Shown in pieces: positions 1 through 64,000 of a stretch of DNA of 64,000 nt (within the stretch, counting starts at the first letter, position 1; each line of letters starts with the position of its first letter). Source of the stretch: Halococcus sediminicola (GTDB lineage: Archaea; Halobacteriota; Halobacteria; Halobacteriales; Halococcaceae); contig NZ_BBMP01000001.1 of NCBI RefSeq assembly GCF_000755245.1, forward strand, positions 62,001-126,000, given 5' to 3'. The notes below the pieces were generated by a model. The model saw only the letters and a list, made by a program, of their open reading frames with translations, was not told where the DNA came from and did not search any database. The position numbers and the translations under genes are program-made.

Positions 1-503
1 AAGATCAATAGTGAGACAAGATACGACAAGTCCGTCACGGCTGCGACGATACGAGCTCCACCAACAAACTCTGCAGCAAGGTACGCTTCTAGAAAGATCA
101 CAATCGCTAGCGCAAGCGTTAGAACCAGTGGTGTATAGGCCTCATACCGTTCTTTGTAAATGTCTATGAGCGAATTAGCATTGATGCGACGCGAGACTAC
201 GGATACTTTCTTTCCATAAATCCCTAACAGATACAGATTCATCGGCCCTTGAGCGAGGATGAAGATGCCGAATGCTGGGCCGAATTCCCATATAAAGCCC
301 GGTGTACCAATAAAGGTACCAGTACTCACGGCTCCGGCTGCAATTAGAATTGCAGTAACGAACATACCGAGATCACGATTCCCAACGTAGAACTCGCTCT
401 GGTAGTCTTCTACGTCAACACTACGAAGCCGTCGAGAGACCCAGTAGGTTGCCAAAAGTATGACTGCAATATATATCGCGAAGGTGATTTGTACAATGTC
501 CAT
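1..503 (-). CDS. Sodium:solute symporter, PanF-like (N-terminal part; runs off the left edge)
   Basis: The visible 167 codons encode a hydrophobic protein starting MDIVQITFAIYIAVILLATY. A first membrane helix is followed by a short polar loop with a DYQSEFYVGNRDL segment typical of SSS-family transporters, and then further helices. The start is firm: GGAGGTGAT lies immediately before the ATG on the minus strand. The gene sits 4 bases downstream of a small membrane protein resembling the DUF997/YhdT partner of the pantothenate symporter PanF, and downstream of a D-aminoacylase-like gene, so the three look like one operon. Expected role is Na+-coupled uptake of an organic acid or acylated amino acid. 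The substrate cannot be read from this fragment and the C-terminal two thirds is missing. Confidence 0.85.
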   Translation of the reverse strand, partial: MDIVQITFAIYIAVILLATYWVSRRLRSVDVEDYQSEFYVGNRDLGMFVTAILIAAGAVSTGTFIGTPGFIWEFGPAFGIFILAQGPMNLYLLGIYGKKVSVVSRRINANSLIDIYKERYEAYTPLVLTLALAIVIFLEAYLAAEFVGGARIVAAVTDLSYLVSLLI

Positions 504-507
504 TATA

Positions 508-852
508 TCACCTCCACGCTTCCAGAGACGCATCTTCTATGTATCCAAGGCCGATCAGCATTCCAATGACAAGGAATACGCAGGCACCGACGATTATGAT
601 GAAGAAGTAAGTCGGCATTCCAAACAAATAGCTGTACCCGCCAGTAGCGGTCATAGTACCCCACGCAGAGATGCCGACGAAGAAGACTACCGTTGATGCC
701 ATATACGCGAAAATAACTTTCGCCTCCTGTCGTGCTTGCACAAATCGCGGATCGCGCTCGATACCATATTCTTCCAACAAAGAATCCGAGCTGCTGTCCA
801 CAACGCGATTCGATGACTGTGTTGTGGATCGTTCTTCACTTGGCTGGTTCAT
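508..852 (-). CDS. Small membrane protein, DUF997/YhdT-like symporter partner
   Basis: A 114-aa protein with a charged, Ser-rich N-terminus of about 45 residues and two hydrophobic segments (about 48-68 and 80-102). Small two-helix proteins of the DUF997 (YhdT) type are typically encoded next to PanF-like sodium symporters and are thought to be accessory subunits; that pairing is seen here. Its ATG overlaps the stop of the upstream amidohydrolase (ATGA), and the symporter starts 4 bases after its own stop, so translation is probably coupled. Family assignment rests on size, topology and neighbour rather than a strong motif. Confidence 0.7.
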   Translation of the reverse strand: MNQPSEERSTTQSSNRVVDSSSDSLLEEYGIERDPRFVQARQEAKVIFAYMASTVVFFVGISAWGTMTATGGYSYLFGMPTYFFIIIVGACVFLVIGMLIGLGYIEDASLEAWR

Positions 853-2441
853 GAGACGATCACTTCACCAGGTTTGTTTTTGGTCACATCGCTTTCTGCA
901 ACAACTGCCTCTCCGTTGACAAACACGTGTGAAATCCCTTGTGGGTACTGACGCGGATTCTCATAACTGGCGGAACTTGAGACGACTTCTGGGTCGAAAA
1001 CAACGACATCTGCATCCATACCTGGTTTGAGAACTCCCTTACCGTCAATTCCCATCGCTCGAGCAGGTAGCGCAGTCATCTTTCTGATGGCTTCTTCGAG
1101 AGTGAGTAGGTTTTCGTCCCTGACATAGTGCCCAAGAATCCGAGGGTAGCTTCCGTAGACTCGAGGATGAGGCTCACCACCGAACAGTCCATCTGTCCCT
1201 ATTGCTACCAATTCATGAGATAGAATCTCACGAACATCATTTTCAGCAAGAATCTTCACTCGCATACTGACGCTGAGTTCGTTTTCAATAAGGAGATCGC
1301 AAGCTACGTCAATCGCTGGCTGTTCTTCTTGAGTGGCGATTTCAGCTATACTCAGCCCCTCCTGTTCCGGGGTTTCGGGGGCACTCGTAACGTGGACGTT
1401 GTCCCATCCCGCCAATCCAGCGAAATTTTCCCATCCTTCGATTCGCCACTCTTCAATATCACGTCGCATTCGCTCACGGATCTCCGCTTCACCTAATTGG
1501 GCTATCAACTCGTTAGGGCCCTGAGAATGCACCCAAGGCGGGAGAACAGCAGACAACATCGTACTCCCTGAATCGTACGGGTACTGCTCGGCAACGATAT
1601 CAACACCTCGCTTGCGTGCCGTCTCTAATTGCTTGACTGCGTCTGTGGTCCGTCCATGTTGCTGTGTTCCAGCGAGTTTGAAGTGAGAAAGATGCAATGG
1701 AATATCGTACTCAGCCCCAATATCAATAAACTCATCAAGTGCTTCCCAGATCCAGCGACCTTCGCTTCGAATATGCGCAATAAACGGTCGACCATAGGGA
1801 GCAAGGCACTTTGCAAGTGCTGCTACTTCCTCTGTTGACGCGTAGGTCGCTGGTGTATAGATGAGACCTGTCGAGAAGCCAAGTGCACCGTCTTCAAGTG
1901 CTTCGGTTACGAGATCTTGCATCTCTTCGAGTTCGCTCTCTGAGGGAGTGCGGTCATCCATCCCCAAGACGTTGAATCGTGCGGTTCCATGCCCGACGAG
2001 CATTCCTACATTAGGCGCAATTCCGTTGTCACGAACGGCACTGAAGTAATCGGGAATACTTCCCCAGCTCCAATCGACAGCCACGTCTCCCGCAAGTGCG
2101 CTCAGCTGAGTTTTCCATTCTTCAGCACCTCCTTCTCGATACATTGGGGCCATTGAGAATCCATCTTGTCCCAATATCTCTGTGGTAATTCCTTGCTTAA
2201 TCTTCGGAGCTAAAGTGGGATCTTGGAACAACTGTAGATCCGAGTGAGAGTGAGTATCGATGAAACCCGGAGCTATGATGCTCTCTTCAGTATTGATTTC
2301 CACGTCACCTGTAAAATCTGGGTCTGGTTTGCGGCTTATTTCCGAAATCTCTCCACCTACGATACCGATAGATCCTCGGAACCAGGCTGATCCAGTTCCG
2401 TCAACAATACGGCCATTCTTAATCACTACATCCAATACCAT
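849..2441 (-). CDS. D-aminoacylase / N-acyl-D-amino-acid deacylase family amidohydrolase
   Basis: A 530-aa metal-dependent amidohydrolase of normal family length. It opens with the typical small beta domain (VVIKNGRIVDGTG), followed by the metal-binding segment APGFIDTHSHSD near residues 57-68 (the HxH motif). Further family landmarks are GQDGFSMAP, GLIYTPATYAS, HIRSEGR (a metal-site His) and the late IGTDGLFGG aspartate. The C-terminal LKPGMDADVVVFDP segment restores the beta domain. Known members remove acyl groups from N-acyl-D-amino acids or related amides. It is the first gene of a minus-strand operon with the membrane partner and the symporter, so imported substrate would be deacylated in the cytoplasm. 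In context it may act on N-carbamoyl or N-acyl products of the hydantoinase genes; that link is inference. Confidence 0.88.
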   Translation of the reverse strand: MVLDVVIKNGRIVDGTGSAWFRGSIGIVGGEISEISRKPDPDFTGDVEINTEESIIAPGFIDTHSHSDLQLFQDPTLAPKIKQGITTEILGQDGFSMAPMYREGGAEEWKTQLSALAGDVAVDWSWGSIPDYFSAVRDNGIAPNVGMLVGHGTARFNVLGMDDRTPSESELEEMQDLVTEALEDGALGFSTGLIYTPATYASTEEVAALAKCLAPYGRPFIAHIRSEGRWIWEALDEFIDIGAEYDIPLHLSHFKLAGTQQHGRTTDAVKQLETARKRGVDIVAEQYPYDSGSTMLSAVLPPWVHSQGPNELIAQLGEAEIRERMRRDIEEWRIEGWENFAGLAGWDNVHVTSAPETPEQEGLSIAEIATQEEQPAIDVACDLLIENELSVSMRVKILAENDVREILSHELVAIGTDGLFGGEPHPRVYGSYPRILGHYVRDENLLTLEEAIRKMTALPARAMGIDGKGVLKPGMDADVVVFDPEVVSSSASYENPRQYPQGISHVFVNGEAVVAESDVTKNKPGEVIVS

Positions 2442-2589
2442 TTCGTTCCAAACAAAACGCGAATGTGGTTGTTAATCTCACCCCTATCATAATCGGGTTA
2501 GGGGTCTAGGGGAAAGCAAGCGTTAGTTCGCAATTGCGTTAGACGTATTGCTCTCTAATTACTTGGCTTTGCACATTGAGGTGAAGCCG

Positions 2590-2899
2590 ACGACAGCTTG
2601 TTCCGCCAACTGCCCAAGAACCCCATCTGGGACGCGGTCGACCACGGCGGACGCGACGTGACGGTTCGGATCAGCGACCTCGACGAGGGTTCTACGTCGC
2701 GGACGACGGGCCGAGAATCGACCGTGACCGGTGAGGCGACGTGCTCAGCATGAGATACTCGACCGCTGACGGGGAACCAAGCTCAGTTCTCTCTCGTGAA
2801 CTGAACCGCCGACGCCCACGGTTGGGATGTGCACACCGCCGATAGGCCGAGGACGGTGCGCGGTTTGAGGTCACCGGCGTCACCGTGGTCGGCGATTGA
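2590..2899 (+). pseudogene. Relic of a histidine-kinase ATPase domain (C-terminal end only)
   Basis: Reading the plus strand across one frameshift near 2689 and an in-frame stop near 2724 gives pieces that line up with a haloarchaeal HATPase_c domain. They are SLFRQL...DAVDHGGRDVTV (N-box region), GFYVADDGPRI (G1-box region), MRYSTADGEPSS (G2-like region) and ARFEVTGVTVVGD followed by a stop. The conserved N-box Asn positions are lost and no complete reading frame survives, so this is a dead remnant. It lies in the gap between the D-aminoacylase gene and the DUF917 operon. It marks a former gene replaced or deleted when one of the catabolic operons arrived. Confidence 0.72.
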
Positions 2900-2921
2900 C
2901 GTTGTCTCATCACCTCACCGG

Positions 2922-4064
2922 TCAGTTGAGCAAATGCGCCTTCTCGGTGGGGACGCCGTGCTCAGCGTAGTACTCGGGGTACCGTCGTTCGAGTTCGACG
3001 TACTCCAGGTCGTATCCGAAGTACTCCGGCCCCCAGACGTTCAGCGCCTCGTCGCTCCGCATGATATTCGGGGTTGGTATTCCGAACACTCGGACCCGAT
3101 AGCCGTACCGAAGCGACTCCGTGGTCACGGGGCGTCCGGTCTCGCGTTCGAGAACGACAATGAGGTCTGGAACGCTGGCGAGTACCTCCCCATTGCGGCG
3201 CGCGATCAGGTTCTCATTCTGGATGTCGATCCGGAGGCGCTCGCCGTCGTGGTCGCCAAGCCCGTCAATGTCGACGTGTCCAACCGCGAACCCGCCCTCA
3301 GTCCGGCGTTGCACGTCGACAATCTTCCCCTCGAACAGTTCTACCGCGCGGCCGTAATTTGACTCGCCGGTGACCCGCTTGAACGACTCGATTGGGTCGT
3401 CGTCCATCGGGTCGCGGATGGCTGACCCGATCTCAGTGCCGAGGCTAATCGTGTTCGGAATACTTGTCTCCGCGACCGTCTCGCCGATCATCGGATAGTC
3501 ACAGAGGAACGACGCGCCGCCCATCTCTATCGTGACCGCGCGGGCGTACCGTTCGAGCGATTCGTTGTCCTCGGTCTCGAACAGGGTCGCGTCTCCCTTC
3601 TCATTCGAGATGACGGCGGGCGTGCCGTCGACGCCGTAGACATTCCACGTCTCGTGGTGGAGTTCCGGAAACGCCCGGCCCATGCCGTCGGCGTCGACCA
3701 GTGGCAGACCGAGTCGAGCCGCGACCGTGAACGGAATGGTAGAATTCATACCGCCGCACTCGATGGGCATGGTCGCGTACACCTCCTGCTCGAACTCCTC
3801 AGCGAGGCGTTCGAGCGACCGAATGGCCTCTCGGCCCTCAGGCAACTTCTCCAGAATGACAGTCGGCGCACCCATCATCGCCGAGGGGATTACGAGCGCG
3901 TCGTTCGGGACTTCGTCCGGGTCGAGCAGTTCGACCGGGCCGTGTTCCTTGATGGCCTGCTGGGCCATCAGCTTCCCCACGTGCGGGTCCCCGCCGCCGC
4001 CTGTCCCGAGGACCGCCGCGCCGACCGCGAGATCTTCGATATCCTCGGTGGTGATTTCTCGCAT
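2922..4064 (-). CDS. DUF917 (S-Me-THD-type) family protein, copy A
   Basis: A 380-aa DUF917 protein. The N-terminal MREITTEDIEDLAVGAAVLG runs into the hallmark glycine-rich GTGGGGDPHVGK, followed by PVELLDPDEVPNDALVIPS and GAPTVILEKLP; later landmarks are MPIECGGMNS and VDADGMGRAFPE. A longer in-frame extension upstream encodes Arg/Ser-rich nonsense overlapping the previous gene, so the ATG one base after that gene's stop was chosen. Pfam now describes this family as S-methyl thiohydantoin desulfurase-like, and members are typically encoded beside HyuA-like proteins. It is the last gene of a three-gene operon and a clear paralogue of the first gene (copy B). Probable role: cytoplasmic partner subunit acting on a hydantoin-like ring. 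The exact reaction is not established. Confidence 0.88.
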   Translation of the reverse strand: MREITTEDIEDLAVGAAVLGTGGGGDPHVGKLMAQQAIKEHGPVELLDPDEVPNDALVIPSAMMGAPTVILEKLPEGREAIRSLERLAEEFEQEVYATMPIECGGMNSTIPFTVAARLGLPLVDADGMGRAFPELHHETWNVYGVDGTPAVISNEKGDATLFETEDNESLERYARAVTIEMGGASFLCDYPMIGETVAETSIPNTISLGTEIGSAIRDPMDDDPIESFKRVTGESNYGRAVELFEGKIVDVQRRTEGGFAVGHVDIDGLGDHDGERLRIDIQNENLIARRNGEVLASVPDLIVVLERETGRPVTTESLRYGYRVRVFGIPTPNIMRSDEALNVWGPEYFGYDLEYVELERRYPEYYAEHGVPTEKAHLLN

Positions 4065-4065
4065 C

Positions 4066-5667
4066 CTACGCACCACCGCCCCGCTCACGGGGGTCGCTCT
4101 CTTCCACGACTTGCTCGACCTGCTCGCCGATCTGAAGGTCGCCCGCGGCCTGTACACGCAAGCGGACGGCGTTGCCCGGCAGGTACGATAGAGGTACCTC
4201 CTCGAGGTCGACGATTTCGAGCGTGTCGGGGTCGGCTCCGGCCTCGACCGCATCGACGTGGGCGAGGTCCTTCGCCTCCGCGAGCGCCTCCTCGCGCGAC
4301 TGCTCGTCCAGCGAGAACACCCGGTCGATGTGGCCCGATACCTGCGCGATGGCCGCGCCGATGGCGTTTGCCACCTCGAAGTTGTCTGGTTTCTCAACAC
4401 GGGACGCACCCGCGAGGTCGTCGGGCAGCAGGATGCTCCCGCCGCCCACCACTGTGACCGGCACATCGTCCGGGCTAGTCTTCACCTCGTCAACGGTCCG
4501 CTCGAGCCGACTCGTCATGGTCGCCTCAACAGCCTCGACGAGATCATCGTCGAGGTCCGGCACAGTCGGCCCGAACGACGCCCGTCCGAGAGTGACGGCC
4601 ACGTCCGTCGCGGTCGTCACGTCCCCGCCAAAACAGAGTGCCCGCGAGGTGAGGTCGTAGCCCACGCTGTCAGGGCCGACCGTCACCTCGCCGTCTTCCT
4701 CGCGCACGACGCTCCCACCGCCGAGGCCGACCGAGATGAGGTCAGGCATTCGGAAGTTGGTCTTCACGCCGCCGATCTCGACTGCGACTGCGCTCTCGCG
4801 CGGGAAGCCATCCGTGACCGCGCCCACGTCAGTGGTCGTCCCGCCCACGTCGATGATGATGCCGTCACGCATCCCCAAGAGGTACGCCGCGCCGCGGATG
4901 CTGTTGGCGGGGCCGCAGGCGACCGTGAAGATAGGATAGCGCTCGGCGTAGTCGACGCTCATCAAGGTGCCGTCGTTCTGACCGAAGTAGAACTGGGCGT
5001 CGAGGTCGTGTTCGACCATAGCCTTCCGGAAAGCGGTGCTGGCCTCTCGGATGACCTGGGTGAGCGCAGCGTTGAGCGCGGTGGCGTTCTCGCGTTCGAG
5101 CAGGCCGACGCTTCCAATCTCACTCGACAGCGAGATAGGCACGTCGTCCAGTTCCTCGCGGGCGATCTCGGCGACGCGCTCTTCGTGTTCGTCCCGGACC
5201 GGAGAGAACACTGACGTGACGGCCACGCTGTCGACCGTGTCGGCCTTCTCGCGGAGGAACTCCCGGACCGCCGCCTCGTCGAGGTCTGTGATGGGGTCGC
5301 CGTCGAACTCGTGGCCCCCCTCCACGATGATGGTGTGGTTGCCGACGGCTGATGCGAGATCGTCGGGCCACTCGAACAGCGGCCGGATGGCCTTCGTAGC
5401 TGGTGCGCCGATCCGGATTACCGCGACCTGATTCAGTTTCTCACGCTCGGTTACGGCGTTGGTGCAGTGGGTCGTCCCGAGCATCACGTGGTTGATCTCG
5501 TCCGTGTCCACGTCGTTGGTGAGGACTTCCTGAAGGGCCGCGACGATGCCGCTGGTCACGTCCTCGGTCGTGGGCGTCTTCGTCTTGGCAATCAAACTGT
5601 CCGACTCGTCGAGGACAACGGCGTCGGTATTCGTGCCGCCGACGTCGATTCCGATTCTGAAGCTCAT
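4066..5667 (-). CDS. Short hydantoinase/oxoprolinase-type ATPase subunit (HyuA-like)
   Basis: A 533-aa protein starting MSFRIGIDVGGTNTDAVVLD, the nucleotide-binding first motif of the hydantoinase A / oxoprolinase ASKHA fold. A second phosphate-binding segment, IIIDVGGTTTDVGAV, lies around residue 270, with HCTNAVTEREKL and ACGPANSIRGAA between. It is shorter than the ~680-aa HyuA at 11791-13839 and belongs to the class normally encoded with DUF917 proteins. Translated sequence upstream of this ATG is low-quality and overlaps the preceding gene, so it was excluded. The start overlaps the stop of copy B (ATGA) and copy A begins one base after its stop, so all three are probably coupled. Expected role: ATP-dependent opening of a cyclic amide. 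Confidence 0.88.
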   Translation of the reverse strand: MSFRIGIDVGGTNTDAVVLDESDSLIAKTKTPTTEDVTSGIVAALQEVLTNDVDTDEINHVMLGTTHCTNAVTEREKLNQVAVIRIGAPATKAIRPLFEWPDDLASAVGNHTIIVEGGHEFDGDPITDLDEAAVREFLREKADTVDSVAVTSVFSPVRDEHEERVAEIAREELDDVPISLSSEIGSVGLLERENATALNAALTQVIREASTAFRKAMVEHDLDAQFYFGQNDGTLMSVDYAERYPIFTVACGPANSIRGAAYLLGMRDGIIIDVGGTTTDVGAVTDGFPRESAVAVEIGGVKTNFRMPDLISVGLGGGSVVREEDGEVTVGPDSVGYDLTSRALCFGGDVTTATDVAVTLGRASFGPTVPDLDDDLVEAVEATMTSRLERTVDEVKTSPDDVPVTVVGGGSILLPDDLAGASRVEKPDNFEVANAIGAAIAQVSGHIDRVFSLDEQSREEALAEAKDLAHVDAVEAGADPDTLEIVDLEEVPLSYLPGNAVRLRVQAAGDLQIGEQVEQVVEESDPRERGGGA

Positions 5668-6770
5668 TTGTCTGGATCGATGATGTCGCTGGTTTCTGCG
5701 CGCTGCTCGACTGGGACGTACTTCACGTCGTACCCGAAGAAGGGCGGACCGCCGAGTTCGATCCCGTCGTCGGTCCGCCACGGGTCTGCACACTGGAGGC
5801 CGAGCACGTCGACCCGGTAGCCGTACTTGAGTTCCTCAGTCGTGACCGGCGACCCCGTCTCGCTCTCGATGAGACAGATAAGATCGGGCGCGGTCGCTAA
5901 CACTTCGTCGTCGGTCTCGGCGAGGAGGAACTCGTTCTGGAACCGGATGGAAACTTTATGGCCCGAGAACGAATCGAGTCCGTCGATCGTGGCTGTCCCC
6001 TTGGCGAAGCCCTCGGTTGTCCGCCGGTGTACGTCGGTGACTTTCCCGGAGAACAGGTGGTGACCGTCGAACGTCTTGGTGAGCACGTCGATGGGTTCGG
6101 CCGCCGTCTCGTCGAGGCTACGGATAGTGCGACCAATCTCAGCCGCGTAGCTCAGGCTCCCGTGGATGGTGTGGGCCTTCGTCTCCGCGCCCGTGTGGCC
6201 GTAGATGCCGATCATCGCCGACCCGCCCATCTCAACGCTGATCGATCGTGAGAACGTCTCCGTCCACGAGTTGTCGACAGTCTCGAGGAACACCGAGTTT
6301 CCCTTTTCGTCGGCCATCGACATCGGAGTCGCGTCGATGTCGCCGAGCGTGAGTGTGGTTTGGGGTATCTCCGGGAACGCCCGGCCCATACCGTCGGCGT
6401 CGACGATGGGAAGGTCCAGCGTCGCTGCGACCGCGAGCGGGACCGTGGAGTTCAACCCACCGGCCTCGATGCTCATCGTCGCGTACGCCTCTTCGCCCCG
6501 GTAGCGCTCAAGTGCCTCGAACGCCTCCATTGGTTCGGTCCCCCGCGGGATCTTCTCCAGCATTACTGTGGGCGCGCCCATCATCGCTGACGGGATGACG
6601 AGCGCGTCGTCCGGGATTTCGTCCGGATCGAGCAGTTCGACCGGACCGTGCGCTTCGATGGCCTGCTGGGCCATCAGCTTCCCCACGTGCGGGTCACCGC
6701 CGCCGCCCGTCCCGAGGACCGCCGCTCCCGTGGCGATGTCTTCAATGTCATTCGCTGCGAGTTCGCACAT
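5664..6770 (-). CDS. DUF917 (S-Me-THD-type) family protein, copy B
   Basis: A 368-aa DUF917 paralogue of copy A, with the same GTGGGGDPHVGK, ELLDPDEIPDDALVIPS, GAPTVMLEKIP and VDADGMGRAFPE blocks, then GGSAMIGIYGHTG in the middle. The start MCELAANDIEDIATG was preferred over an upstream extension because GAGGAG lies six bases before it and family similarity begins there. First gene of the DUF917-HyuA-DUF917 operon and divergent from the NCS1 permease operon, with about 180 bases between start codons; a TATATA stretch near 6855-6860 could serve the minus strand. Two different DUF917 proteins flanking one HyuA-like protein suggest a heteromeric complex. The N-terminal block is almost identical in DNA to copy A over 69 bases. 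Confidence 0.88.
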   Translation of the reverse strand: MCELAANDIEDIATGAAVLGTGGGGDPHVGKLMAQQAIEAHGPVELLDPDEIPDDALVIPSAMMGAPTVMLEKIPRGTEPMEAFEALERYRGEEAYATMSIEAGGLNSTVPLAVAATLDLPIVDADGMGRAFPEIPQTTLTLGDIDATPMSMADEKGNSVFLETVDNSWTETFSRSISVEMGGSAMIGIYGHTGAETKAHTIHGSLSYAAEIGRTIRSLDETAAEPIDVLTKTFDGHHLFSGKVTDVHRRTTEGFAKGTATIDGLDSFSGHKVSIRFQNEFLLAETDDEVLATAPDLICLIESETGSPVTTEELKYGYRVDVLGLQCADPWRTDDGIELGGPPFFGYDVKYVPVEQRAETSDIIDPDK

Positions 6771-6951
6771 CAGTGTCTCCTCATCCGTTTGCGGACGCGC
6801 AATTCTCGACCTGTGGCTTGCCATTCCATACCGTGTTGTCGTACCTGTGGAACCCATATATACCTTAACGAGGAATCTCGAGGTTCTCGTGGTCTTGTTG
6901 GAAATATATCAGAAAAGAATATCAATAGAGAACATTGATTAGTGCCTGACA

Positions 6952-8367
6952 ATGGCTAACAGAGGTCAGTGGAGAGACGAAATCGGTGACTACGCGCTTG
7001 TACCGGTCCCGGAGAAGGACAAACGGAGTATGCTGAACGTGTTCCTCGTATACTCGGGCGTGCTCGCCGTGTTCGCGTTCATCGCTACGGGAACCACTAT
7101 CGGGCTACAGTTTACCCTTCGCGAGCAGATCTATGTCGCCCTGGGAGCGAGCGTGATCCTCGCGGTCATCGGATCGGGGCTCGCCTACATCGGCGGATTG
7201 ACCGGCCTGTCGACGTACATCACCATGCGATACCCGTTCGGCTACGTCGGATCGTGGATCTGGGGCGTGCTCATGAGCGGGATTCCGAGCGGTCTCGGCT
7301 GGTTCGCGTTCGAGACGTGGCTGTTCGGCGTCACCATCAACGCGCTTGCACCCAACGCGTTCTGGGGCGACGTCGGCGTGGCGGCCATCTGGGGTGGCGT
7401 CCTCATGGTGGCGACCGCCTACTACGGCTATGGGGGGCTATCGATACTGAGCTACCTCGCGGTCCCCATGTTCTTCCTGCTCGCAGTCGCGGGGGTCATG
7501 GTCGGCCTTGAAGAGACGGCGTCGATCCAAGGACTGCTCGCGCTGACTCCCGAGGACCCGGGTGCGGCCATCGGGACCGGGATCACCATCGTTGTCGGGT
7601 CGTACATCGTCGGGGCGTCGATCACAATGGACATCGCCCGGTATGCCAAGCGGTCGTGGTTCGCGCCCACCGCGTGGGCAATCCAAATCTTCCTGTTCAT
7701 GCCCTTCGTTGTGGTGGGTGCGGGCGTGATGACCCTGACCACCGGCGCGGGTGACTTCGCACAGGTCATGCTCGCGGCCGGGCTAGGTCTGGGCGTGTTC
7801 CTGATGGCGCTGTTCGGCTTCTGGAGCACGAATGACAACAACCTCTACGCCGGGGCGCTGTCGTGGTCGCTGTTCGTTCCCCTGAAGAAGAAGTATATCG
7901 TCGTCCTCGAAGGCGTGATCGGAACGGGAATCGCGGCGTACGTAGGGTTCAACGCCGGAGCGTCGATGGATCCGTTCGTGTCGTTCCTCAACACGCTTGG
8001 GACGCTCATCCCGGCCGTGGCCGGCGTCATCCTCGGCGATTACTACCTCTACCGGTGGTTCAGAGGCTATGGGTTCGGTAACCGGTACGACTACGACCCC
8101 GGACAGGAGTTCTCGCTCGTAGTGTGGCCCGGCTGGGTCGCGGCGATCATCGGAGCGTACGTGGGCGGATATGTGCTGGCCGGCATCACCAGCCTCAACG
8201 TGCTGGTTCTCTCGGGCGCACTGCACGTCGGACTCATGATCGTCGCGGACACTGTCGGTGTTCCCACCGGCATCGGCTCTACGTCCATCGACGACTCGGG
8301 CCGCAGTCCAGAAATCCACCGGAAGGTGCCCGGAGACACCGGCGGCGAACCCTCGCGAGGTGACTGA
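6952..8367 (+). CDS. NCS1-family permease (purine/cytosine/hydantoin-type transporter)
   Basis: A 471-aa polytopic protein with about 12 hydrophobic segments and the NCS1 pattern: a polar N-terminal tail ending in EIGDYALVPVPEKDKRSM, a GLTGLSTYITMRYPFGYVGS re-entrant-like segment, SIPSGLGWFAFE-type residues in helix 3, and a cytoplasmic tail rich in Gly/Ser. The family imports nucleobases, hydantoins and allantoin with Na+ or H+. It begins a plus-strand operon with a small membrane protein and a creatininase-family hydrolase, and is divergent from the DUF917/HyuA operon, so it most likely imports the cyclic amide those enzymes process. ATG 6952 is the natural start; AT-rich TATA-like DNA lies 30-45 bases upstream. 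Confidence 0.88.
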   Translation: MANRGQWRDEIGDYALVPVPEKDKRSMLNVFLVYSGVLAVFAFIATGTTIGLQFTLREQIYVALGASVILAVIGSGLAYIGGLTGLSTYITMRYPFGYVGSWIWGVLMSGIPSGLGWFAFETWLFGVTINALAPNAFWGDVGVAAIWGGVLMVATAYYGYGGLSILSYLAVPMFFLLAVAGVMVGLEETASIQGLLALTPEDPGAAIGTGITIVVGSYIVGASITMDIARYAKRSWFAPTAWAIQIFLFMPFVVVGAGVMTLTTGAGDFAQVMLAAGLGLGVFLMALFGFWSTNDNNLYAGALSWSLFVPLKKKYIVVLEGVIGTGIAAYVGFNAGASMDPFVSFLNTLGTLIPAVAGVILGDYYLYRWFRGYGFGNRYDYDPGQEFSLVVWPGWVAAIIGAYVGGYVLAGITSLNVLVLSGALHVGLMIVADTVGVPTGIGSTSIDDSGRSPEIHRKVPGDTGGEPSRGD

Positions 8368-8369
8368 TC

Positions 8370-8810
8370 ATGAGTAACGTCCACTCCATCGAAAGCACGG
8401 CCGCCCTCGACGTAGACGATTTCGTCCAAACGGCGTCCCGCCTCAGCATGCTATCGTTGGTCCTCGTCCTCGTCCTCATGGTAGACGCCGCGATGATGTG
8501 GGGTGAGAACGTCTGGGCCGCACTTATCTCGCTGATCGTTGCGGGCGCGCAGCTCGTAGTCGCCGGAACGCTGACGCCCCGTCTCAAGCGACGCGAGGAA
8601 CTGCAGAACGCTGGGAACGTCGTTGTCCAGCACAGTTGGCTCTTGCTGTCGATCGCCATCGCGGCGCTGGCGATCTACCCGTCACCGTTCTTCGCAGTGT
8701 CGATGTTGTGGTTCGCCGTGGCGATGCTTGTCAGCCTCGCGTGGGGCGTCATCGGCGCGTTCAACCTCTACAGAAGCATCACGCAGGCTGGCGCACGGCT
8801 CACGGTCTGA
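8370..8810 (+). CDS. Four-helix membrane protein of unknown function
   Basis: A 146-aa protein with four hydrophobic segments (about 27-46, 49-68, 88-107 and 108-128) and a polar N-terminus. A KRRE cluster sits between helices 2 and 3. It starts two bases after the permease stop, so it is almost certainly co-translated with it. I do not recognise the family. Tight coupling to an NCS1 permease suggests an accessory subunit, as with the small partner of the SSS symporter at the left edge. Base use matches its neighbours. Confidence 0.75.
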   Translation: MSNVHSIESTAALDVDDFVQTASRLSMLSLVLVLVLMVDAAMMWGENVWAALISLIVAGAQLVVAGTLTPRLKRREELQNAGNVVVQHSWLLLSIAIAALAIYPSPFFAVSMLWFAVAMLVSLAWGVIGAFNLYRSITQAGARLTV

Positions 8811-8892
8811 ACGCGGTTACACCTTCGAACCCGGAATCGACCGTCCTTTTGCGACCCAAGAGCTAACTCGGCGGCGTGAGACGACTTCATCG

Positions 8893-9675
8893 ATGGTTGA
8901 TACCAAATCCCACGAAACGACGTCTGAAAGCGTCCTGCTTGAGGAGCTGACGTGGCCCAAAGTTGAGGCGGCTCTCGACGACGGTTCCACGACTGCGATC
9001 GTTCCGGTCGGGTCGACCGAACAGCATGGCCCGCACCTACCGCTGGCCACCGACGCGCTCATCGGCGAGGCAATCGGCGAGCGACTCGCCGACCGCCTCG
9101 GGGACGCCCTCGTTGCGCCCACGATACGGCCCGGCTGTTCGGGCCACCACATGGACTTCCCAGGGACAGTGTCGGTCCCTTCGTCGGTCCTTATCGACGT
9201 GCTGGACGCCTACTGCGAATCGCTCGCCATCCACGGTTTCGAGCACGTCGCGTTGCTCCCCTCGCACGGCGGGAACTTCGCGCCCGTTAACACCGCCGCC
9301 CCGGAAATCGCTCACGAGCACGACCTCAGCGTGATCGCGCTTGCGGACCTCGACCGGTACATGGAACTGATGAACGAGGGGATGGTCCACAGCGGAATCA
9401 ACCACGTCGAGCAGGTCATCCACGCGGGCGGGACCGAGACCTCAGCGGTGTTGGCGATCCGCGAGGACCTGGTGCGCGAGGACCGACTCGAATCCGGGTT
9501 CGAGGGTGAGATCGACGCGTCAATGCTTCTCTCGCGAGGGTTCCACGAACTCACCGAGAACGGCGTGCTCGGCGACCCGCGAGAATCGAGCGCCGAAGCG
9601 GGCGAGGCCATTCTGGAGACGGTTGCGGAATCGTACGCCGAGAGTATCCGCGAAGCGCGGGATGCGCTCGACTGA
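8893..9675 (+). CDS. Creatininase-family amidohydrolase, copy 1
   Basis: A 260-aa protein with the creatininase core: VPVGSTEQHGPHLPLATDAL (Glu, His and Asp metal ligands), TVSVPSS, LLPSHGGNF, and a late GGTETS with the remaining Glu. The family includes creatinine amidohydrolase, MftE peptidases and FAPy deformylases, all binuclear-metal amide hydrolases. The reading frame is open further upstream but overlaps the membrane-protein gene in another frame, so MVDTKSHETTSES was taken as the start. Last gene of the NCS1 operon. With transporter and DUF917/HyuA neighbours, hydrolysis of a cyclic or linear amide of a creatinine- or hydantoin-like substrate is the reasonable reading. A second family member lies at 62298-63101 in another operon. 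Confidence 0.87.
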   Translation: MVDTKSHETTSESVLLEELTWPKVEAALDDGSTTAIVPVGSTEQHGPHLPLATDALIGEAIGERLADRLGDALVAPTIRPGCSGHHMDFPGTVSVPSSVLIDVLDAYCESLAIHGFEHVALLPSHGGNFAPVNTAAPEIAHEHDLSVIALADLDRYMELMNEGMVHSGINHVEQVIHAGGTETSAVLAIREDLVREDRLESGFEGEIDASMLLSRGFHELTENGVLGDPRESSAEAGEAILETVAESYAESIREARDALD

Positions 9676-10012
9676 GCAGGAAGCGGTTGCGTCTGGCTGA
9701 GAGTCTATCATGGGTACGATAACGACACGCTGAGTAGTGAGGCAGAAGAAATGAATCTCGCGTAAGTACACCGTCGTTTTTTGACTGAGTCCTCGTTGGC
9801 CGTGCCCGCTCGAGCCTATCAAAAACGTCGGTGAAAAAGACCGACGGCTCGGCATTCCGTCTTACCGTCGGTGAAACGCCTCGCTTCGCTCGGCGTATGC
9901 TCCGCAAGATAGACTGTTTAGTTCGCACTATATTCACCAAATTCAGAATCCCAGTCGTCATATGTGTCCTAAATAATGGAGCCGTCATACCAACGACGGC
10001 GACGGCCGCCGA
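9676..10012. other. Intergenic stretch between convergent operons
   Basis: No convincing gene. A run of six T at about 9776-9781 on the plus strand, roughly 100 bases after the creatininase stop, could act as an oligo-T archaeal terminator. The translated frames contain short basic pieces but nothing I can assign to a family. Confidence 0.4.
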
Positions 10013-11791
10013 CTACCGCCACTCCTCGCGGAGTTCCCGGGTTGCCACCCGATCGACCTCCCCATCGTCGGTCAGGACCACACCGTAGTCCCCGCGGGCG
10101 CTCGCCCGCGAGACGTAGCCGTCGACTACGTCCTCGCGGACTGCCTCGGGGTCGCGGTCGAGCGGGTCGCCGTAGCCGCCACCGCCGCCCGAGCGGTTCG
10201 AGAGCACCTCCCTGGCCTCGAACCAGCCCTGCATCATCCCGGTGTACTGCTCATTCTCGGCCGGATCGTAGTCGTCATCGTTGTCAACCAAGAAGTTGAA
10301 CCGGTCGCGCCAGCCCTCCTTGCTGTTACTTTGGACGACCACGACGTTTCTGTCGCCGGACTCGCCGCCTTCAAGTCCCCAGCCGTCGGTCCGGGTCTTC
10401 TTGATCAGCGTGATCCCCTTCACGTCGTCGAGGAACTGGTAGTCGCGCCGGACGCCGAGGCCGCCGCGGTACTCACCGATGCCGCCCGAGTCTTCTCGGA
10501 GCTCGAGTCGGTTGAACCGGATCGGGATCTTATTCTCGAACACTTCAATGGGGATGTTCTTTACCCGGGTTTCGCTGATGTGCATCAACGCGTTCGCGCC
10601 GTCAAACCCGTCGGTCGCGCCCCATCCGACGCCTTCGTTCGAGGATTCGATGAGCATTTCACCAGTGTCGGGGTCCCGGGCCACTAGCACGATGCCACAG
10701 AGGTCCCCCCCTGAACTCGCCGGGACACGGTCGGGCATCCCCTTGGCAAGCGCCTCGTACACCAGTTCGACGCCCACGATGCCAGTCCAGATGGTGAACG
10801 TCGGCGCGGGGTAGGTTGCGTTGAACAGGTTCCCCGGCGGCGCGGTCACGTTGAGGGGCGCGTACTGCCCGGCGTTCGAGGGGTCGTCCGGCGTGGTCAG
10901 CGTCTTCAGACAGAGCTTGCAGATGGTTTCGGTCATCCCGTAGGGGAGGTTGACGGGGCCATCGACCTCCTTCGAGGAACCCGAGAAGTCAACCGAGAAA
11001 TTCTCGCCGTCGATAGTCACCTCAGCCTCTATCCGCACCGATTCGTCGTTGACGCCGTCGTTGTCGAGGTAGTCGACGGCGGTCCACGTGCCATCCGGGA
11101 GGTCGGCGACACCCTCGCGAGACGTGCGCCGACCGTGATTAAGGATGCTGTCAACCGCGGCGTCGACGGTGTCGGACCCGTACTTCTCATGGAGTTCCCG
11201 GAGACGCTTCTTACCCGTATTGAGCGCCGCGATCTGGGCGTTCACGTCGCCAATGACCTTCTTGGGCGTTCGGGAGTTGTACCGCAGGAGTTCGAAGATT
11301 TCCCGGTCGGGTTCGCCGCCCTTGTAGATCTTCGTCCCCGGGAACACCATCCCCTCCTGATGAACATCGGTTGAGTCAATGACGTAGCCCGAGTCCTTCG
11401 CGCCGAGGTCGAGCCAGTGGGCGCGAATCACGGCGTACCCCACGCGCTCGTCGTCGTGGAAGATGGGCGAGAACAGGCAGACGTCGAGGGTGTGGGCCGA
11501 ACTCCAGTAGGGGTAGTTCATGATCACGATGTCGCCCTGTTCGAGGTTCTCCTCACCCACGTACTCAACGCCCTTTTCCAGTCCGTAGTCATTCGCGCCG
11601 AGGAACATCGTGAGGCCGGGCGAGTCGGCAACGAGGTTCATCTCCGCGTCGTACAGCGAGATACCGAAGTCGAGAATCTCGTAGATGATGGTGTTGTATG
11701 CTGTCCGGACGAGCGTGCGTTGCATCTCGTTGGCCGCCGACGAGAGGTAGTTGCGGATCACCTCGACCGTGGCTGCGTCCACGTCGCTCAT
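10013..11791 (-). CDS. hyuB: Hydantoinase B/oxoprolinase family protein
   Basis: A 592-aa HyuB protein of full family length. The N-terminal VEVIRNYLSSAANEMQRTLV and the GISLYDAEMNLVADSPG segment are typical, followed by GDIVIMNYPYWSSAHTLDV (metal-binding region), GRRTSREGVADLPDG, VDFSGSS, and the C-terminal GGIGEYRGGLGVRRDYQFL and SGGGGGYGDPLDRDP blocks. HyuB supplies the hydrolytic half of ATP-dependent hydantoinase/oxoprolinase enzymes. Its ATG overlaps the last base of the HyuA stop, so the pair is co-translated. It stands with its back to the creatininase gene (convergent). Likely substrates are hydantoins or oxoprolines; acetone carboxylase relatives share the fold, so the exact substrate is open. 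Confidence 0.9.
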   Translation of the reverse strand: MSDVDAATVEVIRNYLSSAANEMQRTLVRTAYNTIIYEILDFGISLYDAEMNLVADSPGLTMFLGANDYGLEKGVEYVGEENLEQGDIVIMNYPYWSSAHTLDVCLFSPIFHDDERVGYAVIRAHWLDLGAKDSGYVIDSTDVHQEGMVFPGTKIYKGGEPDREIFELLRYNSRTPKKVIGDVNAQIAALNTGKKRLRELHEKYGSDTVDAAVDSILNHGRRTSREGVADLPDGTWTAVDYLDNDGVNDESVRIEAEVTIDGENFSVDFSGSSKEVDGPVNLPYGMTETICKLCLKTLTTPDDPSNAGQYAPLNVTAPPGNLFNATYPAPTFTIWTGIVGVELVYEALAKGMPDRVPASSGGDLCGIVLVARDPDTGEMLIESSNEGVGWGATDGFDGANALMHISETRVKNIPIEVFENKIPIRFNRLELREDSGGIGEYRGGLGVRRDYQFLDDVKGITLIKKTRTDGWGLEGGESGDRNVVVVQSNSKEGWRDRFNFLVDNDDDYDPAENEQYTGMMQGWFEAREVLSNRSGGGGGYGDPLDRDPEAVREDVVDGYVSRASARGDYGVVLTDDGEVDRVATRELREEWR

Positions 11792-13839
11792 CAGGCCACC
11801 TCCGAGATGATGAGCTGACCGTATGAGTCGACGACCGCCTCCTGGTCCGAGTGGAACACCGCGGTGGTCGTGGGTTCGCGCACGATGGCCGGGCCCGGAA
11901 CAGTCTCGCCCGCTGCGATCTTCGTCCGGTCGTACACGTCGAACTCGACCATTGCGTCGGCCGCGAAGCAGTACGCCTCCCGACTGCCGACGCGAGTGTC
12001 ACCGGCGGTGGGAGTCTCGTTGGCGTCGCCACTATCGGCGCGGGTGAGTCTGGGCTTGCGTGTCTCGCCGACGCCGCGAACGCGGAGATGGACGGCCTCC
12101 GCGGAGTTATCCATCGTGTGGCCGTACCGCCGCTCGTGCTGATCGGCGAAGCGGTCGGCGAGTTCCTCGATGCTGTCGAGTCCGTCCGCAGGAACCGCGA
12201 CGGTGTGTTCTTGCCCGACGTACCGCATCTCAACCGAGCGCTCGGTATGGCGATCAGCCTCGTCGAACCCCTCGTCGGCGAGCGTCTTGTGAGCGTCAGC
12301 TTCGAGCGACTCGAACGACGCGTCGAGGTCCGTGATATCGATGTCGGAGATCGGCACGAGTTCGGTCTGCGAAAAGTCGTACACTACATTGGTCATCTGC
12401 ATACCGTACGCCGAGAACACCGACGGTGCGGTCGGGAGCACGACCTCCTTCGTGCCAAGTTCGCGCGCCAACAGCGGGACGAACATCGGCCCTGCGCCGC
12501 CGTAGCCGACCATCGAGAAATCCCGGGGGTCCAGACCCTTCTCGACTGTGACCTCCCGGAGCGTTCCCACGGTGTTGGCGAGCGTCACGTCGAAGACACC
12601 CCGGCTGACCTCGGTCACGGTCGAGTCAAGCGGGTCGGCGAGTTTCTCCCGGATGCCGCGCCGGGTCTCCTCGGCAGCAAGGGACATCTCGCCGCCGAGA
12701 AACGATTCGGGGTCGATGTAGCCCAGCGCGAGCGCGGCGTCGGTTAGCGTTGGGTCCTCACCGCCTTGGCCGTAGCAGATCGGGCCGGGATCTGCGCCTG
12801 CACTCTTCGGACCGACACGCAGGATCTCGCCGTCGAGCCACGCGATACTCCCGCCGCCAGCACCAATGGTCCGGATGTCGTACACCGGGATCATCACCTG
12901 GAGATCACCCAGCGACGCCTCGTACTCGATGGTTGCCGAGCCATCCTCGACCACGCAGGCGTCGAGGCTGGTCCCGCCCATGTCGACTGCGATTACATCC
13001 TCGCGATCGGTCGCCTCACCCACCGTCGCGGAGCCAATGATGCCGCCCGCTGGTCCCGAGAGGATGGTGTGGACGGGCGCGGTCTTCGCATTGTCGGCGG
13101 CCAGCGCACCCCCGCCTGAACGGGTAATGAAGAAGTTCCCGTCAAATCCCCGGTTCTGGAGACCCGCTGCGAGGCGGTCGACGTACCGCTCAAAGATCGG
13201 CTTGATGTACGCGTCGAGAACTGTCGTCGAGGTGCGCTCGTACTCGCGGTACTCGCCCGTGATATCTTGAGATATCGACACGCTCACTTCTGGCTGGGCG
13301 TCCTTGATCACGGCGGCCGCCCGCCGCTCGTGCTCGTCGTTTTGGTAGGAGTGGAGTAAGCAGACCGCGATGGCGTCGACTCCCTGCTCGTCGACGAGCT
13401 GGTTCGCTGCGTCGCGGACGGCATCCTCGTTGAGCGGTTCGATCTCCTTGCCGTCGGCTGACAGCCGCCCGGGAACGCCGACTCGGTGACGACGATCGAC
13501 TAGCGACTCGGGTTTTTGGTACGGTACCGTGTACATGTGTTCTTTCGGTCGGTCGTACCGTGCGATCTCGAACACATCCGCGAACCCATCGTTGGTGACG
13601 ATGCCGGTCGTGGCACCCTCGCGTTCGAGAAACGCGTTGATGCCAAGCGTCGTGCCGTGGACGAACGTGTTCACCGACGACAGGTCCACGTCCAGTTTCT
13701 CAACAGCGGCCAGAACGCCGCGCGTCGGGTCCTCCTCGGTCGTGGGGGCCTTCTCGAGACGCGTTTCCCCGGTCTTCTGGTCAAAGACGACTGCATCGAC
13801 GAATGTCCCACCAATGTCGATTGCTAATTGTTGACTCAT
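11791..13839 (-). CDS. hyuA: Hydantoinase A/oxoprolinase family protein
   Basis: A 682-aa HyuA protein starting MSQQLAIDIGGTFVDAVVFD, with the ASKHA nucleotide-binding motif at once. Other landmarks are HGTTLGINAFLEREGATTG, LSGPAGGIIGSATVGE and IAVDMGGTSLDACVVEDG (second phosphate loop), GAGGGSIAWLDGEILRVGP, GPKSAGADPGPICYG, and MVGYGGAGPMFVPLLARELG. A 12-residue upstream extension was rejected because the family motif begins immediately after this ATG. With HyuB it should form the heteromeric ATP-dependent ring-opening hydantoinase. It is distinct from the short HyuA-like protein at 4066-5667, so the locus encodes two different HyuA-type systems. Confidence 0.9.
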   Translation of the reverse strand: MSQQLAIDIGGTFVDAVVFDQKTGETRLEKAPTTEEDPTRGVLAAVEKLDVDLSSVNTFVHGTTLGINAFLEREGATTGIVTNDGFADVFEIARYDRPKEHMYTVPYQKPESLVDRRHRVGVPGRLSADGKEIEPLNEDAVRDAANQLVDEQGVDAIAVCLLHSYQNDEHERRAAAVIKDAQPEVSVSISQDITGEYREYERTSTTVLDAYIKPIFERYVDRLAAGLQNRGFDGNFFITRSGGGALAADNAKTAPVHTILSGPAGGIIGSATVGEATDREDVIAVDMGGTSLDACVVEDGSATIEYEASLGDLQVMIPVYDIRTIGAGGGSIAWLDGEILRVGPKSAGADPGPICYGQGGEDPTLTDAALALGYIDPESFLGGEMSLAAEETRRGIREKLADPLDSTVTEVSRGVFDVTLANTVGTLREVTVEKGLDPRDFSMVGYGGAGPMFVPLLARELGTKEVVLPTAPSVFSAYGMQMTNVVYDFSQTELVPISDIDITDLDASFESLEADAHKTLADEGFDEADRHTERSVEMRYVGQEHTVAVPADGLDSIEELADRFADQHERRYGHTMDNSAEAVHLRVRGVGETRKPRLTRADSGDANETPTAGDTRVGSREAYCFAADAMVEFDVYDRTKIAAGETVPGPAIVREPTTTAVFHSDQEAVVDSYGQLIISEVA

Positions 13840-13899
13840 GTGTATCTCGAGCGAACGTACATAGGAGGACAGCAAAAATCTATCCCCCCAATTGGTACG

Positions 13900-14700
13900 G
13901 GTGGTGAGAAGTGCCCGGGTAAAGTACTGCCACTACCTGCTGCTTCCGCGTTCGGATTTCTACGCCGCCGTTTGAGTCGCTTGGTCTGGCGCGTCCAGCA
14001 CTTTTGGCACATCTGTCGTAGATGGATTGCTGGCTGGGGAAACCTCAGTTCGGGACGCTGCTTTTTCGCGAACACCGTCGCGTAGCTGTCTTGGAGGTGG
14101 AGGTCCTCCCAGCGAAGCCCTCGGGAATTTCATCGCTTCTGTCACGAAGAACTTTCACATCTCGCACTCCGGAATATGATAGAAGATACACCAAAGCACG
14201 GTCGTGGCAGGTCTTGATCGCCGCCTCTCGATCCTCACCAATATCGTTGATCGCGGTGCTCGTCCACTCGTCGACGAATGTGGTGAGCCACTGTCGATCT
14301 TCAGCGAACCAGGCCCGCAAGTCACCGCTCTTGTGACCGCCGTCGTCGAGGATGGGTTCAGTTGTGTTGTGGCGCTGGGCGACGTTTTTGGCGAGGTGGC
14401 CCTCGCGGACGGCCCAGCTGCAGAACGGTGAGACATACGTGTAGTAGGTGCGTACCGTTCTCGAGGTCAGCCCTAGCGAGCGTACTCACGAAGGTAGCCC
14501 GAGTCCAACTCATCGAACGTCGTTGGACTGTCCTCGTGACCAATGAGGAAATCGACGAACCGATCGAGTTCCCGGCCCGCGTCCTAGCGGTAGTTGCCGC
14601 TCTCGCCACCCTGGCCTTTACCCTTATCCGTCCAGAAATCCTCGAGGACCGCCTCAATCTGCACCACGCTATAAGCCTCCACTACATTCGCTGGTTCGAG
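13900..14700 (-). pseudogene. Decayed tyrosine recombinase (phage/plasmid-type integrase)
   Basis: The minus strand, read across several frames, gives ordered integrase pieces: FWTDKGKG, DAGRELDRFVDFLIGHEDSP, TFDELDSGYLREYAR (SAM-like core-binding domain), VRTYYTYVS, SWAVREGHLAKNVAQRHN, WFAEDRQWLTTFVDEW, KTCHDRALVYLLSYSGVR (the catalytic-Arg box region, here GVRDV) and a weak FAKKQRPELRFPQPAI. Stops near 14586 and 14475 and frameshifts near 14430 and 14110 break it; the C-terminal HxLRH and catalytic Tyr regions are not found. Such integrases are common on haloarchaeal plasmids and proviruses. It marks a dead mobile-element boundary right after the hydantoinase operon. Confidence 0.75.
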
Positions 14701-15064
14701 CACTGTTCTCGCGGCGAGTAACCCGGGTTCTGAGTCGTTGCATCTGGTGTGCTGTGGGGGAGGGCGGCGCTGCGGATAAGTCTACATGTCCTTATTGGAC
14801 TAAGCACGAGTAAACACTAAATCCGCCAATTCTACCGATTCCAGCCATCTTGGGCACAGTAGAGCCTGAAACGCTACTTATAAACTACAGAGAGCTATAC
14901 ACAATTCGCGACAGAGATATTGAGAATACGCGTCTAATAGAGCAGAAATTAACGGTAATTACGGTCGAAGTGGGGACAGAGAGACAATGATTGCAAAGGA
15001 AACTCGATTTTCATCCTCGATTCATTATATTCCGGACTAAGGTGATATAGCCGACACTCACAAG
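14701..15064. other. AT-rich spacer between two mobile-element relics
   Basis: No gene is supported. The DNA is distinctly more AT-rich than the flanking operons and contains several stop-dense frames. A single half-site resembling the TTCCG repeat (ATTCCGGACTAAGG) occurs near 15027, but there is no matching second half. Confidence 0.4.
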
Positions 15065-15717
15065 AAGGCGGGCGCGACGAGCGAACCAGAGTTCTATCCG
15101 ACTCCGCTTTGCGGGGCTCTCGCTCCGAAAAATCATGATGATTCTTGATCCTCTCGGCATTGACCGCTCGCATGGAGCGGTCTGGGATTGGACCACCGCC
15201 TCGCAGACGGTCAGGAGGATTCGTCCCGGAGTGCTCCGCGGCGGGTCGCCATTAACGAGACAGCGATTCAGATCGGCTCCGTGTGGCGAGGTGTTACGCC
15301 GCAATCGACCTCGATTCGATAGTCGTGCTGGACGTTGAAATTTTCAGCCGCCGCGGAACCGATCCCGCGTCATTCACCAGAGCTCTGCTCTTGTGCAGCA
15401 CATCAGACGGTTCGCGTTCTGAAGACGGCGTTCCTTTCGCGTCTTGCGGAGCATCACGTCCTTTCGGAGGCGGAGCTGCTGGTCGACAGTTTCGGCTATT
15501 GGACCGCTCTGTCACGACTGAGCGGTCAGTCGAGTATAGCGGCCGGAGCCACAGTGAGCAGTGGTTCTAGATACTCAAACAGCGGACGAACCACTTCTAT
15601 ACGACATGGAACGGCGGTCCGGCCAGCACTCGGCGCTAGCTCCAGCGGTTCGTTCATTACTACAACACGCAACGACCAAATCAAGCGCTCAACGGCCACC
15701 CGGTAGAGAAGACGTAA
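15065..15717 (+). pseudogene. Decayed IS6-type DDE transposase (central and C-terminal part)
   Basis: Plus-strand frames yield, in order, LRFAGLSLRKIMMILDPLGI, DRSHGAVWDWT, a VDETAIQIGSVW-like stretch in a shifted frame, LDVEIFSRRGTDPASF, VDSFGYWTALSRL, and a tail WNGGPAS...RFVHYYNTQRPNQALNGH ending in a stop at 15715. This matches the catalytic region and characteristic C-terminus of haloarchaeal IS6-like transposases. Multiple frameshifts make it non-functional, and inverted ends could not be delimited. Two further fragments of the same family lie near 30.1 kb and 56.4 kb. Confidence 0.7.
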
Positions 15718-15753
15718 TTAGATAGCGTCTTACCTTATCGTTTTTCGACCATA

Positions 15754-17118
15754 TCACATGTTTTCGTGGTCGGGCGTCGTCGTAACGTCGCCAAACACGT
15801 ACTGTACGACGAATCCGGCGAAGAGTGCCGCGATAGTGAGGCCGGCCGCCACCGGATAATCGACTGAGAGCCCGATAGCAAGAAGTGTAAGAAAGGTTAG
15901 CGCGATGGCGGCGGTGAGGAGGCCGCCCGGCGCACGGAAGGCCGGTGTGACGTCTGTTCGGTGGACGCGGAGCCCGACGAACGACGCGATGTTGATTGCG
16001 TACGGGAGCACAGTGCCGACAAGCGCAGCGAGCACGATCCCGCCGACGACTTGCTTGCCGATGACGACGGCCGCGGCGGCGATAGCGACGACACAGAGCG
16101 CGACGTAGGGGGCGTTCGTCCGGTCGCTCGTCGCGGCGAACGCAGTCGGGAATGTGTCGCGCTCGGCGAGCGCGCGGAGGACGCGCGCGGAGCCGGTCAT
16201 CCCGACGAGCATCGTGGTGAAGATGGCGACGAGCGCCGCGACGGGCAGCGCGTAGTTCGCGAGGAATGGGAGCCCCGCATCAACGACGACCGCCGAGAGT
16301 GGCGTGACCATCACGAGGTTCCCGTTCGCGAACGCGCTCGGCTGGACGGTGATGTGGAGCGCGACCACCACTGTCGTGTAGAGCAGCGTGGTGATGAGAA
16401 GACTCCCGATGATCGCACGCGGGATCGTCCACGCCGGGTGTTTCACCTCGCCCGCAGCTGCAGGGACAACCGTCCACGCACCGTAGCCGGTGATCGCGAC
16501 GCCGACAGCGGCGAGGAACTGCGTGCTGCTCCCAGTAACGAAAGGCGTAGTGTTCGTGGGCTCGCCATTCGCAAATCCGAGAGCCGCGACCGCCATGAGA
16601 ATTGCGAGGATGAATGCGGTGAGAACGAAGTTCGTGTGTTTGGTCACGTCGATCCCGGCGAGCGTGACGCCAAGACTCGCGACGATCGCAAGCAAACCAA
16701 ACAGCGCAGTGTGAGAACGAACCCCCGCCAGCGACGGGATCGCACCCAAGTAGTTCGCGACGTACCACGCGGAGACGGCGACACCGAACACCCAGCCGAG
16801 CGCGTATGACGTCCCTTCAAGATACGAAAAGAACTGTCTGACGAGCCCGTTCGATCCGAGGGTTTCGGCTGGGAAGACCGCCGGCCCACCGGAGTGGGGG
16901 AACGCGGTCGCGAGCTCGGTGTAACAGAGCGCGATACTCACCATCCCGACACCGGCGACGAGCCATGCGAGGATCGCCGCCGGGCCGATCCATTGGCCGG
17001 TGAAGGCGGGATAGAAGAATACCGCCGAACCGATCATTCCGCCAACACTCAACAACAGTAGGTCGTGGAGGCCGACTGTCCGCGGGAGGTCGTCCGAGGT
17101 TTCGCCAATTTGTGGCAT
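15754..17118 (-). CDS. APC-superfamily amino-acid permease
   Basis: A 454-aa transporter with about 12 hydrophobic segments. Near the N-terminus it has the APC signature GLHDLLLLSVGGMIGSAVFF (the unwound helix-1 region) followed by GPAAILAWLVAGVGMVSIAL and ELATAFPHSGGPAVFPAETL. The start MPQIGETSDDLP was chosen because the sequence upstream has no family character. Expected to move amino acids or amines across the cytoplasmic membrane. It stands alone on the minus strand, divergent from npdG across about 320 bases, with dead IS DNA on its other side. Substrate is not deducible; the hydantoinase neighbourhood would suit amino-acid handling. Confidence 0.87.
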   Translation of the reverse strand: MPQIGETSDDLPRTVGLHDLLLLSVGGMIGSAVFFYPAFTGQWIGPAAILAWLVAGVGMVSIALCYTELATAFPHSGGPAVFPAETLGSNGLVRQFFSYLEGTSYALGWVFGVAVSAWYVANYLGAIPSLAGVRSHTALFGLLAIVASLGVTLAGIDVTKHTNFVLTAFILAILMAVAALGFANGEPTNTTPFVTGSSTQFLAAVGVAITGYGAWTVVPAAAGEVKHPAWTIPRAIIGSLLITTLLYTTVVVALHITVQPSAFANGNLVMVTPLSAVVVDAGLPFLANYALPVAALVAIFTTMLVGMTGSARVLRALAERDTFPTAFAATSDRTNAPYVALCVVAIAAAAVVIGKQVVGGIVLAALVGTVLPYAINIASFVGLRVHRTDVTPAFRAPGGLLTAAIALTFLTLLAIGLSVDYPVAAGLTIAALFAGFVVQYVFGDVTTTPDHENM

Positions 17119-17410
17119 CCTATTTGGTTTGGATGGGGCAGAGGCAATTAATCGTACCGTATAGCTGTTATCAACGAAATTATCTGTTTGCCGGGATTGC
17201 GTGTGGGAGCCTGTCGCGGTCAAAGACCTTATGTTCAAGAAAGAGGGATCGGGCCGACCGATGATCTTCAAGTCGTCGTTTATGCAGTGGAGAAGTTCTC
17301 CTAACCGGAGCGCACCGCCACGATAATTCACTCATAAATCCCTTACTGATTGAAATCAATATATTCTGTAAATAAATCATCTCTATCCAGATATAGCCAC
17401 TGTCATTACG

Positions 17411-17416
17411 TTTATA
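17411..17416 (+). promoter_or_regulatory. TATA box of npdG
   Basis: TTTATA centred about 27 bases before the npdG ATG, the spacing expected for a leaderless haloarchaeal transcript starting at or next to the start codon. Confidence 0.5.
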
Positions 17417-17439
17417 CAGTTGCTACTCGGAAGAGTGAT

Positions 17440-18108
17440 ATGCGAATCGCACTACTCGGCGGTACCGGTAACATTGGTGAAGGACTGGCGCTCCGATGGG
17501 CGCAAGACACCGACCACGAAATAGTAATAGGTTCCCGAAACGCGGAGAAAGGCATGACTCGGGCGAGGGACTACCGTAATCGTCTGAGCGAGCACGGTGT
17601 CGAGGCCGACCTCTCAGGAACGAGCAACACGGGTGCCGCGGCGGGGAGCCGTGTCGTCGTGACAAGCGTCCCGCCCGCTTATGCTGCCGACACGATTGAG
17701 GCAGTGCGCGACGACCTCGCGGACAAAGCAATCGTTGTCAGCCCTGCAGTAGGGATGGTACGCGACGAGACTGGATTCCACTACGACGCACCAGAAGCGG
17801 GCAGCATTGCGGAGACAGTCGCGGCCGCCACACCTGACGGGGTCCCGGTCGTGAGCGCGTTCCAGAATCTTGCAGCGGGCGCGCTCACCGATCTCAGCAA
17901 CGAACTCAATCTTGATGTCGTGATCTCGGGTGACGACGCCGAAGCGAGGAATGTCCTCAAGAAGCTCGCTGAGGAGATCAATGGATTACGCGCGCTTGAC
18001 GCCGGTGCGCTCGCAAACAGTGCAGAGATCGAGAGCATCACACCGTTGCTCATCAATCTCGCGATGTACAACGACGGGATGCACGATCTTGGTATACAAT
18101 TCAGATAG
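17440..18108 (+). CDS. npdG: F420H2:NADP+ oxidoreductase (NADPH-dependent F420 reductase)
   Basis: A 222-aa protein starting MRIALLGGTGNIGEGLALRW, the N-terminal NADP-binding Rossmann motif, with SRNAEKG immediately after as in the family. VVVTSVPPAYAADTI, AVGMVRDETGFHY, VVSAFQNLAAGALTDL and the ending NLAMYNDGMHDLGIQF all match archaeal NpdG/Fno. Length is normal, so the gene appears intact although transposase debris begins directly after it. It transfers hydride between NADPH and coenzyme F420, supplying F420H2 to F420-dependent enzymes such as the LLM-class oxidoreductase at 53756-54706. A TTTATA box about 27 bases upstream supports this start and a leaderless message. Confidence 0.9.
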   Translation: MRIALLGGTGNIGEGLALRWAQDTDHEIVIGSRNAEKGMTRARDYRNRLSEHGVEADLSGTSNTGAAAGSRVVVTSVPPAYAADTIEAVRDDLADKAIVVSPAVGMVRDETGFHYDAPEAGSIAETVAAATPDGVPVVSAFQNLAAGALTDLSNELNLDVVISGDDAEARNVLKKLAEEINGLRALDAGALANSAEIESITPLLINLAMYNDGMHDLGIQFR

Positions 18109-18439
18109 GAAGAAGGGTGGAATTCCCAATGGGTTGTTGAGAGTTGCGAGACGGGTTGACGTACAACACGTTCTGTGACCTCATTGATGAGACGTTTGGT
18201 GCTATCCTGAAATGGTTTGAGGATCGCCTCGCGGAGACGATCCAATTCGGTGGCTGGTCTCCGTCTGCAAAATCATCAAGTGTGGTCTATTTATCCGTTG
18301 CCCCAACCTTCTGCATCGTGCGGAGATACGTATCGCTGTGAGGTATCTTCGACCAGTCGCTCAGTCGATCGAAACGACAACGTAGTCCATCTGTTCTGAT
18401 ATCCGACAAACCCAGATGTTTTATCGCTCGAAGAACCCC
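18109..18439. other. Spacer downstream of npdG
   Basis: No supported gene. Plus-strand frames contain a coding-like stretch (FCDLIDETFGAILKWFEDRL, about 18165-18230) that ends without a recognisable domain; it may belong to the element whose transposase relic follows. I cannot assign it. Confidence 0.35.
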
Positions 18440-18622
18440 TCATCTAGGTAGGTAGGAGGTTGCGTTAGCTTCCTGGTTGGTGTCAAACACGGAGAGGTCA
18501 CGCTCGCGGGCAATCTGGATCACCCGCATGATTTGGTCATGGATGACTCCTGTATCGTCAATCTCGCCGAGCAAGCCGTCGATAACGTCTTTACGCACAA
18601 AGTCGGCGAACACATCCTCCAA
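18440..18622 (-). pseudogene. Unidentified minus-strand gene fragment cut by a transposase relic
   Basis: A 60-codon open stretch with strong haloarchaeal coding character (GC-rich third positions, acidic, amphipathic: FADFVRKDVIDGLLGEIDDT, DQIMRVIQIARERDLSVFD) ending at a stop at 18440. Its upstream end meets the transposase fragment at about 18625, so it looks like the 3' end of a gene truncated by an insertion. I do not recognise the family. Confidence 0.35.
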
Positions 18623-18629
18623 CGCTATG

Positions 18630-19330
18630 AAATTCTACGATCGCACGGTTTCAGGATATATCCGGGTCAAAGCCTCATCTACGCACTCTACGCTGACGAC
18701 AAAAGCCACCTACTCGCTCGGATTCCGTCTCTACGAAAAAGACACACAGCGACGCGTTGAGCTAGCCATCGAACTCGCAGATGAACTCATCGAGATGGGT
18801 ATCCCCACGGACACCTATCTCTTCGACACGAGCTACTGTTCCAAGGAGTTCGCCACTCATTTCGAAACCTACGGCAAAGAGTGTGTTTCAGCCGTCAAAA
18901 GCACGCATGTGTGAGCTACAGCGGCGACCGAATCCGTGTCGATCGCTTGCCGAGCGCATCGACACAGTCCCGCGCACGATCGACAGTGAAACCTACCATA
19001 TCTGGACTCAGAAGCGCGACGCCAGCCGTCTTGGGAAGGTGAAGTTGCTGATCACCGAGAAGGAATCGAGAGACCAAGGAGACGAAGCGAGTGTGAAGTA
19101 CATTGTTTCGAATAGGATCGATGTGCCAGCGAGCCATCTCATCGGGATGTACGCGATGAGATGGCGGGTTGGGACGTTCTTCAGGGCCACCAAGCAGGAC
19201 CTCGGTTTGGAAGTCTGCGAGCTCCGCTATCCCGCAGGTGTCAAGTTGGCACCGGCACCTGCTGATGTTGGCCTACAGCCTCCTGAAGCTCGGCATTGCA
19301 GACAGCACTCTGGAAACCATATTTTCACAT
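18630..19330 (+). pseudogene. Truncated, frameshifted DDE transposase, copy 1 (N-terminal/central part)
   Basis: Plus-strand pieces YSLGFRLYEKDTQRRVELAI, MGIPTDTYLFDTSYCSKEFA, YGKECVSAVKS, then in a shifted frame ERIDTVPRTIDSETYHIWTQ, VKYIVSNRIDVPASHLIG and MYAMRWRVGTFFRATKQDLG form a DDE transposase of the IS4/IS701-like superfamily; the YAMRWRVETFxRDTKQDLGL block holds the catalytic Glu region. There are frameshifts near 18915-18950 and 19235. Homology stops at about 19330, four bases before the livF stop codon, so the 3' part is missing. A second partial copy in the same orientation follows the transporter operon at 24403. Confidence 0.75.
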
Positions 19331-19333
19331 CGA

Positions 19334-20086
19334 CTATTGTCCGAGATAGGCCTCACGGACGTAATCGTCTGATTGAAGATCTTCGGGAGGACCGTCACGC
19401 ACGACGTTTCCGTTCTCTAAAAGATGGATATGGTCGGCGTAGCGGACGGCAAACGTAACGTTTTGTTCGAGTAATAGTACACTGACACCAGTTTCGACGA
19501 TGTCGGTGAGTGCTTCGGAAATGTCATCAATGATGACAGGAGCGAGCCCGAGCGTGGGTTCGTCGAGCACGAGTAGGTCAGGATCACCCATCAGTGCGCG
19601 ACCAATAGCGAGCATTTGCTGTTCACCGCCGCTCATTGTCTGTGCGTGCTGTGATGCGCGTTCTTGGAGGCGAGGGAACAGTTCGTAAACATACTCCAGC
19701 CGTTCCTGTCGAGCATTGTAGTTGCGGTATGCACCGATGAGTAAGTTCTGCTCAACCGTCATGAAATCGAAGAGGTCACGATTTTCGGTGCAATAGATCA
19801 ACCCATCTTCGACGTTGCGGTTCACCGTTCGATCACGGACCTCCTCACCCCGAAAACGCACTGTCCCTTTGTAGTTGAGCAACCCTGCGATTGTATCAGC
19901 GAGCGTCGATTTCCCGGCACCGTTTGGACCGATGACGGCAAGGATGTCGGCTGCCCGCATTGAGAGTGAAACACCCTTGAGAGCCTGAACCTTACCGTAT
20001 GAGACTCGAACGTTCTCAATATCCAAAATAGGGGCACCGTTTGTGGTGGTCTCTACGGATTCCGGAGCACTACTATGGCCCATCAT
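19334..20086 (-). CDS. livF: Branched-chain-amino-acid-type ABC transporter, ATP-binding protein 2
   Basis: A 250-aa ABC ATPase. Walker A is GPNGAGKS near residue 54; the signature is MSGGEQQMLAIGRALM, Walker B LLVLDEPTLGLAP and the switch His region VSVLLLEQNVTFA. The LAPVIIDDI and VLLLEQN wording is characteristic of LivF-type subunits. It overlaps livG by four bases (ATGA) and ends the operon. Its stop lies only about four bases from the end of a truncated transposase, so the operon has no downstream spacer of its own. Length is within the normal LivF range, so the last residues (YVREAYLGQ) appear native. Confidence 0.9.
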   Translation of the reverse strand: MMGHSSAPESVETTTNGAPILDIENVRVSYGKVQALKGVSLSMRAADILAVIGPNGAGKSTLADTIAGLLNYKGTVRFRGEEVRDRTVNRNVEDGLIYCTENRDLFDFMTVEQNLLIGAYRNYNARQERLEYVYELFPRLQERASQHAQTMSGGEQQMLAIGRALMGDPDLLVLDEPTLGLAPVIIDDISEALTDIVETGVSVLLLEQNVTFAVRYADHIHLLENGNVVRDGPPEDLQSDDYVREAYLGQ

Positions 20087-20886
20087 ACAGTCTCACTCCC
20101 CAGATACGCGTTTTGAACCTGTGGGTCGCCTTTAATCTCTTCGGGGGTGCCTTTGGCGAGCAGGGATCCCCACTGGATAACAATCGCTCTATCGATAAGA
20201 TCAAGAAGTCCTCGCATGTTGTGATCAACTACCACGAGTGTCCGTCCCTCGTCCCGAAGCTCGTGTAGGAGGTCAGCAATTTCTTCGACTTCCGTTCTAG
20301 CGAGACCCGCGAACGGTTCGTCGATCAGCAACAACGAGGGATCCGTGGCAAGTGCTCGGCCCAATTCGAGCCGGAGCAACGATGCGTGCGGTAATTCGTC
20401 CGGCTGCAGGTCCTCTACATCAGCTAGCCCAATCCGTTCACAGATATCCGATGCGCGGTCCGTCGTTCTCCCTAAGAGGCCAGTGGGTCGGATCTTGTCT
20501 GCAATAAGTGCAAGTTTGATGTTTTCAATTACACTCCGGTCGTAGAAAGGCCGGAACTCTTGGAACGTTCGGGCCATCCCGCGTTTGACCATATTGTGAG
20601 TCGATTTATCGGTGACGTCTTCGCCCGCGTAGTACACTGTTCCAGCGGTTGGCTTGTGGGCGCCGCTGATACAGTTGAACGTGGTTGACTTGCCCGCGCC
20701 GTTCGGTCCGATGAACCCGACAATCTCATTTTCTTGGACGGTAAAGGAGAGGTTGTCTACAGCGGTCAGTCCCCCGAACTGCTTCGTGAGTTGGTTCACG
20801 ACGAGTATTCCCTCGTTCGGTCCCCCACCGGATTCCTTGTTGGCGCTTGAATCTAAATCGGCCGTCTCTGTTGTGGTTTCACTCAT
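20083..20886 (-). CDS. livG: Branched-chain-amino-acid-type ABC transporter, ATP-binding protein 1
   Basis: A 267-aa ABC ATPase with Walker A GPNGAGKST, the LivG-type segment CISGAHKPTAGTVYYAGEDV, GMARTFQEFRPF, the degenerate signature LPHASLLRLELGRAL (LivG proteins often lack the strict LSGGQ), Walker B LLLIDEPFAGLA and the switch VVDHNMRGLLDL. A polar ~28-residue N-terminal extension precedes the domain. Overlaps livM at its start and livF at its end. Pairs with LivF to energise import. Confidence 0.9.
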   Translation of the reverse strand: MSETTTETADLDSSANKESGGGPNEGILVVNQLTKQFGGLTAVDNLSFTVQENEIVGFIGPNGAGKSTTFNCISGAHKPTAGTVYYAGEDVTDKSTHNMVKRGMARTFQEFRPFYDRSVIENIKLALIADKIRPTGLLGRTTDRASDICERIGLADVEDLQPDELPHASLLRLELGRALATDPSLLLIDEPFAGLARTEVEEIADLLHELRDEGRTLVVVDHNMRGLLDLIDRAIVIQWGSLLAKGTPEEIKGDPQVQNAYLGSETV

Positions 20887-22028
20887 TGTTTGTCATCCTC
20901 CTCACGCCGCTGTTCGTCTGTTAGGCCCTCTCTGAGTGTCTCGACTTGTTGACCGGCAGCTGACTGTCCATCGTTCCTCACTAGCTCTGTTTGATACCAG
21001 GGCAAAATGGAGAGGACGTGCCGCCCCTGTCGAATTGACCACGGTAACAGCCCACCAGGAAGAACGAACAACAACACCAACGTCAACGCGTAGAATACGA
21101 TAAGACTGAGGTCCGCGACCGCTCTGTCCATCACCGGGACGACTTGGTCAACATTGCTGAGATAGTCACGCATCATGTACAGCGAGATACCACTGAGTGC
21201 TGGACCGACTATTGTCCCTAATCCACCAAAGATGCTCACAATGAGTACGTCGATCATGACTACGAGCGTGAGCAGTTGGCTCGGCGAAGCACTGCCAACC
21301 GGCGAGTGGACGAGAAATCCAGCGGCCAATCCGCCGATGACTCCACTTGTCGCAAACGCGAATATCTTGAATTTCGTAGCGTTGGTTCCAGTGGCTCCAA
21401 CGGCCTCTTCGTCTTCCCGAATGGCTGTGAACACCTCTCCGATGTCAGAGCGGGTAATGAGGAACGCGAACACGAGAATGATCGTAAACAGCGCGTATGC
21501 GAGGTAGTAGTTCAGTTCGATGGTAGCAAGATAGTCTTCACCGAGAAGGAGACCCTGTGGTTGGGGGAGGCCCGTTTCCCCACCAAATGTGTCGCTGAAC
21601 ATGATAAAAAGTCGTTCGAGGATCAGAGCAGCCATCAATGTAAACAATGCAAGGTAATGACCTCTGACCCGGATTGCTGGGAGGGCCAGTAGGACCCCGC
21701 CGACGCCTGCGAGGAGTGCCCCCAAAGGTATCGAGAGAATTGGGGCCACTCCGTACTCAAGGTTGAGCAGCGCCGTAGTGTAGCCGCCAATGGCGAAAAG
21801 GAACGTGTGCCCAAAGCTCACCTGATTCGTGTATCCCGACACGAAATCCCAGCTGATGGCGAACATGGCGAAATACAACGCGGACGTGAGCTTGAGTATG
21901 AGGCTCGGTTCTACCTGAAGCGGAAGCAAAGCTAACGCCAAAACCGCGACAATACCAATAACGTAGCGCGGCGTCGTGAGCACTTTTTGACCCGCTTGGG
22001 TGACGATTGTCTCTGCTGTCGTCGACAT
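20883..22028 (-). CDS. livM: Branched-chain-amino-acid-type ABC transporter permease (LivM-like)
   Basis: A 381-aa permease with about ten hydrophobic segments. The LivM hallmark GHTFLFAIGGYTTALL follows SWDFVSGYTNQVSF, and GLGTIVGPALSG near residue 270 matches the cytoplasmic coupling region. A hydrophilic C-terminal tail of about 45 residues is an extension relative to many bacterial LivM proteins. Starts one base after the livH stop. Confidence 0.88.
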   Translation of the reverse strand: MSTTAETIVTQAGQKVLTTPRYVIGIVAVLALALLPLQVEPSLILKLTSALYFAMFAISWDFVSGYTNQVSFGHTFLFAIGGYTTALLNLEYGVAPILSIPLGALLAGVGGVLLALPAIRVRGHYLALFTLMAALILERLFIMFSDTFGGETGLPQPQGLLLGEDYLATIELNYYLAYALFTIILVFAFLITRSDIGEVFTAIREDEEAVGATGTNATKFKIFAFATSGVIGGLAAGFLVHSPVGSASPSQLLTLVVMIDVLIVSIFGGLGTIVGPALSGISLYMMRDYLSNVDQVVPVMDRAVADLSLIVFYALTLVLLFVLPGGLLPWSIRQGRHVLSILPWYQTELVRNDGQSAAGQQVETLREGLTDEQRREEDDKQ

Positions 22029-22029
22029 T

Positions 22030-22890
22030 TCAGCTCACCTCAGCATGACCAAACAGGCCCTCCGGTCTAGCAATCAATATGACCATTAGAATGATGAAAG
22101 CAGACATACCTGTAAGCGTGGCGTCAACGTAGGTCGTGGTAAGCACATCGATAAACCCGATGATGTAGGCAGCGATGACGCTCCCGCGGATTGACCCCAG
22201 CCCGCCGAAGATGACGATAGCGAAGCCGAGCAACAGGGGGTCTAGCCCCATGTCCCAGCCGACGGTTTGGAACGTTCCGAGGAACAGGCCCGCGGCACCC
22301 GCCAGTACACCGGCGATGAACCATGTCATGACCGAAATGCGGAACTCGTTGATCCCAGCGAGTGCGGATCCACGTTCACTCATACTCAGTGCCCGGATCG
22401 CAGTTCCCATGCGGGTTCGTTCGACGAAATATAAGAGTGCAAGTATAAGAATCCACGAGACAACGAACGCGAGCACCCGATTGAGTCCGACGCTTATCGA
22501 CCCGATCTCTAACTGCCCGCTAATCAAGCTCGGCACGACTTTCCCCTGTGAACCTGCGACCAACAGGAAAGAACGTTCTATGAGTAATAGAACTAGTAGT
22601 GTTGTAATGACGACAATGATCGGATCGTCTTCAATCCACCGTACCAACCCGACGTACACGACGGCACTGAAAATTCCCGGGACGATCAACGCTGCGAGTG
22701 CGCCGTACCACGGATTCAGACCAAAGGTGCTCGTAGTATAGTACATCGCAAAGCCGCCGACGGTGATACTTGCTCCGTGGGCAACGTTGAGAACCCCACC
22801 GATGCCAAATATCATCGTGAAGCCCATTGCAATGAGGGCATACAACGAGGACAGCAATAGCCCATTTACGAGTACGCTGAAGTCGATCAT
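22030..22890 (-). CDS. livH: Branched-chain-amino-acid-type ABC transporter permease (LivH-like)
   Basis: A 286-aa permease with about eight hydrophobic segments. The N-terminal LLLSSLYALIAMGFTMIFGI and GVLNVAHGASITVGGFAMYY are the LivH signature, and VIFGGLGSIRGSVIAAYIIG near the C-terminus is the conserved coupling loop. Lies 67 bases after the solute-binding protein gene and directly before livM. Confidence 0.9.
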   Translation of the reverse strand: MIDFSVLVNGLLLSSLYALIAMGFTMIFGIGGVLNVAHGASITVGGFAMYYTTSTFGLNPWYGALAALIVPGIFSAVVYVGLVRWIEDDPIIVVITTLLVLLLIERSFLLVAGSQGKVVPSLISGQLEIGSISVGLNRVLAFVVSWILILALLYFVERTRMGTAIRALSMSERGSALAGINEFRISVMTWFIAGVLAGAAGLFLGTFQTVGWDMGLDPLLLGFAIVIFGGLGSIRGSVIAAYIIGFIDVLTTTYVDATLTGMSAFIILMVILIARPEGLFGHAEVS

Positions 22891-22957
22891 ATGATGGTAG
22901 TGTGGTGTGGTGTCTAATGAATCTACCGTAGTCTACGACGAGGGAGCGAACGGAACA

Positions 22958-24274
22958 TTAGATCCAGTCTGGCTTTTGATACTCCGCCGTCGCGGCGTCG
23001 GACCACCAAACTGTTTCTTGTGAGGCGCCACTGTTGTCCTCCTGCCACTGGAATTTGATCGGACGAACTTGGTCATCCTCGAAGACTGGATCGTGAGGAA
23101 ACTCGTCGTTCCTACCCTGGATCTCAATGACGCCGGTTGTTCCCGTGTAACTCATTCCTTCGATCTCGGAGATGAGATCTTCCTGGTTGAGACTGCCGAT
23201 ATTTCCAACGGCCTGTGCCCACATCCGTATCGCATCGTAAGTCGTGTATCCGAGATATCCTGGAACACCATTGTAGCGGTCCCGATACCCGTTCACGAAC
23301 GGGAGCGTTTTTTTGGTGATTTCTGAGGTCGCGCAGGCCGAAGCATATGTCCACGCGTACTGGCAGGCTCCGTCAACGGACTCGTAGTAGCCGGGTGCGG
23401 TCATGGGCGCGTGAAGACCACCGAACCCGAACTGACGTTGCTGTTGTTGCCACTGAACGATTGCGGGAGTCCCCGTAGTTGACATGAACACGAAGGCACC
23501 GTCAACGTTCGAATTCTCGAACCTGTCGAAGATCGATGTAAAATCCTCTGTGTCGGAGCTGAAGCTGACGTCTTGAACGATATTGACGTCCATGTTCTGG
23601 AGACCTTGTCGGACTTCCTGAACCTGAGCCACGAATCCCTCGATGTCCTCGACCAGGAGGCCGACCCGGTTCCAATCCATTTCCGAGAACATGTCCTTGG
23701 CAAAATCAACCATGTTCCGTCCGAGGTTGACGCTGTTCGGCGGACCAGGTCGGATCAGGTACTTGTACTGTTCGTAGTTATTTTTTACCCGTTCGTTCAT
23801 GTCGGGGGTAATCGCCGCGGAACTCATATGAATAACTCCATTGTCGGCGATCACGTCCATGATATTGAGGAAGGATTCACTGGTGTAGACGCCAGTGGTG
23901 ACGTCTACTTCTTCCTGAAGGATGAGCTCCTGATATGCGGTACGCGCCACGTTGGGTGTGAGCTCTGTATTTTTTACAACGACCTCAACGTCGGCACCCG
24001 CGAGACCGCTCTCGTTCAATTGCTCTACGGCCATCTCTCCGGCGTTAGCCATTGCCGTTCCACCCGGGAAACTGCCCGGTTGCGGTGCCAGCAATCCGAT
24101 TTTGATCGGACCGGACACCTGTCCGTTCCCGCTGCTGCCGCCGTCGCTATCGTTCCCACTGCTGCCGCCACTGCCGCCATCGCCAGTACACCCGGCGAGC
24201 ATCGATATCCCCATACCTGTACCTGTTGCTTTAAGTAATCCTCTTCTTGGAATTTTGTCATCGGGGTTGCTCAT
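22958..24274 (-). CDS. ABC transporter solute-binding lipoprotein (Peripla_BP_6/LivJ-like), Tat substrate
   Basis: A 438-aa extracellular binding protein. The N-terminus has a twin-arginine motif (PRRGLLKATG, residues about 9-18) and a lipobox ending LAGC near residue 28, followed by a Gly/Ser/Asn-rich linker, so it should be exported folded by Tat and lipid-anchored. The mature domain begins IKIGLLAPQPGSFPGGTAMA, the type-I fold opening of branched-chain-amino-acid-binding proteins, with NTELTPNVARTAYQELILQ and GVYTSES typical of amide/amino-acid binders. The ATG is preceded by AAAGGAGAG on the minus strand; a 33-base upstream extension was rejected. First gene of the liv operon. Ligand could be an amino acid, a short-chain amide or urea. 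Confidence 0.9.
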   Translation of the reverse strand: MSNPDDKIPRRGLLKATGTGMGISMLAGCTGDGGSGGSSGNDSDGGSSGNGQVSGPIKIGLLAPQPGSFPGGTAMANAGEMAVEQLNESGLAGADVEVVVKNTELTPNVARTAYQELILQEEVDVTTGVYTSESFLNIMDVIADNGVIHMSSAAITPDMNERVKNNYEQYKYLIRPGPPNSVNLGRNMVDFAKDMFSEMDWNRVGLLVEDIEGFVAQVQEVRQGLQNMDVNIVQDVSFSSDTEDFTSIFDRFENSNVDGAFVFMSTTGTPAIVQWQQQQRQFGFGGLHAPMTAPGYYESVDGACQYAWTYASACATSEITKKTLPFVNGYRDRYNGVPGYLGYTTYDAIRMWAQAVGNIGSLNQEDLISEIEGMSYTGTTGVIEIQGRNDEFPHDPVFEDDQVRPIKFQWQEDNSGASQETVWWSDAATAEYQKPDWI

Positions 24275-24402
24275 ATCAACACTCTCCTTTCTCAGAAACG
24301 CTACCATATAACACTTTTGTCAACGAATATCATTACCAAGGGTAACGTATTCGGGCTTCGTTGAATCCAGTGAAAAGGCAATGGAGTTTGTTCATAAGAT
24401 GA

Positions 24403-24807
24403 GACCAAGGAGACGAAGCGAGTGTGAAGTACATTGCTTCGAATAAGATCGATGTGCCAGCGAGCCATCTCATCGGGATGTACGCAATGAGATGGCGAGT
24501 GGAGACGTTCTACAGGGATACCAAGCCGGATCTTGGTTTGGGAGATTGCGAGCTTGGGCATGCCGCAGGTGCCAGTCGCCAACGGCACCTGCTGATGTTG
24601 GCCTACAGCCTCCTGAAGCTGGGTGCTGCAGACAGGGCTTTTGGAACGATTCTCGCACACGCGAGTTCACTTCGCAACGACGTCAAGCGTTCCTTCCACG
24701 AAGACGTTCAGAACCTTCTCTCCTGGGCACTTAGTAGTCCCAACTATAGCACTGACGAACTGGTGCACCAGATCGAGGGAATATTCCATCTAACGTGCGA
24801 AGTCTAG
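24403..24807 (+). pseudogene. Truncated DDE transposase, copy 2 (C-terminal part)
   Basis: An open plus-strand reading frame ending at a stop at 24805 encodes the C-terminal 130 or so residues of the same transposase as at 18630-19330: VKYIASNKIDVPASHLIG, MYAMRWRVETFYRDTKPDLG, HLLMLAYSLLKLGAAD, SSLRNDVKRSFHEDVQNLLS. The DNA aligns with copy 1 from GAGACCAAGGAGACGAAG for about 265 bases with moderate divergence, then continues past the point where copy 1 stops. The 5' half is absent. The two copies lie in the same orientation on either side of the liv operon. Confidence 0.78.
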
Positions 24808-24912
24808 TAACTAGACAGCGCTAGATTTGGTATAGTTATTCTTGAGATAGTTTCACAAAGATTGAGTTATTATTCTATTGTTCTAAACTGTGATTTTACT
24901 GGAATCCGCATG

Positions 24913-24929
24913 TTCCGGATATAGCGGAG
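24913..24929. promoter_or_regulatory. 17-bp palindrome, copy 1 (TTCCGGATATAGCGGAG)
   Basis: Inverted half-sites TTCCG / CGGAG around a 7-base centre GATATAG. Directly followed by ATTTATG, a TATA-like box, as in copy 3. Candidate operator. Confidence 0.55.
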
Positions 24930-25180
24930 ATTTATGCAGATGTTTGTCAGTACTCCCAAGCAAAACATCATTTCCGATCTCAGTTGTAACACGGATATGG
25001 ATGTTAATTTCAGATAGCTTAGAGATAAAAATTCCCTCTCTAGAGTAGCAACATAGCTCAGCAAAAGTGGTTACTTATATTCTTTGGAGTCAGGAAACAC
25101 TGTGCTGTAGCCTGAGATTAGAAATGTCGTTCTAATCCGAACGTAGATCAATCAGGAGATTTGAATATTTGGCAGTATAG

Positions 25181-25197
25181 TTCCGGATATATCGGAA
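25181..25197. promoter_or_regulatory. 17-bp palindrome, copy 2 (TTCCGGATATATCGGAA)
   Basis: Perfect five-base inverted half-sites TTCCG / CGGAA, and the inner GATATATC is itself palindromic, so this copy is almost fully symmetric. It lies mid-way in the AT-rich zone with no gene of its own. Candidate operator. Confidence 0.55.
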
Positions 25198-25575
25198 ATT
25201 GTGTGATGAATGAGGACAGTAGTCACAAGCGATATGAGCCGGCCGGACTACCACAGTGGATTCATTTGGCTGGTGTTCTGCGACCCGGAAAAATATACGA
25301 ACACTGACTTGCTCTTTCTAGCTTCAGAGTAAAGTCTTGCAACTATAGGGAGGATAAGGCGAGACAGATGAATATCATTCAGACCAGCTGATTATGCCCA
25401 GAGATAAGTGCTACTGAAAGTTTAGGAGGGCGTCCTTTCTCATTGGGTTCGGAAAAGCTATGTAGTTACCGGCGCCGAGAAGACACGCCTACTGGCTCTT
25501 CAGTCGGGAATTCCAACCAGTGCCAGGCAGTGATTAGGACTTAGGTTGAGATCGGCTATTACCTCGGTAGTGATT

Positions 25576-25592
25576 CTCCGGAGATAGCGGAA
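25576..25592. promoter_or_regulatory. 17-bp palindrome, copy 3, at the IclR gene promoter (CTCCGGAGATAGCGGAA)
   Basis: Half-sites CTCCG / CGGAA around GAGATAG. It is followed at once by TGTTTATG, a TATA-like box ending about 25 bases before the IclR gene's ATG at 25624. A protein bound here would cover the transcription-factor B/TATA region, so autoregulation by the adjacent IclR protein is the simplest reading. Confidence 0.6.
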
Positions 25593-25623
25593 TGTTTATG
25601 TGGTGTGTGGACAATTGTCTCCT

Positions 25624-26379
25624 ATGAGTAAGACTGTGCCAGTCAAGACTGCGACGCGGGTTTTCGAGATAATCGAGGCTCTTCTCGAACTTGAGCGCGC
25701 CAGTCTCTCGGAACTCGCCCGACACCTCGATCTGGCAGACAGCACTCTCCACGACCATCTCACGACACTCGAATCATTGGGTTACGTCGTCAGAGAGAAC
25801 AAGAAGTACCAAGTGAGTTTTCAGTTTCTGGAGATTGGCGAGAAAACCAGAAGAAATTCAGACATATATCAAGTTTCTGATGACGAAGTGAGTAAGCTGG
25901 CCAGCGAAACCCAAGAACACGCTAGCCTGATGGTCGAAGAGAACGGAATGGGTGTTCTTCTTGCAATCGCAAAAGGCACTAATGCCGTGAATCTCGAAGC
26001 TTACGCCGGCCGGCGAGTTGTTCTCAACGCGAGCGCGCCGGGAAAGGCAATTCTGGCTCATCTCCCAGAATGGCGGGTAGAGCAAATTATCGACCAGCAC
26101 GGCCTGCCGGAATACACTGAATACACAGTCACCGGGCGCGAGGATCTGTTCGCGGAACTCGACGCCATCCGCGAGCGTGGATACGCAACCGACGTCGAAG
26201 AACTGGTCGAAGGTGTGAAGGCTATCTCGGTACCTCTGATCTGCCGGAACAGGGTACGAGGGGCAATCACGGTGGGCGGCCCTGCCAACCGCTTAAAGGG
26301 TACTCTGTTTGAGGAGGACCTTCCAAATCTCCTCCTACAATCATCGAACGTGATCGAACTCAACCTGGCACACTGGTAG
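25624..26379 (+). CDS. IclR-family transcriptional regulator 1
   Basis: A 251-aa regulator. Residues about 8-60 form the IclR winged helix-turn-helix (TATRVFEIIEALLELERASL, LADSTLHDHLTTLESLGYV). The rest is the ligand-binding domain with the usual NASAPGKAILAHLP, GLPEYTEYTVTGREDL, IRERGYATDVEELVEGVKAI and VPLICRNRVRGAITVGGP blocks. ATG 25624 was preferred over an upstream GTG because it sits about 30 bases from a TTTATG box and begins the family similarity. It is the first gene of the acyl-CoA region, convergent with the amidohydrolase operon, so it is the obvious regulator for part of that pathway; effector unknown. A 17-bp palindrome overlaps its promoter. Confidence 0.9.
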   Translation: MSKTVPVKTATRVFEIIEALLELERASLSELARHLDLADSTLHDHLTTLESLGYVVRENKKYQVSFQFLEIGEKTRRNSDIYQVSDDEVSKLASETQEHASLMVEENGMGVLLAIAKGTNAVNLEAYAGRRVVLNASAPGKAILAHLPEWRVEQIIDQHGLPEYTEYTVTGREDLFAELDAIRERGYATDVEELVEGVKAISVPLICRNRVRGAITVGGPANRLKGTLFEEDLPNLLLQSSNVIELNLAHW

Positions 26380-26438
26380 GCAACGGCTGCGCTCCGGCTG
26401 GGATATCACCTCGCTGGCACAGGGCCATAGGAATCGCA

Positions 26439-27299
26439 TCAAACCCCGAAAATGGTCCGCGCGTTTTCCGAGAGGAGTTTGTGCTTTACTTCAGAACCTA
26501 AGTCGAGATCGTCGAGTTGAGGAATCACCGTATCGTAGTCAAGTACGGGATAGTCAGTCCCAAAGACCACCTTGTCTTGGCCACGGCTTCGAATGAAATT
26601 TACGACATTCTCTTCCCAGTACTTAGGTGCGTGGGCTGTCGCGCCCATGTAGACATTCGGGTGTTTCCACGCCATTGCTTCGAGTTCCTTCGACCATGGC
26701 CAGCCTGTATGACAACCGATCACCTTGAGATCAGGGAAGTCCAATGCGACGTCATCGAGTAAGATTGGCTTCCCGTGTTTGCTTGGCATCTGCATTGCTG
26801 AGTGGCCGACCTGCATCAAGACGGGGATATCGAGTTCGGCACACTTGGCATAGAAAGGATAGAACTGGCGGTGATTGAGGGGGAGGTCCCACCCGTATGG
26901 TTCGAGGAGTCCGGCAACGAACCCATGATCCTCAACGTATCGTTCGAGGCGGGCGACCCCTTCCATTCCTTCTCGAGGGTTGATGCCCGCTGTGCCTTTG
27001 ATTCGATTTGGATATGCCTCGGCGACATCGGCGACCCATTCGTACGGAACATCGATTTCTAATCCGCCATCCGGGTTGCCGAACTTGAGTGCCGGGATGA
27101 ACACCTGATCAACACCGTGTGTGTCCATCTTTGCGATGAAGTCGTCCGCTGACATTCCCTGAGACGGATCGTACATATCCTCCATGCCGAAGACTTGGGC
27201 GGCGACGTGCTGGGCTTGGGAATCATAGTACAGTTCCGTTCCCTTCTGTGTAAAGAGGTTACACCAGACGTCAACAATACCTTCTGATTCTGTGGTCAT
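26439..27299 (-). CDS. Amidohydrolase_2-family TIM-barrel protein lacking the HxH motif
   Basis: A 286-aa protein of the amidohydrolase_2 (ACMSD-like) family: FIPALKFGN, RIKGTAGINPREGMEGVARL, GFVAGLLEPYGWDLPLN, IGCHTGWPW (conserved His), NVYMGATAHAPKYW and VFGTDYPVLD (conserved Asp). The first strand, where the metal-binding HxH is expected, reads IVDVWCNLFTQ instead, so two metal ligands are replaced. Family members are decarboxylases, hydratases or hydrolases of (often aromatic-derived) carboxylates. An upstream GTG three codons earlier is possible; ATG was preferred. It follows an acyl-CoA dehydrogenase and a crotonase on the same strand with gaps of about 110-120 bases. Confidence 0.82.
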   Translation of the reverse strand: MTTESEGIVDVWCNLFTQKGTELYYDSQAQHVAAQVFGMEDMYDPSQGMSADDFIAKMDTHGVDQVFIPALKFGNPDGGLEIDVPYEWVADVAEAYPNRIKGTAGINPREGMEGVARLERYVEDHGFVAGLLEPYGWDLPLNHRQFYPFYAKCAELDIPVLMQVGHSAMQMPSKHGKPILLDDVALDFPDLKVIGCHTGWPWSKELEAMAWKHPNVYMGATAHAPKYWEENVVNFIRSRGQDKVVFGTDYPVLDYDTVIPQLDDLDLGSEVKHKLLSENARTIFGV

Positions 27300-27410
27300 T
27301 GCAGGCACTCCATGTACATCGATGGCAGACTGTCATGGACGAAAGTCCATAGGTCTATTGGTGCGGGCCAGGGTTGAGTAGTCCTCCATCCCGGTTGAGG
27401 TCACCAGCGG

Positions 27411-28562
27411 TCAGTCGTAGAGGTGACGCGCGACGACGGTCCGGTTGATCTCATTTGTTCCCTCATAGATCTGAGCGCCCTTTGCCTCCCGCATGAACCG
27501 TTCGACGGGGTAGTCTTTGGAGTAGCCGCGTGATCCGAGCACTTGGACAGCCTCTATAGCACCCTCCATTGCGGCATCGGAAGCGAAGGTTTTTGCGATG
27601 GCTGCATCCTGGGTGACCCGTTCGCCTGCATCAAGTTTTGCTGCAGCGCTATACGTTAGTAACCGTGCCGCCTCCAGATCCATTTTCATATCAGCGAGTT
27701 TGAATGATATGCCTTGGTTTTCGCGGATCGGTTCGCCAAACTGTTCGCGTTCATCAGCAAATTTCGCACTCTCATCGAGACAGCCCCGGAGAATACCCGT
27801 TGATTGGGCGGCAACACCCAACCGACCGATATCGAGCGCTTCCATGATGTATCGGAACCCGCGGCCTTCCTCGCCAACTAAATTCTCGATAGGCACCCGG
27901 AGGTTCTCATATTTAACCTCGTTTTCGACAACGGCACCGCCTTCCATGCAAGGAATATCGCGGACGAATTCGATCCCATCGCGCTCTTTAGGGTTTGGGA
28001 CGCCGATGATGCTTACGTCGTCGTGATCACCGGTGTTGTCGGTCCGAGCAACGACGAAGATCAGGTCCGCGACCTCTCCGTGTGAGGTCCAGACCTTGTG
28101 ACCATTGATAACGAACTCGTCGCCATCGCGTTCAGCGGTGGTTTCAAGCGCGTTCGCGTCGCTGCCGGCTTGCGGTTCGGTGAGCGAGACGGCGGTCACC
28201 TGGTTCTGGGTGAAGATGTCGGTCAGCCACTCCTCGCGCTGGCGTTCACTACCGAACTTCTGGAGGGTGTGGCCTATAAGCGACCCCGAAAGCGAAACGA
28301 CCCCCGCCGGAATCTTCCAGATCCGACAAAGTTCCTCGATGGTGACGACGAATGACCGATAATCTCGCCCCTCGCCGCCGTACTGGTCCGGGATCGTTAC
28401 TCCGTATAGACCCGCATCACCAAGGTCGTCAATGAGGTCAAGGGGGAACTCTCCTCGGCCTTCATACTTGTCAACGACCGGCGCGACTTCCTGTTCGGCG
28501 AACTCTCTGACTCGTTGTCGGTACTCCTCGTGTTCTGATTCAAGTCCGATGTGCCCTGTCAT
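27411..28562 (-). CDS. Acyl-CoA dehydrogenase 1
   Basis: A 383-aa FAD-dependent acyl-CoA dehydrogenase of normal length. GVTIPDQYGGEGRDYRSFV, the substrate/FAD loop TAVSLTEPQAGSDANAL, INGHKVWTSHG, DEREQFGEPIRENQGISFKL, VQVLGSRGYSKDYPVERFMR and AKGAQIYEGTNEINR are all present. The final segment holds the catalytic-base region: EGTNEI carries the Glu of the short/medium-chain class. Upstream in-frame sequence is basic nonsense, so MTGHIGLESEHEEYRQ was taken. Catalyses alpha,beta-dehydrogenation of an acyl-CoA, passing electrons to ETF. Sits between a crotonase and the amidohydrolase. Confidence 0.92.
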   Translation of the reverse strand: MTGHIGLESEHEEYRQRVREFAEQEVAPVVDKYEGRGEFPLDLIDDLGDAGLYGVTIPDQYGGEGRDYRSFVVTIEELCRIWKIPAGVVSLSGSLIGHTLQKFGSERQREEWLTDIFTQNQVTAVSLTEPQAGSDANALETTAERDGDEFVINGHKVWTSHGEVADLIFVVARTDNTGDHDDVSIIGVPNPKERDGIEFVRDIPCMEGGAVVENEVKYENLRVPIENLVGEEGRGFRYIMEALDIGRLGVAAQSTGILRGCLDESAKFADEREQFGEPIRENQGISFKLADMKMDLEAARLLTYSAAAKLDAGERVTQDAAIAKTFASDAAMEGAIEAVQVLGSRGYSKDYPVERFMREAKGAQIYEGTNEINRTVVARHLYD

Positions 28563-28683
28563 AGTGTAGTCCTGAAATCGACTTCTACCATTGAGATGGC
28601 TGTACTGTCTTTCAGTGCAGCCAAGCTTATAACTATTGACCACCCGGGTTCTGATAGGAGAACAGACGGCAGTTAAAGTCCGG

Positions 28684-29502
28684 TTACCGTCCCGTCCACT
28701 CGGGTTCACGGTCCTCGGTGAACGCCGCAATACCCTCGCTTGCATCGTCACTGGAGAACGCGCCGATAAACAGTTCGAACTCGTGTTCGACGCCCTCGGA
28801 CAGTCCCATCCGGCTGCTTGCCTGGATGGCCTGTTTGGCATACGAGAGTGCGACCGGACTGTTCGCTGCAACTGCTTCGACGAACTCAGTGACGGCCTCG
28901 TTGAGGGTGTCTGGGTCAGCCACGCGCTCGATTAGTTTGATCTCAGCTGCCTCTGCGGCATCTATCATGTCGCCGCTGAGCACTAGTTCCATCGCTTTTC
29001 CTTGACCGACAAGACGAGGGAGTCTCTGTGTGCCGCCACCACCCGGAATCAGACCAAGTGTGATTTCCGGGAACCCGAACAAGGAGTCAGCCGAGGCGAT
29101 TCGGACGTCACACGCCAACGCGAGTTCGCATCCACCACCTAATGCGTGGCCGTTGATCTGTGCCACGGTTGGTAGGGGGTGATTCTCGATCCGTTCGTAG
29201 AGACGCGGTGGGCGCCGCTCGGACCGCTGCTCAAGCGGTGTCCGTTTTTTCATTTCGGCAACATCTGCACCGGCAACGAATGTGCTCGCCTCGTCGGATC
29301 CGGTCAGAACGATGACCCGGGCACGCGAATCCTCGATGGCTTCGAGTGCTTGCTCCGCTTCGGCGTTGAGGGTTGCGTTCATCGCGTTTCGCGCCTCTGG
29401 GCGGTCGAAGACGATTGTGACGGCGTGTTCGACCGGTTGATCGACCTCGACTCGGACATGCTCAAAGTTTGCATCGGTGGCTGCGAGGTCGTTGCTACTC
29501 AT
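28684..29502 (-). CDS. Enoyl-CoA hydratase/isomerase (crotonase) 1
   Basis: A 272-aa crotonase. It has RPEARNAMNATLNAE, the oxyanion-hole segment STFVAGADVAEMKKR (AGADV), INGHALGGGCELALACDVRI (the second oxyanion region with GGG), and PEITLGLIPGGGGTQRLPRL, in which the first Glu aligns with a catalytic Glu. Hydrates or isomerises an enoyl-CoA. First gene of the minus-strand set that continues with the acyl-CoA dehydrogenase and amidohydrolase. MSSNDLAATDA was chosen as start; the upstream extension overlaps non-coding DNA. Confidence 0.92.
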   Translation of the reverse strand: MSSNDLAATDANFEHVRVEVDQPVEHAVTIVFDRPEARNAMNATLNAEAEQALEAIEDSRARVIVLTGSDEASTFVAGADVAEMKKRTPLEQRSERRPPRLYERIENHPLPTVAQINGHALGGGCELALACDVRIASADSLFGFPEITLGLIPGGGGTQRLPRLVGQGKAMELVLSGDMIDAAEAAEIKLIERVADPDTLNEAVTEFVEAVAANSPVALSYAKQAIQASSRMGLSEGVEHEFELFIGAFSSDDASEGIAAFTEDREPEWTGR

Positions 29503-29999
29503 GCTGGTTTCTCTGGATATCAGTTGACCAGTGCACAATGATATTTGCTGACAAGTATTCAGCAGTACAGGGCATACGTGTTCAACATCATTTTCTTACG
29601 ACTGGGATTAAACGTTGCGCTATTCGTGCCGTCTACGAGGAACATTCTACTACGGATTGGGCGAGGTACAAAGCAATGTTTTCAACTCACTCTTTGTAGG
29701 ACCGAGGCAGGCCAAGAGAGTGCTGAGCGATGTAGTCGAGCACTACTCCCCGGATGCGGGACCGGTGCGTTGATGGCGAGCAACGCCCCATGTTGCGGCG
29801 ACTCACAACCCTTTGCTCGCGGACGTGCCGCTGTGAATCGACATCGATATCTCGCAGATTCCTCAACATGTATGACACGTGAAGTGATTAGTAATGTTGG
29901 CTATCTCGCCCCTCATCACCAACTTGAGTGTCGTATTGCTGAGCTGCTTGCCAGGAGAAGTGTCCGACTTGCTTCCCTCTTTGCGTGTTCCTCTACAAG
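29503..29999. other. Intergenic DNA without a supported gene
   Basis: The open frame at 29545-30006 on the plus strand has erratic composition (Cys/Arg-rich, alternating) and no family pattern, so I regard it as chance. Low-scoring IS debris is likely, given the IS6 fragment that follows. Confidence 0.4.
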
Positions 30000-30190
30000 T
30001 AGATGAGCGATCGCGGGGAATACACCGATCGACTCCCGAAGTGAGAGCCCCGCAGAATGAGACCGAACGGCGAACGCCCCACGGACGTCGCCATCCGCTC
30101 TCGGTTCCAACAGTCACTATCTACCGGTTCTAACGCTTCACGGAACAGGTCGCCGAATAGTAGGAACCAATAGCTCTTCAGCCTGCCCAC
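30000..30190 (-). pseudogene. IS6-type transposase fragment (N-terminal end)
   Basis: The minus strand gives GDLFREALEPVDSDCWNRER and MATSV, then in another frame AFAVRSHSAGLSLRESIGVF, matching the N-terminal region of haloarchaeal IS6-like transposases (typical reading: WERERTATPVRAFAVRLHxxGLSLRE). A frameshift near 30075 joins the two. The catalytic domain is absent. Opposite orientation to the 15.1-15.7 kb fragment. Confidence 0.62.
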
Positions 30191-30549
30191 TCTCAACTGA
30201 ACAGCGCCGTATCCACCCATCAATGCCGTTTCACCAGAATAATGGTATGTAGGGAATTGTCTAATCAAGGGATTCCGAACGGTTAGTATCGCTTTCTGGA
30301 GAACCGCTTCGAACACAAAAAGAGAATCCAAATCTGGTAGCTAATCGTCTCTCTGACTCGCCGGCCGCCGAAACAGTATTTGGCTTTTCTCTCTACCGGT
30401 CCGGTGAATCAAACTTCCGAAAATATCTGGAACATCTCAATCAGACAGTCCAGTGTATAAATGTTAACCACCAAACATTTCTTTTCAGAGTTATTTCATA
30501 ACCAAACCGAACCTACGAAGAGTTCAAATTACTGTCGAGGTAGGGATTG
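30191..30549. other. AT-rich spacer downstream of CoA ligase 1
   Basis: No gene seen. Holds an imperfect dyad TTCC-N10-GGAA at 30415-30432 whose spacing differs by one base from the 17-bp palindrome family; not counted as a member. Confidence 0.35.
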
Positions 30550-32178
30550 TTAGGGGCTACGGACTCGAGTGGACATATCTGGATCATTATCCTCTAGGTC
30601 CGAACGGGCGATCTTTCCACTAGTGGATCGAGGAAGGCTGCCTGGGTCGCAGAACTCGATGTAATGGGGGAGTTTGTACCGAGCGACCTGACCCTCGAGC
30701 CGAGAAAGGATCTCACTCCGCATTTCGTCCAGATCCGCAATATCTGCTATCTCAACAAACATTCGGGGTACTTCACCCCATTTCTCATCAGGCGCTTTGA
30801 CGACGACGACTTCATTAACGGCATCCAGTTTGGTAATGGGTGTTTCGAGCTCCGTTGGGTAGATGTTCTCGCCGCCGGATTTGATAAGGTACTTCCGCCG
30901 GCTGACAAAATTGTAGGTCCCATCCTGCTGACGAGTGAAGATATCCCCCGTTCTGAACCAACCGTCTTGAAAGTCTTCTTCGTTAACCAAAGGGGCGTCA
31001 ACGTACCCACTACATAGTGCAGGACCCCGGACGGCTAGCTCTCCTCTATTTTCGACCTCAGTCCAGTCTTCATCGATAAGCTTTATTTCCACAAGCGGGC
31101 TCTCCGTTTTTGAGAACTCAACATCTGATGGAGGGGTACCAACCGGAAGCTTGCTCCCCGACATGACATGTCCAGTCTCACTTGCACCGTACGTATTCTG
31201 GAATGGCGCGTCGAATAGCTCCATTGTCTCACTAATAAGGCTCGGGTCAATTAGATCCGGGAGGGCAGCCATCGCTCGTATCGTTGGGAGGTGCTCTTGA
31301 TCGAGATTTCGCCGTTTGAAAAGTTCGACGAAAGGTTCGATCGTACCAGGGACGAGGTAGAGCCAGCTAATCGGGTCGGACGATTCGAGAACGACATCAA
31401 GTATCTGTTCCGGATCAAAACCGTCAATCGGATAGAAAGTACCTCCGAGATAGGTAGTGACGACGACCCATTCAATGCCGCCCATGTGGAACATCGGTGG
31501 CCAGCCGGGATAGCTATCTCCCCGGTTAAGACCATAGTCGATCGTGACTTGGACCGCGCGGGCGATCTCTGCACGGTGACTAATGACGACGCCTTTCGGC
31601 AACCCGGTCGTCCCCGAGGTGTTTAGCACGACGAATCCCTGTTCTGGGTTGACAGAGACATCCGGCGCGGACTCACTTGACTTACCTGCCGAAAGGAGTT
31701 CGCTAAATGACCCCTTGATCTGAGAATCATACTTGATAACCTTGGGGGTCGTGTCACAGTCGGACTCAATCCAGGAAAGCCGGTCGACGAATCGATCGGA
31801 GACAACCAGTCCCCTTGGCTCAACGAGATCAACGCAGTGAACTAATTCGTCACGATTGAGCCGCCAATTGAGCGGGGCGACGAGAATCCCTATCTTCGCA
31901 CATGCGAGTAACAACTCGACAGTCTCCCTCCGATTTTCCGCAAGCACCGCGATTGTGGACTTGTTCGGCTCGTAGCCGGCTGAGAGAATACCGACCGCGA
32001 GGCGGTCCGTTCGGTCGTCGAGCTCGGCAAAGGTCAGCTCTCGGCCTGGTTCCGAGATTGCCACCTGATCTGGCCACATTCGCGCCGATTTTCGAAGTTG
32101 ATCTCCGACAGTGAAGGTGCGAGTCTCCCTGACAAACCGTTTGGTATCTTCAACCCCGAGGTCGAAGTTGTAGTCCAT
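30550..32178 (-). CDS. Acyl-CoA ligase (AMP-forming) 1
   Basis: A 542-aa member of the acyl/aryl-CoA synthetase family. The adenylate P-loop reads NTSGTTGLPKGVVISHRA near residue 180, NTYGASETGHV is the Y/F-G-x-x-E motif, GWFRTGDIF holds the ribose-binding Asp, YLIKSGGENIYPTELE is the hinge, and LPRSTSGKIARSDL carries the C-terminal catalytic Lys. It activates a carboxylic acid with ATP and CoA. It is a clear paralogue of the ligase at 45299-46936 (same opening FDLGxEDxxxFxxR). Divergent from the MaoC pair at 32563. Confidence 0.9.
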   Translation of the reverse strand: MDYNFDLGVEDTKRFVRETRTFTVGDQLRKSARMWPDQVAISEPGRELTFAELDDRTDRLAVGILSAGYEPNKSTIAVLAENRRETVELLLACAKIGILVAPLNWRLNRDELVHCVDLVEPRGLVVSDRFVDRLSWIESDCDTTPKVIKYDSQIKGSFSELLSAGKSSESAPDVSVNPEQGFVVLNTSGTTGLPKGVVISHRAEIARAVQVTIDYGLNRGDSYPGWPPMFHMGGIEWVVVTTYLGGTFYPIDGFDPEQILDVVLESSDPISWLYLVPGTIEPFVELFKRRNLDQEHLPTIRAMAALPDLIDPSLISETMELFDAPFQNTYGASETGHVMSGSKLPVGTPPSDVEFSKTESPLVEIKLIDEDWTEVENRGELAVRGPALCSGYVDAPLVNEEDFQDGWFRTGDIFTRQQDGTYNFVSRRKYLIKSGGENIYPTELETPITKLDAVNEVVVVKAPDEKWGEVPRMFVEIADIADLDEMRSEILSRLEGQVARYKLPHYIEFCDPGSLPRSTSGKIARSDLEDNDPDMSTRVRSP

Positions 32179-32562
32179 AGTGGTACAGTTTGACTCATCC
32201 TCATCATATATGTATCGCCGTGAGCGACATGGTGCAACACTGAATGTGATTTCCTGCTATATCCAAAAAATGATAGAAAAGGTATGGGTTTGCGAACAAA
32301 AATAATTTACAGAATGAGTAATGGTTGAGAGAGCATGGTCGTCCAATAGAATGGTGATGAGAGCGCAGAGAAGATTCGTGTTCTCGACAGTGAATTGGGA
32401 GGATTCCTGTCGCAGATTTATCCGAGTCGGTTCGGTTGGATGTGGTCGAACCGGCTAAGCGAAGAGGTGTCCAGTGTCTTAGGTACAGACGATTTGCTCA
32501 TTCTCAATCAGACAGCGCTGATATGACCTATGTTTATACCACCGCCCACATTCCAGAGTAGT
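32179..32562. other. Divergent promoter region between CoA ligase 1 and the MaoC pair
   Basis: AT-rich DNA with no gene. A TTTATA box at 32533-32538 serves the plus-strand MaoC operon. On the minus side an AT-rich TATA-like stretch (TATATATGA) lies just upstream of the ligase start, near 32205. Confidence 0.45.
32533..32538 (+). promoter_or_regulatory. TATA box of the MaoC operon
   Basis: TTTATA centred about 27 bases before ATG 32563; spacing fits a leaderless transcript and supports that start over the upstream in-frame ATG at 32530. Confidence 0.5.
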
Positions 32563-33021
32563 ATGGGGCGATCAAAGCTTGTGGGAACCGAGCTACCCTC
32601 CGGTAAGTATGAGGTCGAAGGCTGGAAAGCGCACCTTTGGGCGGATGCGACTAGGAACAACGAAGATGCATTCCGTTACACCAATGATGCTCAATCACCG
32701 GTGGGGACGAGTCAGCTTGTTCCCCACTCTATGTGCCAGCATATCGTCTTCGAAGCTACTGGTGGGATCAAACAGACGATGAGCCGGCTTACCGAGGACT
32801 GGGCGAGTGGGGCGGCCCTCGGCGGTCTCCGCGCCGACTTCCATGCTCCTATTGAAGTGGGTGAAACTCTCTACGTAGAGGGGGTTATCGAGAGCGTTGT
32901 CGAAAAAGAAGGATCTTCCGGTGAACTAACCATCGTTACCCATACTTATAGCGTCGAGACGACAGACGGAACGGCAGTGTACGACCTTGAGGTCGATATG
33001 GTTATCCTGGAGGATGCTTGA
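32563..33021 (+). CDS. MaoC-like hotdog protein, subunit without visible catalytic motif
   Basis: A 152-aa single hotdog-fold protein related to MaoC/FAS1-type dehydratases: WADATRNNEDAFRYTNDAQS, then VPHSMCQHIVFEATGG, ADFHAPIEVGETLYVEGVIE and the closing strands. The R-hydratase motif D-x-N-P-x-H-x-D is not present. It is followed one base later by a second hotdog gene that does have it, so the two probably form a heterodimer in which this chain shapes the substrate pocket. A TTTATA box 27 bases before ATG 32563 supports a leaderless start. Confidence 0.8.
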   Translation: MGRSKLVGTELPSGKYEVEGWKAHLWADATRNNEDAFRYTNDAQSPVGTSQLVPHSMCQHIVFEATGGIKQTMSRLTEDWASGAALGGLRADFHAPIEVGETLYVEGVIESVVEKEGSSGELTIVTHTYSVETTDGTAVYDLEVDMVILEDA

Positions 33022-33022
33022 G

Positions 33023-33442
33023 ATGTACTTCAAGGACCTTTCACCCGGTGACGAACTCGAGCCCCGAAGGGTCAGTGACCTCCGCGGAGACGACATGAAA
33101 CTGATCGCTGCGCTCCTACAGGATCCGTACCCGCCACACTATGATCGGCGACGGGCGAACGAACTCGGCTACTCCGGACTCCTAAACCAAGGACCAGCAA
33201 ACTGCTCGTATATGCTTCAGACAGTCGTACGCGAACTAGTATCGCCAGTTGATCTCCGAGGACTCGACTTTCGGTTTCACAACATGGTGTTTGAAGACGA
33301 AACAGTGACCGCGAGAGCAACCGTCGCGGAGACTCGGGTCGTTGACGAGGAAGGAATTGTTGTGTTCGAAGTAGCACTGAAAAAGACTAACGGCACCGTC
33401 GTGGTTGACGGGACGGTAACCGCTCGGGTGAAACGAAAGTAG
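33023..33442 (+). CDS. MaoC-like enoyl-CoA hydratase, catalytic subunit
   Basis: A 139-aa hotdog protein. LIAALLQDPYPPHYDRRRAN carries a D-P-Y-P-P-H-Y-D form of the hydratase motif, so the catalytic Asp and His are present; GYSGLLNQGPANCSYMLQ and DLRGLDFRFHNMVFEDETVT follow the family order. Starts one base after the preceding gene's stop. Expected to hydrate a 2-enoyl-CoA as the active half of a heteromer. The nearest concept is the two-chain MaoC hydratase of steroid side-chain catabolism (ChsH1/ChsH2), but similarity to that pair specifically was not tested. Confidence 0.85.
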   Translation: MYFKDLSPGDELEPRRVSDLRGDDMKLIAALLQDPYPPHYDRRRANELGYSGLLNQGPANCSYMLQTVVRELVSPVDLRGLDFRFHNMVFEDETVTARATVAETRVVDEEGIVVFEVALKKTNGTVVVDGTVTARVKRK

Positions 33443-33625
33443 CGACCACCGCTGCCGAAGACAAATCGTTTCATATCCATAACTATTCAAGGATTTCGGC
33501 CGTCTCAGTTATCACCCACAAAGCAATCGCAGTAGGTGTCCTCAAAGGGGATAGCGCCGGTGTCTTTGCTGAACCTCTTTTCCTCCAGTACGAACCTTTT
33601 TACGCTCACTGCTGATGATGAGGGC

Positions 33626-34480
33626 ATGGCGGAAGATCTACTCGGCATTATTGGTGCCGGAACCATGGGTAGTGGTATTGCACAACTCGCCGCACAGAAC
33701 GGATTCAGCGTAACCATGCGGGATATCGATAAAGAGCTCGTGCAGGAGGGTCTTCAGCGCATCGAGGCTGACCTCAAAGAGGCTGAGGACCGCGATATCA
33801 TTAAGAATGCCGACGAAGTCTTCGGCCGCGTAACGGGCACGACTGACCTCCGGGACGTAACTGATGAAGCCACGTTCATCATTGAGGCAGCTACTGAGGA
33901 TGAAGAGCTCAAACAGTCGATTTTTGAGGAACTGGACGAAATGACGGATCCGAACGTGGTCCTCGGTTCGAACACATCGTCCATCTCCCTTACCACTATC
34001 GCCACCGCGGCGGACCATCCCGAACGAGTGATCGGAACGCACTTTTTCAACCCGCCAGTGAAGATGAAACTCGTCGAACTCATTACTGGACATCATACCG
34101 ACGACGACACGCTTGCTCGCGCTGAGGACTTAGCCGCAGACCTCGGACGAGAAAGCATCGTCGTTGACGACTTTCCTGGATTTGCCACCTCCCGTCTCGG
34201 TCTCGTCTTAGGAATGGAAGCCGCACGAATGGTCCAACAGGGTGTCGCCTCTCCCGAAGACATCGATACGGCGATGGAGATGGGGTACAACCACCCGATG
34301 GGACCGCTCAAGCTTGGAGATTACAACGGCTGGGATGTTCGTGTAGAGGTCGGTGAATACCTCGCGGAAGAACTCGGGAGCGACGTCTATCGGCCGCCAC
34401 AAAACATCAAAAAGATGGTTCGGGCCGGGGACTACGGTGTGAAGAGCGGGCAGGGGTTCTATGATTGGTCTGATGAATAG
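33626..34480 (+). CDS. 3-hydroxyacyl-CoA dehydrogenase
   Basis: A 284-aa short-form 3-hydroxyacyl-CoA dehydrogenase. The NAD-binding motif IIGAGTMGSGIAQLAAQNGF lies at the N-terminus, SNTSSISLTTIATAADHPER carries the conserved Ser/Asn region, VIGTHFFNPPVKMKLVELI the catalytic His, and DDFPGFATSRLGLVLGMEAA begins the C-terminal helical domain, closing with GVKSGQGFYDW. The extended frame upstream is not family-like, so MAEDLLGIIGAG was used. Oxidises a 3-hydroxyacyl-CoA to the 3-keto form, following the MaoC hydratase encoded before it. Confidence 0.93.
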   Translation: MAEDLLGIIGAGTMGSGIAQLAAQNGFSVTMRDIDKELVQEGLQRIEADLKEAEDRDIIKNADEVFGRVTGTTDLRDVTDEATFIIEAATEDEELKQSIFEELDEMTDPNVVLGSNTSSISLTTIATAADHPERVIGTHFFNPPVKMKLVELITGHHTDDDTLARAEDLAADLGRESIVVDDFPGFATSRLGLVLGMEAARMVQQGVASPEDIDTAMEMGYNHPMGPLKLGDYNGWDVRVEVGEYLAEELGSDVYRPPQNIKKMVRAGDYGVKSGQGFYDWSDE

Positions 34481-34699
34481 CTCTCGTCTCCCCACACTTT
34501 GGGATACGGTTTGGCGGATGATGAACTTGGGTGTACCCTGATTGTTCCAAGCAAGGGGTTGAGGTCATCGCGTTCAGTGAGCGGTCGATCCCTAGCCCTC
34601 TTGCGTCGATCGAGCTGTTGCGAGAGTGAGCGGATTTTCCGCGACCAATCGTGAATACCAGACATATCCTTCGGTGAACTGAGCGCCTAGTTGGAGATT

Positions 34700-34709
34700 G
34701 GGGGGGGGG
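34700..34709 (+). repeat. Run of ten G upstream of crotonase 2
   Basis: A G10 homopolymer 42 bases before the crotonase 2 start codon. Such runs can slip during replication or sequencing. The surrounding 271-base gap has no supported gene. Confidence 0.6.
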
Positions 34710-34751
34710 AACGACGACAAGCTATTCAACGGCTGGGGCCATTGAATTACT

Positions 34752-35540
34752 ATGGCGACCGACTACGAGGACATCGGTTACCGGATCGATACTGGCATTG
34801 CGACGATCACTCTCGACCGACCAGCGGTCTACAATGCGTTTACCAAACAGACCATCACAGAGTTGAACGACGCCATCAACCAGTTCCGCGGCGACGACAA
34901 CGCACATGTAGCTGTCCTCACCGGGGCTGGGGACGGGTTCTGTGCGGGGGCGGACGTTTCCTCAATGCCCGACTGGAAAGAGAAGGGCAAACGCGCCTAT
35001 GGAGAATTCCTGAGAGATGTACAGAGCGTCGTTGCCAATCTCCGAGGGTCGTCGAAGCCGACCATCGCCGCCGTGGAAGGGCCAGCCATCGGCGCCGGTT
35101 GCGACTTTGCTCTCGCTTGTGATCTTCGGCTCGTCGGCCCCGATGCCGTCCTCCGGGAAGGGTTCGTCAAGATGGGTCTCATCCCAGGCGACGGCGGCGC
35201 GTGGTTGCTTCCCCGTCTCATTGGAGAAGCAAAAGCACGGGAGTACCTCCTCACAGGAAAAGGCATTACGTCAGCGGCGGCCGTCGACCTCGGATTGGCA
35301 GTCGAGGAATCGGAGAACGCCCTCAACGCTGCGTATGACTTGGCAGAGGAGATGCTTGACCTGCCAGCACTCGCGGTTCGGCACACTAACAATCTGATAA
35401 ACCCTGAACAGTCATTTGAGGCGTACTGTGAGCAGGCGATCGACCACCAGTGGGACTGCGTGAACGATCCGGAACATGAAGAAGCCGTCGCCGCCTTTCG
35501 AGAAAAACGCGAACCCGAGTTCGACCGGACGTACAATTAG
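34752..35540 (+). CDS. Enoyl-CoA hydratase/isomerase (crotonase) 2
   Basis: A 262-aa crotonase: ITLDRPAVYNAFTKQTITEL, DGFCAGADVSSMPDW (first oxyanion segment), AAVEGPAIGAGCDFALACDL (second oxyanion segment) and VKMGLIPGDGGAWLLPRLIG. At the usual Glu position of the GLxPGxGG block the sequence has Asp (PGDGGA). Plus-strand gene between the hydroxyacyl-CoA dehydrogenase and an MBL hydrolase. Distinct from crotonase 1, suggesting another ring-cleavage or isomerisation step. Confidence 0.92.
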   Translation: MATDYEDIGYRIDTGIATITLDRPAVYNAFTKQTITELNDAINQFRGDDNAHVAVLTGAGDGFCAGADVSSMPDWKEKGKRAYGEFLRDVQSVVANLRGSSKPTIAAVEGPAIGAGCDFALACDLRLVGPDAVLREGFVKMGLIPGDGGAWLLPRLIGEAKAREYLLTGKGITSAAAVDLGLAVEESENALNAAYDLAEEMLDLPALAVRHTNNLINPEQSFEAYCEQAIDHQWDCVNDPEHEEAVAAFREKREPEFDRTYN

Positions 35541-35699
35541 AGGGAAGACTGAACCCCTCCTGCTGGCGGACCACCGGAGCAGTCTTGCTACCCACCGAAG
35601 ACCACCTGATCGCTCATGGGAGTGTTCCGATCATCCACGAATGTACTACACTTCTCTCATCAGTTTGTCAAAGCGTTCATAGTCTCCTGCATACATGCC

Positions 35700-36701
35700 A
35701 TGATAATGCACCGCATTTCGCTGCCGAACGAGTACTTGGAAGGGACCAACAATGTCTATCTCCTCGACGGCGAGGAAACAGCTCTAATCGACGCTGGGTC
35801 GGACACACCGGAGGTCCGTGATGCAGTGGTCGATGGCTTCGCGGCCGCAGGCCTGACGATACCGGATCTCGACCGAATCTTTCTGACGCACTACCACATC
35901 GACCACTGCGGCGCAGTCGGGTGGCTCGTCGATCAGAGCGGCGCTTCCGTCCACGCTCACCCGGCGGATCGTCCGTTGATTGAAGGAAATGAGACAGCCT
36001 GGGAGCGACTGAACCGACAACGATGCGAACAGCTCGACTCATGGGGCGTGCCAGCGAACAAGGTTGAGGCGCTGTTCGACGCGTTTGTAGAGGACCCCAA
36101 TCTCTACGCCGATGTTTCGGTCGAACCTATCGAAGACAACGTCCGGGTCGATTGCTGTGGAACACCACTTCGAACCCACCACACACCGGGTCACTCGCTC
36201 GGCCATCTCGCATTCGTTCTCCCAGCACGGGACGAGGTCATCTCCGGCGATGCGCTGCTACCGGTGTACACACCGAACATCGGGGGCGCGGATATTCGAG
36301 TTGAAGAACCGCTGGTGGACTACCTCGAGACGCTGCAGTGGTTCGTCGACGAAAAGTTCGGTCGGGCCTGGCCAGGCCATCGAACCACGATTGCCGACCC
36401 GGCTGGTCGTGCACGCGGTATCTTCCATCACCACGAAGAACGCGCAATGCGAGTGCTCAGAACTCTCGAGAGGGACAACTTGATGACGCCCTGGGCGGTC
36501 AGCCAAGAGCTGTTCGGCTCACTAGAAGGAGTCCACATCCTTCACGGTCCAGGTGAAGCGTACGCTCATCTAAACCATTTGACCCGGACCGGTGCTCTGC
36601 GTCGGGAGAAGGAAGGGTACCGCCTGACCGCCGACACGGCGGAGCGGGTCCGGTCGAGCGGCGAGGAAAGCTGGGAGCTAGAGACCAGACACCGAGACTA
36701 A
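35700..36701 (+). CDS. Metallo-beta-lactamase-fold hydrolase
   Basis: A 333-aa MBL-fold protein with the metal motif LTHYHIDHCGAVGWL (HxHxDH), a later TPGHSLGHLAF His and GDALLP Asp, and RAWPGHRTTI. The C-terminal ~80 residues (RAMRVLRTLERDNLMTPWAV onward) resemble the winged-helix tail seen in LACTB2/thioesterase-like members. Two in-frame ATGs (35700, 35706) are equivalent. In an acyl-CoA cluster, hydrolysis of a thioester or lactone is most likely; the substrate is inferred from context only. Confidence 0.88.
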   Translation: MIMHRISLPNEYLEGTNNVYLLDGEETALIDAGSDTPEVRDAVVDGFAAAGLTIPDLDRIFLTHYHIDHCGAVGWLVDQSGASVHAHPADRPLIEGNETAWERLNRQRCEQLDSWGVPANKVEALFDAFVEDPNLYADVSVEPIEDNVRVDCCGTPLRTHHTPGHSLGHLAFVLPARDEVISGDALLPVYTPNIGGADIRVEEPLVDYLETLQWFVDEKFGRAWPGHRTTIADPAGRARGIFHHHEERAMRVLRTLERDNLMTPWAVSQELFGSLEGVHILHGPGEAYAHLNHLTRTGALRREKEGYRLTADTAERVRSSGEESWELETRHRD

Positions 36702-37173
36702 TCAGGATTCGAACGCTCAACAGACAGTTTCTGTGCCATCACTTCGCACGCTGTCCATGTCCTAAATTCGTCGTCCTCCTCGTCGATGGTGTTCGGAGTG
36801 GCCGAGCCGGCAGCCTCACCGTACGCAACTAATGATTCACTCGACGCTGAAATGGAGTTCATGTTAGGGTCGATGCCGGCACGGTTGTCTGCTCAGGGTC
36901 GTTCTGACCATTGCCATAACCGCGTATTCTATCACCGTGCCGAGGGCGACGGCGACCCCGCTGTCTGTTGCTCGGTCGTGATTTCGTCGATGAACTCTGC
37001 CGGCCGACTCGACTCTGGCCCTCATGCACCCTTCTGAGTGTGAACCCGAGCAGGTTATCGGACCCGTAGTCGCTGGGAGTGTTACTGATCGCACGCCACC
37101 GGTCGCCGATTCGGTAAAGCAATACACTGACTCGAGTGTGCGCTCAGGTTTACAAGAAAAGAGTTGCTACGCT
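36702..37173. other. Intergenic stretch between convergent genes
   Basis: No supported gene. Minus-strand frames near 36860-37125 show a coding-like run (YRIGDRWRAISNTPSDYGSD) that breaks up at once; it may be a relic, but I cannot name it. Confidence 0.35.
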
Positions 37174-38301
37174 TTAGACTAGGTCGGGTAAGCCGTTTTT
37201 CTTGAGAGCACTCGCGACCTGGTTTTTCTGTATCTCGTCAGTCCCGGCGGCGAGCCGCCGACCTCGTGCAAGACGGTAGAGATACTCCAGAGGATGACCT
37301 CGTTGATAACCATTCGCACCATGTATCTGCAAAGCCTCACTCACGACCCGTTCGGCCCGTTCGGTCGAGTAAAGCTTGGCCATCGAAGTCTCGAGCCGAT
37401 CCGGGATCCGTCCCTGGTCGTGAGCGGTGAGTGCTGCGCGGTAGGTCAGCAGCCGGGCGGCTTCGAGCTGTGTCGTCATATCCGCGAGCTTCCACTCGAT
37501 GCCCTGAAAGTCACCGATTGGCTGACCGAACTGCTCGCGTTGCTGTGCGTACTCGATAGCTTTTTCGAGACCATTACGCGCCCAAGAGTTGGCGAGCGTC
37601 GCACAGCCGAGCCGTTCCCAATTGAGTGCTTTTAGCTGCTCGACAAAAGCGTCCTTCCCGCGTGTTAGCACGTTCTCTTCCGGAACATCGACATCCTCGA
37701 ATCGAATCTGGCTCTGGGTTCCTCCGTGCATGTTGGTGTAGTGCTCTTGGACCTCAACCCCAGGCCAGTCGAATTCGACAACGACCGAGCCCAGTCCCTC
37801 TTCGAACTTCACCCAAACAACTGTAGCATCTGCGTGTGGGACATTGCTCACCCAAGTCTTCTCGCCGTTGAGGACAAGTCCGTTGTCGACTCGGGTGTTC
37901 ATCGACCCTACGTCCGAACCCGATTCAGGTTCCGAGATGGCAATCGCAATAAAATCCTCACCAGTCAGGACTGGTGGAAGATACTGGTCTTTTGCCGCCT
38001 CGGTCCCGAACATCTCGATGGCTCTCGGTGCAACCATCTGCTGGTTGTAGATAAACTCGGCAGTGTCTGGGCAGACACTCCCGACGGCCTCGATCGAGAG
38101 CATCGCCTCGAATTCGGTCATACCGCCACCGCCATACGCTTCGTCGAAATTAATCCCGAGGAATCCTCGATCGGCGAGTAATTCGACGTTTTCCCACGGT
38201 GGTTCGCCGTGCCACTCGAAGGCTTTCTCCGCGAACTGATCGCGTGCCATCTCTTCAAGGGAGGAGAGAATCATCTCCTGCTCGCCAGTGAGATCGAACA
38301 T
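37174..38301 (-). CDS. Acyl-CoA dehydrogenase 2
   Basis: A 375-aa acyl-CoA dehydrogenase: MFDLTGEQEMILSSLEEMAR, LGINFDEAYGGGGMTEFEA, IAIAISEPESGSDVGSM, LNGEKTWVSNVPHAD, QREQFGQPIGDFQGIEWKLA, LQIHGANGYQRGHPLEYLYR and GRRLAAGTDEIQKNQVAS. At the usual catalytic-Glu site the sequence is AAGTDEIQ rather than EGTxEIx, so the base is shifted or different, as in some specialised or heteromeric members. Last gene of the thiolase-HMGS/DUF35-SDR-dehydrogenase set on the minus strand. Confidence 0.9.
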   Translation of the reverse strand: MFDLTGEQEMILSSLEEMARDQFAEKAFEWHGEPPWENVELLADRGFLGINFDEAYGGGGMTEFEAMLSIEAVGSVCPDTAEFIYNQQMVAPRAIEMFGTEAAKDQYLPPVLTGEDFIAIAISEPESGSDVGSMNTRVDNGLVLNGEKTWVSNVPHADATVVWVKFEEGLGSVVVEFDWPGVEVQEHYTNMHGGTQSQIRFEDVDVPEENVLTRGKDAFVEQLKALNWERLGCATLANSWARNGLEKAIEYAQQREQFGQPIGDFQGIEWKLADMTTQLEAARLLTYRAALTAHDQGRIPDRLETSMAKLYSTERAERVVSEALQIHGANGYQRGHPLEYLYRLARGRRLAAGTDEIQKNQVASALKKNGLPDLV

Positions 38302-38380
38302 GTATACTACTCTCGACGGAGGCGGTACAAAAACCCATCGGGCAGGGAAAGGAGTCGTATGACTCCCTGAGATGCGTGAT

Positions 38381-39175
38381 TCAGTTCTCGTGGAGCGAGG
38401 TCCGTGGGATACGGGGAATCCCTTCAGCAACGATCGTTTGGCCTTGGATATAGCTCGCGGCTGGACTCGCCAAAAACTGTGCTACTGTAGCGATTTCGTC
38501 GGGAAGACCGATCTCGCGGTCGACACGTTCTCGGCTGATATCGTCCGCCTCGATGTCTTCTTGACTCGCCAGTCCCTCTGTTGCAACGAGTCCGGGCATG
38601 ACACCGTTGATGCGAATGTCGTACTTTGCCCACTCATACGCCAGTGTCCAGGTCAATTTGTCCATTCCTGCTTTCGCCGCCGCGTAGGGGATCATCTGTG
38701 GCGCCCCATCGCGGGCGGCGACACTGGAGACATTGACGATTGTCCCACCGTCGTTTTCGCGCATCCACTCACCAACGACCTGTGTGCAGTTGAACGCCCC
38801 ATTGAGATTGATGTCGACGATGGTCTGCCATCCATTTTGGCTGATCTCCTCGAAGGGAGCCATGAAACTTGCCCCAGCATTGTTGATCCACACATCGATC
38901 GGTCCGAGCGTCTCGGTGGTTTCCTCGACTAGGGCCTCGATTGCGTCCCAGTCCCTGATATCACACTCGATAGGGAGCGCGTCACCCCCAGGGCGTTCAT
39001 TGATCGCCGTTGCGACTGGTTCTACGTTCTCTCTCGACCGAGAGGTCACAACAACGTCGAGTCCCTGGTCGGCAAATCGTTCGACGATCGCTCGACCGAT
39101 ACCCGAAGACGATCCCGTCACAACGGCCGTCGATCCCTCGATCTGAAACTCCTCCACATTCATCTCTGAGTCCAT
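38381..39175 (-). CDS. Short-chain dehydrogenase/reductase 1
   Basis: A 264-aa classical SDR. The cofactor motif is TGSSSGIG (residues about 21-28), followed by NNAG, VNVSSVAARDG with the catalytic Ser, and YAAAKAGMD with the Tyr-x-x-x-Lys pair. An Arg-rich VVTSRSRENV after the second strand suggests NADP(H). It oxidises or reduces a hydroxyl/keto group on a CoA ester or alicyclic intermediate. Start at MDSEMNVEEF; an internal ATG four codons later is also possible. Encoded between the HMGS/DUF35 fusion and acyl-CoA dehydrogenase 2. Confidence 0.9.
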   Translation of the reverse strand: MDSEMNVEEFQIEGSTAVVTGSSSGIGRAIVERFADQGLDVVVTSRSRENVEPVATAINERPGGDALPIECDIRDWDAIEALVEETTETLGPIDVWINNAGASFMAPFEEISQNGWQTIVDINLNGAFNCTQVVGEWMRENDGGTIVNVSSVAARDGAPQMIPYAAAKAGMDKLTWTLAYEWAKYDIRINGVMPGLVATEGLASQEDIEADDISRERVDREIGLPDEIATVAQFLASPAASYIQGQTIVAEGIPRIPRTSLHEN

Positions 39176-39223
39176 ACTCCAGACGTGCCGAGGGAGAACC
39201 GTAAAGCTATGCAATAATTGGTC

Positions 39224-40672
39224 TCAGCTCACGCTCGCTTCGTCTGTAGGGGCGACTTTGAATCCGTATCGAGTAACGCCCTCTTGAGTGTAGATCCGGC
39301 GGATCGTTGCCTCAACCCGGTCGCCGACAGACAAGTCGTCCGGGTCAGCCTCAAGTACGAACGCAGGCGCACTCACCGAATCACCGTCCGGTCCGTCAAA
39401 CGAAACGATCCCGGTCGCGTAGGCTCCACCGTACTTCGTTTGGAGTTCAGCAAATTCAGGCGGTGCGCCGCCTTGAGCGATTACAGAGAGTGCCTCGAGC
39501 GTGCCTGATCGCGAGAGCGCGACCGAATCATACCCCACCGATGCACGACAAGACGAACAGACACCCGTTGGTGGAAAGTTCAACTCCTCGCATTCTGGAC
39601 ATCGACCTGCTTCGAGTCGGTAGCGCTGTGCGATCGACCGCTGCCATGTGGGAATGCTTACATATCCTCCACCACCTTCTGGCGCTCCAGACGTGACGTC
39701 ACCACGGAGACGGACATACTCTGCAAACGAGAGCTGGCGGCTACCCCCGATGGCCAGATCTGTCGGCGGCGATCGGTCTTGACTCCTCTCGAGCAGGAGT
39801 AGTGCCGCCGTTGCACCACTTCCGTACCCCGCGACCAGCACCCGGTCGGCACCGTCTGCGATGGCCGACGCTAGTGCAATCGGGACTCCAGCGGTGCCGG
39901 CATCACCGATTTCGTCGGCGACTGTGGCGGCAGCGACGGTTTCTTTATCCACTCCGAGCGGTCCAGTTGCCCGGTAAGGAATCGCAGCGTCAGGGGCGTG
40001 GATTGCTGCGGCCGCCACTTGGCTTGGATCGTAATCAAGTTGTGATGCTGCGCCTGTGAGTGCTCGTGAGAACGACTCCCGTTCGTAAGATGTGACGTCT
40101 AAACTATCGACTGTCTCGGAGCCTCTGTTTCGGAATCTCGTTCCAGGATATGGAATCGCGTACTCCGAGACATCGGAAATAGCAATCGGGGCTTCGGGTT
40201 CAAGGACGAACGCGGCTGCACCGGCACCGGCAGCGTGTTCGATGGCGTCGTCGGGGTCACCATGGGGACAATCACTCGCGACTACGAGCGTCCGTCCCAT
40301 CGAACGCCCCCCTTCGACAAGACACTGTGCCCCGGCGGCAGTAGAGCCAGTGACGATGGCCCTAGTAGCCGTTTCCGGGATAGCAAGCATTGCGCCGAGC
40401 TTAGCGGTGAGATCCTCCTCGGCGACGGGTGGGGTCGTGCTCGCGAATAGGAGTTTATCAATATCGCCACCCTCGATGCCGGCTGCCGTCAGCGCGCGGG
40501 TTGATGCCTCGTATGCCATCGTGATTGCATCTTCGTCGGCGGCCGGAACTGCCTTGGACGAAACGCCGCGCGCTAGGAACTGTCCCCATCCCTCGCGGAG
40601 TTCCGACGCCGGGATCCAGGTGTCAGGTATGTACGCACCAATACCGGCGATCCCGCTCTCGATTACGGTCAT
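39224..40672 (-). CDS. HMG-CoA-synthase-like domain fused to a DUF35 Zn-ribbon/OB domain
   Basis: A 482-aa two-domain protein. Residues 1 to about 310 form a thiolase-superfamily (HMGS/KAS III-like) domain: GIAGIGAYIPDTWIPASEL, LLFASTTPPVAEEDL, VVASDCPHG, AAIHAPDAAIPY (His225 of the HxP-type motif), DEIGDAGTAGVPIAL and VLVAGYGSGATAALLLLE. Where HMG-CoA synthase has its catalytic Cys the chain reads VTGSTAAGAQ (about 107-116), so the nucleophile is missing. Residues about 350-482 are a DUF35 unit with Cys358, Cys361, Cys372 and Cys375 as Zn-ribbon ligands, then an OB fold. Its start overlaps the stop of the thiolase gene (ATGA). In archaea, separate thiolase, HMGS and DUF35 proteins form a complex; here two are fused, and the synthase-like part is probably non-canonical. 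Confidence 0.85.
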   Translation of the reverse strand: MTVIESGIAGIGAYIPDTWIPASELREGWGQFLARGVSSKAVPAADEDAITMAYEASTRALTAAGIEGGDIDKLLFASTTPPVAEEDLTAKLGAMLAIPETATRAIVTGSTAAGAQCLVEGGRSMGRTLVVASDCPHGDPDDAIEHAAGAGAAAFVLEPEAPIAISDVSEYAIPYPGTRFRNRGSETVDSLDVTSYERESFSRALTGAASQLDYDPSQVAAAAIHAPDAAIPYRATGPLGVDKETVAAATVADEIGDAGTAGVPIALASAIADGADRVLVAGYGSGATAALLLLERSQDRSPPTDLAIGGSRQLSFAEYVRLRGDVTSGAPEGGGGYVSIPTWQRSIAQRYRLEAGRCPECEELNFPPTGVCSSCRASVGYDSVALSRSGTLEALSVIAQGGAPPEFAELQTKYGGAYATGIVSFDGPDGDSVSAPAFVLEADPDDLSVGDRVEATIRRIYTQEGVTRYGFKVAPTDEASVS

Positions 40673-41844
40673 GGCTTCACCTCCGGTCCCTCGAAGATAT
40701 GAACTGATGCCGCGCCGCCGCTCCCACCGACATTGTGAGCCAATCCGCGCTCGGCGTCCTCGACTTGGCGCTCGCCAGCCTCGCCACGAAGCTGTTTGAA
40801 CATCTCGACCACTTGGCCAGCTCCGGTGGCACCTATCGGATGGCCTTTTGATTTGAGACCTCCGGAGGTATTGACCGGGATTCGTCCGCCGAGCGCTGTC
40901 TCACCCTCCTCTACGAGACGACCGCCTTTCCCCTGCTCGCAGAACCGAAGGTCCTCGTAGGCGACGATTTCGGCGATCGAGAAGCAATCATGTACCTCTG
41001 CGAAGTCGACGTCATCCGGGCCAACACCAGCCATTTCGTAGGCCCGGTCAGCAGCCGTCCGAGCAGCCGGGAGATTGGTGTAGGAGTCGCGCTGAAACAA
41101 ACCGATCGAATCACTAGCTGCCCCCACACCAGCGATTCGGATCGGTCGGTCGGTATACTCCTCTGCAGCATCCTCGCTGGCGATGATCGTGACCGCAGCG
41201 CCATCGGTCGTCGGACAACAGTGGTACAGCGTGAGCGGGTGGGCAATGATCGGTGCCTCCTCCGCATCTTCTAAGGAACATTCGAATCCGAGCTGTGCAT
41301 GGGGGTTCATCGCACCGTTTCGATGGCTCTTGACCGCAACGCGGGAGAGCTGTTCGCGAGTCGTCTCGTAGTTGGCCATATGGGCACTGGCGATTTGGGC
41401 GTAGACGCCGGCGAAAGTGGTGCCGGCCATTCGCTCCCATTCCATCTCACCGCTTACACCCAGCCAGTACGGCAGCGTTTCGGAGCTGAGGTCGTTCATA
41501 ATCTCTGTCCCGCCAGCGACAACTACGTCCGCCATTCCGCTTTTGACTGCCTGGACTGCATCGCGGATGGCATACCCTGATGCTGCACAAGCATTCTCCA
41601 ATCGAGTACAGGGGACTTTCGACAGGCCAACGTGCTCGGCAATAGCTGGCGCCGAGAGGCCGATCTGTCGCCCGCCAATCGACAGCATACCGATGTACGC
41701 CTCATCTACGTCTGCCGGTTCGATTCCTCCCGGAACCGTTTCCACTGCCGCTTCGTAGGCCTCACGGAACAGCGAGCGGTAGCTCTCGTCGGGAAACGAT
41801 CCAAAGTCGGTCTGAGCGGCTCCAATCAAGTAGGCATCTCGCAT
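40669..41844 (-). CDS. Thiolase, SCP2/acetyl-CoA acetyltransferase-type, catalytically complete
   Basis: A 391-aa thiolase with the full catalytic set: Cys86 in RLENACAASG, the HDCFSIAEIVAYEDL motif (His replacing Asn, as in SCP2-type enzymes) and the GHPIGATGAG His. The usual second Cys region is NVGGSGG, also as in archaeal SCP2-type thiolases. It makes or cleaves a 3-ketoacyl-CoA. First gene of a four-gene minus-strand operon, overlapping the HMGS-like/DUF35 fusion. It differs from the two thiolase-like genes at 50.5-52.8 kb, which lack these residues. Confidence 0.92.
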   Translation of the reverse strand: MRDAYLIGAAQTDFGSFPDESYRSLFREAYEAAVETVPGGIEPADVDEAYIGMLSIGGRQIGLSAPAIAEHVGLSKVPCTRLENACAASGYAIRDAVQAVKSGMADVVVAGGTEIMNDLSSETLPYWLGVSGEMEWERMAGTTFAGVYAQIASAHMANYETTREQLSRVAVKSHRNGAMNPHAQLGFECSLEDAEEAPIIAHPLTLYHCCPTTDGAAVTIIASEDAAEEYTDRPIRIAGVGAASDSIGLFQRDSYTNLPAARTAADRAYEMAGVGPDDVDFAEVHDCFSIAEIVAYEDLRFCEQGKGGRLVEEGETALGGRIPVNTSGGLKSKGHPIGATGAGQVVEMFKQLRGEAGERQVEDAERGLAHNVGGSGGAASVHIFEGPEVKP

Positions 41845-41938
41845 GCTGGCCTTTCGAAACGGGGATACATTAACCCCTCACCTACTGTCGGAGCCAGTCG
41901 AAACCACTTCCACCGGTTGTGGTTATAACGGCGGTGGC

Positions 41939-41946
41939 TATTAATA
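41939..41946 (+). promoter_or_regulatory. TATA box of CoA ligase 2
   Basis: TATTAATA centred about 26 bases before ATG 41968; fits a leaderless start and rules against the in-frame GTG at 41953. Confidence 0.5.
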
Positions 41947-41967
41947 CTTGCCGTGTCTGCGTCCTCT

Positions 41968-43626
41968 ATGCAGACCTACGAGGATTTCGCCGAGTATGAA
42001 CTGCAGTGGGAGGACCAAGAAGACTGGCTACTCCCGAAAATACTCGAACACCAAGCGCACGAACGCCCCGACGAACCGTTCTTACAATGGGAAACCACCG
42101 ACCAAGTCGCCACCTTCGCTGAGACCGACTGTACCGTGAACTGCCTCGCTCACGGGTTACGTGAGCGCGGCGTCGAGAAAGGCGACCACGTCTTGTTGAT
42201 GCTGCCCAACTCGCCGGAGTACGTTTTCCTCTGGTTCGCACTGAGCAAGATCGGCGCGGTTGAGGTCCCCGTGAACACGAGCTACAAGCGAGACACGCTG
42301 GCCCACGTTGCCAACCTCACTGAGGCGGATTTCGGCATCTTTCATGATTCGTTCGGACAGCGCATTCTTGAGATCGAGTCGTCACTGAATCACCTCTCGG
42401 ATATCGTCCTCTTAGGCGATAAACCCCTGAGAAATACCACGGACTCCTCGATCGAATTCGGTCGTTATGAGGGCATACTCACTGATGACGATTCAAAGCC
42501 CGAGGCTGACCTCTCATTCAATGACACCGCGTCGATTATCATGACCTCGGGAACTACAGGCCCCTCAAAGGCGATTCAGAAAACCTATGCTCATCAGTAC
42601 TTCTTCGCCGAGCAGTGTGTCAACATCACCCAGCTCACCAGCGAGGACATCTACATGACGGGGAACCCACTGTTTCACTCGAACGGGCAAGTGCTTGTCA
42701 TTTTCCCAGCTTTGATCATGGGTGCAAAGGTCGCCCTTTTCGAAAAATTCTCTGCATCGGGATGGGTCGACCGCCTCCACGAGACCGGCGCGACTGTCTG
42801 TAACTTCCTCGGATCGATGATGGATTTCGTCTACCAACAACCAGAACGCGAGATCGACGACAATAACGATCTCCGATGTCTGTTTGCCGCCCCCACTGCC
42901 TACGGCATCAAAAACGAGTTCGAGGACCGCTACGGGATCGAATTCACTACAGAAGTCATCGGTACTACCGAGACTTGTATGCCGGTCCTAACCCCTTACG
43001 GGGTCGACAGACCGAACGGGGCCGCAGGAGTTCTTTTGTCGGATTATTTCGACGTTCAGTTGGTCGATCCAGAGACGGATTGGCCAGTCGAAACCGGGAC
43101 AATGGGTGAGTACACGATTCGTCCGGAGATCCCGTGGATCATGACACCTGGATACTACGGAATGCCGGAGAAAACCGTCGAAGCGCTCCGGAACGGATGG
43201 TTTCACACTGGTGATGGTCTCCGACGAGACGAAGACGGCTGGTTTTATTTCGTCGATCGAATGGGTGATACACTCCGCCGGCGTGGGGAAAACATTTCAA
43301 CGTATGAGGTGGAACAGCCGCTTCTCAGCCATCCCGCGGTTGAGGAGTGCGCCGTCGTCGGAATCAAGGCCGAAGAAGAAGGGGGTGAAGACGAGGTCAA
43401 GGCATGGCTCACCGTCAAACAGGGTCAGTCGGCAACAGAGGTAGAACTAATCGAGTGGGCCAACGAGCGAATGCCCTACTTTATGGTGCCGCGTTACCTT
43501 GAAGTCGTGGACGAACTTCCGAAGACTGAGAATGAGAAGATTCAGAAGGCGAAACTTCGCGAGTGGGGCAATTCCGAGCAAACCTGGGACCGGAAAGCAG
43601 TAGGCGTCGAAGTGAGCAGAGACTAG
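41968..43626 (+). CDS. Acyl-CoA ligase (AMP-forming) 2, CaiC-like
   Basis: A 552-aa AMP-forming ligase. The P-loop is IIMTSGTTGPSKAIQKTYAH, the aromatic-Gly-x-x-E region EVIGTTETCM, GWFHTGDGLRRDEDGW carries the ribose Asp, MGDTLRRRGENISTYEVEQ is the hinge, and LPKTENEKIQKAKL holds the C-terminal Lys. The DTLRRRGENIS wording is typical of crotonobetaine/carnitine-CoA ligase-like enzymes and differs from ligases 1 and 3. Followed by an amidohydrolase gene. It activates a polar or short-chain acid to its CoA ester. Confidence 0.9.
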   Translation: MQTYEDFAEYELQWEDQEDWLLPKILEHQAHERPDEPFLQWETTDQVATFAETDCTVNCLAHGLRERGVEKGDHVLLMLPNSPEYVFLWFALSKIGAVEVPVNTSYKRDTLAHVANLTEADFGIFHDSFGQRILEIESSLNHLSDIVLLGDKPLRNTTDSSIEFGRYEGILTDDDSKPEADLSFNDTASIIMTSGTTGPSKAIQKTYAHQYFFAEQCVNITQLTSEDIYMTGNPLFHSNGQVLVIFPALIMGAKVALFEKFSASGWVDRLHETGATVCNFLGSMMDFVYQQPEREIDDNNDLRCLFAAPTAYGIKNEFEDRYGIEFTTEVIGTTETCMPVLTPYGVDRPNGAAGVLLSDYFDVQLVDPETDWPVETGTMGEYTIRPEIPWIMTPGYYGMPEKTVEALRNGWFHTGDGLRRDEDGWFYFVDRMGDTLRRRGENISTYEVEQPLLSHPAVEECAVVGIKAEEEGGEDEVKAWLTVKQGQSATEVELIEWANERMPYFMVPRYLEVVDELPKTENEKIQKAKLREWGNSEQTWDRKAVGVEVSRD

Positions 43627-43945
43627 CCCTCGGTCGTCGACTGCAGTTCTCAATCCGAACAGCTCCCCGATAGCTCCGACGACCACGGCCTGATTTTGGC
43701 ATCCGTACATCGGTGAGCAGCCATTTTGCAGGCCGCTTCGGTATCCAACATCCATTTGACAAGCGTACTACTGACCATGTGAGCAAATGGAGAATCTCAC
43801 GGGCCATGCCCGAGGCAACTGCAGTACGGCCAACGAAAGGGCTGGATGGTCAAGTACTCACAAACTGGGTAACGCTGTTGTAGATGGCTCCCTCTTGAGA
43901 AAGAGAGGCGGGAACTTTATCTCCCCGACGGGTCTCGTTCGAGCT
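43627..43945. other. Spacer before amidohydrolase 2
   Basis: No gene. Contains the TTTATC-type TATA box at 43914-43920, about 28 bases before the amidohydrolase ATG. Confidence 0.4.
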
Positions 43946-44884
43946 ATGTCGAGGATCGTTGACGTGCATTCGCATCTATGGGCAGAGGACTGGCTCCCCA
44001 AGCGGTTTTGGGATGCGTTCGTGGACATCGCCGTCCGTCAAAACGAGAAACGAGGGAACACGGTCGATCCAGAGCGAATTCGGGAGTCGTACCTTCCGAC
44101 GTACTGGGACCCGACCGGTGAGAAACTACTCGAACTGATGGACGAAAACGTAATCGACCACCAGGTCGTCTTCGGGGTCGATTTCGGACTCGCATTAGGA
44201 GAGCCAGAGACCCCGATCCGGGAGGTCAACCGCAAAATAAGCGAGTTCGGTGCGGATAACACGGATCGAATTTCAACACTAGCAACGATCGATCCGCGCC
44301 GACCGGGTGCAGTCGACCATATAGAGACGGCAATCACAGACTGGGGAATGGACGGGATCAAACTCCACCCCACTGCGGGGTTCTATCACCATGATCAAGA
44401 GACCTACCGCCTGCTTGAACTCGCCCGCCGCCTCAACGTACCGGTGCTCACCGATTCGGGTCCGATTTTCGCACCCCTCTATAGCAAGTATTCACACCCC
44501 AACAACTTGGACGAGGTCCTCTCTGATTTCCCGGATCTCGACATTATCGCCGCTCATATGTCCTTCGAGTGGTGGCGGGACCTCCATGCGGTCGCGAACT
44601 CGAAGGTCAACACACGCCTTCATGTCGACGTTTCGGGCTGGCAGGAACGCTGCAAGGAACGACCGGAGGAGTTCGCGACCGCCGTCCGGCACCTGATGGA
44701 TGCCGTTGGGAGTGACAGGATGCTGTTCGGAACAGACGACCCGGCATTCTATCCCGTTCATCCAAAAGATGAATGGATCGGGAATATTCGTGCGCTAGCA
44801 AGCCGAGAGACCGATCCAACCTTCACGGACGAGGAGATCGAGAGCTTGCTCGGACAAAACGCAACGCGGCTGTTTGACTGCTAA
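43946..44884 (+). CDS. Amidohydrolase_2-family metal-dependent hydrolase/decarboxylase
   Basis: A 312-aa amidohydrolase_2 (ACMSD/gamma-resorcylate-decarboxylase-like) protein. The metal motif is intact here: IVDVHSHLWAEDW (HxH). Then DGIKLHPTAGFYHHDQETY (metal/substrate His), LDIIAAHMSFEWW (conserved His) and LFGTDDPAFYP (conserved Asp). The first ATG of the family match was used; upstream in-frame sequence is unlikely to be coding, and a TATA-like box lies about 28 bases before this ATG. Could hydrolyse or decarboxylate a ring-derived carboxylate activated by the neighbouring ligase. Contrast with the HxH-less relative at 26439-27299. Confidence 0.9.
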   Translation: MSRIVDVHSHLWAEDWLPKRFWDAFVDIAVRQNEKRGNTVDPERIRESYLPTYWDPTGEKLLELMDENVIDHQVVFGVDFGLALGEPETPIREVNRKISEFGADNTDRISTLATIDPRRPGAVDHIETAITDWGMDGIKLHPTAGFYHHDQETYRLLELARRLNVPVLTDSGPIFAPLYSKYSHPNNLDEVLSDFPDLDIIAAHMSFEWWRDLHAVANSKVNTRLHVDVSGWQERCKERPEEFATAVRHLMDAVGSDRMLFGTDDPAFYPVHPKDEWIGNIRALASRETDPTFTDEEIESLLGQNATRLFDC

Positions 44885-45298
44885 TTTCCTGATAGGTGCC
44901 TCGGATATCGCTCTCACCGCTCATCTCTTAGCTGGACTGAGTCTGACGAGCGAAGTGCTCTCAAGAAGGTTATACGTTTTTAGTTGGTCGATGGTGCCGC
45001 AATCACGCTGTCTCTCCCGGTGATCGCAACGTCTACCCCAGGCGAATTAAGAGGCGTTAGTTCTCCGATTCCAGAGCGCCTCCCATGATGGTCGTTTTTC
45101 TGCCTAGTGAACTATCGCACATATCGGGCTGGCACCGCTCGTTGAGGGATCAAACTCCCCGGACGCAGACAAATTCCATACTAAACCCGCTCAGATCGTT
45201 GTCGTTCTCCCGTTGTGATGTGTAGGTTGTAAGAACCGTCGCGCTCTGGTCGATATCCGGTGAGTGAGCGAGTTTTTCGAAGGCAAACCGAGTCCAAA
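44885..45298. other. Intergenic stretch between convergent genes
   Basis: No supported gene, repeat or RNA. Frames are stop-dense in both directions. Confidence 0.45.
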
Positions 45299-46936
45299 TC
45301 AGACTTCGCGGACCCGATTTGTTTCGCTGACTTCCCAGTCTTCGATTTCCTCTCGAACTACCTTCCCGGTTGCGGAACGAGGGAAATCCTCGGGCTCGAC
45401 GATTTCGATGAAATGGGGGAGTTTGTAGTTCGCCAAGTTCCCTTTCAACATCTCCATGAGTTCGTCTGTGTCAACCTCGTCTGGGTTGAATGTACTGACA
45501 ATCGCGCGTGGTACTTCTCCCCACTTTTCGTCGGATACGCGGACGACAGTTGCCTCTTCAATCTCCTCATGCTGGAGGAGTACCTTTTCGAGTTCTGCAG
45601 GATAGATATTCTCTCCTCCACTTTTGATGAGGTATTTCCGGCGGTTGACAAAGCTGTAGGTGCCATCATCATTGTGGACAAAGATGTCGCCAGTTCGGAA
45701 CCAGCCATCTTTGAAGTCTGCCTCGTTGGCCTCGGGGTTGTTGATGTATCCGCTACAGAGCGTCGGACCGCGAGCCGCAAGTTCACCTCGGCCTTCGACT
45801 TCATTCCAGTCTTCGTCGATGAGTTTCAAATCCACATATGAGGACTCGACTTTTGCGAGGTCCTCATCGTCAGGCATAACACCTACAGGAATGTTGCTGC
45901 CCGCGCTGAGTACGTTGGCATCCTCAGTTGCTCCATAGGAATTCTTGAACGGCATATCGAACTTCTCAGTTACTCGTTTGACTTTTTTCGGGTCCACGAG
46001 GTCAACCAGTGCACCAATTTCACGGATTTCCCGCATGTCTTCGGCCCCGATATCGTTCTCATCGAGGTAATCGAGGAATTTGTTGATGACGCCAGGGAGC
46101 AAGAACATCCAACCGATCCCACCTTTGTCTTTCTCCAGCAGGATATCAACTATACGTTCCGTGTCGAACCCATCCGGCGGGTAGTAAGTCCCACCCATAG
46201 AGAAAACTGCTGGAAGGGCGTCTGCTGAGATGATGTGGAATAGAGGTGCCCATGCGATCCAGCCATCACCTCGCTGGAGATTCCAGTCGATAGTATAGGT
46301 ATACCCGCGAGCGAGCCAGGCTCGGTGACTGATAACGACACCCTTTGGAAGACCGGTCGTTCCCGAAGTGTACAGAACCACGAGTCCCTGTTCGGGGTCC
46401 ACATCGTACTCCGGAGCCGGTTCTTCGGTTGAGCCGTTCTCAATCAGGGTCTCATAATCGTCATCACCGTTGTCGCCGTCGAAATTGATGATGTCTGGTG
46501 GGTCATCAAGACCATTTTCGATCCAACTCGCTTTCTCACGGTATCGATCAGAGACAATGAGAACATCGGGTTCGACAAGACCAGCACAGTGGACGAGTTC
46601 TTCTTCTTCGAGCCGCCAGTTCAGTGCGGGAACTAAAAAGCCGACTTTGGCGGCGGCGAAGTAGGATTCTATGTATTCTCCGCGGTTCTCCGCGAGAACG
46701 GCGACAGTAGCGTCTCCTTTTTCGTATCCACGACTGAGAAGCGAGTTTGCTAGCGCATTGACTCGTTCATTAAATTCAGCGTACGTTACTTCTCGCCCTG
46801 GTTCGCTTACTGCTACGTTGTCGGCGTGCATCCGTGCCGCCTTTCGCATCAAGTCACCAACGTTGAAGTGCTGAGAGCGTTCAATAAACGATTCTTGATC
46901 TTCTATTCCTAGATCGAAGTTGTGCTTCATATCCAT
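45299..46936 (-). CDS. Acyl-CoA ligase (AMP-forming) 3
   Basis: A 545-aa AMP-forming ligase with P-loop YTSGTTGLPKGVVISHRA, NSYGATEDANVLSAGS (Y-G-x-x-E), GWFRTGDIFVHNDDG, YLIKSGGENIYPAELE and FPRSATGKVVREEI with the catalytic Lys. It is a close paralogue of ligase 1 (30550-32178), sharing the same opening and order of blocks, so the two probably arose by duplication within this pathway and serve different acids or pathway stages. Downstream of an NTF2/SnoaL-like gene on the same strand, with 170 bases between. Confidence 0.9.
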   Translation of the reverse strand: MDMKHNFDLGIEDQESFIERSQHFNVGDLMRKAARMHADNVAVSEPGREVTYAEFNERVNALANSLLSRGYEKGDATVAVLAENRGEYIESYFAAAKVGFLVPALNWRLEEEELVHCAGLVEPDVLIVSDRYREKASWIENGLDDPPDIINFDGDNGDDDYETLIENGSTEEPAPEYDVDPEQGLVVLYTSGTTGLPKGVVISHRAWLARGYTYTIDWNLQRGDGWIAWAPLFHIISADALPAVFSMGGTYYPPDGFDTERIVDILLEKDKGGIGWMFLLPGVINKFLDYLDENDIGAEDMREIREIGALVDLVDPKKVKRVTEKFDMPFKNSYGATEDANVLSAGSNIPVGVMPDDEDLAKVESSYVDLKLIDEDWNEVEGRGELAARGPTLCSGYINNPEANEADFKDGWFRTGDIFVHNDDGTYSFVNRRKYLIKSGGENIYPAELEKVLLQHEEIEEATVVRVSDEKWGEVPRAIVSTFNPDEVDTDELMEMLKGNLANYKLPHFIEIVEPEDFPRSATGKVVREEIEDWEVSETNRVREV

Positions 46937-47105
46937 TTTTCGGTGTGAGCGGCTGATGTGGGCTTCGCTTCTGTTCTCCGAGTCGAGTCAGACAGTATTG
47001 TTCTGTTCTGTTGTTTCCGAGTGTCGGACGGGCTTTCGGTGGATGCTGTCCGTGTGCGTGGCGAAACGTTCGATGTGGTCTCCGGGACGCGCTTCGAAGA
47101 CATCG

Positions 47106-47558
47106 TCAGATAACCATCGGTTCTTCGACCCATCCCTCGTCGTATGGTGAGAGATACTTTGCATCGTACGTGAGTTTCTCGATGAACCACTCATCTTCGA
47201 CTTTGATGAACTCAATTTCGTAAAACCCGGCGAGCCACGCAGCGCCGATATCCTCGAGGTGCCCTAGATCGAGGAAGTGCCAGCGGCCCGTTGCAGTATC
47301 ACCATCCGTAGTGATCCAGGGGTTGATTCCAAGGTGGAATGAGTCGAGAATCCCCGTTTCGCCCTCGATGTACCCCTCAAGAAAGTCAGTGACTTCATCT
47401 CTGCCCTCGTAATAGCCGAAGTCGCCGTAATCGATGGCGCAATCGTCGTGGAGCAGTTCGAGAACTCCATCGAGATCGTGGTCGTCCATCCTCCGCATGT
47501 AGCAGTGCACTACGTTTGACACCGTAAGCACCGCCACTGGATCATCTACTTCTTGCAT
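47106..47558 (-). CDS. NTF2/SnoaL-like protein A
   Basis: A 150-aa cone-fold protein of the SnoaL/NTF2 superfamily: VVHCYMRRMDDHDLDGVLEL, HDDCAIDYGDFGYYEGRDEV, SFHLGINPWITTDGDTATGR and YEIEFIKVEDEWFIEKLTYD. Tyr and Asp in the first helix and the His of SFHLG are in the positions used by Tyr-Asp-His dehydratases of this fold (scytalone dehydratase, bile-acid 7alpha-dehydratase), so a dehydratase or isomerase role is plausible; catalysis is inference. Upstream of CoA ligase 3 and divergent from an SDR gene. Confidence 0.85.
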   Translation of the reverse strand: MQEVDDPVAVLTVSNVVHCYMRRMDDHDLDGVLELLHDDCAIDYGDFGYYEGRDEVTDFLEGYIEGETGILDSFHLGINPWITTDGDTATGRWHFLDLGHLEDIGAAWLAGFYEIEFIKVEDEWFIEKLTYDAKYLSPYDEGWVEEPMVI

Positions 47559-47803
47559 GGTGCAACCTAGCGTCACACTACCAAACGGCAAAAAGGTTGG
47601 GTTTTCGAGCCAACATTGTCAAAATGTCAAAGGTAGAAAGTTATTGCCGCCTCTCAGAATTCATGTCAAACACAACCTTTCCAAACTAGCTAAAGTGTTG
47701 GGCGAAGTGATACTCACACTCTCGTTCTGACGTTAGTGGCCCCGAAGATTAGGCGAAACAACTATGATGAAGGAAATCACAGGAGTATACGGAGAACCCA
47801 TCA

Positions 47804-48562
47804 ATGGAATTAGTGGACGGCAAGTCGACAATCGTTACTGGATCCGCATCCGGTATTGGTGAAGCAACGGCAAAACTATTCGCGGAACAGGGGGCAAACG
47901 TGGTCGTCGCCGATGTAAGCGTAGACGAAGGAAAACAAACGGTGGCGGAGATCGAGGAAGCGGGAGGCACCGCTACGTTTGTCGAGACGAACGTCGCCAA
48001 GCCCAGCGACGTAGAAGCGATGATTGAAACTGCCGTGGGCGAATACGGTCAGTTAGACGTTCTACACAACAACGCAGGCATCGAAGGTCAAGTCGCCAAA
48101 ATCGCAGATCAGTCAGTCGACGGATTCGATGACGTGGTTGACATTAATCTGAAAGGTGTGTGGCTAGGAATGAAATTCGGTGTCGAGGCAATGCTTGAAA
48201 ATGAGAACGGCGGCACGATTGTGAGTACCTCTTCGATCGGTGGCGTCTCCGGCATTCCCACCTACTCAGTGTACGGTGCTACCAAAGCTGGTGTGAGCCT
48301 GATGACCAAAACGGTCGCGAACGAGTATGCTGCCGAAAACATTCGTGCAAACGCTGTAGCACCGGGTATCGTCGAAACGGAAATGGTCACACGCGTTCTT
48401 GAAGAGGACCCCGAACAGGAACAAGCGTTTCTCGAAATGGAACCCATGCCAGGGCTTGCTCAGCCCGAAGAGATCGCAAAAGCGGTGCTCTTCCTCGCCT
48501 CTGATCTTGCATCCCGAGTCACCGGGGTCACACTCCCCGTCGAAGGCGGAAAGCTCGCTTAG
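47804..48562 (+). CDS. Short-chain dehydrogenase/reductase 2
   Basis: A 252-aa classical SDR: TGSASGIGEATAKLFAEQGA with the cofactor motif, VVADVSVDEGK (Asp after strand 2, favouring NAD), NNAGIEG, STSSIGGVSG with the catalytic Ser, YGATKAGV with Tyr-x-x-x-Lys, and NAVAPGIVETEM. GGAG lies about nine bases before the ATG. Stands between two NTF2/SnoaL-like genes on the opposite strand, an arrangement suggesting oxidation and dehydration of a hydroxylated ring. Confidence 0.92.
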   Translation: MELVDGKSTIVTGSASGIGEATAKLFAEQGANVVVADVSVDEGKQTVAEIEEAGGTATFVETNVAKPSDVEAMIETAVGEYGQLDVLHNNAGIEGQVAKIADQSVDGFDDVVDINLKGVWLGMKFGVEAMLENENGGTIVSTSSIGGVSGIPTYSVYGATKAGVSLMTKTVANEYAAENIRANAVAPGIVETEMVTRVLEEDPEQEQAFLEMEPMPGLAQPEEIAKAVLFLASDLASRVTGVTLPVEGGKLA

Positions 48563-48872
48563 ACCAGTATCCGGAGACCACGACTTGCTTCCCCGGCAGC
48601 AGTGTTGTTCCGATGTTCGACACAGCAGCCAGCAACCCGCCTACAGAAACGTTGTGTTCGGTAGTCAACTCCAACGATGAAGATTTCACAGAAGCTATCA
48701 GCAAGCAAACTGGAGGCTACGACACGGATTCGGGATTCAGCTAGCGAGGATTTCGATTTCCGTGCTACATGACCTGTGGAGGAACTGCAGAGAAACCTCG
48801 TTCGAAGCTACAACAGTTGTGAGTCGTCTCAAGTGTTACTTTCAGCCGAGGAAAGCAGATCTGCCATCGTAC
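48563..48872. other. Spacer after SDR 2 with a possible 43-codon ORF
   Basis: No gene of normal size. A plus-strand ATG frame at 48613-48744 (43 codons, ending NDEDFTEAISKQTGGYDTDS then a few residues and a stop) has acidic composition like haloarchaeal proteins, but no family or ribosome-site support. I list it only as a candidate micro-ORF. Confidence 0.3.
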
Positions 48873-49343
48873 TTATCTCTGCGGGAAAGTCTCGAGATCA
48901 GGCCATCCTTCCTCGTAATCGAGCGAATAGATGAAGCGAAAACGTAGGTCATCAATGTACCATTCCCCGTCAGTACAGTGGTATGCCTCATCGTATCGGC
49001 CCCAGCGGAAGCCGCCGCTTCCATCTTGGTGCGTGATAGGAGAAGTCACGTACCAGTGGCCCGTCGCAGTATCACCATTTACATCGATGACCGGATTGTG
49101 GACGACGTGGGCGGTAGCTTTGAGATTTGGCTCGATAAACTCGGTCGCGAAAGCGTGTATACCGTCATGGCCCTCGTAGGTCCCGAGATCGCCGTAATCC
49201 AGTGTAGCATTTTCTGTGAACAACGAGACCAACGCCTCCCAGTCGCGTTCGTCAACGGCATAACAGTACGCGAACCGGAGTTGTTCGATTTTGAAACGGT
49301 CCTCGATCCGGCGAAGGCGGTTTTTGACGTCTCGATCATCCAT
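48873..49343 (-). CDS. NTF2/SnoaL-like protein B
   Basis: A 156-aa SnoaL-type cone-fold protein, paralogous in outline to protein A: RRIEDRFKIEQLRFAYCYAV then DERDWEALVSLFTENATLDY, GDLGTYEGHDGIHAF, ATAHVVHNPVIDVNGDTATG, HWYVTSPITHQDGSGG and WYIDDLRFRFIYSLDYEEGW. Tyr26 and Asp31 in the first helix and the His pair of AHVVHN suit the Tyr-Asp-His dehydratase arrangement. Convergent with SDR 2. The SnoaL-SDR-SnoaL triplet resembles modules that modify alicyclic CoA esters. Confidence 0.85.
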   Translation of the reverse strand: MDDRDVKNRLRRIEDRFKIEQLRFAYCYAVDERDWEALVSLFTENATLDYGDLGTYEGHDGIHAFATEFIEPNLKATAHVVHNPVIDVNGDTATGHWYVTSPITHQDGSGGFRWGRYDEAYHCTDGEWYIDDLRFRFIYSLDYEEGWPDLETFPQR

Positions 49344-50469
49344 TAGTGGTTCCTCCTAAGATCACCAAATTATTGCGTTGTATTGACATTACAGTGAGTT
49401 GACTACCTCTATATCTAATGGAGAAATAACTCTGGGTGTATGAAAGTTCGGGGTTTGATATGTGACTTCATTGACCGGAGCGTTCCCCCACGCACGCTAA
49501 GGATCAGCGAGGAGAGGGTTAGCGATATCACCGTCGGATATGAGATGGTACGTCGTCAGTGTGTAGCGTCTATTAGGTACGCAAGCGTAGACAATCGGGT
49601 AGATATATTCCGTCCGAGTAGGCCATAAGGAGAGGTTACCGCGGGGCCCGATTTGTGCAAAAGATGGTCACCCTAGACGTTTTACCGAAGCAGATGGTTG
49701 CTAACGGAAACGACGCTGGTGAAGTTGAAGTTTCGCAGAGCGGAGAGCATTGACGTTAGAGGGAGCGCTTTGTTATCCTCGCAGAGTCAGGTAGCAGTCC
49801 CATCAACGTACCGCCCACGATATCAAAGATGTTTGAGAGTTGGCATCAGCGTTTTTGACGAGATTCGATGAGGGCGTGTAGGAGAGGTGCTAACAAGGGA
49901 GGCGGGCAATTGGTCCTCGTGCATTTCGCGGCCCCACTTGCTCGGGGGCAGTGTAGAGTAAAAAAGGACGTTTCAATTGACGAGATTTGTGAGTAGTGAG
50001 TATTGGGTCTAAGACCCACACTCTCAGATTGAAAACGGGAGTACCTGAAGGGGTGCTGACCGGTCTCTAACGAGTGGTTTCATATAACTATGGCTGCTGT
50101 CGCAGCGAGGGGTGGCCTCCTGTCGTCGGCTGTGGGGAGAGGGAGCGCTGAAGTGCTTGCTTACTGATTACGCTCCCACTGCTCAAACCGTGAACTCATC
50201 AAAGGGTTAATTTCGCTATTGTGGCTTGTTTGGGTAGCTAGCTTCCCTCAATGTTTAATCAGCGATTCAGTACCTCTTCGACAAGCCTGCAATCTGTCGG
50301 ATACACTGCCAGCGGTCGTGATTAAATACCTCAATTTCTTTTCACCATTCGATCGAACGACGACATAATTGGTGATGTTTCAAGTGAGCTGAGCTGATTC
50401 GGGGAGCTCAATGATGGACGAGGCATCCTCAACCCGATCAAGGAATCACCACCTCATCAGCAGCGATCG
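49344..50469. other. 1.1-kb gap with no supported gene
   Basis: The only open stretch of note is 49440-49628 on the plus strand (62 codons, beginning MKVRGLICDFIDRSVPPRTL). It has a CTATATCT box about 30 bases upstream and looks like the start of an amidohydrolase-type beta domain, but it ends abruptly, so it may be a relic. The rest is stop-dense. No repeats or RNA were recognised. Confidence 0.35.
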
Positions 50470-51639
50470 CTACCGACTCGTCGAGAAGATTGCCATCTGC
50501 TGGAACTGGCCGAGATTTGCGCCCCAAGACTGGACAGCACCGCGTTCCGCACCTTCGATTTGACGCTCGCCAGCCTCGTCCATCAACTGAAGGACGACCT
50601 CGGTGTGTCGAGACAGAGATGCACAGATCCCGGAGTTCGTCGCAAGCGTCCCGCCTGAGACATTGACCGGGAGTTTGCCGTCCCTAGCTGTGACACCATT
50701 GCGGACGAGGTGTTTGGCCTCCCCTTTCTCGCAAAAGCCCATTGCCTCGTACTCGATCATCTCGAAGGGAATGTAAGGATTGAACGTCTCCACGACATCA
50801 AAGTCCTCAAGCGGGTCTTCGACGCCCGCACGCTCGTAGACCCGGTCGGCGAGCGTCTTGAGCTTCGGGAACCAGTCCATGGTCCGGTAGCCCGTCTCAA
50901 AGGTGTTACTGATCGAGTCGATGTCCTCCACCCAGACGGGTGTATCGCAGTGCTCGTAGGCGGTGTCCTCCTCGGCCATCACCATCGCTGCCGCGCCAGA
51001 AGAGACCGGGCAGGTCATCGCCCGTCGCAGCGGCCAGCAGACCATCGGAGAGTCCAACACTTCCTCGACGGTCTTGCCCTCGTTGCGATGGGCGTACGGG
51101 TTCATTGCGGCGTTCTTGTAATTCTGGGCTGCGACTTTTGCGAAATCTTCGAGGGTGGCGCCCGAGATCTCCATGTAACCAGAGCTTGGCAGCGCGCCCA
51201 TTTGGATAGCCGTGACGAAGTTACGCTCGAACAGCGGGTCAGCGTTCGTGTTCATCACCGGCTGGGCTTCGACTACCGAGTCGAACGACGGTGAACCGTA
51301 GACGAGCGCCGTGTCGTATTCGCCCGAGGCGAGGTATTCATAGGCTACTTTCACGCCGCTTCCGCCAGCGGTTCCACCGGTGTTGATACTGATCACTGGG
51401 ATGTCGTCGCCCATTCCAGGGACCTCAAGAGTCCGCTCGACCCGAAACGTACCCTCGAAGCCGTCGACTGTACAGAACAGTGCTACGTCGATGTCGTCGG
51501 GATCGGCATTGGCGTGTTCCAGTGCGGCCGTGATCGCCTCGAAGGCCTGCTCCTCTTTCGACATGGTCGACATTCGGTAGTCAGTGAACGTACTGGGGTC
51601 GGAGTAGCCGACGCCGATCGCACCGACGTCCCGGGTCAT
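50470..51639 (-). CDS. Thiolase-superfamily protein without catalytic Cys/His, subunit A
   Basis: A 389-aa thiolase-fold protein (SCP2/Ltp2-like side of the family). Fold landmarks are present (YKNAAMNPYAHRNEGKTVEE, SSGAAAMVMAEED, YEAMGFCEKGEAKHLV, NVSGGTLATNSG). The nucleophile position, NACAASG in true thiolases, reads SINTGGTAGGSG (about 84-95), with no Cys. HDCF is replaced by ETFNPY and GHPxGATG by TNSGICAS. So Claisen chemistry by the standard mechanism is not possible. It overlaps subunit B by four bases and both follow a DUF35 gene, the arrangement of Ltp2/ChsH2-type retro-aldolases and related C-C lyases. Confidence 0.87.
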   Translation of the reverse strand: MTRDVGAIGVGYSDPSTFTDYRMSTMSKEEQAFEAITAALEHANADPDDIDVALFCTVDGFEGTFRVERTLEVPGMGDDIPVISINTGGTAGGSGVKVAYEYLASGEYDTALVYGSPSFDSVVEAQPVMNTNADPLFERNFVTAIQMGALPSSGYMEISGATLEDFAKVAAQNYKNAAMNPYAHRNEGKTVEEVLDSPMVCWPLRRAMTCPVSSGAAAMVMAEEDTAYEHCDTPVWVEDIDSISNTFETGYRTMDWFPKLKTLADRVYERAGVEDPLEDFDVVETFNPYIPFEMIEYEAMGFCEKGEAKHLVRNGVTARDGKLPVNVSGGTLATNSGICASLSRHTEVVLQLMDEAGERQIEGAERGAVQSWGANLGQFQQMAIFSTSR

Positions 51640-52775
51640 GCCGGCCCTCCTTCAAGGACGACCAAGGCGTCTGTCCGTGCAGGCTCTCCCAAGTGCATGT
51701 CGTTGTCAGCTAAGAGCACGCAGTCGGCAGACTGTCGACCGAGATCGCCCTGGATCTGCTGGCAGGCCGCGATAGCGCGGTAGACACCGCCGGAGTTCGG
51801 CGGACTCGTCGCCAGTGGACCACCCGAAGTGTTGATAGGAAGCGAGCCGTCGATCGCCGTCGTGTTGTCGGCAACTAGCGACGGTCCATCGCCCTCGTCA
51901 CAGAATCCTAGCGCCTCGTAGCTGAGGAGCTCGAACGACGGCGCATAGGTGGCTATCTCGGCGGCGTCAATGTCGGCAGCGTCGATTCCCGCCTCGTCGT
52001 AGGCGATTGCTGCAGCGTCCCGCAGCGTCGGCTGGCGGAGCCGACTTTCCATCTCTCGATACCAGTATTTCTCGGTGGCCATGCCTGTTCCAGTGATGTA
52101 ACTTGAAACATCGTCGAGTTCAGCTGCGGCTGCCTCACTAACCAACACGATTACAGCAGCACCGTAGGACATCGGCTCAAGCATCAGCTCCGTTAGTGGC
52201 CCAACGACCAAGTCCGAGTCCAGAACTTCCTCAGTCGAGTACCCCTCGCGACGGTGGGCATCGGGATTCTCCGCGGCAGCTTCGTAGTTCTTGGCAGCGG
52301 TGGCTGCCAAGTCTTCCCGGGTGACGTCGGATCCGTCGAGATAGTTCTGAGTGAAGAAACCGTACGACTGGCGGTTGTTCATCCCAAACGGTCGGTGGTA
52401 GAGGGCTTCATGCGACGACCAGCTCAACATCGTCGGGTCAGCGGTTACCGAGTCAGCCGCAACGACCGTGACTACATCGGCCTTGCCAGCTCGGATCTTC
52501 GCTCTGGCCTGGTGGATTGCCGCTCCGCCGCCACTCTGGAGCCGCATAATTGGCTTGTTGTACGCCGCGGCGGTCGCAACCTTCTGACCGTCACTGATGG
52601 CGGCGCCATCGTAAGGATCCTGACCGGTGAACATCACGCTGTCCAGGTCTTCACGAGTGACGCCAGCGTTATCGAGAGCCGCCATGTTCGTCTCCAAGAC
52701 CAGTTCGTTGCCTGATTTGTCCGTCTCACCAGCGAAACCGCTCGTAGCGTAGCCAGCGATCGCAACGTCACTCAT
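51636..52775 (-). CDS. Thiolase-superfamily protein without catalytic Cys, subunit B
   Basis: A 379-aa thiolase-fold protein: IAGYATSGFAGETDKSGNEL, KNYEAAAENPDAHRREGYST, SYGAAVIVLVSEAAAAE, LLSYEALGFCDEGDGPSLVA and LPINTSGGPLATSPPNSGGV. The usual active-site Cys segment reads MRLQSGGGAAIHQA (Cys replaced by Gly, about residues 81-84) and HDCF is replaced by a Tyr-containing ATYAPSF. It forms an operon with a DUF35 protein (42 bases upstream) and subunit A (four-base overlap). Heteromer formation between A, B and the DUF35 protein is likely. The reaction is probably retro-aldol or acyl-transfer C-C cleavage of a CoA ester. Confidence 0.87.
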   Translation of the reverse strand: MSDVAIAGYATSGFAGETDKSGNELVLETNMAALDNAGVTREDLDSVMFTGQDPYDGAAISDGQKVATAAAYNKPIMRLQSGGGAAIHQARAKIRAGKADVVTVVAADSVTADPTMLSWSSHEALYHRPFGMNNRQSYGFFTQNYLDGSDVTREDLAATAAKNYEAAAENPDAHRREGYSTEEVLDSDLVVGPLTELMLEPMSYGAAVIVLVSEAAAAELDDVSSYITGTGMATEKYWYREMESRLRQPTLRDAAAIAYDEAGIDAADIDAAEIATYAPSFELLSYEALGFCDEGDGPSLVADNTTAIDGSLPINTSGGPLATSPPNSGGVYRAIAACQQIQGDLGRQSADCVLLADNDMHLGEPARTDALVVLEGGPA

Positions 52776-52817
52776 CGGCCGTATCCTCCATGGGGTGAGT
52801 TATCCGTGTTCTCCATC

Positions 52818-53315
52818 TCATTCAACCAATCGCCAGTGGTCCATATCAAAGATATTGCCGTCGCGGTCGTCGGACCACACCGGCTCCACCTCGTCACCCT
52901 TATTGAGTTTGTCGACTAGGTCCATCGGTTCTTCGTACTCTAGTTCCTCGATGAAGTGCATCATGCAAATGGTAGAGTCGTCGATGCGGATAACACCGGT
53001 CACGTACGGCGGTTCCGGCAACCCCTCGAACTGAAAGAAGCACACGGTATAACTCTCGAGCACACCGTGTTGCTCGACCTCGATCCACTCATCGGTCTCA
53101 ACATAACACTCAATACACACCGACTGAGGCGGCACGAACACATCTCCGCACTCGGGGCAAGCCTTGCCAAGGATCTGTTTGTTTTCGAGCGCCTCGAAGA
53201 ATCGGCGATTGGTCTCTCCGATGTTTAGAGAGAAATCAAGGTCCCAGTGGAACGGGTACTTGTATTCCCCGTGTACTTCGTCCGTTCCCACGGACTGGCT
53301 AAGTTCGTCTGTCAT
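52818..53315 (-). CDS. DUF35 (Zn-ribbon/OB-fold) acyl-CoA-associated protein
   Basis: A 165-aa DUF35 protein. An N-terminal helix region (NIGETNRRFFEALENKQILG) precedes a rubredoxin-like Zn ribbon with Cys53, Cys56, Cys67 and Cys70 (KACPECGDVFVPPQSVCIEC), then an OB fold with SYTVCFFQFEGLPEPPYVTG and NKGDEVEPVW. DUF35 proteins bind thiolase-fold partners and channel CoA intermediates (as shown for archaeal thiolase/HMGS and for steroid aldolases). First gene of the three-gene operon with the two Cys-less thiolase homologues; the same domain appears fused at 39224-40672. Confidence 0.9.
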   Translation of the reverse strand: MTDELSQSVGTDEVHGEYKYPFHWDLDFSLNIGETNRRFFEALENKQILGKACPECGDVFVPPQSVCIECYVETDEWIEVEQHGVLESYTVCFFQFEGLPEPPYVTGVIRIDDSTICMMHFIEELEYEEPMDLVDKLNKGDEVEPVWSDDRDGNIFDMDHWRLVE

Positions 53316-53755
53316 TATAGCGGGTTAAGCCTCGGTAAGAGTCTATAAAAATCTTTTCCATAGGGTGATTTCACACTCACTTCGAACGATTGTTGCTAGA
53401 CGTAACTGATCTACGTTCAGCGATCAGTTGTTGAGATTCCGGTAATGATCTGCTTGCTGACCTCGCCAGCTTTCTATAGACCCGATCCCATCGCCTCTTG
53501 CCCGTGAACGAGATAGCCGATATCGTACTCGCCGGTCGGTATCGACGAATCACCGACGCAGAGCCAAGAGACAAAAGACTCGGCCAGACGAACGGAGTCA
53601 CGTGTGTGCATTAGGTCGCCAACTACCCGGTACCAAAAGAGATAACTAGACTGGAAGACAGTACCAACGTATGTCTGTGTACGAGTCTCACAGCCGAACG
53701 GTGACCTGTACTCGAAGGGAGCAAGTTAGGTCGGTTTCTGGGGGTGTGTTCGGAG
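53316..53755. other. Divergent intergenic region before the LLM oxidoreductase
   Basis: No supported gene. A 45-codon minus-strand frame at 53474-53611 (MHTRDSVRLAESFVSWLCVG...) looks coding-like but matches nothing I know; it may be the end of a lost gene. Confidence 0.35.
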
Positions 53756-54706
53756 ATGAGCGGTAGCGTAGGTGAAGTCGACTTCGGCGTAATGTTGACC
53801 GCAGCGAGTAACGACTACGGACTAGAGGAAGAGGAGATTCCGTCAGCGGTTCGGCACCTAGCGACGACCGCTGAGGATGCCGGCCTCGACGCAGTGGTCG
53901 CGGGCGACCATGTGGCCTATCCTGAAGACATCCCAACCGACTACGAGTACTCAAAAACAGGTGAACCCCCCTTCGATACAACGACACCGATCTTCGATGT
54001 CTTTCAACTTTTCTCGTACCTCTCGGCCATTACCGAGGAGATTACACTCGGAACGAACATCCTCTCGGTTCCGTATCGTCACCCAGTTCTGCTGGCGAAA
54101 AACTGCCTGACCACACACGCGCTCTCAGAGGGCCGGTTCGAACTGGGCGTCGCACCCGGCTGGCTCTCCTCGGAGTTTGAAGCGCTTGGGATTCCCTTTG
54201 AGGAGCGCGGCGGCCGAACTGACGAGTTCCTTGAGCTGTTTGAGCGCATCCGAGATGAGGAGATCGTGGGATTTGATGGAGAGTATCACTCCTTCGAACC
54301 GCTCGGGTTCTACCCTAACCCAGACGAACCGATCCCGATTCTGGTAGGCGGGAAATCCGGCGCGTCGATTCGGCGCACCGCCGAGTACGGAGACGGTTGG
54401 ACGACGATTTGGGACAAACCTAATGATATGAGCGAGACCCGCGACCGCATCATGCGTGCCTGGTCTGACTTCGACCGGGACGGCAAACCCGAGATGGTTG
54501 TCACCCGCCCGATTCACGTCGGAACGGACACCGAGATGAATACCGATAGGTTGTTCGTCGGTGAGGCCGAATCCATTGCTGACGACATTGAGGAGTACGC
54601 TGAGGCGGGAACGACCCGGATCAACCTCGACTTCTATACAACGGACGTAGAGGCCCAAGCAGAGCAACTCGAACGCATCGGTGACCGTGTCCTCGACGCC
54701 TTGTAA
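53756..54706 (+). CDS. LLM-class (luciferase-like) F420-dependent oxidoreductase
   Basis: A 316-aa TIM-barrel oxidoreductase of the luciferase-like family: GLDAVVAGDHVAYP, ITLGTNILSVPYRHPVLLAK, TTHALSEGRFELGVAPGWLS, FEALGIPFEERGGRTDEFLE, PIPILVGGKSGASIRRTAEY, GDGWTTIW. The AGDHVAYP and GxAPGWLxxEFxALG patterns are those of F420-dependent members rather than FMN monooxygenases. npdG, encoded 36 kb to the left, can supply F420H2. In this pathway it could reduce or oxidise an alicyclic CoA intermediate. ATG 53756 was taken in preference to an upstream GTG at 53744. Confidence 0.88.
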   Translation: MSGSVGEVDFGVMLTAASNDYGLEEEEIPSAVRHLATTAEDAGLDAVVAGDHVAYPEDIPTDYEYSKTGEPPFDTTTPIFDVFQLFSYLSAITEEITLGTNILSVPYRHPVLLAKNCLTTHALSEGRFELGVAPGWLSSEFEALGIPFEERGGRTDEFLELFERIRDEEIVGFDGEYHSFEPLGFYPNPDEPIPILVGGKSGASIRRTAEYGDGWTTIWDKPNDMSETRDRIMRAWSDFDRDGKPEMVVTRPIHVGTDTEMNTDRLFVGEAESIADDIEEYAEAGTTRINLDFYTTDVEAQAEQLERIGDRVLDAL

Positions 54707-54874
54707 CGGACGAGGTCGCTTCCTATCGGCAAGTGTATTTGATTCCATCCAGAACAGAAACGTCGTAGTAGCCTGTCTACTTTCACTGGAGTCCTCCCCC
54801 CGTCGCCTACGAGTTGAGATAACGGTAGCTGACTCTTCGTAGCCTGTAATGAGGGTAGTCGTCTTCTTTGTGAG

Positions 54875-55297
54875 CTACGGTTCAGGAACTCCCTCCGGTA
54901 GGTCGTCTACGCTTTCGAGTTCATCTTCAAAAATGACGTCATCCGGGAGATTCGGCGCCCCGACAGCGAACACTCGCATTTCAGTCTCCGCAATGAGGCG
55001 ACGCCAAGGACCAGGTTCTACCACCAGAGTATCGCCGGCCCGGAGGGCAACTTCTTCGTTGCCAATTTCAAGGCATCCCTTGCCCTCAACGACGAAGAAC
55101 AGTTCTTCTTGGTTGATTTGCGTGTGGCGACGGACTGCTTGACCCGGTTGGTACAGGAAATAATTGTATCGCATCTTTTCGGGACGGGGCTCGCCGGCAG
55201 CGCGAAGTTCGTATCCCAGAGTCTTGACCGCTGGTTCCTTATCGGACTGGGTACGGTCAGGAACGTCCTCAAGATTAACTTTCGAGTAGTGTCCCAT
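54875..55297 (-). CDS. Single-domain cupin protein
   Basis: A 140-aa cupin. The metal-binding strand block is QPGQAVRRHTQINQEELFFV (the G-x5-HxH-type motif with the second His replaced: HTQINQEE), followed by GCLEIGNEEVALRAGDTLVV, PGPWRRLIAE and VFAVGAPNLPDDV. The reading frame opens 48 bases further upstream; MGHYSKVNLEDVPD was preferred because similar archaeal cupins start so. Role unknown; small cupins often bind or isomerise sugar or keto-acid ligands. Convergent with the LLM gene and facing the AT-rich zone. Confidence 0.82.
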   Translation of the reverse strand: MGHYSKVNLEDVPDRTQSDKEPAVKTLGYELRAAGEPRPEKMRYNYFLYQPGQAVRRHTQINQEELFFVVEGKGCLEIGNEEVALRAGDTLVVEPGPWRRLIAETEMRVFAVGAPNLPDDVIFEDELESVDDLPEGVPEP

Positions 55298-55538
55298 ACT
55301 CTCGGCCTCATCATCGAGTAGTAAAAACCTAGGGTTTCGTTCCATCACTTTGCGTTGGTGGTTAGCAGCCCATCCGTTGAGCCACTATCTGCTGTAAACC
55401 ATTACTTTTGCTGTCGAATTCTACTAAATAGATTTCAAATAGGCTTCCAACAAAGAGGTAGTCAATCGTCAACGGAACTGATAAAACAACCTCGATAACT
55501 CGGTCAAGCCATTTGCTTGGTTCCTATTAATATCCGAT

Positions 55539-55555
55539 CTCCGGAATAGCCGGAG
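55539..55555. promoter_or_regulatory. 17-bp palindrome, copy 4 (CTCCGGAATAGCCGGAG)
   Basis: Perfect six-base inverted half-sites CTCCGG / CCGGAG around AATAG. It lies about 240 bases upstream of the cupin start on the minus strand. Confidence 0.55.
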
Positions 55556-55933
55556 TCACAGTCCCGATGATATCGAACAATGGAAAATAATAATACACAA
55601 TAGATTTGTTGTGAATTTAGTTGGTTTTGCTTGGTGTAGTTTTATTTTGATAATCTATAAGCGATGTTTTTCCATGTTTGCCACATTCTTAGTGCATAGG
55701 GTTGACCAGCCATAGGGCGGAGTATTTCGTAAACCGGTATCATTGGCTGCTATGATTCTTCAGTGTTATTCAAAGATACACCGTTTCAGTTGGCTTAGCA
55801 CGCTGTACAATTGCACAACCTCAATATCGTGTGCTACCATCACATAGATAGGAGCCAATTCCAGAGGAATAAGCAACATCGCTTCGACCGCCTACCAAGT
55901 ACTCCCTAAGTTGTTATCTATTTCAAAAGTATG

Positions 55934-55950
55934 CTCCGGCATGGCCGAAG
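55934..55950. promoter_or_regulatory. 17-bp palindrome, copy 5 (CTCCGGCATGGCCGAAG)
   Basis: Half-sites CTCCGG / CCGAAG with one mismatch, same 17-base length. The most divergent copy. Confidence 0.4.
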
Positions 55951-56098
55951 TTCGGACAGATAAAAAAAAAGAGCTCATACTAGGTCAGCAAGAGGTGGTC
56001 CCAAACCCTATTAGATAAAGAGATGAATTGACCACAAATATTGCGTGGATTTTCCCAGTATGATATAGGAAGTTGAGATAGGGAAGCTCAGCGTTCGT

Positions 56099-56115
56099 TT
56101 CCGGACATAACGGAA
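56099..56115. promoter_or_regulatory. 17-bp palindrome, copy 6 (TTCCGGACATAACGGAA)
   Basis: Perfect five-base half-sites TTCCG / CGGAA around GACATAA, in the same spacing as copies 1-3. Confidence 0.5.
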
Positions 56116-56372
56116 CAGTCCTCAGAAGAAAAAAGAGCGTCTGTGATAATGTGGTAGCATTGTTGGCGGGCACTTCTTCACGTTGTTGAGAGACGAACTT
56201 CTTTTACATTACCTCGAAGATATTGAAGAACCGCACTGTACTATACTCGGTAGTTCACAGAAAAGATCATTTGAGTGGAGATCTCGGTCGGTTGATCAAG
56301 CCACGTCAAGCGCACTGTCTAGTTGAGGTGGTTTGAGAAACGAGTAGGTCAAGGTCGTAGCGAGCACCATCC

Positions 56373-56512
56373 TTGAAATCCGGTGACCTGTTCAGAGAGA
56401 CGTTGAACGTGGACGATGATGAGGTTTGGGAGAACGAGCGCACTCCGACACCCACCAGGTGTTCGAGGTCGTCCCCATTCGATGGGGCTGTCGCTGCGGG
56501 AGAGAAGCCGCT
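56373..56512 (+). pseudogene. IS6-type transposase fragment (N-terminal end)
   Basis: Plus-strand GDLFRETLNVDDDEVWENER followed by TPTPTR, then in a shifted frame RVFEVVPIRWGCRCGREAA, aligns with the N-terminal region of IS6-like transposases (WENERTPTPVRAFVVxLHxxGxSLRE). Same family as the fragments near 15.4 and 30.1 kb. It ends against the 3' end of the SMC-related gene. Confidence 0.6.
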
Positions 56513-56517
56513 AGAAC

Positions 56518-58485
56518 TCAGATTTCAGTCACGCGCTGGTACTCGTCACCGAGCGCGGCGGCATCCTCGGGCAGTAGCGCAACTACGAGATACTCAGCAT
56601 ATTCCTCGAAATATTCGACCAGCGCAGCGATCCGATTGGGATCAAGAGCTTCGAGCGAGTCCACTATGATAAATGGAAGCGCCTCGTAGAGGTCATGGAC
56701 CAGATAGCCCGCGAGTGCGAAAACGAGTCCTGTGACCTCACGCTCGCTTTCGGAGAGATGCTCGACGGTATCTTCGTAAGTTGTTCCATCCTGGGTACTC
56801 CGCACGACGTGAAGATCGAAGACGCCTCGCTGGACCTTGCGTCGGCCCTCACGCATTTCGCGTTCGGCACGTTCGATCCAGATGCGTTCGATGTTCTCGT
56901 AGTCGAGGATTTCGAGGATGGTCTGCATGTGCTCGTTGAATTCCTCGACAGCCTGCGCTTCGAGTTGTTCGATCCGCGTCCGCAGATCGGCCAACTCTTC
57001 TTGGATCTCAGTACGTTCTTCCTTCAGATTCTCACGCTCGTCGAGATCGGCTTCGACGGTTTCAATTTCGTCGGTGATGTCTTCGAGATCGTTCTCGAGG
57101 CGGCCGAGTTCGAATTCGAGCTGATTAGCCTCCTTGTGCAGGTCGAGGAGTTCACTGTGCTCTTCTGCTTCCAAAGCTTCAACATCGGCTTCAAGATCGC
57201 TGATCTCCTCTTCGAGGTTCTCTCGCTCGTTAGTCAACTCTTCGACGGTGTCTTTGCGGTCGTCGATTTCGCGCTCGATGTCATCGAGCTTACGATCAAG
57301 ACGTTCGCGACGATCACGGTCAGCCTGCAATTCGTTTCGCTTGCTCGTCAGCTTGTCAAGTTCACTACTGAGATCGTTCCGTTCGTGGGATTTCTCTTGG
57401 CGAAGCGAGCGAAGGCTGTCGAGCGTCTCGTCGATCGTCTCGCGTTCGACTTCACTCCCACAGGTCCAACAGACCGTGGTGTCGCCCTCGTCAGCAAGCA
57501 GCCGGTCGGTGAGAGCGCCCTCGTCCGCACTTTGACTATCAGTGGTATTCTGTAGCGCTTGTTGGAGTTCGGGACTGCCTCCCTCGAGCATCTCCTCGTT
57601 GAACTGCAAAACGCGCTGGAGTTGGCTGATAGTGGATTCAAGCGATTGTTTGTGGTCACGGAGGCGGTCGATCTCCGCATCGATGTCATTGAGGTCGCCC
57701 GCCGGCGTCTCTGACATCTCTTCTAGTTCCGTACTGATCTCCTCGCGTTCGTCCTCGAGCGCTTGGATACTCTCGTGTTCGGAATCGAGGCGATAGCGGA
57801 CGTTATCGAGTTCCGAACGAGCTTCTTGGAGATTGTCGAGTGCATCTTCGAATTCAGCCTTTTGCTCGCGAGTATCGTCGACAGTGCTATCAGCGTCTTC
57901 GATGGCTGCTTCTTTGTCTTCGAGTTCAGCACGCTTGTCCTCAATCTGGTCTTCGAGCTGTGTGCGCTGTTGTTCGAGATCAGGAAACTGGTCGTCGAGC
58001 GATTCCAATCGGTCGAGTTGATCGTCGAGGTCGCGCTTTTGACTCTCAAGTTGGCTGATTTCGGCTTGGATCGCGTTGGTGTCGACGGGGCGCATGATGA
58101 CCTCGCGGAGGTCGTCTCCGCGAGCGACGGCCTGTCGTGCTTCGTTGTTTTCGAGGAGGAACGCGAACAGGTCAGCGCCTTCGGGATCGTCGAGATACGG
58201 TTCGCCGCCCATCACGACCGTGCCGTTCTCACGCGCGAGTGTGCGCGTGTAGACCTCTCCGCCAAGAGTGAGTTCGGAGTGTCCTTCATCGGCGTCACCC
58301 TTCAGAGAAACACGGTCGCTGCCAAGCGCCCCCATGAGCGCCCGCAGGAGCGATGTTCGATTCGTTGCGTTGCGGCCAGTCAGGGCAGTTACGCCTGGTG
58401 AGAGCGAGACGGTGGTTTCGTCGATCCCACCGATGTTCTCGGCATGAATCTCGGCAAGTTGTTCCGAAGTCTGTGGTTGGCTCAT
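56518..58485 (-). CDS. Archaea-specific SMC-related protein
   Basis: A 655-aa coiled-coil ATPase-like protein. The N-terminal head has HAENIGGIDETTVSLSPGV and a Walker-A-like GRNATNRTS (residues 37-45) in which the usual Lys is Arg. Long heptad-rich coiled coils (about 140-300 and 350-540) surround a Zn-hook-like CWTC (Cys339, Cys342). The C-terminal head has the signature HLSESEREVTGLVFALAGYL and Walker B LPFIIVDSLEALDPNRI. This matches the short archaea-specific SMC-related family of haloarchaea. It is encoded 150 bases downstream of rdfA on the same strand. Expected to act on chromosome organisation or cell-shape control; the ATPase may be weak or regulatory. A decayed, inverted C-terminal copy lies at 59370-59962. 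Confidence 0.9.
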   Translation of the reverse strand: MSQPQTSEQLAEIHAENIGGIDETTVSLSPGVTALTGRNATNRTSLLRALMGALGSDRVSLKGDADEGHSELTLGGEVYTRTLARENGTVVMGGEPYLDDPEGADLFAFLLENNEARQAVARGDDLREVIMRPVDTNAIQAEISQLESQKRDLDDQLDRLESLDDQFPDLEQQRTQLEDQIEDKRAELEDKEAAIEDADSTVDDTREQKAEFEDALDNLQEARSELDNVRYRLDSEHESIQALEDEREEISTELEEMSETPAGDLNDIDAEIDRLRDHKQSLESTISQLQRVLQFNEEMLEGGSPELQQALQNTTDSQSADEGALTDRLLADEGDTTVCWTCGSEVERETIDETLDSLRSLRQEKSHERNDLSSELDKLTSKRNELQADRDRRERLDRKLDDIEREIDDRKDTVEELTNERENLEEEISDLEADVEALEAEEHSELLDLHKEANQLEFELGRLENDLEDITDEIETVEADLDERENLKEERTEIQEELADLRTRIEQLEAQAVEEFNEHMQTILEILDYENIERIWIERAEREMREGRRKVQRGVFDLHVVRSTQDGTTYEDTVEHLSESEREVTGLVFALAGYLVHDLYEALPFIIVDSLEALDPNRIAALVEYFEEYAEYLVVALLPEDAAALGDEYQRVTEI

Positions 58486-58634
58486 TTCTCAACCATCTCT
58501 TATAGCGCGTCTTACTAAGTCGTTGTCATTCAGAGGGCGTCTCAGCGATTACAGCGTGGTTCTGTAACAAAGCTGTGTGTGTTATAGAACAGAGCGAAGC
58601 TAGTATAACACTACTATGGGTGTTACATAGCTGT

Positions 58635-59267
58635 CTACTCGGTACAATCGCAGCCATTGCCCTCGATGTATTCTCGAACAGGAGCATGCATTCCACATTC
58701 AGGGCACGAGACGGTAATATCGACGAACACATCGATATCGCCAGCGGCCAGCTCGCCGGCGGAAGCAAGCTGTGAGAGCGTGTTTTCTGTGACAGCAACC
58801 GTCCGATTCTGTAACGCAGCGATACGCTGAGCTCCGGTTTCGGCAGGGTCGTCGTCAGTCTCAGAAGACTCTCGCTCGACACCGAGACAACCCTTGAGAT
58901 GACGGCGGACGGTCCCATACGAGACGAAGTCCGACTGGAGTTGGTCGACATTGATATTCTGCTTCTGGAGGCGGTTGCGCGCTTGCGTGCGCATTCCTTG
59001 GCTGACGTCCTCGTCAGTCAGCAAGCGATAGGTGTTTTCGACTTCCCCATCGAGTGGGTTCAATCCTGCTTGTTCCATAGCAGCGCGGAGAAGCTGATGA
59101 TTGAAATGGACGGCAAGCTCTCTAAGGCTTTTTCGCTCGTCGTCACGTGTCCAGTACTCTCCTAACCGTCTAGCTTCCGTGGCGAGATCGTAGTCAGCAG
59201 CCATCCGGTCGATCTTGCATGAGAGAGTCTGGTTGGCCTCACGCGACGTACCGCCTGATTGATTCAT
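58635..59267 (-). CDS. rdfA: Rod-determining factor RdfA
   Basis: A 210-aa protein matching the haloarchaeal RdfA family: CKIDRMAADYDL, LGEYWTRDDERKSLRELAVH, FNHQLLRAAMEQAGLNPLDG, EVENTYRLLTDEDVSQGMRT, FVSYGTVRRHLKGCLGVE and a C-terminal Zn-ribbon-like CPECGMHAPVREYIEGNGCDC-type end. RdfA has been described as needed for the rod-shaped cell form in Haloferax volcanii, and the family commonly accompanies SMC-related genes, as here. The start MNQSGGTSREANQT was chosen; the longer open frame upstream overlaps the SMC relic in reverse and is not family-like. Confidence 0.88.
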   Translation of the reverse strand: MNQSGGTSREANQTLSCKIDRMAADYDLATEARRLGEYWTRDDERKSLRELAVHFNHQLLRAAMEQAGLNPLDGEVENTYRLLTDEDVSQGMRTQARNRLQKQNINVDQLQSDFVSYGTVRRHLKGCLGVERESSETDDDPAETGAQRIAALQNRTVAVTENTLSQLASAGELAAGDIDVFVDITVSCPECGMHAPVREYIEGNGCDCTE

Positions 59268-59369
59268 TTGTGCTTTTTCTACGAGAGGAGTTTGTTTGGG
59301 TGTTTTGCTTTGCCATGGTTCAATTGAGTCTGTGAATATCTGCGGGGCAATCTTCTTGTCGCCTGTCGA

Positions 59370-59962
59370 GTGCCTCCAGCGCGAGCGCGACGAGACTAAC
59401 AACGAAATCGAATTGTAGAAGCACAGCTCGACAACCAGCACGAACAACTCCAAACAGAACGGACCGACCTCCACGGGCAGATCGAGCACATCGAAGGCCA
59501 AGCCATCACCGAGTTCAACGGCCATACGCGGACGGTGCTAGGATTGCTTGAGTACGCGAACATCGGGCAGATCTGGCTCGAATGCCGCGAAAGCGAAGTC
59601 TGTGAGGGCCGCGCAAGGTACCGACAAGCGTCTTCGATCTGTGCGTGATTCTCACTGCGAGTCCAGGACTACCTACGAGGATACGATCAAGCACCTCAGC
59701 GAATCCGGACGTGAGATCATAGACTCGTGTTTGCGCTTGCGGGCTATCTAGTTCTCGATCTCTATGAGTCGCTTTCATTTATCGTAGTGGACTCACTCGA
59801 AACCATCGATTCCAACCGCATTGCGGCGCTCGTCGAGCATTTCAGTGAATACGCGACGTATCTCGTGGTCGCGCTCCTGTCGAAGGACGCCGCCACACTT
59901 GATGAAGATTATCAGCGTGCGACCGAGATCTGGATCGATGGCCGGTCCACCGAGACTATATA
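59370..59962 (+). pseudogene. Decayed C-terminal copy of the SMC-related gene (inverted)
   Basis: Plus-strand pieces in three frames follow the C-terminal third of the intact SMC-related protein: ERDETNNEIE, EQLQTERTDLHGQIEHIEGQ, AITEFNGHTRTVLGLLEYAN, IGQIWLECRE, then LVFALAGYLVLDLYESLSFI and VVDSLETIDSNRIAALVEHF, EYATYLVVALLSKDAATLDE and a stop at 59960. Frameshifts occur near 59418, 59640 and 59730. It lies on the other side of rdfA and in the opposite orientation to the intact gene, and has its own divergence, so it is an older relic or a remnant of a second SMC-rdfA locus. Confidence 0.78.
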
Positions 59963-60009
59963 GTCTTCCAAGTCGAGCACACCGATTCGATGATGTTGAA
60001 TCGGAGTCG

Positions 60010-60022
60010 GTTTCGTGGAAAC
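60010..60022. promoter_or_regulatory. Perfect 13-bp palindrome before IclR gene 2
   Basis: GTTTC-GTG-GAAAC followed by six T, 31 bases before the IclR start. It could be an IclR operator or, as a short hairpin with a T-run, a terminator for transcription across the SMC relic. Confidence 0.4.
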
Positions 60023-60052
60023 TTTTTTCACTATGGCCGAATATCGACGACC

Positions 60053-60823
60053 ATGGCACGAGATTCACGCGGCTCGGAGGGTCGTCGAGTCAAATCAGTC
60101 CAGAAAACTTTCGACATAATCGAAACATTGAACGAGCAGGGTGAGGCGACCGTTTCGCAGTTGGCGAGTACGCTGGACATGCCGGTTAGTACCGTCCACA
60201 TCTACCTACAGACACTGACGGACACTGGTTACGTGATTCGACGGGGGAACCAGTACATGCTCGGCCTCCGTTTCTTGGAAACGGGAAGCCGTGTGCGCGA
60301 CCGCCTGAACATCCTGCAGGCGGCGCGCCGAGAGATGGTTGATCTGTGCTGGCAGACGGGAGAACGGGTCGGATTGGGTGTGGCGGAGGGTGGCAAGCGC
60401 GTTCAGCTCTGGCAGATCGAGGGTGAGGATGCCGTAAATGACAACAACTACATCGGCGAGTTCACCCACATGCACTGGACGTCTCTCGGCAAAGTGCTGC
60501 TCGCGAGTTTCAACAATGAGGAAATCAAGAACATAATCGAATGCCACGGCCTTCCACGGGCGACCAGGAGAACGATTGTCGAAGCCGACGAACTCTTCGG
60601 AGAGATCGAACGAATCCGTAATCAGGGATACGCCATAGAAGACGAAGAGCACAAACTGGGGATGCGCAGCGTGTCAGTGCCCCTTCAAGCTGGGGAGCAG
60701 GACACCATTGGCGCACTAGGTATCGCCGCAGCGAAGAGCAAGATCACTCCACAGAAATGTGGCCAGTATGTGAAACGTCTAGTGAAGAAATCAAATGTTA
60801 TTTCGATTATATACAATCAATGA
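60053..60823 (+). CDS. IclR-family transcriptional regulator 2
   Basis: A 256-aa IclR protein: SVQKTFDIIETLNEQGEATV, SQLASTLDMPVSTVHIYLQT and LTDTGYVIRRGNQYMLGLRF form the winged helix. The effector domain has WTSLGKVLLASFNNEEI, GLPRATRRTIVEADELFGEI, IRNQGYAIEDEEHKLGMRSV and VPLQAGEQDTIGALGIAAAK. The extended frame upstream has no family character; MARDSRGSEGRR was used. It heads the right-hand cluster of an ABC ATPase, a creatininase-family protein and a solute-binding protein, all on the same strand, and is presumably their local regulator. Confidence 0.9.
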   Translation: MARDSRGSEGRRVKSVQKTFDIIETLNEQGEATVSQLASTLDMPVSTVHIYLQTLTDTGYVIRRGNQYMLGLRFLETGSRVRDRLNILQAARREMVDLCWQTGERVGLGVAEGGKRVQLWQIEGEDAVNDNNYIGEFTHMHWTSLGKVLLASFNNEEIKNIIECHGLPRATRRTIVEADELFGEIERIRNQGYAIEDEEHKLGMRSVSVPLQAGEQDTIGALGIAAAKSKITPQKCGQYVKRLVKKSNVISIIYNQ

Positions 60824-61186
60824 GTTTCGTATGCAGTATCTACCCGAACCGTAACTCGGTTTCCCGACCGACAGATATCCGAGGACTGCTTGTGGAGAAC
60901 GGTGATAGCGGTTGTTGAGGTCCGAAACGGCGGAAGAGCGGCGAGCGCTCGATGGTGCGTGATGTGGTTGGGTTTACCCTGTAGAACCTCCAAATGATCA
61001 CCTCGACCACGCCATGCGCAATCCGATCAAGGATTTACTACGACAATCACGACCGGATCGAATACTCGACGGCTACAGCCGTTGAACGGACCCGAGCAGC
61101 GAGTGCTTACGACGCTAATCGGCAGTCTCGTCGTGGCTTCACCGATACTTTTTTGCTCTCAGAAACTGAGGAGTGGGTATACTATC
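60824..61186. other. Regulatory gap between IclR 2 and the ABC operon
   Basis: No supported gene. GAGGAG occurs 12-19 bases before the ABC ATPase ATG, so the operon message may have a leader. Confidence 0.4.
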
Positions 61187-62293
61187 ATGAGCGAAGTTCG
61201 GTTATCGAGCGTGACGAAAGTGTACGACGACGAGATCCTCGCTGTCGAGGAGATTGACTTGGACGTCCGAGACGGGGAGTTTCTCGTGATGGTTGGGCCG
61301 TCGGGATGCGGCAAGTCGACGACGCTACGGATGATTGGTGGTCTCGAAACGGTCACGGCCGGCGAGATAGCTATCGAAGAACAGGTCGTCAACGACGTCC
61401 GACCACAGGACCGCAACATCGCGATGGTGTTCCAGAACTACGCGCTATACCCGCACATGACCGTTCGGGACAACATGTCGTTCGGGTTGCGCCTTTCTGG
61501 GGAGTACGAGGACAAAGAGATCGAGAGTCGCGTCGAAGAGACGGCCGAACTGCTCGAAATATCCGCGTTGCTTAACCAGTTACCCAAACAGCTTTCGGGC
61601 GGTCAGCAACAACGTGTCGCGCTCGGTCGAGCCATCATCAGGGATCCGGACGTGTTCTTGCTGGATGAACCCCTTTCGAACCTTGACGCGAAACTGCGCT
61701 CACAGATGCGCACCGAACTCCAACGGATCCAAGAAGAACTCGGCGTGACGACCATCTACGTGACCCACGACCAGACCGAGGCGATGACGATGGGCGATCG
61801 CATTGCCATCTTGAACGAGGGCGAACTTCAGCAAGTCGCACAGCCGGAGCAGTGTTACGACCGCCCGAACAACGAGTTCGTCGCGGGCTTCATCGGATCG
61901 CCCAGCATGAACTTCTTCGCGGTCACCGCAACCAGGGTCAACGATGGTGTCCGATTGAGAGGCTCCGAGTTCGAGACGACGCTTCCGATTTCGCTTGAAG
62001 AGGGCGAGTACACCCTCGGGGTTCGTCCGGAAGACTTCACCATCGAAACCGACGGCCGCCATTTCGAAGCCGTCGTCGACGTCGTTGAGCCGATGGGTTC
62101 GGACAACTTCCTCTATTTGAATTTCGCTTCGGACGAGGACCGCGAAATTACTGCACGGGTCGATAGCGAGGTGCGCCCGAACACCGGTGAGACGGTTGGT
62201 CTCGGCTTCGATCCGGACGATGTCCACTTCTTCGATGGGGAGCAACAGCGAGTGGCCCTCGATGACGAACCGAATCCGGTGACGACACCGTGA
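61187..62293 (+). CDS. CUT1-type ABC transporter ATP-binding protein (MalK/UgpC-like)
   Basis: A 368-aa ATPase. Walker A is GPSGCGKSTTLR, Q-loop VFQNYALYPHMTV, signature LSGGQQQRVALGRAI, Walker B VFLLDEPLSNLDAKLR and switch YVTHDQTEAMTMGD. The C-terminal third is the TOBE/regulatory domain (GFIGSPSMNFF, LGVRPEDF). This is the layout of MalK/UgpC ATPases of carbohydrate and glycerol-phosphate importers. The true start was taken as MSEVRLSSVTKVYDD. It precedes a creatininase-family gene by four bases and a solute-binding lipoprotein; permease genes must lie beyond the right edge. Confidence 0.92.
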   Translation: MSEVRLSSVTKVYDDEILAVEEIDLDVRDGEFLVMVGPSGCGKSTTLRMIGGLETVTAGEIAIEEQVVNDVRPQDRNIAMVFQNYALYPHMTVRDNMSFGLRLSGEYEDKEIESRVEETAELLEISALLNQLPKQLSGGQQQRVALGRAIIRDPDVFLLDEPLSNLDAKLRSQMRTELQRIQEELGVTTIYVTHDQTEAMTMGDRIAILNEGELQQVAQPEQCYDRPNNEFVAGFIGSPSMNFFAVTATRVNDGVRLRGSEFETTLPISLEEGEYTLGVRPEDFTIETDGRHFEAVVDVVEPMGSDNFLYLNFASDEDREITARVDSEVRPNTGETVGLGFDPDDVHFFDGEQQRVALDDEPNPVTTP

Positions 62294-62297
62294 ACAA

Positions 62298-63101
62298 ATG
62301 ATCTACGACACAATCGGGTCGGGCGACAGCGAGTGGGCAGGCAAGTCCGCCACAGCGATCCGAGAGATAGCCGAAGCCGACGGTTCGGTCCTCCTCGTCC
62401 CCGTCGGTAGTATCGAACAACACGGATCCCACCTGCCGGTTGCTACCGACACCATCCTCGTCGATGCGGTAGTTCATGGTGCCACTGAACGCGCCGGTGA
62501 GGACGTTCCAGTGCTGGTGACACCACCGATCTGGACCGGGTTCTCTCCACATCACCTTTCATTCGGCGGTACGCTCTCGCTCGATTTCGAGGATCTGCGT
62601 GCCGTCCTCGAAGACGTCGCACGAACTGCCATTGGGAACGGCTTCAATGCCGTCTGTTTCGTGAACGGCCACGGTGGGAACGCGGCGCTCGTCGACGCCG
62701 TCGTGAGTACGGTCGGCATCGGGACGGACGCCGAAATTCTCGGGACGACATACTTCTCGCTGGCGACCGACGAAGTGAGTTCCGTTCGTGACAGCGAGCG
62801 GGGCGGGATGGCTCACGGCGGCGAGTACGAGACCTCGCTCATGCTCCATCTGCGACCGGACCTCGTCGCCGACGCCGACCAACGGGATGGAACGCTGTGG
62901 GACGAACACTACGAATGGGGCGGGGGCGACCTTCTCGACGGAGGATCGTTGTCCGTCTATCGTCCGTTCGATTCCTACTCCGAATCCGGCGCGATAGGGG
63001 CTCCCGAATTGGCTAGTGCCGGGAAAGGCGAGCGGATCCACGAGATCGTCACGAGAGAACTCGCTGCTGTGATCGTTGCCATCCACGAGCACAACAGATG
63101 A
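62298..63101 (+). CDS. Creatininase-family amidohydrolase, copy 2
   Basis: A 267-aa creatininase-family protein: LLVPVGSIEQHGSHLPVATD with the metal-ligand Glu, His and Asp, WTGFSPHHLSFGGTLSLD, FVNGHGGNAALVDAV, and GGMAHGGEYETSLMLHL supplying the late ligands. It starts four bases after the ABC ATPase stop, so import and amide hydrolysis are coupled here as in the NCS1 operon. It is clearly divergent from copy 1 (8893-9675). The likely substrate is a creatinine-like or other cyclic amide, or an N-formyl amide, carried by the CUT1-type importer. Confidence 0.9.
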   Translation: MIYDTIGSGDSEWAGKSATAIREIAEADGSVLLVPVGSIEQHGSHLPVATDTILVDAVVHGATERAGEDVPVLVTPPIWTGFSPHHLSFGGTLSLDFEDLRAVLEDVARTAIGNGFNAVCFVNGHGGNAALVDAVVSTVGIGTDAEILGTTYFSLATDEVSSVRDSERGGMAHGGEYETSLMLHLRPDLVADADQRDGTLWDEHYEWGGGDLLDGGSLSVYRPFDSYSESGAIGAPELASAGKGERIHEIVTRELAAVIVAIHEHNR

Positions 63102-63179
63102 GCGTATAGCATCCAGTCGTGCCAACAGGATGTTAATTGCCGATAGATTTTAGTGGTAATGGGCTATCCGGTAGTGTAG

Positions 63180-64000
63180 ATGTCGAACGATAAAACGGAT
63201 GCGTTCGAAGTGAATAGTATTGGCCGGCGGCGTGTGCTCGAGACTCTGGGAGCTGGAAGCATCGTTGCGGTCTCTGGCTGTTTAGGGAGCAGCGGCAACA
63301 GTGGTGCTAACGGTAGTGGTGGCAACGGTGGCGGCAACAGTAGTGGAGGGGGTGGCGGCAACGCGATCCAGTTCCTCACGATGAACGTCGAGGACAACAT
63401 CAAACCGTTCTTTCAGAAAAACAATAAAAAATTCGAGAAGAAGACCGACTCAACGCTAGAGTTCACCAGCGTGACGTGGGACAACGCCCAAACAACGGTG
63501 AACAACCGAGTCGATGGCAACAAGGCACCCGACGTTGCCCGGTGGCCGGCGCGCTGGATCCCGCAGATGGTGGGCAAGGACGCCCTCATGCCTCTCGACG
63601 ACTTGATGAAGGACGATTTCCTCGAGAAGTTCCCTGAAGGCATCGCAAAGGGTGTCCGGTATCAGGACCACTACTACGGAGTTCCGTGGGCATCGTCGAA
63701 CAAATGCTTCTACTATAACAAGAATATCTTCAAGAAAGCGGGTCTGGATCCGGAGAACCCACAACTCGATTCGTGGCAGGATATGCTCTCGGCCGCAAAG
63801 GCGATCAAGAGCAGCGACAAGGTGTCGAAGCCCGCGCTCGGTCTCGCCGGTGCGGATGCGATCGAGACTGGCTCGCAGTACTACCATTACCACTGGTCAC
63901 ATGGGGCCGACCTCGTTGACGACAAGAGCCAGCCAGTTGTCGACACACCAGAGGCAGTCGACGCCCTGTCGTTCTATTCGGATCTCGCAAACAAACACGG
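63180..64000 (+). CDS. Extracellular solute-binding lipoprotein, CUT1 type (runs off the right edge)
   Basis: The first ~273 residues of a family-1 solute-binding protein. A Tat-type IGRRRVLETLGAG motif and a lipobox ending VSGC (near residue 34) precede a Ser/Asn/Gly low-complexity linker of about 30 residues, then the binding domain (IQFLTMNVEDNIKPFFQ, GVPWASSNKCFYYNKNIF, KKAGLDPENPQLDSWQDML). It should hand its ligand to the CUT1 permeases that the preceding ATPase drives. No open frame of its own is closed inside the window. Confidence 0.88.
   Translation, partial: MSNDKTDAFEVNSIGRRRVLETLGAGSIVAVSGCLGSSGNSGANGSGGNGGGNSSGGGGGNAIQFLTMNVEDNIKPFFQKNNKKFEKKTDSTLEFTSVTWDNAQTTVNNRVDGNKAPDVARWPARWIPQMVGKDALMPLDDLMKDDFLEKFPEGIAKGVRYQDHYYGVPWASSNKCFYYNKNIFKKAGLDPENPQLDSWQDMLSAAKAIKSSDKVSKPALGLAGADAIETGSQYYHYHWSHGADLVDDKSQPVVDTPEAVDALSFYSDLANKH

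Follow-up and report, generated by a model that had tools for sequence, protein, structure and literature searches.

Three minus-strand genes lie close together in the 64,000-nucleotide stretch of Halococcus sediminicola DNA analyzed here (the window). Chain A (50470-51639, 389 amino acids) is an Ltp3-type thiolase-fold protein and chain B (51636-52775, 379 amino acids) an Ltp4-type thiolase-fold protein, as assigned from trees and from matches to Pfam Thiolase_N and Thiolase_C_1. The third gene, D (52818-53315), encodes a stand-alone DUF35 protein of 165 amino acids that matches Pfam zf-ChsH2 and OB_ChsH2_C. The A and B genes overlap by 4 bp, and 42 bp separate B from D. The coordinates agree exactly with the first-pass annotation, which had described overlapping thiolase-fold genes with a DUF35 neighbor. 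The D protein comprises an N-terminal helix region, a zinc ribbon and an OB fold, in that order, as expected of DUF35 proteins. The ribbon (CPECGDVFVPPQSVCIEC, residues 53-70, minus strand, 53106-53159) has the form C-x2-C-x10-C-x2-C, which is the canonical C4 spacing (PMC12329534). The nearest solved chain is 3irb, followed by 6esq (the DUF35 protein of a thiolase/HMGCS complex) and ChsH2 (6ok1). The genes are an intact set under strong purifying selection: compared with the nearest relative, each of the three gives a dN/dS of ~0.07. Decay into pseudogenes is ruled out by these ratios, by the open frames and by a gene order that is kept in eight haloarchaeal loci.

A complete, cysteine-containing SCP2-type thiolase encoded in the same window (40669-41844, minus strand) provides an internal control and the reference for the active-site columns, with the motifs ENACAASG, HDCF and GHPIGATG. 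In A, the nucleophile segment is NTGGTAGG, in which Gly89 replaces the cysteine. The HDCF motif reads FNPY, with Phe286 for His and Pro288 for Cys, and GHPxGATG reads TNSGICAS, with one residue deleted and Asn335 in place of His. The nucleophile segment of B is SG---GG, three residues being deleted at the nucleophile site, and its other motifs are ATYA (Ala275 at the His position and Tyr277 at the Cys position) and TSPPNSGG (Ser324 for His). Six cysteines remain in A and three in B, none of them in a catalytic column. Both chains therefore lack the nucleophilic Cys of NACAxSG and the catalytic His and Cys of HDCF and GHPxGATG, and these residues rule out a thiolase identity for either. The alignment bears out the proposal of two thiolase-fold chains without a catalytic cysteine and with altered HDCF and GHPxGATG motifs, and the observation named in advance as refuting it, a cysteine at the nucleophile position, is seen in neither chain. 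A glycine segment had been said to replace NACAASG in both subunits; this holds for A, but B carries a deletion rather than a glycine substitution. Gly89, Pro288 and Asn335 are invariant in all 19 aligned A/Ltp3-type sequences, which speaks against replacement by chance, and His184 and the TGGxxGG loop of A are nearly or fully invariant across two domains of life. The motifs of B vary widely.

Both chains are predicted to adopt the five-layered fold of the thiolase superfamily. AlphaFold2 single-chain models of A and B have a pLDDT of 83 and match solved SCP2-type thiolase folds with Z scores of 51 (A) and 47 (B). No Ltp3/Ltp4-type pair is present among the solved-structure matches to A or B, which makes a halophilic pair a worthwhile subject for structure determination.

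In trees, A, Ltp3, B and Ltp4 form a clade apart from all Cys-containing thiolases and Ltp2-type proteins (SH-aLRT 99.7; 100/99 in a second tree). Within this clade, A branches with Ltp3 (82/89) and B with Ltp4 (63/78), the latter value not being significant by itself. A and Ltp3, and mostly Ltp4, have derived marks in common, namely Pro for Cys in HDCF and, in GHPxGATG, the loss of one residue together with Asn for His. A scores 213.5 bits on NCBIfam PRK08313 (cut-off 514) and B scores 70.9 bits on PRK07937 (cut-off 419); because both fall below the cut-offs, the chains are filed as relatives rather than orthologs of Ltp3 and Ltp4. The HDCF His position is occupied by Phe286 in all seven haloarchaeal A sequences and by Tyr in all four Ltp3 sequences. 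PRK06065 and PRK06066 are probably archaeal relatives of the pair, and PRK06066 was above its cut-off in 1 of 14 control genomes. Judged from sequence, the three proteins are archaeal relatives of the two-chain C-C-cleaving enzyme of sterol-degrading soil bacteria. In the review literature, Ltp3-Ltp4 is termed a heteromeric aldol-lyase for C24-branched sterol side chains (PMC6678751).

Eight haloarchaeal loci carry the A-B-D trio, as do Rhodococcus, Simplicispira and Cupriavidus plasmid loci. Among haloarchaea it is a rarity, with 6 carriers in 391 genomes. A scan of genome contigs with A yielded one true ortholog, in Halorarius litoreus. The same scan supplied 79 bacterial Cys thiolases, which were used as controls. 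The conserved cluster around the trio is plasmid-borne in several haloarchaea. The first-pass annotation had called the combination a new three-part design that is unusual for an archaeon. The rarity agrees with the second part of this claim. The first part does not stand, because two Cys-less chains with a DUF35 protein are already a bacterial arrangement, one known for ltp3/ltp4 as a heteromeric aldol-lyase (PMC6678751).

The window also encodes a two-subunit MaoC-type hydratase. One subunit (32530-33021, plus strand) matches FAS1_DH_region and has no catalytic dyad, and the other (32987-33442, plus strand) has the D...H dyad within QDPYPPH. To judge from these genes, the hydratase is heteromeric with the dyad in one subunit only, as in hydratase-aldolase modules. 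Although the pair lies 17 kb from the trio in the window, six of the eight haloarchaeal loci show linkage between the two, an association that had not been noted earlier, and the pair adjoins the trio in three Rhodococcus loci (L115, L122 and L123). The pair is absent from the flanks examined of the other two haloarchaeal loci, and no MaoC gene occurs in any of the 79 Cys-thiolase loci. This linkage is the pattern expected for a step of hydration followed by retro-aldol cleavage.

Other genes of the conserved cluster include two acyl-CoA dehydrogenases (27411-28871 and 37174-38430, both minus strand). The open reading frame at 27411-28871 starts too far upstream, since the acyl-CoA dehydrogenase domain begins near residue 110. 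An F420-dependent LLM-class oxidoreductase (53744-54706, plus strand; TIGR03619, 195.9 bits, cut-off 166.9) is the divergent neighbor of D and is kept in four loci (L029, L141, L142 and L144). With CoA ligases, ACADs, hydratases, HAD, a thiolase, an ABC importer and IclR, the cluster has a degradative gene content. No steroid ring-cleavage or ring-dehydrogenation genes were recognized among the annotated window genes, and on this basis steroid catabolism is unlikely in this organism. We found no relevant literature on steroid degradation in haloarchaea.

On balance, we favor the view that the three proteins assemble into a single heteromeric enzyme, the archaeal counterpart of the Ltp3-Ltp4(-DUF35) aldol-lyase, and that it acts as a CoA-ester retro-aldolase, with A catalytic, B inert and D a clamp. 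We infer the formation of this complex, its division of labor, its reaction and its substrate. A and B would dimerize through the thiolase fold, and D would clamp the thiolase chains by its zinc ribbon and OB fold. The MaoC pair would supply a beta-hydroxyacyl-CoA, which the trio might split by retro-aldol chemistry into a ketone or aldehyde and a short acyl-CoA. The active site would be in A, perhaps in a glycine-lined pocket at the former nucleophile Cys, with Asn335 where GHP has its histidine. Chain B itself probably takes no part in catalysis but shapes the pocket for the substrate. A C-C lyase had been suggested from the start; given the MaoC pair and the kinship to Ltp3 and Ltp4, a non-thiolase, DUF35-linked enzyme of retro-aldol type fits best, but its design is not new.

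Precedents for this model are the proven retro-aldolases Ltp2 and Sal, which have DUF35 partners and are fed by MaoC hydratases, the substrate of Ltp2 being a tertiary alcohol (PMC12329534, PMC11321319). Evidence against it lies in their catalytic residues. Both aldolases use as base the tyrosine that aligns with the His of HDCF (PMC12329534). This tyrosine (Tyr294 in Ltp2, Tyr302 in Sal), which Ltp3 retains, is replaced by Phe286 in A and by Ala275 in B, so the exact Sal/Ltp2 mechanism cannot be transferred. The second essential residue of Sal, Cys304, aligns with Pro288 of A and Tyr277 of B, and thus neither the Tyr/Tyr nor the Tyr/Cys pair of a proven retro-aldolase is present in the trio. 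The model is further weakened by the nonsignificant grouping of B with Ltp4, by the 17 kb that separate the MaoC pair from the trio in the window, by the lack of the pair in the examined flanks of two haloarchaeal loci, and by an Ltp3-Ltp4 activity that is taken from reviews. Candidate replacements for the base in the alignment are limited to subclade-specific polar positions (N86, T131, N132, D165 and Y289), none of them proven. It is conceivable, though doubtful, that haloarchaeal and most Rhodococcus A chains constitute a subclade without the tyrosine base that cleaves C-C bonds of non-steroid CoA esters by using other residues, such as Asn86, Thr131-Asn132, Tyr289, Asn335 or residues of B. 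Such a protein would be a mechanistically new thiolase-fold lyase in an undescribed haloarchaeal pathway.

Because A shows no obvious base for a beta-hydroxyl, the trio might instead be a CoA-ester C-C lyase of the decarboxylase or another type, one that stabilizes a thioester enolate and does not cleave a beta-hydroxyacyl-CoA, although we regard this as unlikely. The SCP2-thiolase-like protein TbSLP slowly decarboxylates malonyl-CoA (kcat 0.005 per second), but it is now itself proposed to be an aldolase (PMC12329534). Enolate binding by Asn335 and the glycine loop is conceivable; however, the linked MaoC hydratase suggests a hydroxyacyl-CoA substrate.

It is quite unlikely that A and B are non-catalytic scaffolds or CoA-ester carriers joining the hydratase to the complete thiolase. 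In favor of this reading, the name Ltp historically stood for lipid-transfer protein, neither chain keeps any thiolase catalytic residue, and B is catalytically degenerate with widely variable motifs. However, the conservation of Gly89, Pro288, Asn335, His184 and the TGGxxGG loop in A exceeds the needs of a scaffold, and Ltp2 and Sal are equally non-thiolase and yet are enzymes. A C-C bond-forming or acyl-transferring role, be it an aldol or Claisen condensation or a Friedel-Crafts acylation like that of PhlABC, is very unlikely: thiolase-fold reactions are reversible and the complexes PhlABC and MucABC, which combine thiolase-fold, KASIII-like and DUF35 proteins, are among the fold matches to A and B, but PhlC-type acyl transfer is taken to depend on the nucleophile Cys, which is missing from both chains (the fold matches include a C88S variant), and the cluster is degradative.

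If the retro-aldolase model is correct, haloarchaea also use the hydratase and heteromeric aldolase logic of actinobacterial sterol side-chain breakdown, for an unnamed substrate. The trio would then raise the question of how a thiolase-fold chain cleaves C-C bonds without thiolase residues or the tyrosine base of the closest relatives with proven activity, and of the role of a degenerate second chain.

Among known systems, ST0096 from Sulfolobus tokodaii (4YZO) resembles A and B as an archaeal thiolase-like protein whose nucleophile segment, NTSGSGGS, has no Cys, but in the alignment it retains HD and GHPIGASG. We know of no function for ST0096. The archaeal DUF35 complex of thiolase and HMG-CoA synthase matches the folds of A (Z 50.9) and B (Z 47.1), but contains an active Cys thiolase, and its counterpart in the window is at 39224-41844. 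The BbsAB benzoylsuccinyl-CoA thiolase (7PXP; Z 50.5 to A) likewise combines a thiolase fold with a stand-alone DUF35 protein. However, the alignment indicates that BbsB is a true thiolase that retains the nucleophile Cys (QSACSAG) and GHPIGASG, which rules out an analogue of BbsAB. Of the two systems originally cited, BbsB/BbsA thus offers no model for chemistry without the cysteine.

The Ltp2-ChsH2 structure (6OK1; Z 46.7 to A) shares with A a Cys-less thiolase fold, Gly at the nucleophile position and a DUF35 partner, and, as proposed for the trio, it has a two-subunit MaoC hydratase as feeder. It differs in being a homodimer with a YDHF motif (base Tyr294, acid Tyr344), in the fusion of its DUF35 domain to a hydratase subunit, and in lying on the other side of the 100/99 branch. 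Sal-Shy (9MYR; Z 43.5 to A) is a hydratase-coupled retro-aldolase that also has Gly at the nucleophile position and a DUF35 partner. In contrast to the trio, it is a homodimer with catalytic Tyr302 and Cys304 (YDCY), residues missing in A and B, and the zinc finger of Shy is C3H1, whereas that of D is C4.

The Ltp3-Ltp4 type (Rv3521-Rv3522-Rv3523; PRK08313 and PRK07937) differs from the trio in its sterol setting, no steroid gene being seen within the window, and in the Tyr of Ltp3 where A has Phe286. B has a three-residue deletion where Ltp4 reads HVEMDAA, and D is a single DUF35 protein of 165 amino acids, whereas loci L126 and L136-L138 have a protein of ~300 amino acids. In M. tuberculosis, Rv3520c adjoins Rv3521-ltp4-ltp3 (PMC6429209). 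Like A-B-D, this system has adjacent, overlapping genes for non-identical thiolase-fold chains without the catalytic Cys and His, one Ltp3-like and one Ltp4-like, with an adjoining DUF35 gene; the M. tuberculosis locus also has an F420-dependent oxidoreductase nearby.

The three genes lie on the reverse strand where the first-pass annotation had placed them and are transcribed in the order D-B-A. The thiolase-fold chains A (50470-51639; 389 aa) and B (51636-52775; 379 aa) each comprise Pfam Thiolase_N and Thiolase_C_1 domains, and their genes have 4 bp in common. D (52818-53315), a stand-alone DUF35 protein of 165 aa separated from B by 42 bp, consists of a ChsH2 zinc ribbon and an OB fold. 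Its ribbon is the canonical C-x2-C-x10-C-x2-C (compare PMC12329534). A, B and D are all under purifying selection (omega approximately 0.07 each against the nearest relative).

Alignment with Cys thiolases, among them the complete one at 40669-41844, confirms the earlier claim that both chains lack a catalytic cysteine. The NACAASG, HDCF and GHPIGATG columns read NTGGTAGG, FNPY and TNSGICAS in A, where Gly89 occupies the nucleophile position, Phe286 and Pro288 replace the HDCF His and Cys, and Asn335, preceded by a 1-residue deletion, replaces the GHP His. The same columns read SG---GG, ATYA and TSPPNSGG in B, whose nucleophile-bearing loop is 3 residues shorter. Because Gly89, Pro288, Asn335 and His184 are invariant in 19 of 19 A and Ltp3-type sequences compared while the motifs of B-type chains vary, the alignment suggests that A retains a re-built active site and that B is an inert partner.

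Structures predicted with AlphaFold2 for A and B (pLDDT 83 for both; pTM 0.88 and 0.87) best match SCP2-type and DUF35-associated thiolase-fold structures. The model of A aligns with 6hsp over 361 residues (Z 51.0, rmsd 2.0), and also with BbsB (Z 50.5), Ltp2 (46.7) and Sal (43.5); that of B aligns with 6esq over 368 residues (Z 47.1, rmsd 2.5). Classical thiolases score far lower (Z about 36). The reaction is not deducible from the fold alone.

On a Tsukamurella plasmid, the gene for a 309-aa DUF35 protein precedes those for a PRK07937 protein (593 bits) and then a PRK08313 protein (734 bits). From this Rv3521-ltp4-ltp3-like arrangement and from protein lengths, we take PRK07937 to be Ltp4 and PRK08313 to be Ltp3; this pair also accompanies a long DUF35 protein at loci L136-L138. 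The plasmid gene order is that of Rv3521-ltp4-ltp3 (gene list of PMC6429209). One branch separates A, B, Ltp3 and Ltp4 from all Cys thiolases, Ltp2 and PRK06158-type proteins (SH-aLRT 99.7; 100/99 in a careful tree that omits most long branches), and shared derived features (Pro in HDCF; a deletion and Asn in GHPxGATG) match the tree. Support for A with Ltp3 (82/89) and for B with Ltp4 (63/78, not significant) makes these pairings suggestive. A and B fall outside the curated NCBIfam families because their scores are below the cut-offs (213.5 of 514 and 70.9 of 419).

The trio is kept in eight haloarchaeal loci, the window included. The order is D-B-A in the window, in genomes G073 (L028), G386 (L141) and G253 (L142), in Halorarius litoreus (L034), on a Natronosalvus amylolyticus plasmid (L029) and on Haloterrigena turkmenica pHTUR01 (L030/L119), and B-A-D on a Natrinema gelatinilyticum plasmid (L118). 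Bacterial loci are plasmid-borne with the order B-A-D (Rhodococcus L114-L117, L122 and L123; Simplicispira L121; Cupriavidus L120 and L140). In Natrialbaceae-type loci, a further Cys-containing thiolase and a small DUF35 gene, absent from the window, adjoin the trio (L029 13577-15288; L119 1014-2607; L141 11757-13306; L142 7444-9113). In Simplicispira, an adjoining second thiolase-fold gene (L121 8617-9807) has the Ltp2-like motifs YDHF and EAYIHG and is accompanied by its own OB-fold gene.

Two overlapping MaoC-type genes on the forward strand, absent from the first-pass annotation, encode an inert-looking FAS1_DH-region subunit without the catalytic dyad (32530-33021) and a subunit with the dyad, QDPYPPH (32987-33442). 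This composition is like that of ChsH1-ChsH2 (PMC11321319). Of the eight haloarchaeal loci, six carry the pair, with roughly 1 to 24 kb between it and the trio; in Rhodococcus L115, L122 and L123 the two are immediate neighbours. No MaoC gene occurs in 79 Cys-thiolase control loci, which come mostly from one bacterial thiolase lineage and hence are not independent.

The conserved surroundings also include two acyl-CoA dehydrogenases, two crotonases, a 3-hydroxyacyl-CoA dehydrogenase, CoA ligases and the proteins that follow. Two Amidohydro_2 proteins of decarboxylase/hydratase type (26439-27308, reverse; 43787-44884, forward) are conserved together with the trio in most of the haloarchaeal loci and could be pointers to the substrate. 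SnoaL-like proteins (47106-47591 and 48873-49343, both reverse) and a cupin (54875-55348) lie among the pathway genes and are kept in related clusters. An F420-dependent LLM oxidoreductase (53744-54706, forward) adjoins D, resembling Rv3520c beside Rv3521; Rhodococcus L115 and L123 also have a similar enzyme close to the trio. The Cys thiolase at 40669-41844 overlaps a reverse-strand gene (39224-40672) encoding a single chain in which an HMG-CoA-synthase/KASIII-like domain is fused to DUF35 at the C-terminus. This product and five homologues have S-T-x-x-G at the expected catalytic-Cys segment, so it is possibly a fused, catalytically silent version of a thiolase/HMGCS/DUF35 complex, or PhlA-like.

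Ltp2 and Sal are proven retro-aldolases, each held to a DUF35 domain, in which a Tyr takes the place of the HDCF His and acts as base, the acid being Tyr344 (Ltp2) or Cys304 (Sal) (PMC12329534). Ltp3-Ltp4 has been described as a heteromeric aldol-lyase acting on C24-branched side chains (PMC6678751). Kinship, MaoC linkage and loss of thiolase residues make it most likely that the trio performs the same kind of retro-aldol/aldol-lyase step. No steroid-nucleus genes were seen among the annotated genes of the window. The earlier interpretation holds in part. The C-C lyase it proposed is favored, but the proven Tyr base is absent from A. Ltp3 keeps this Tyr, as do the A chains of Simplicispira, Cupriavidus and R. 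qingshengii VT6; it is Phe in 7 of 7 haloarchaeal and 5 of 6 Rhodococcus A chains examined by alignment. Either another residue is the base, the subclade-specific N86, T131, N132 and Y289 being candidates, or the reaction differs. The three-part design, previously regarded as unusual, is indeed rare in Halobacteria (B is found in 6 of 391 genomes), but Rhodococcus, Simplicispira and Cupriavidus share it. With a retro-aldol-type step as the preferred reading, the trio poses one real mechanistic puzzle and represents a new archaeal variant of an already known kind of enzyme.
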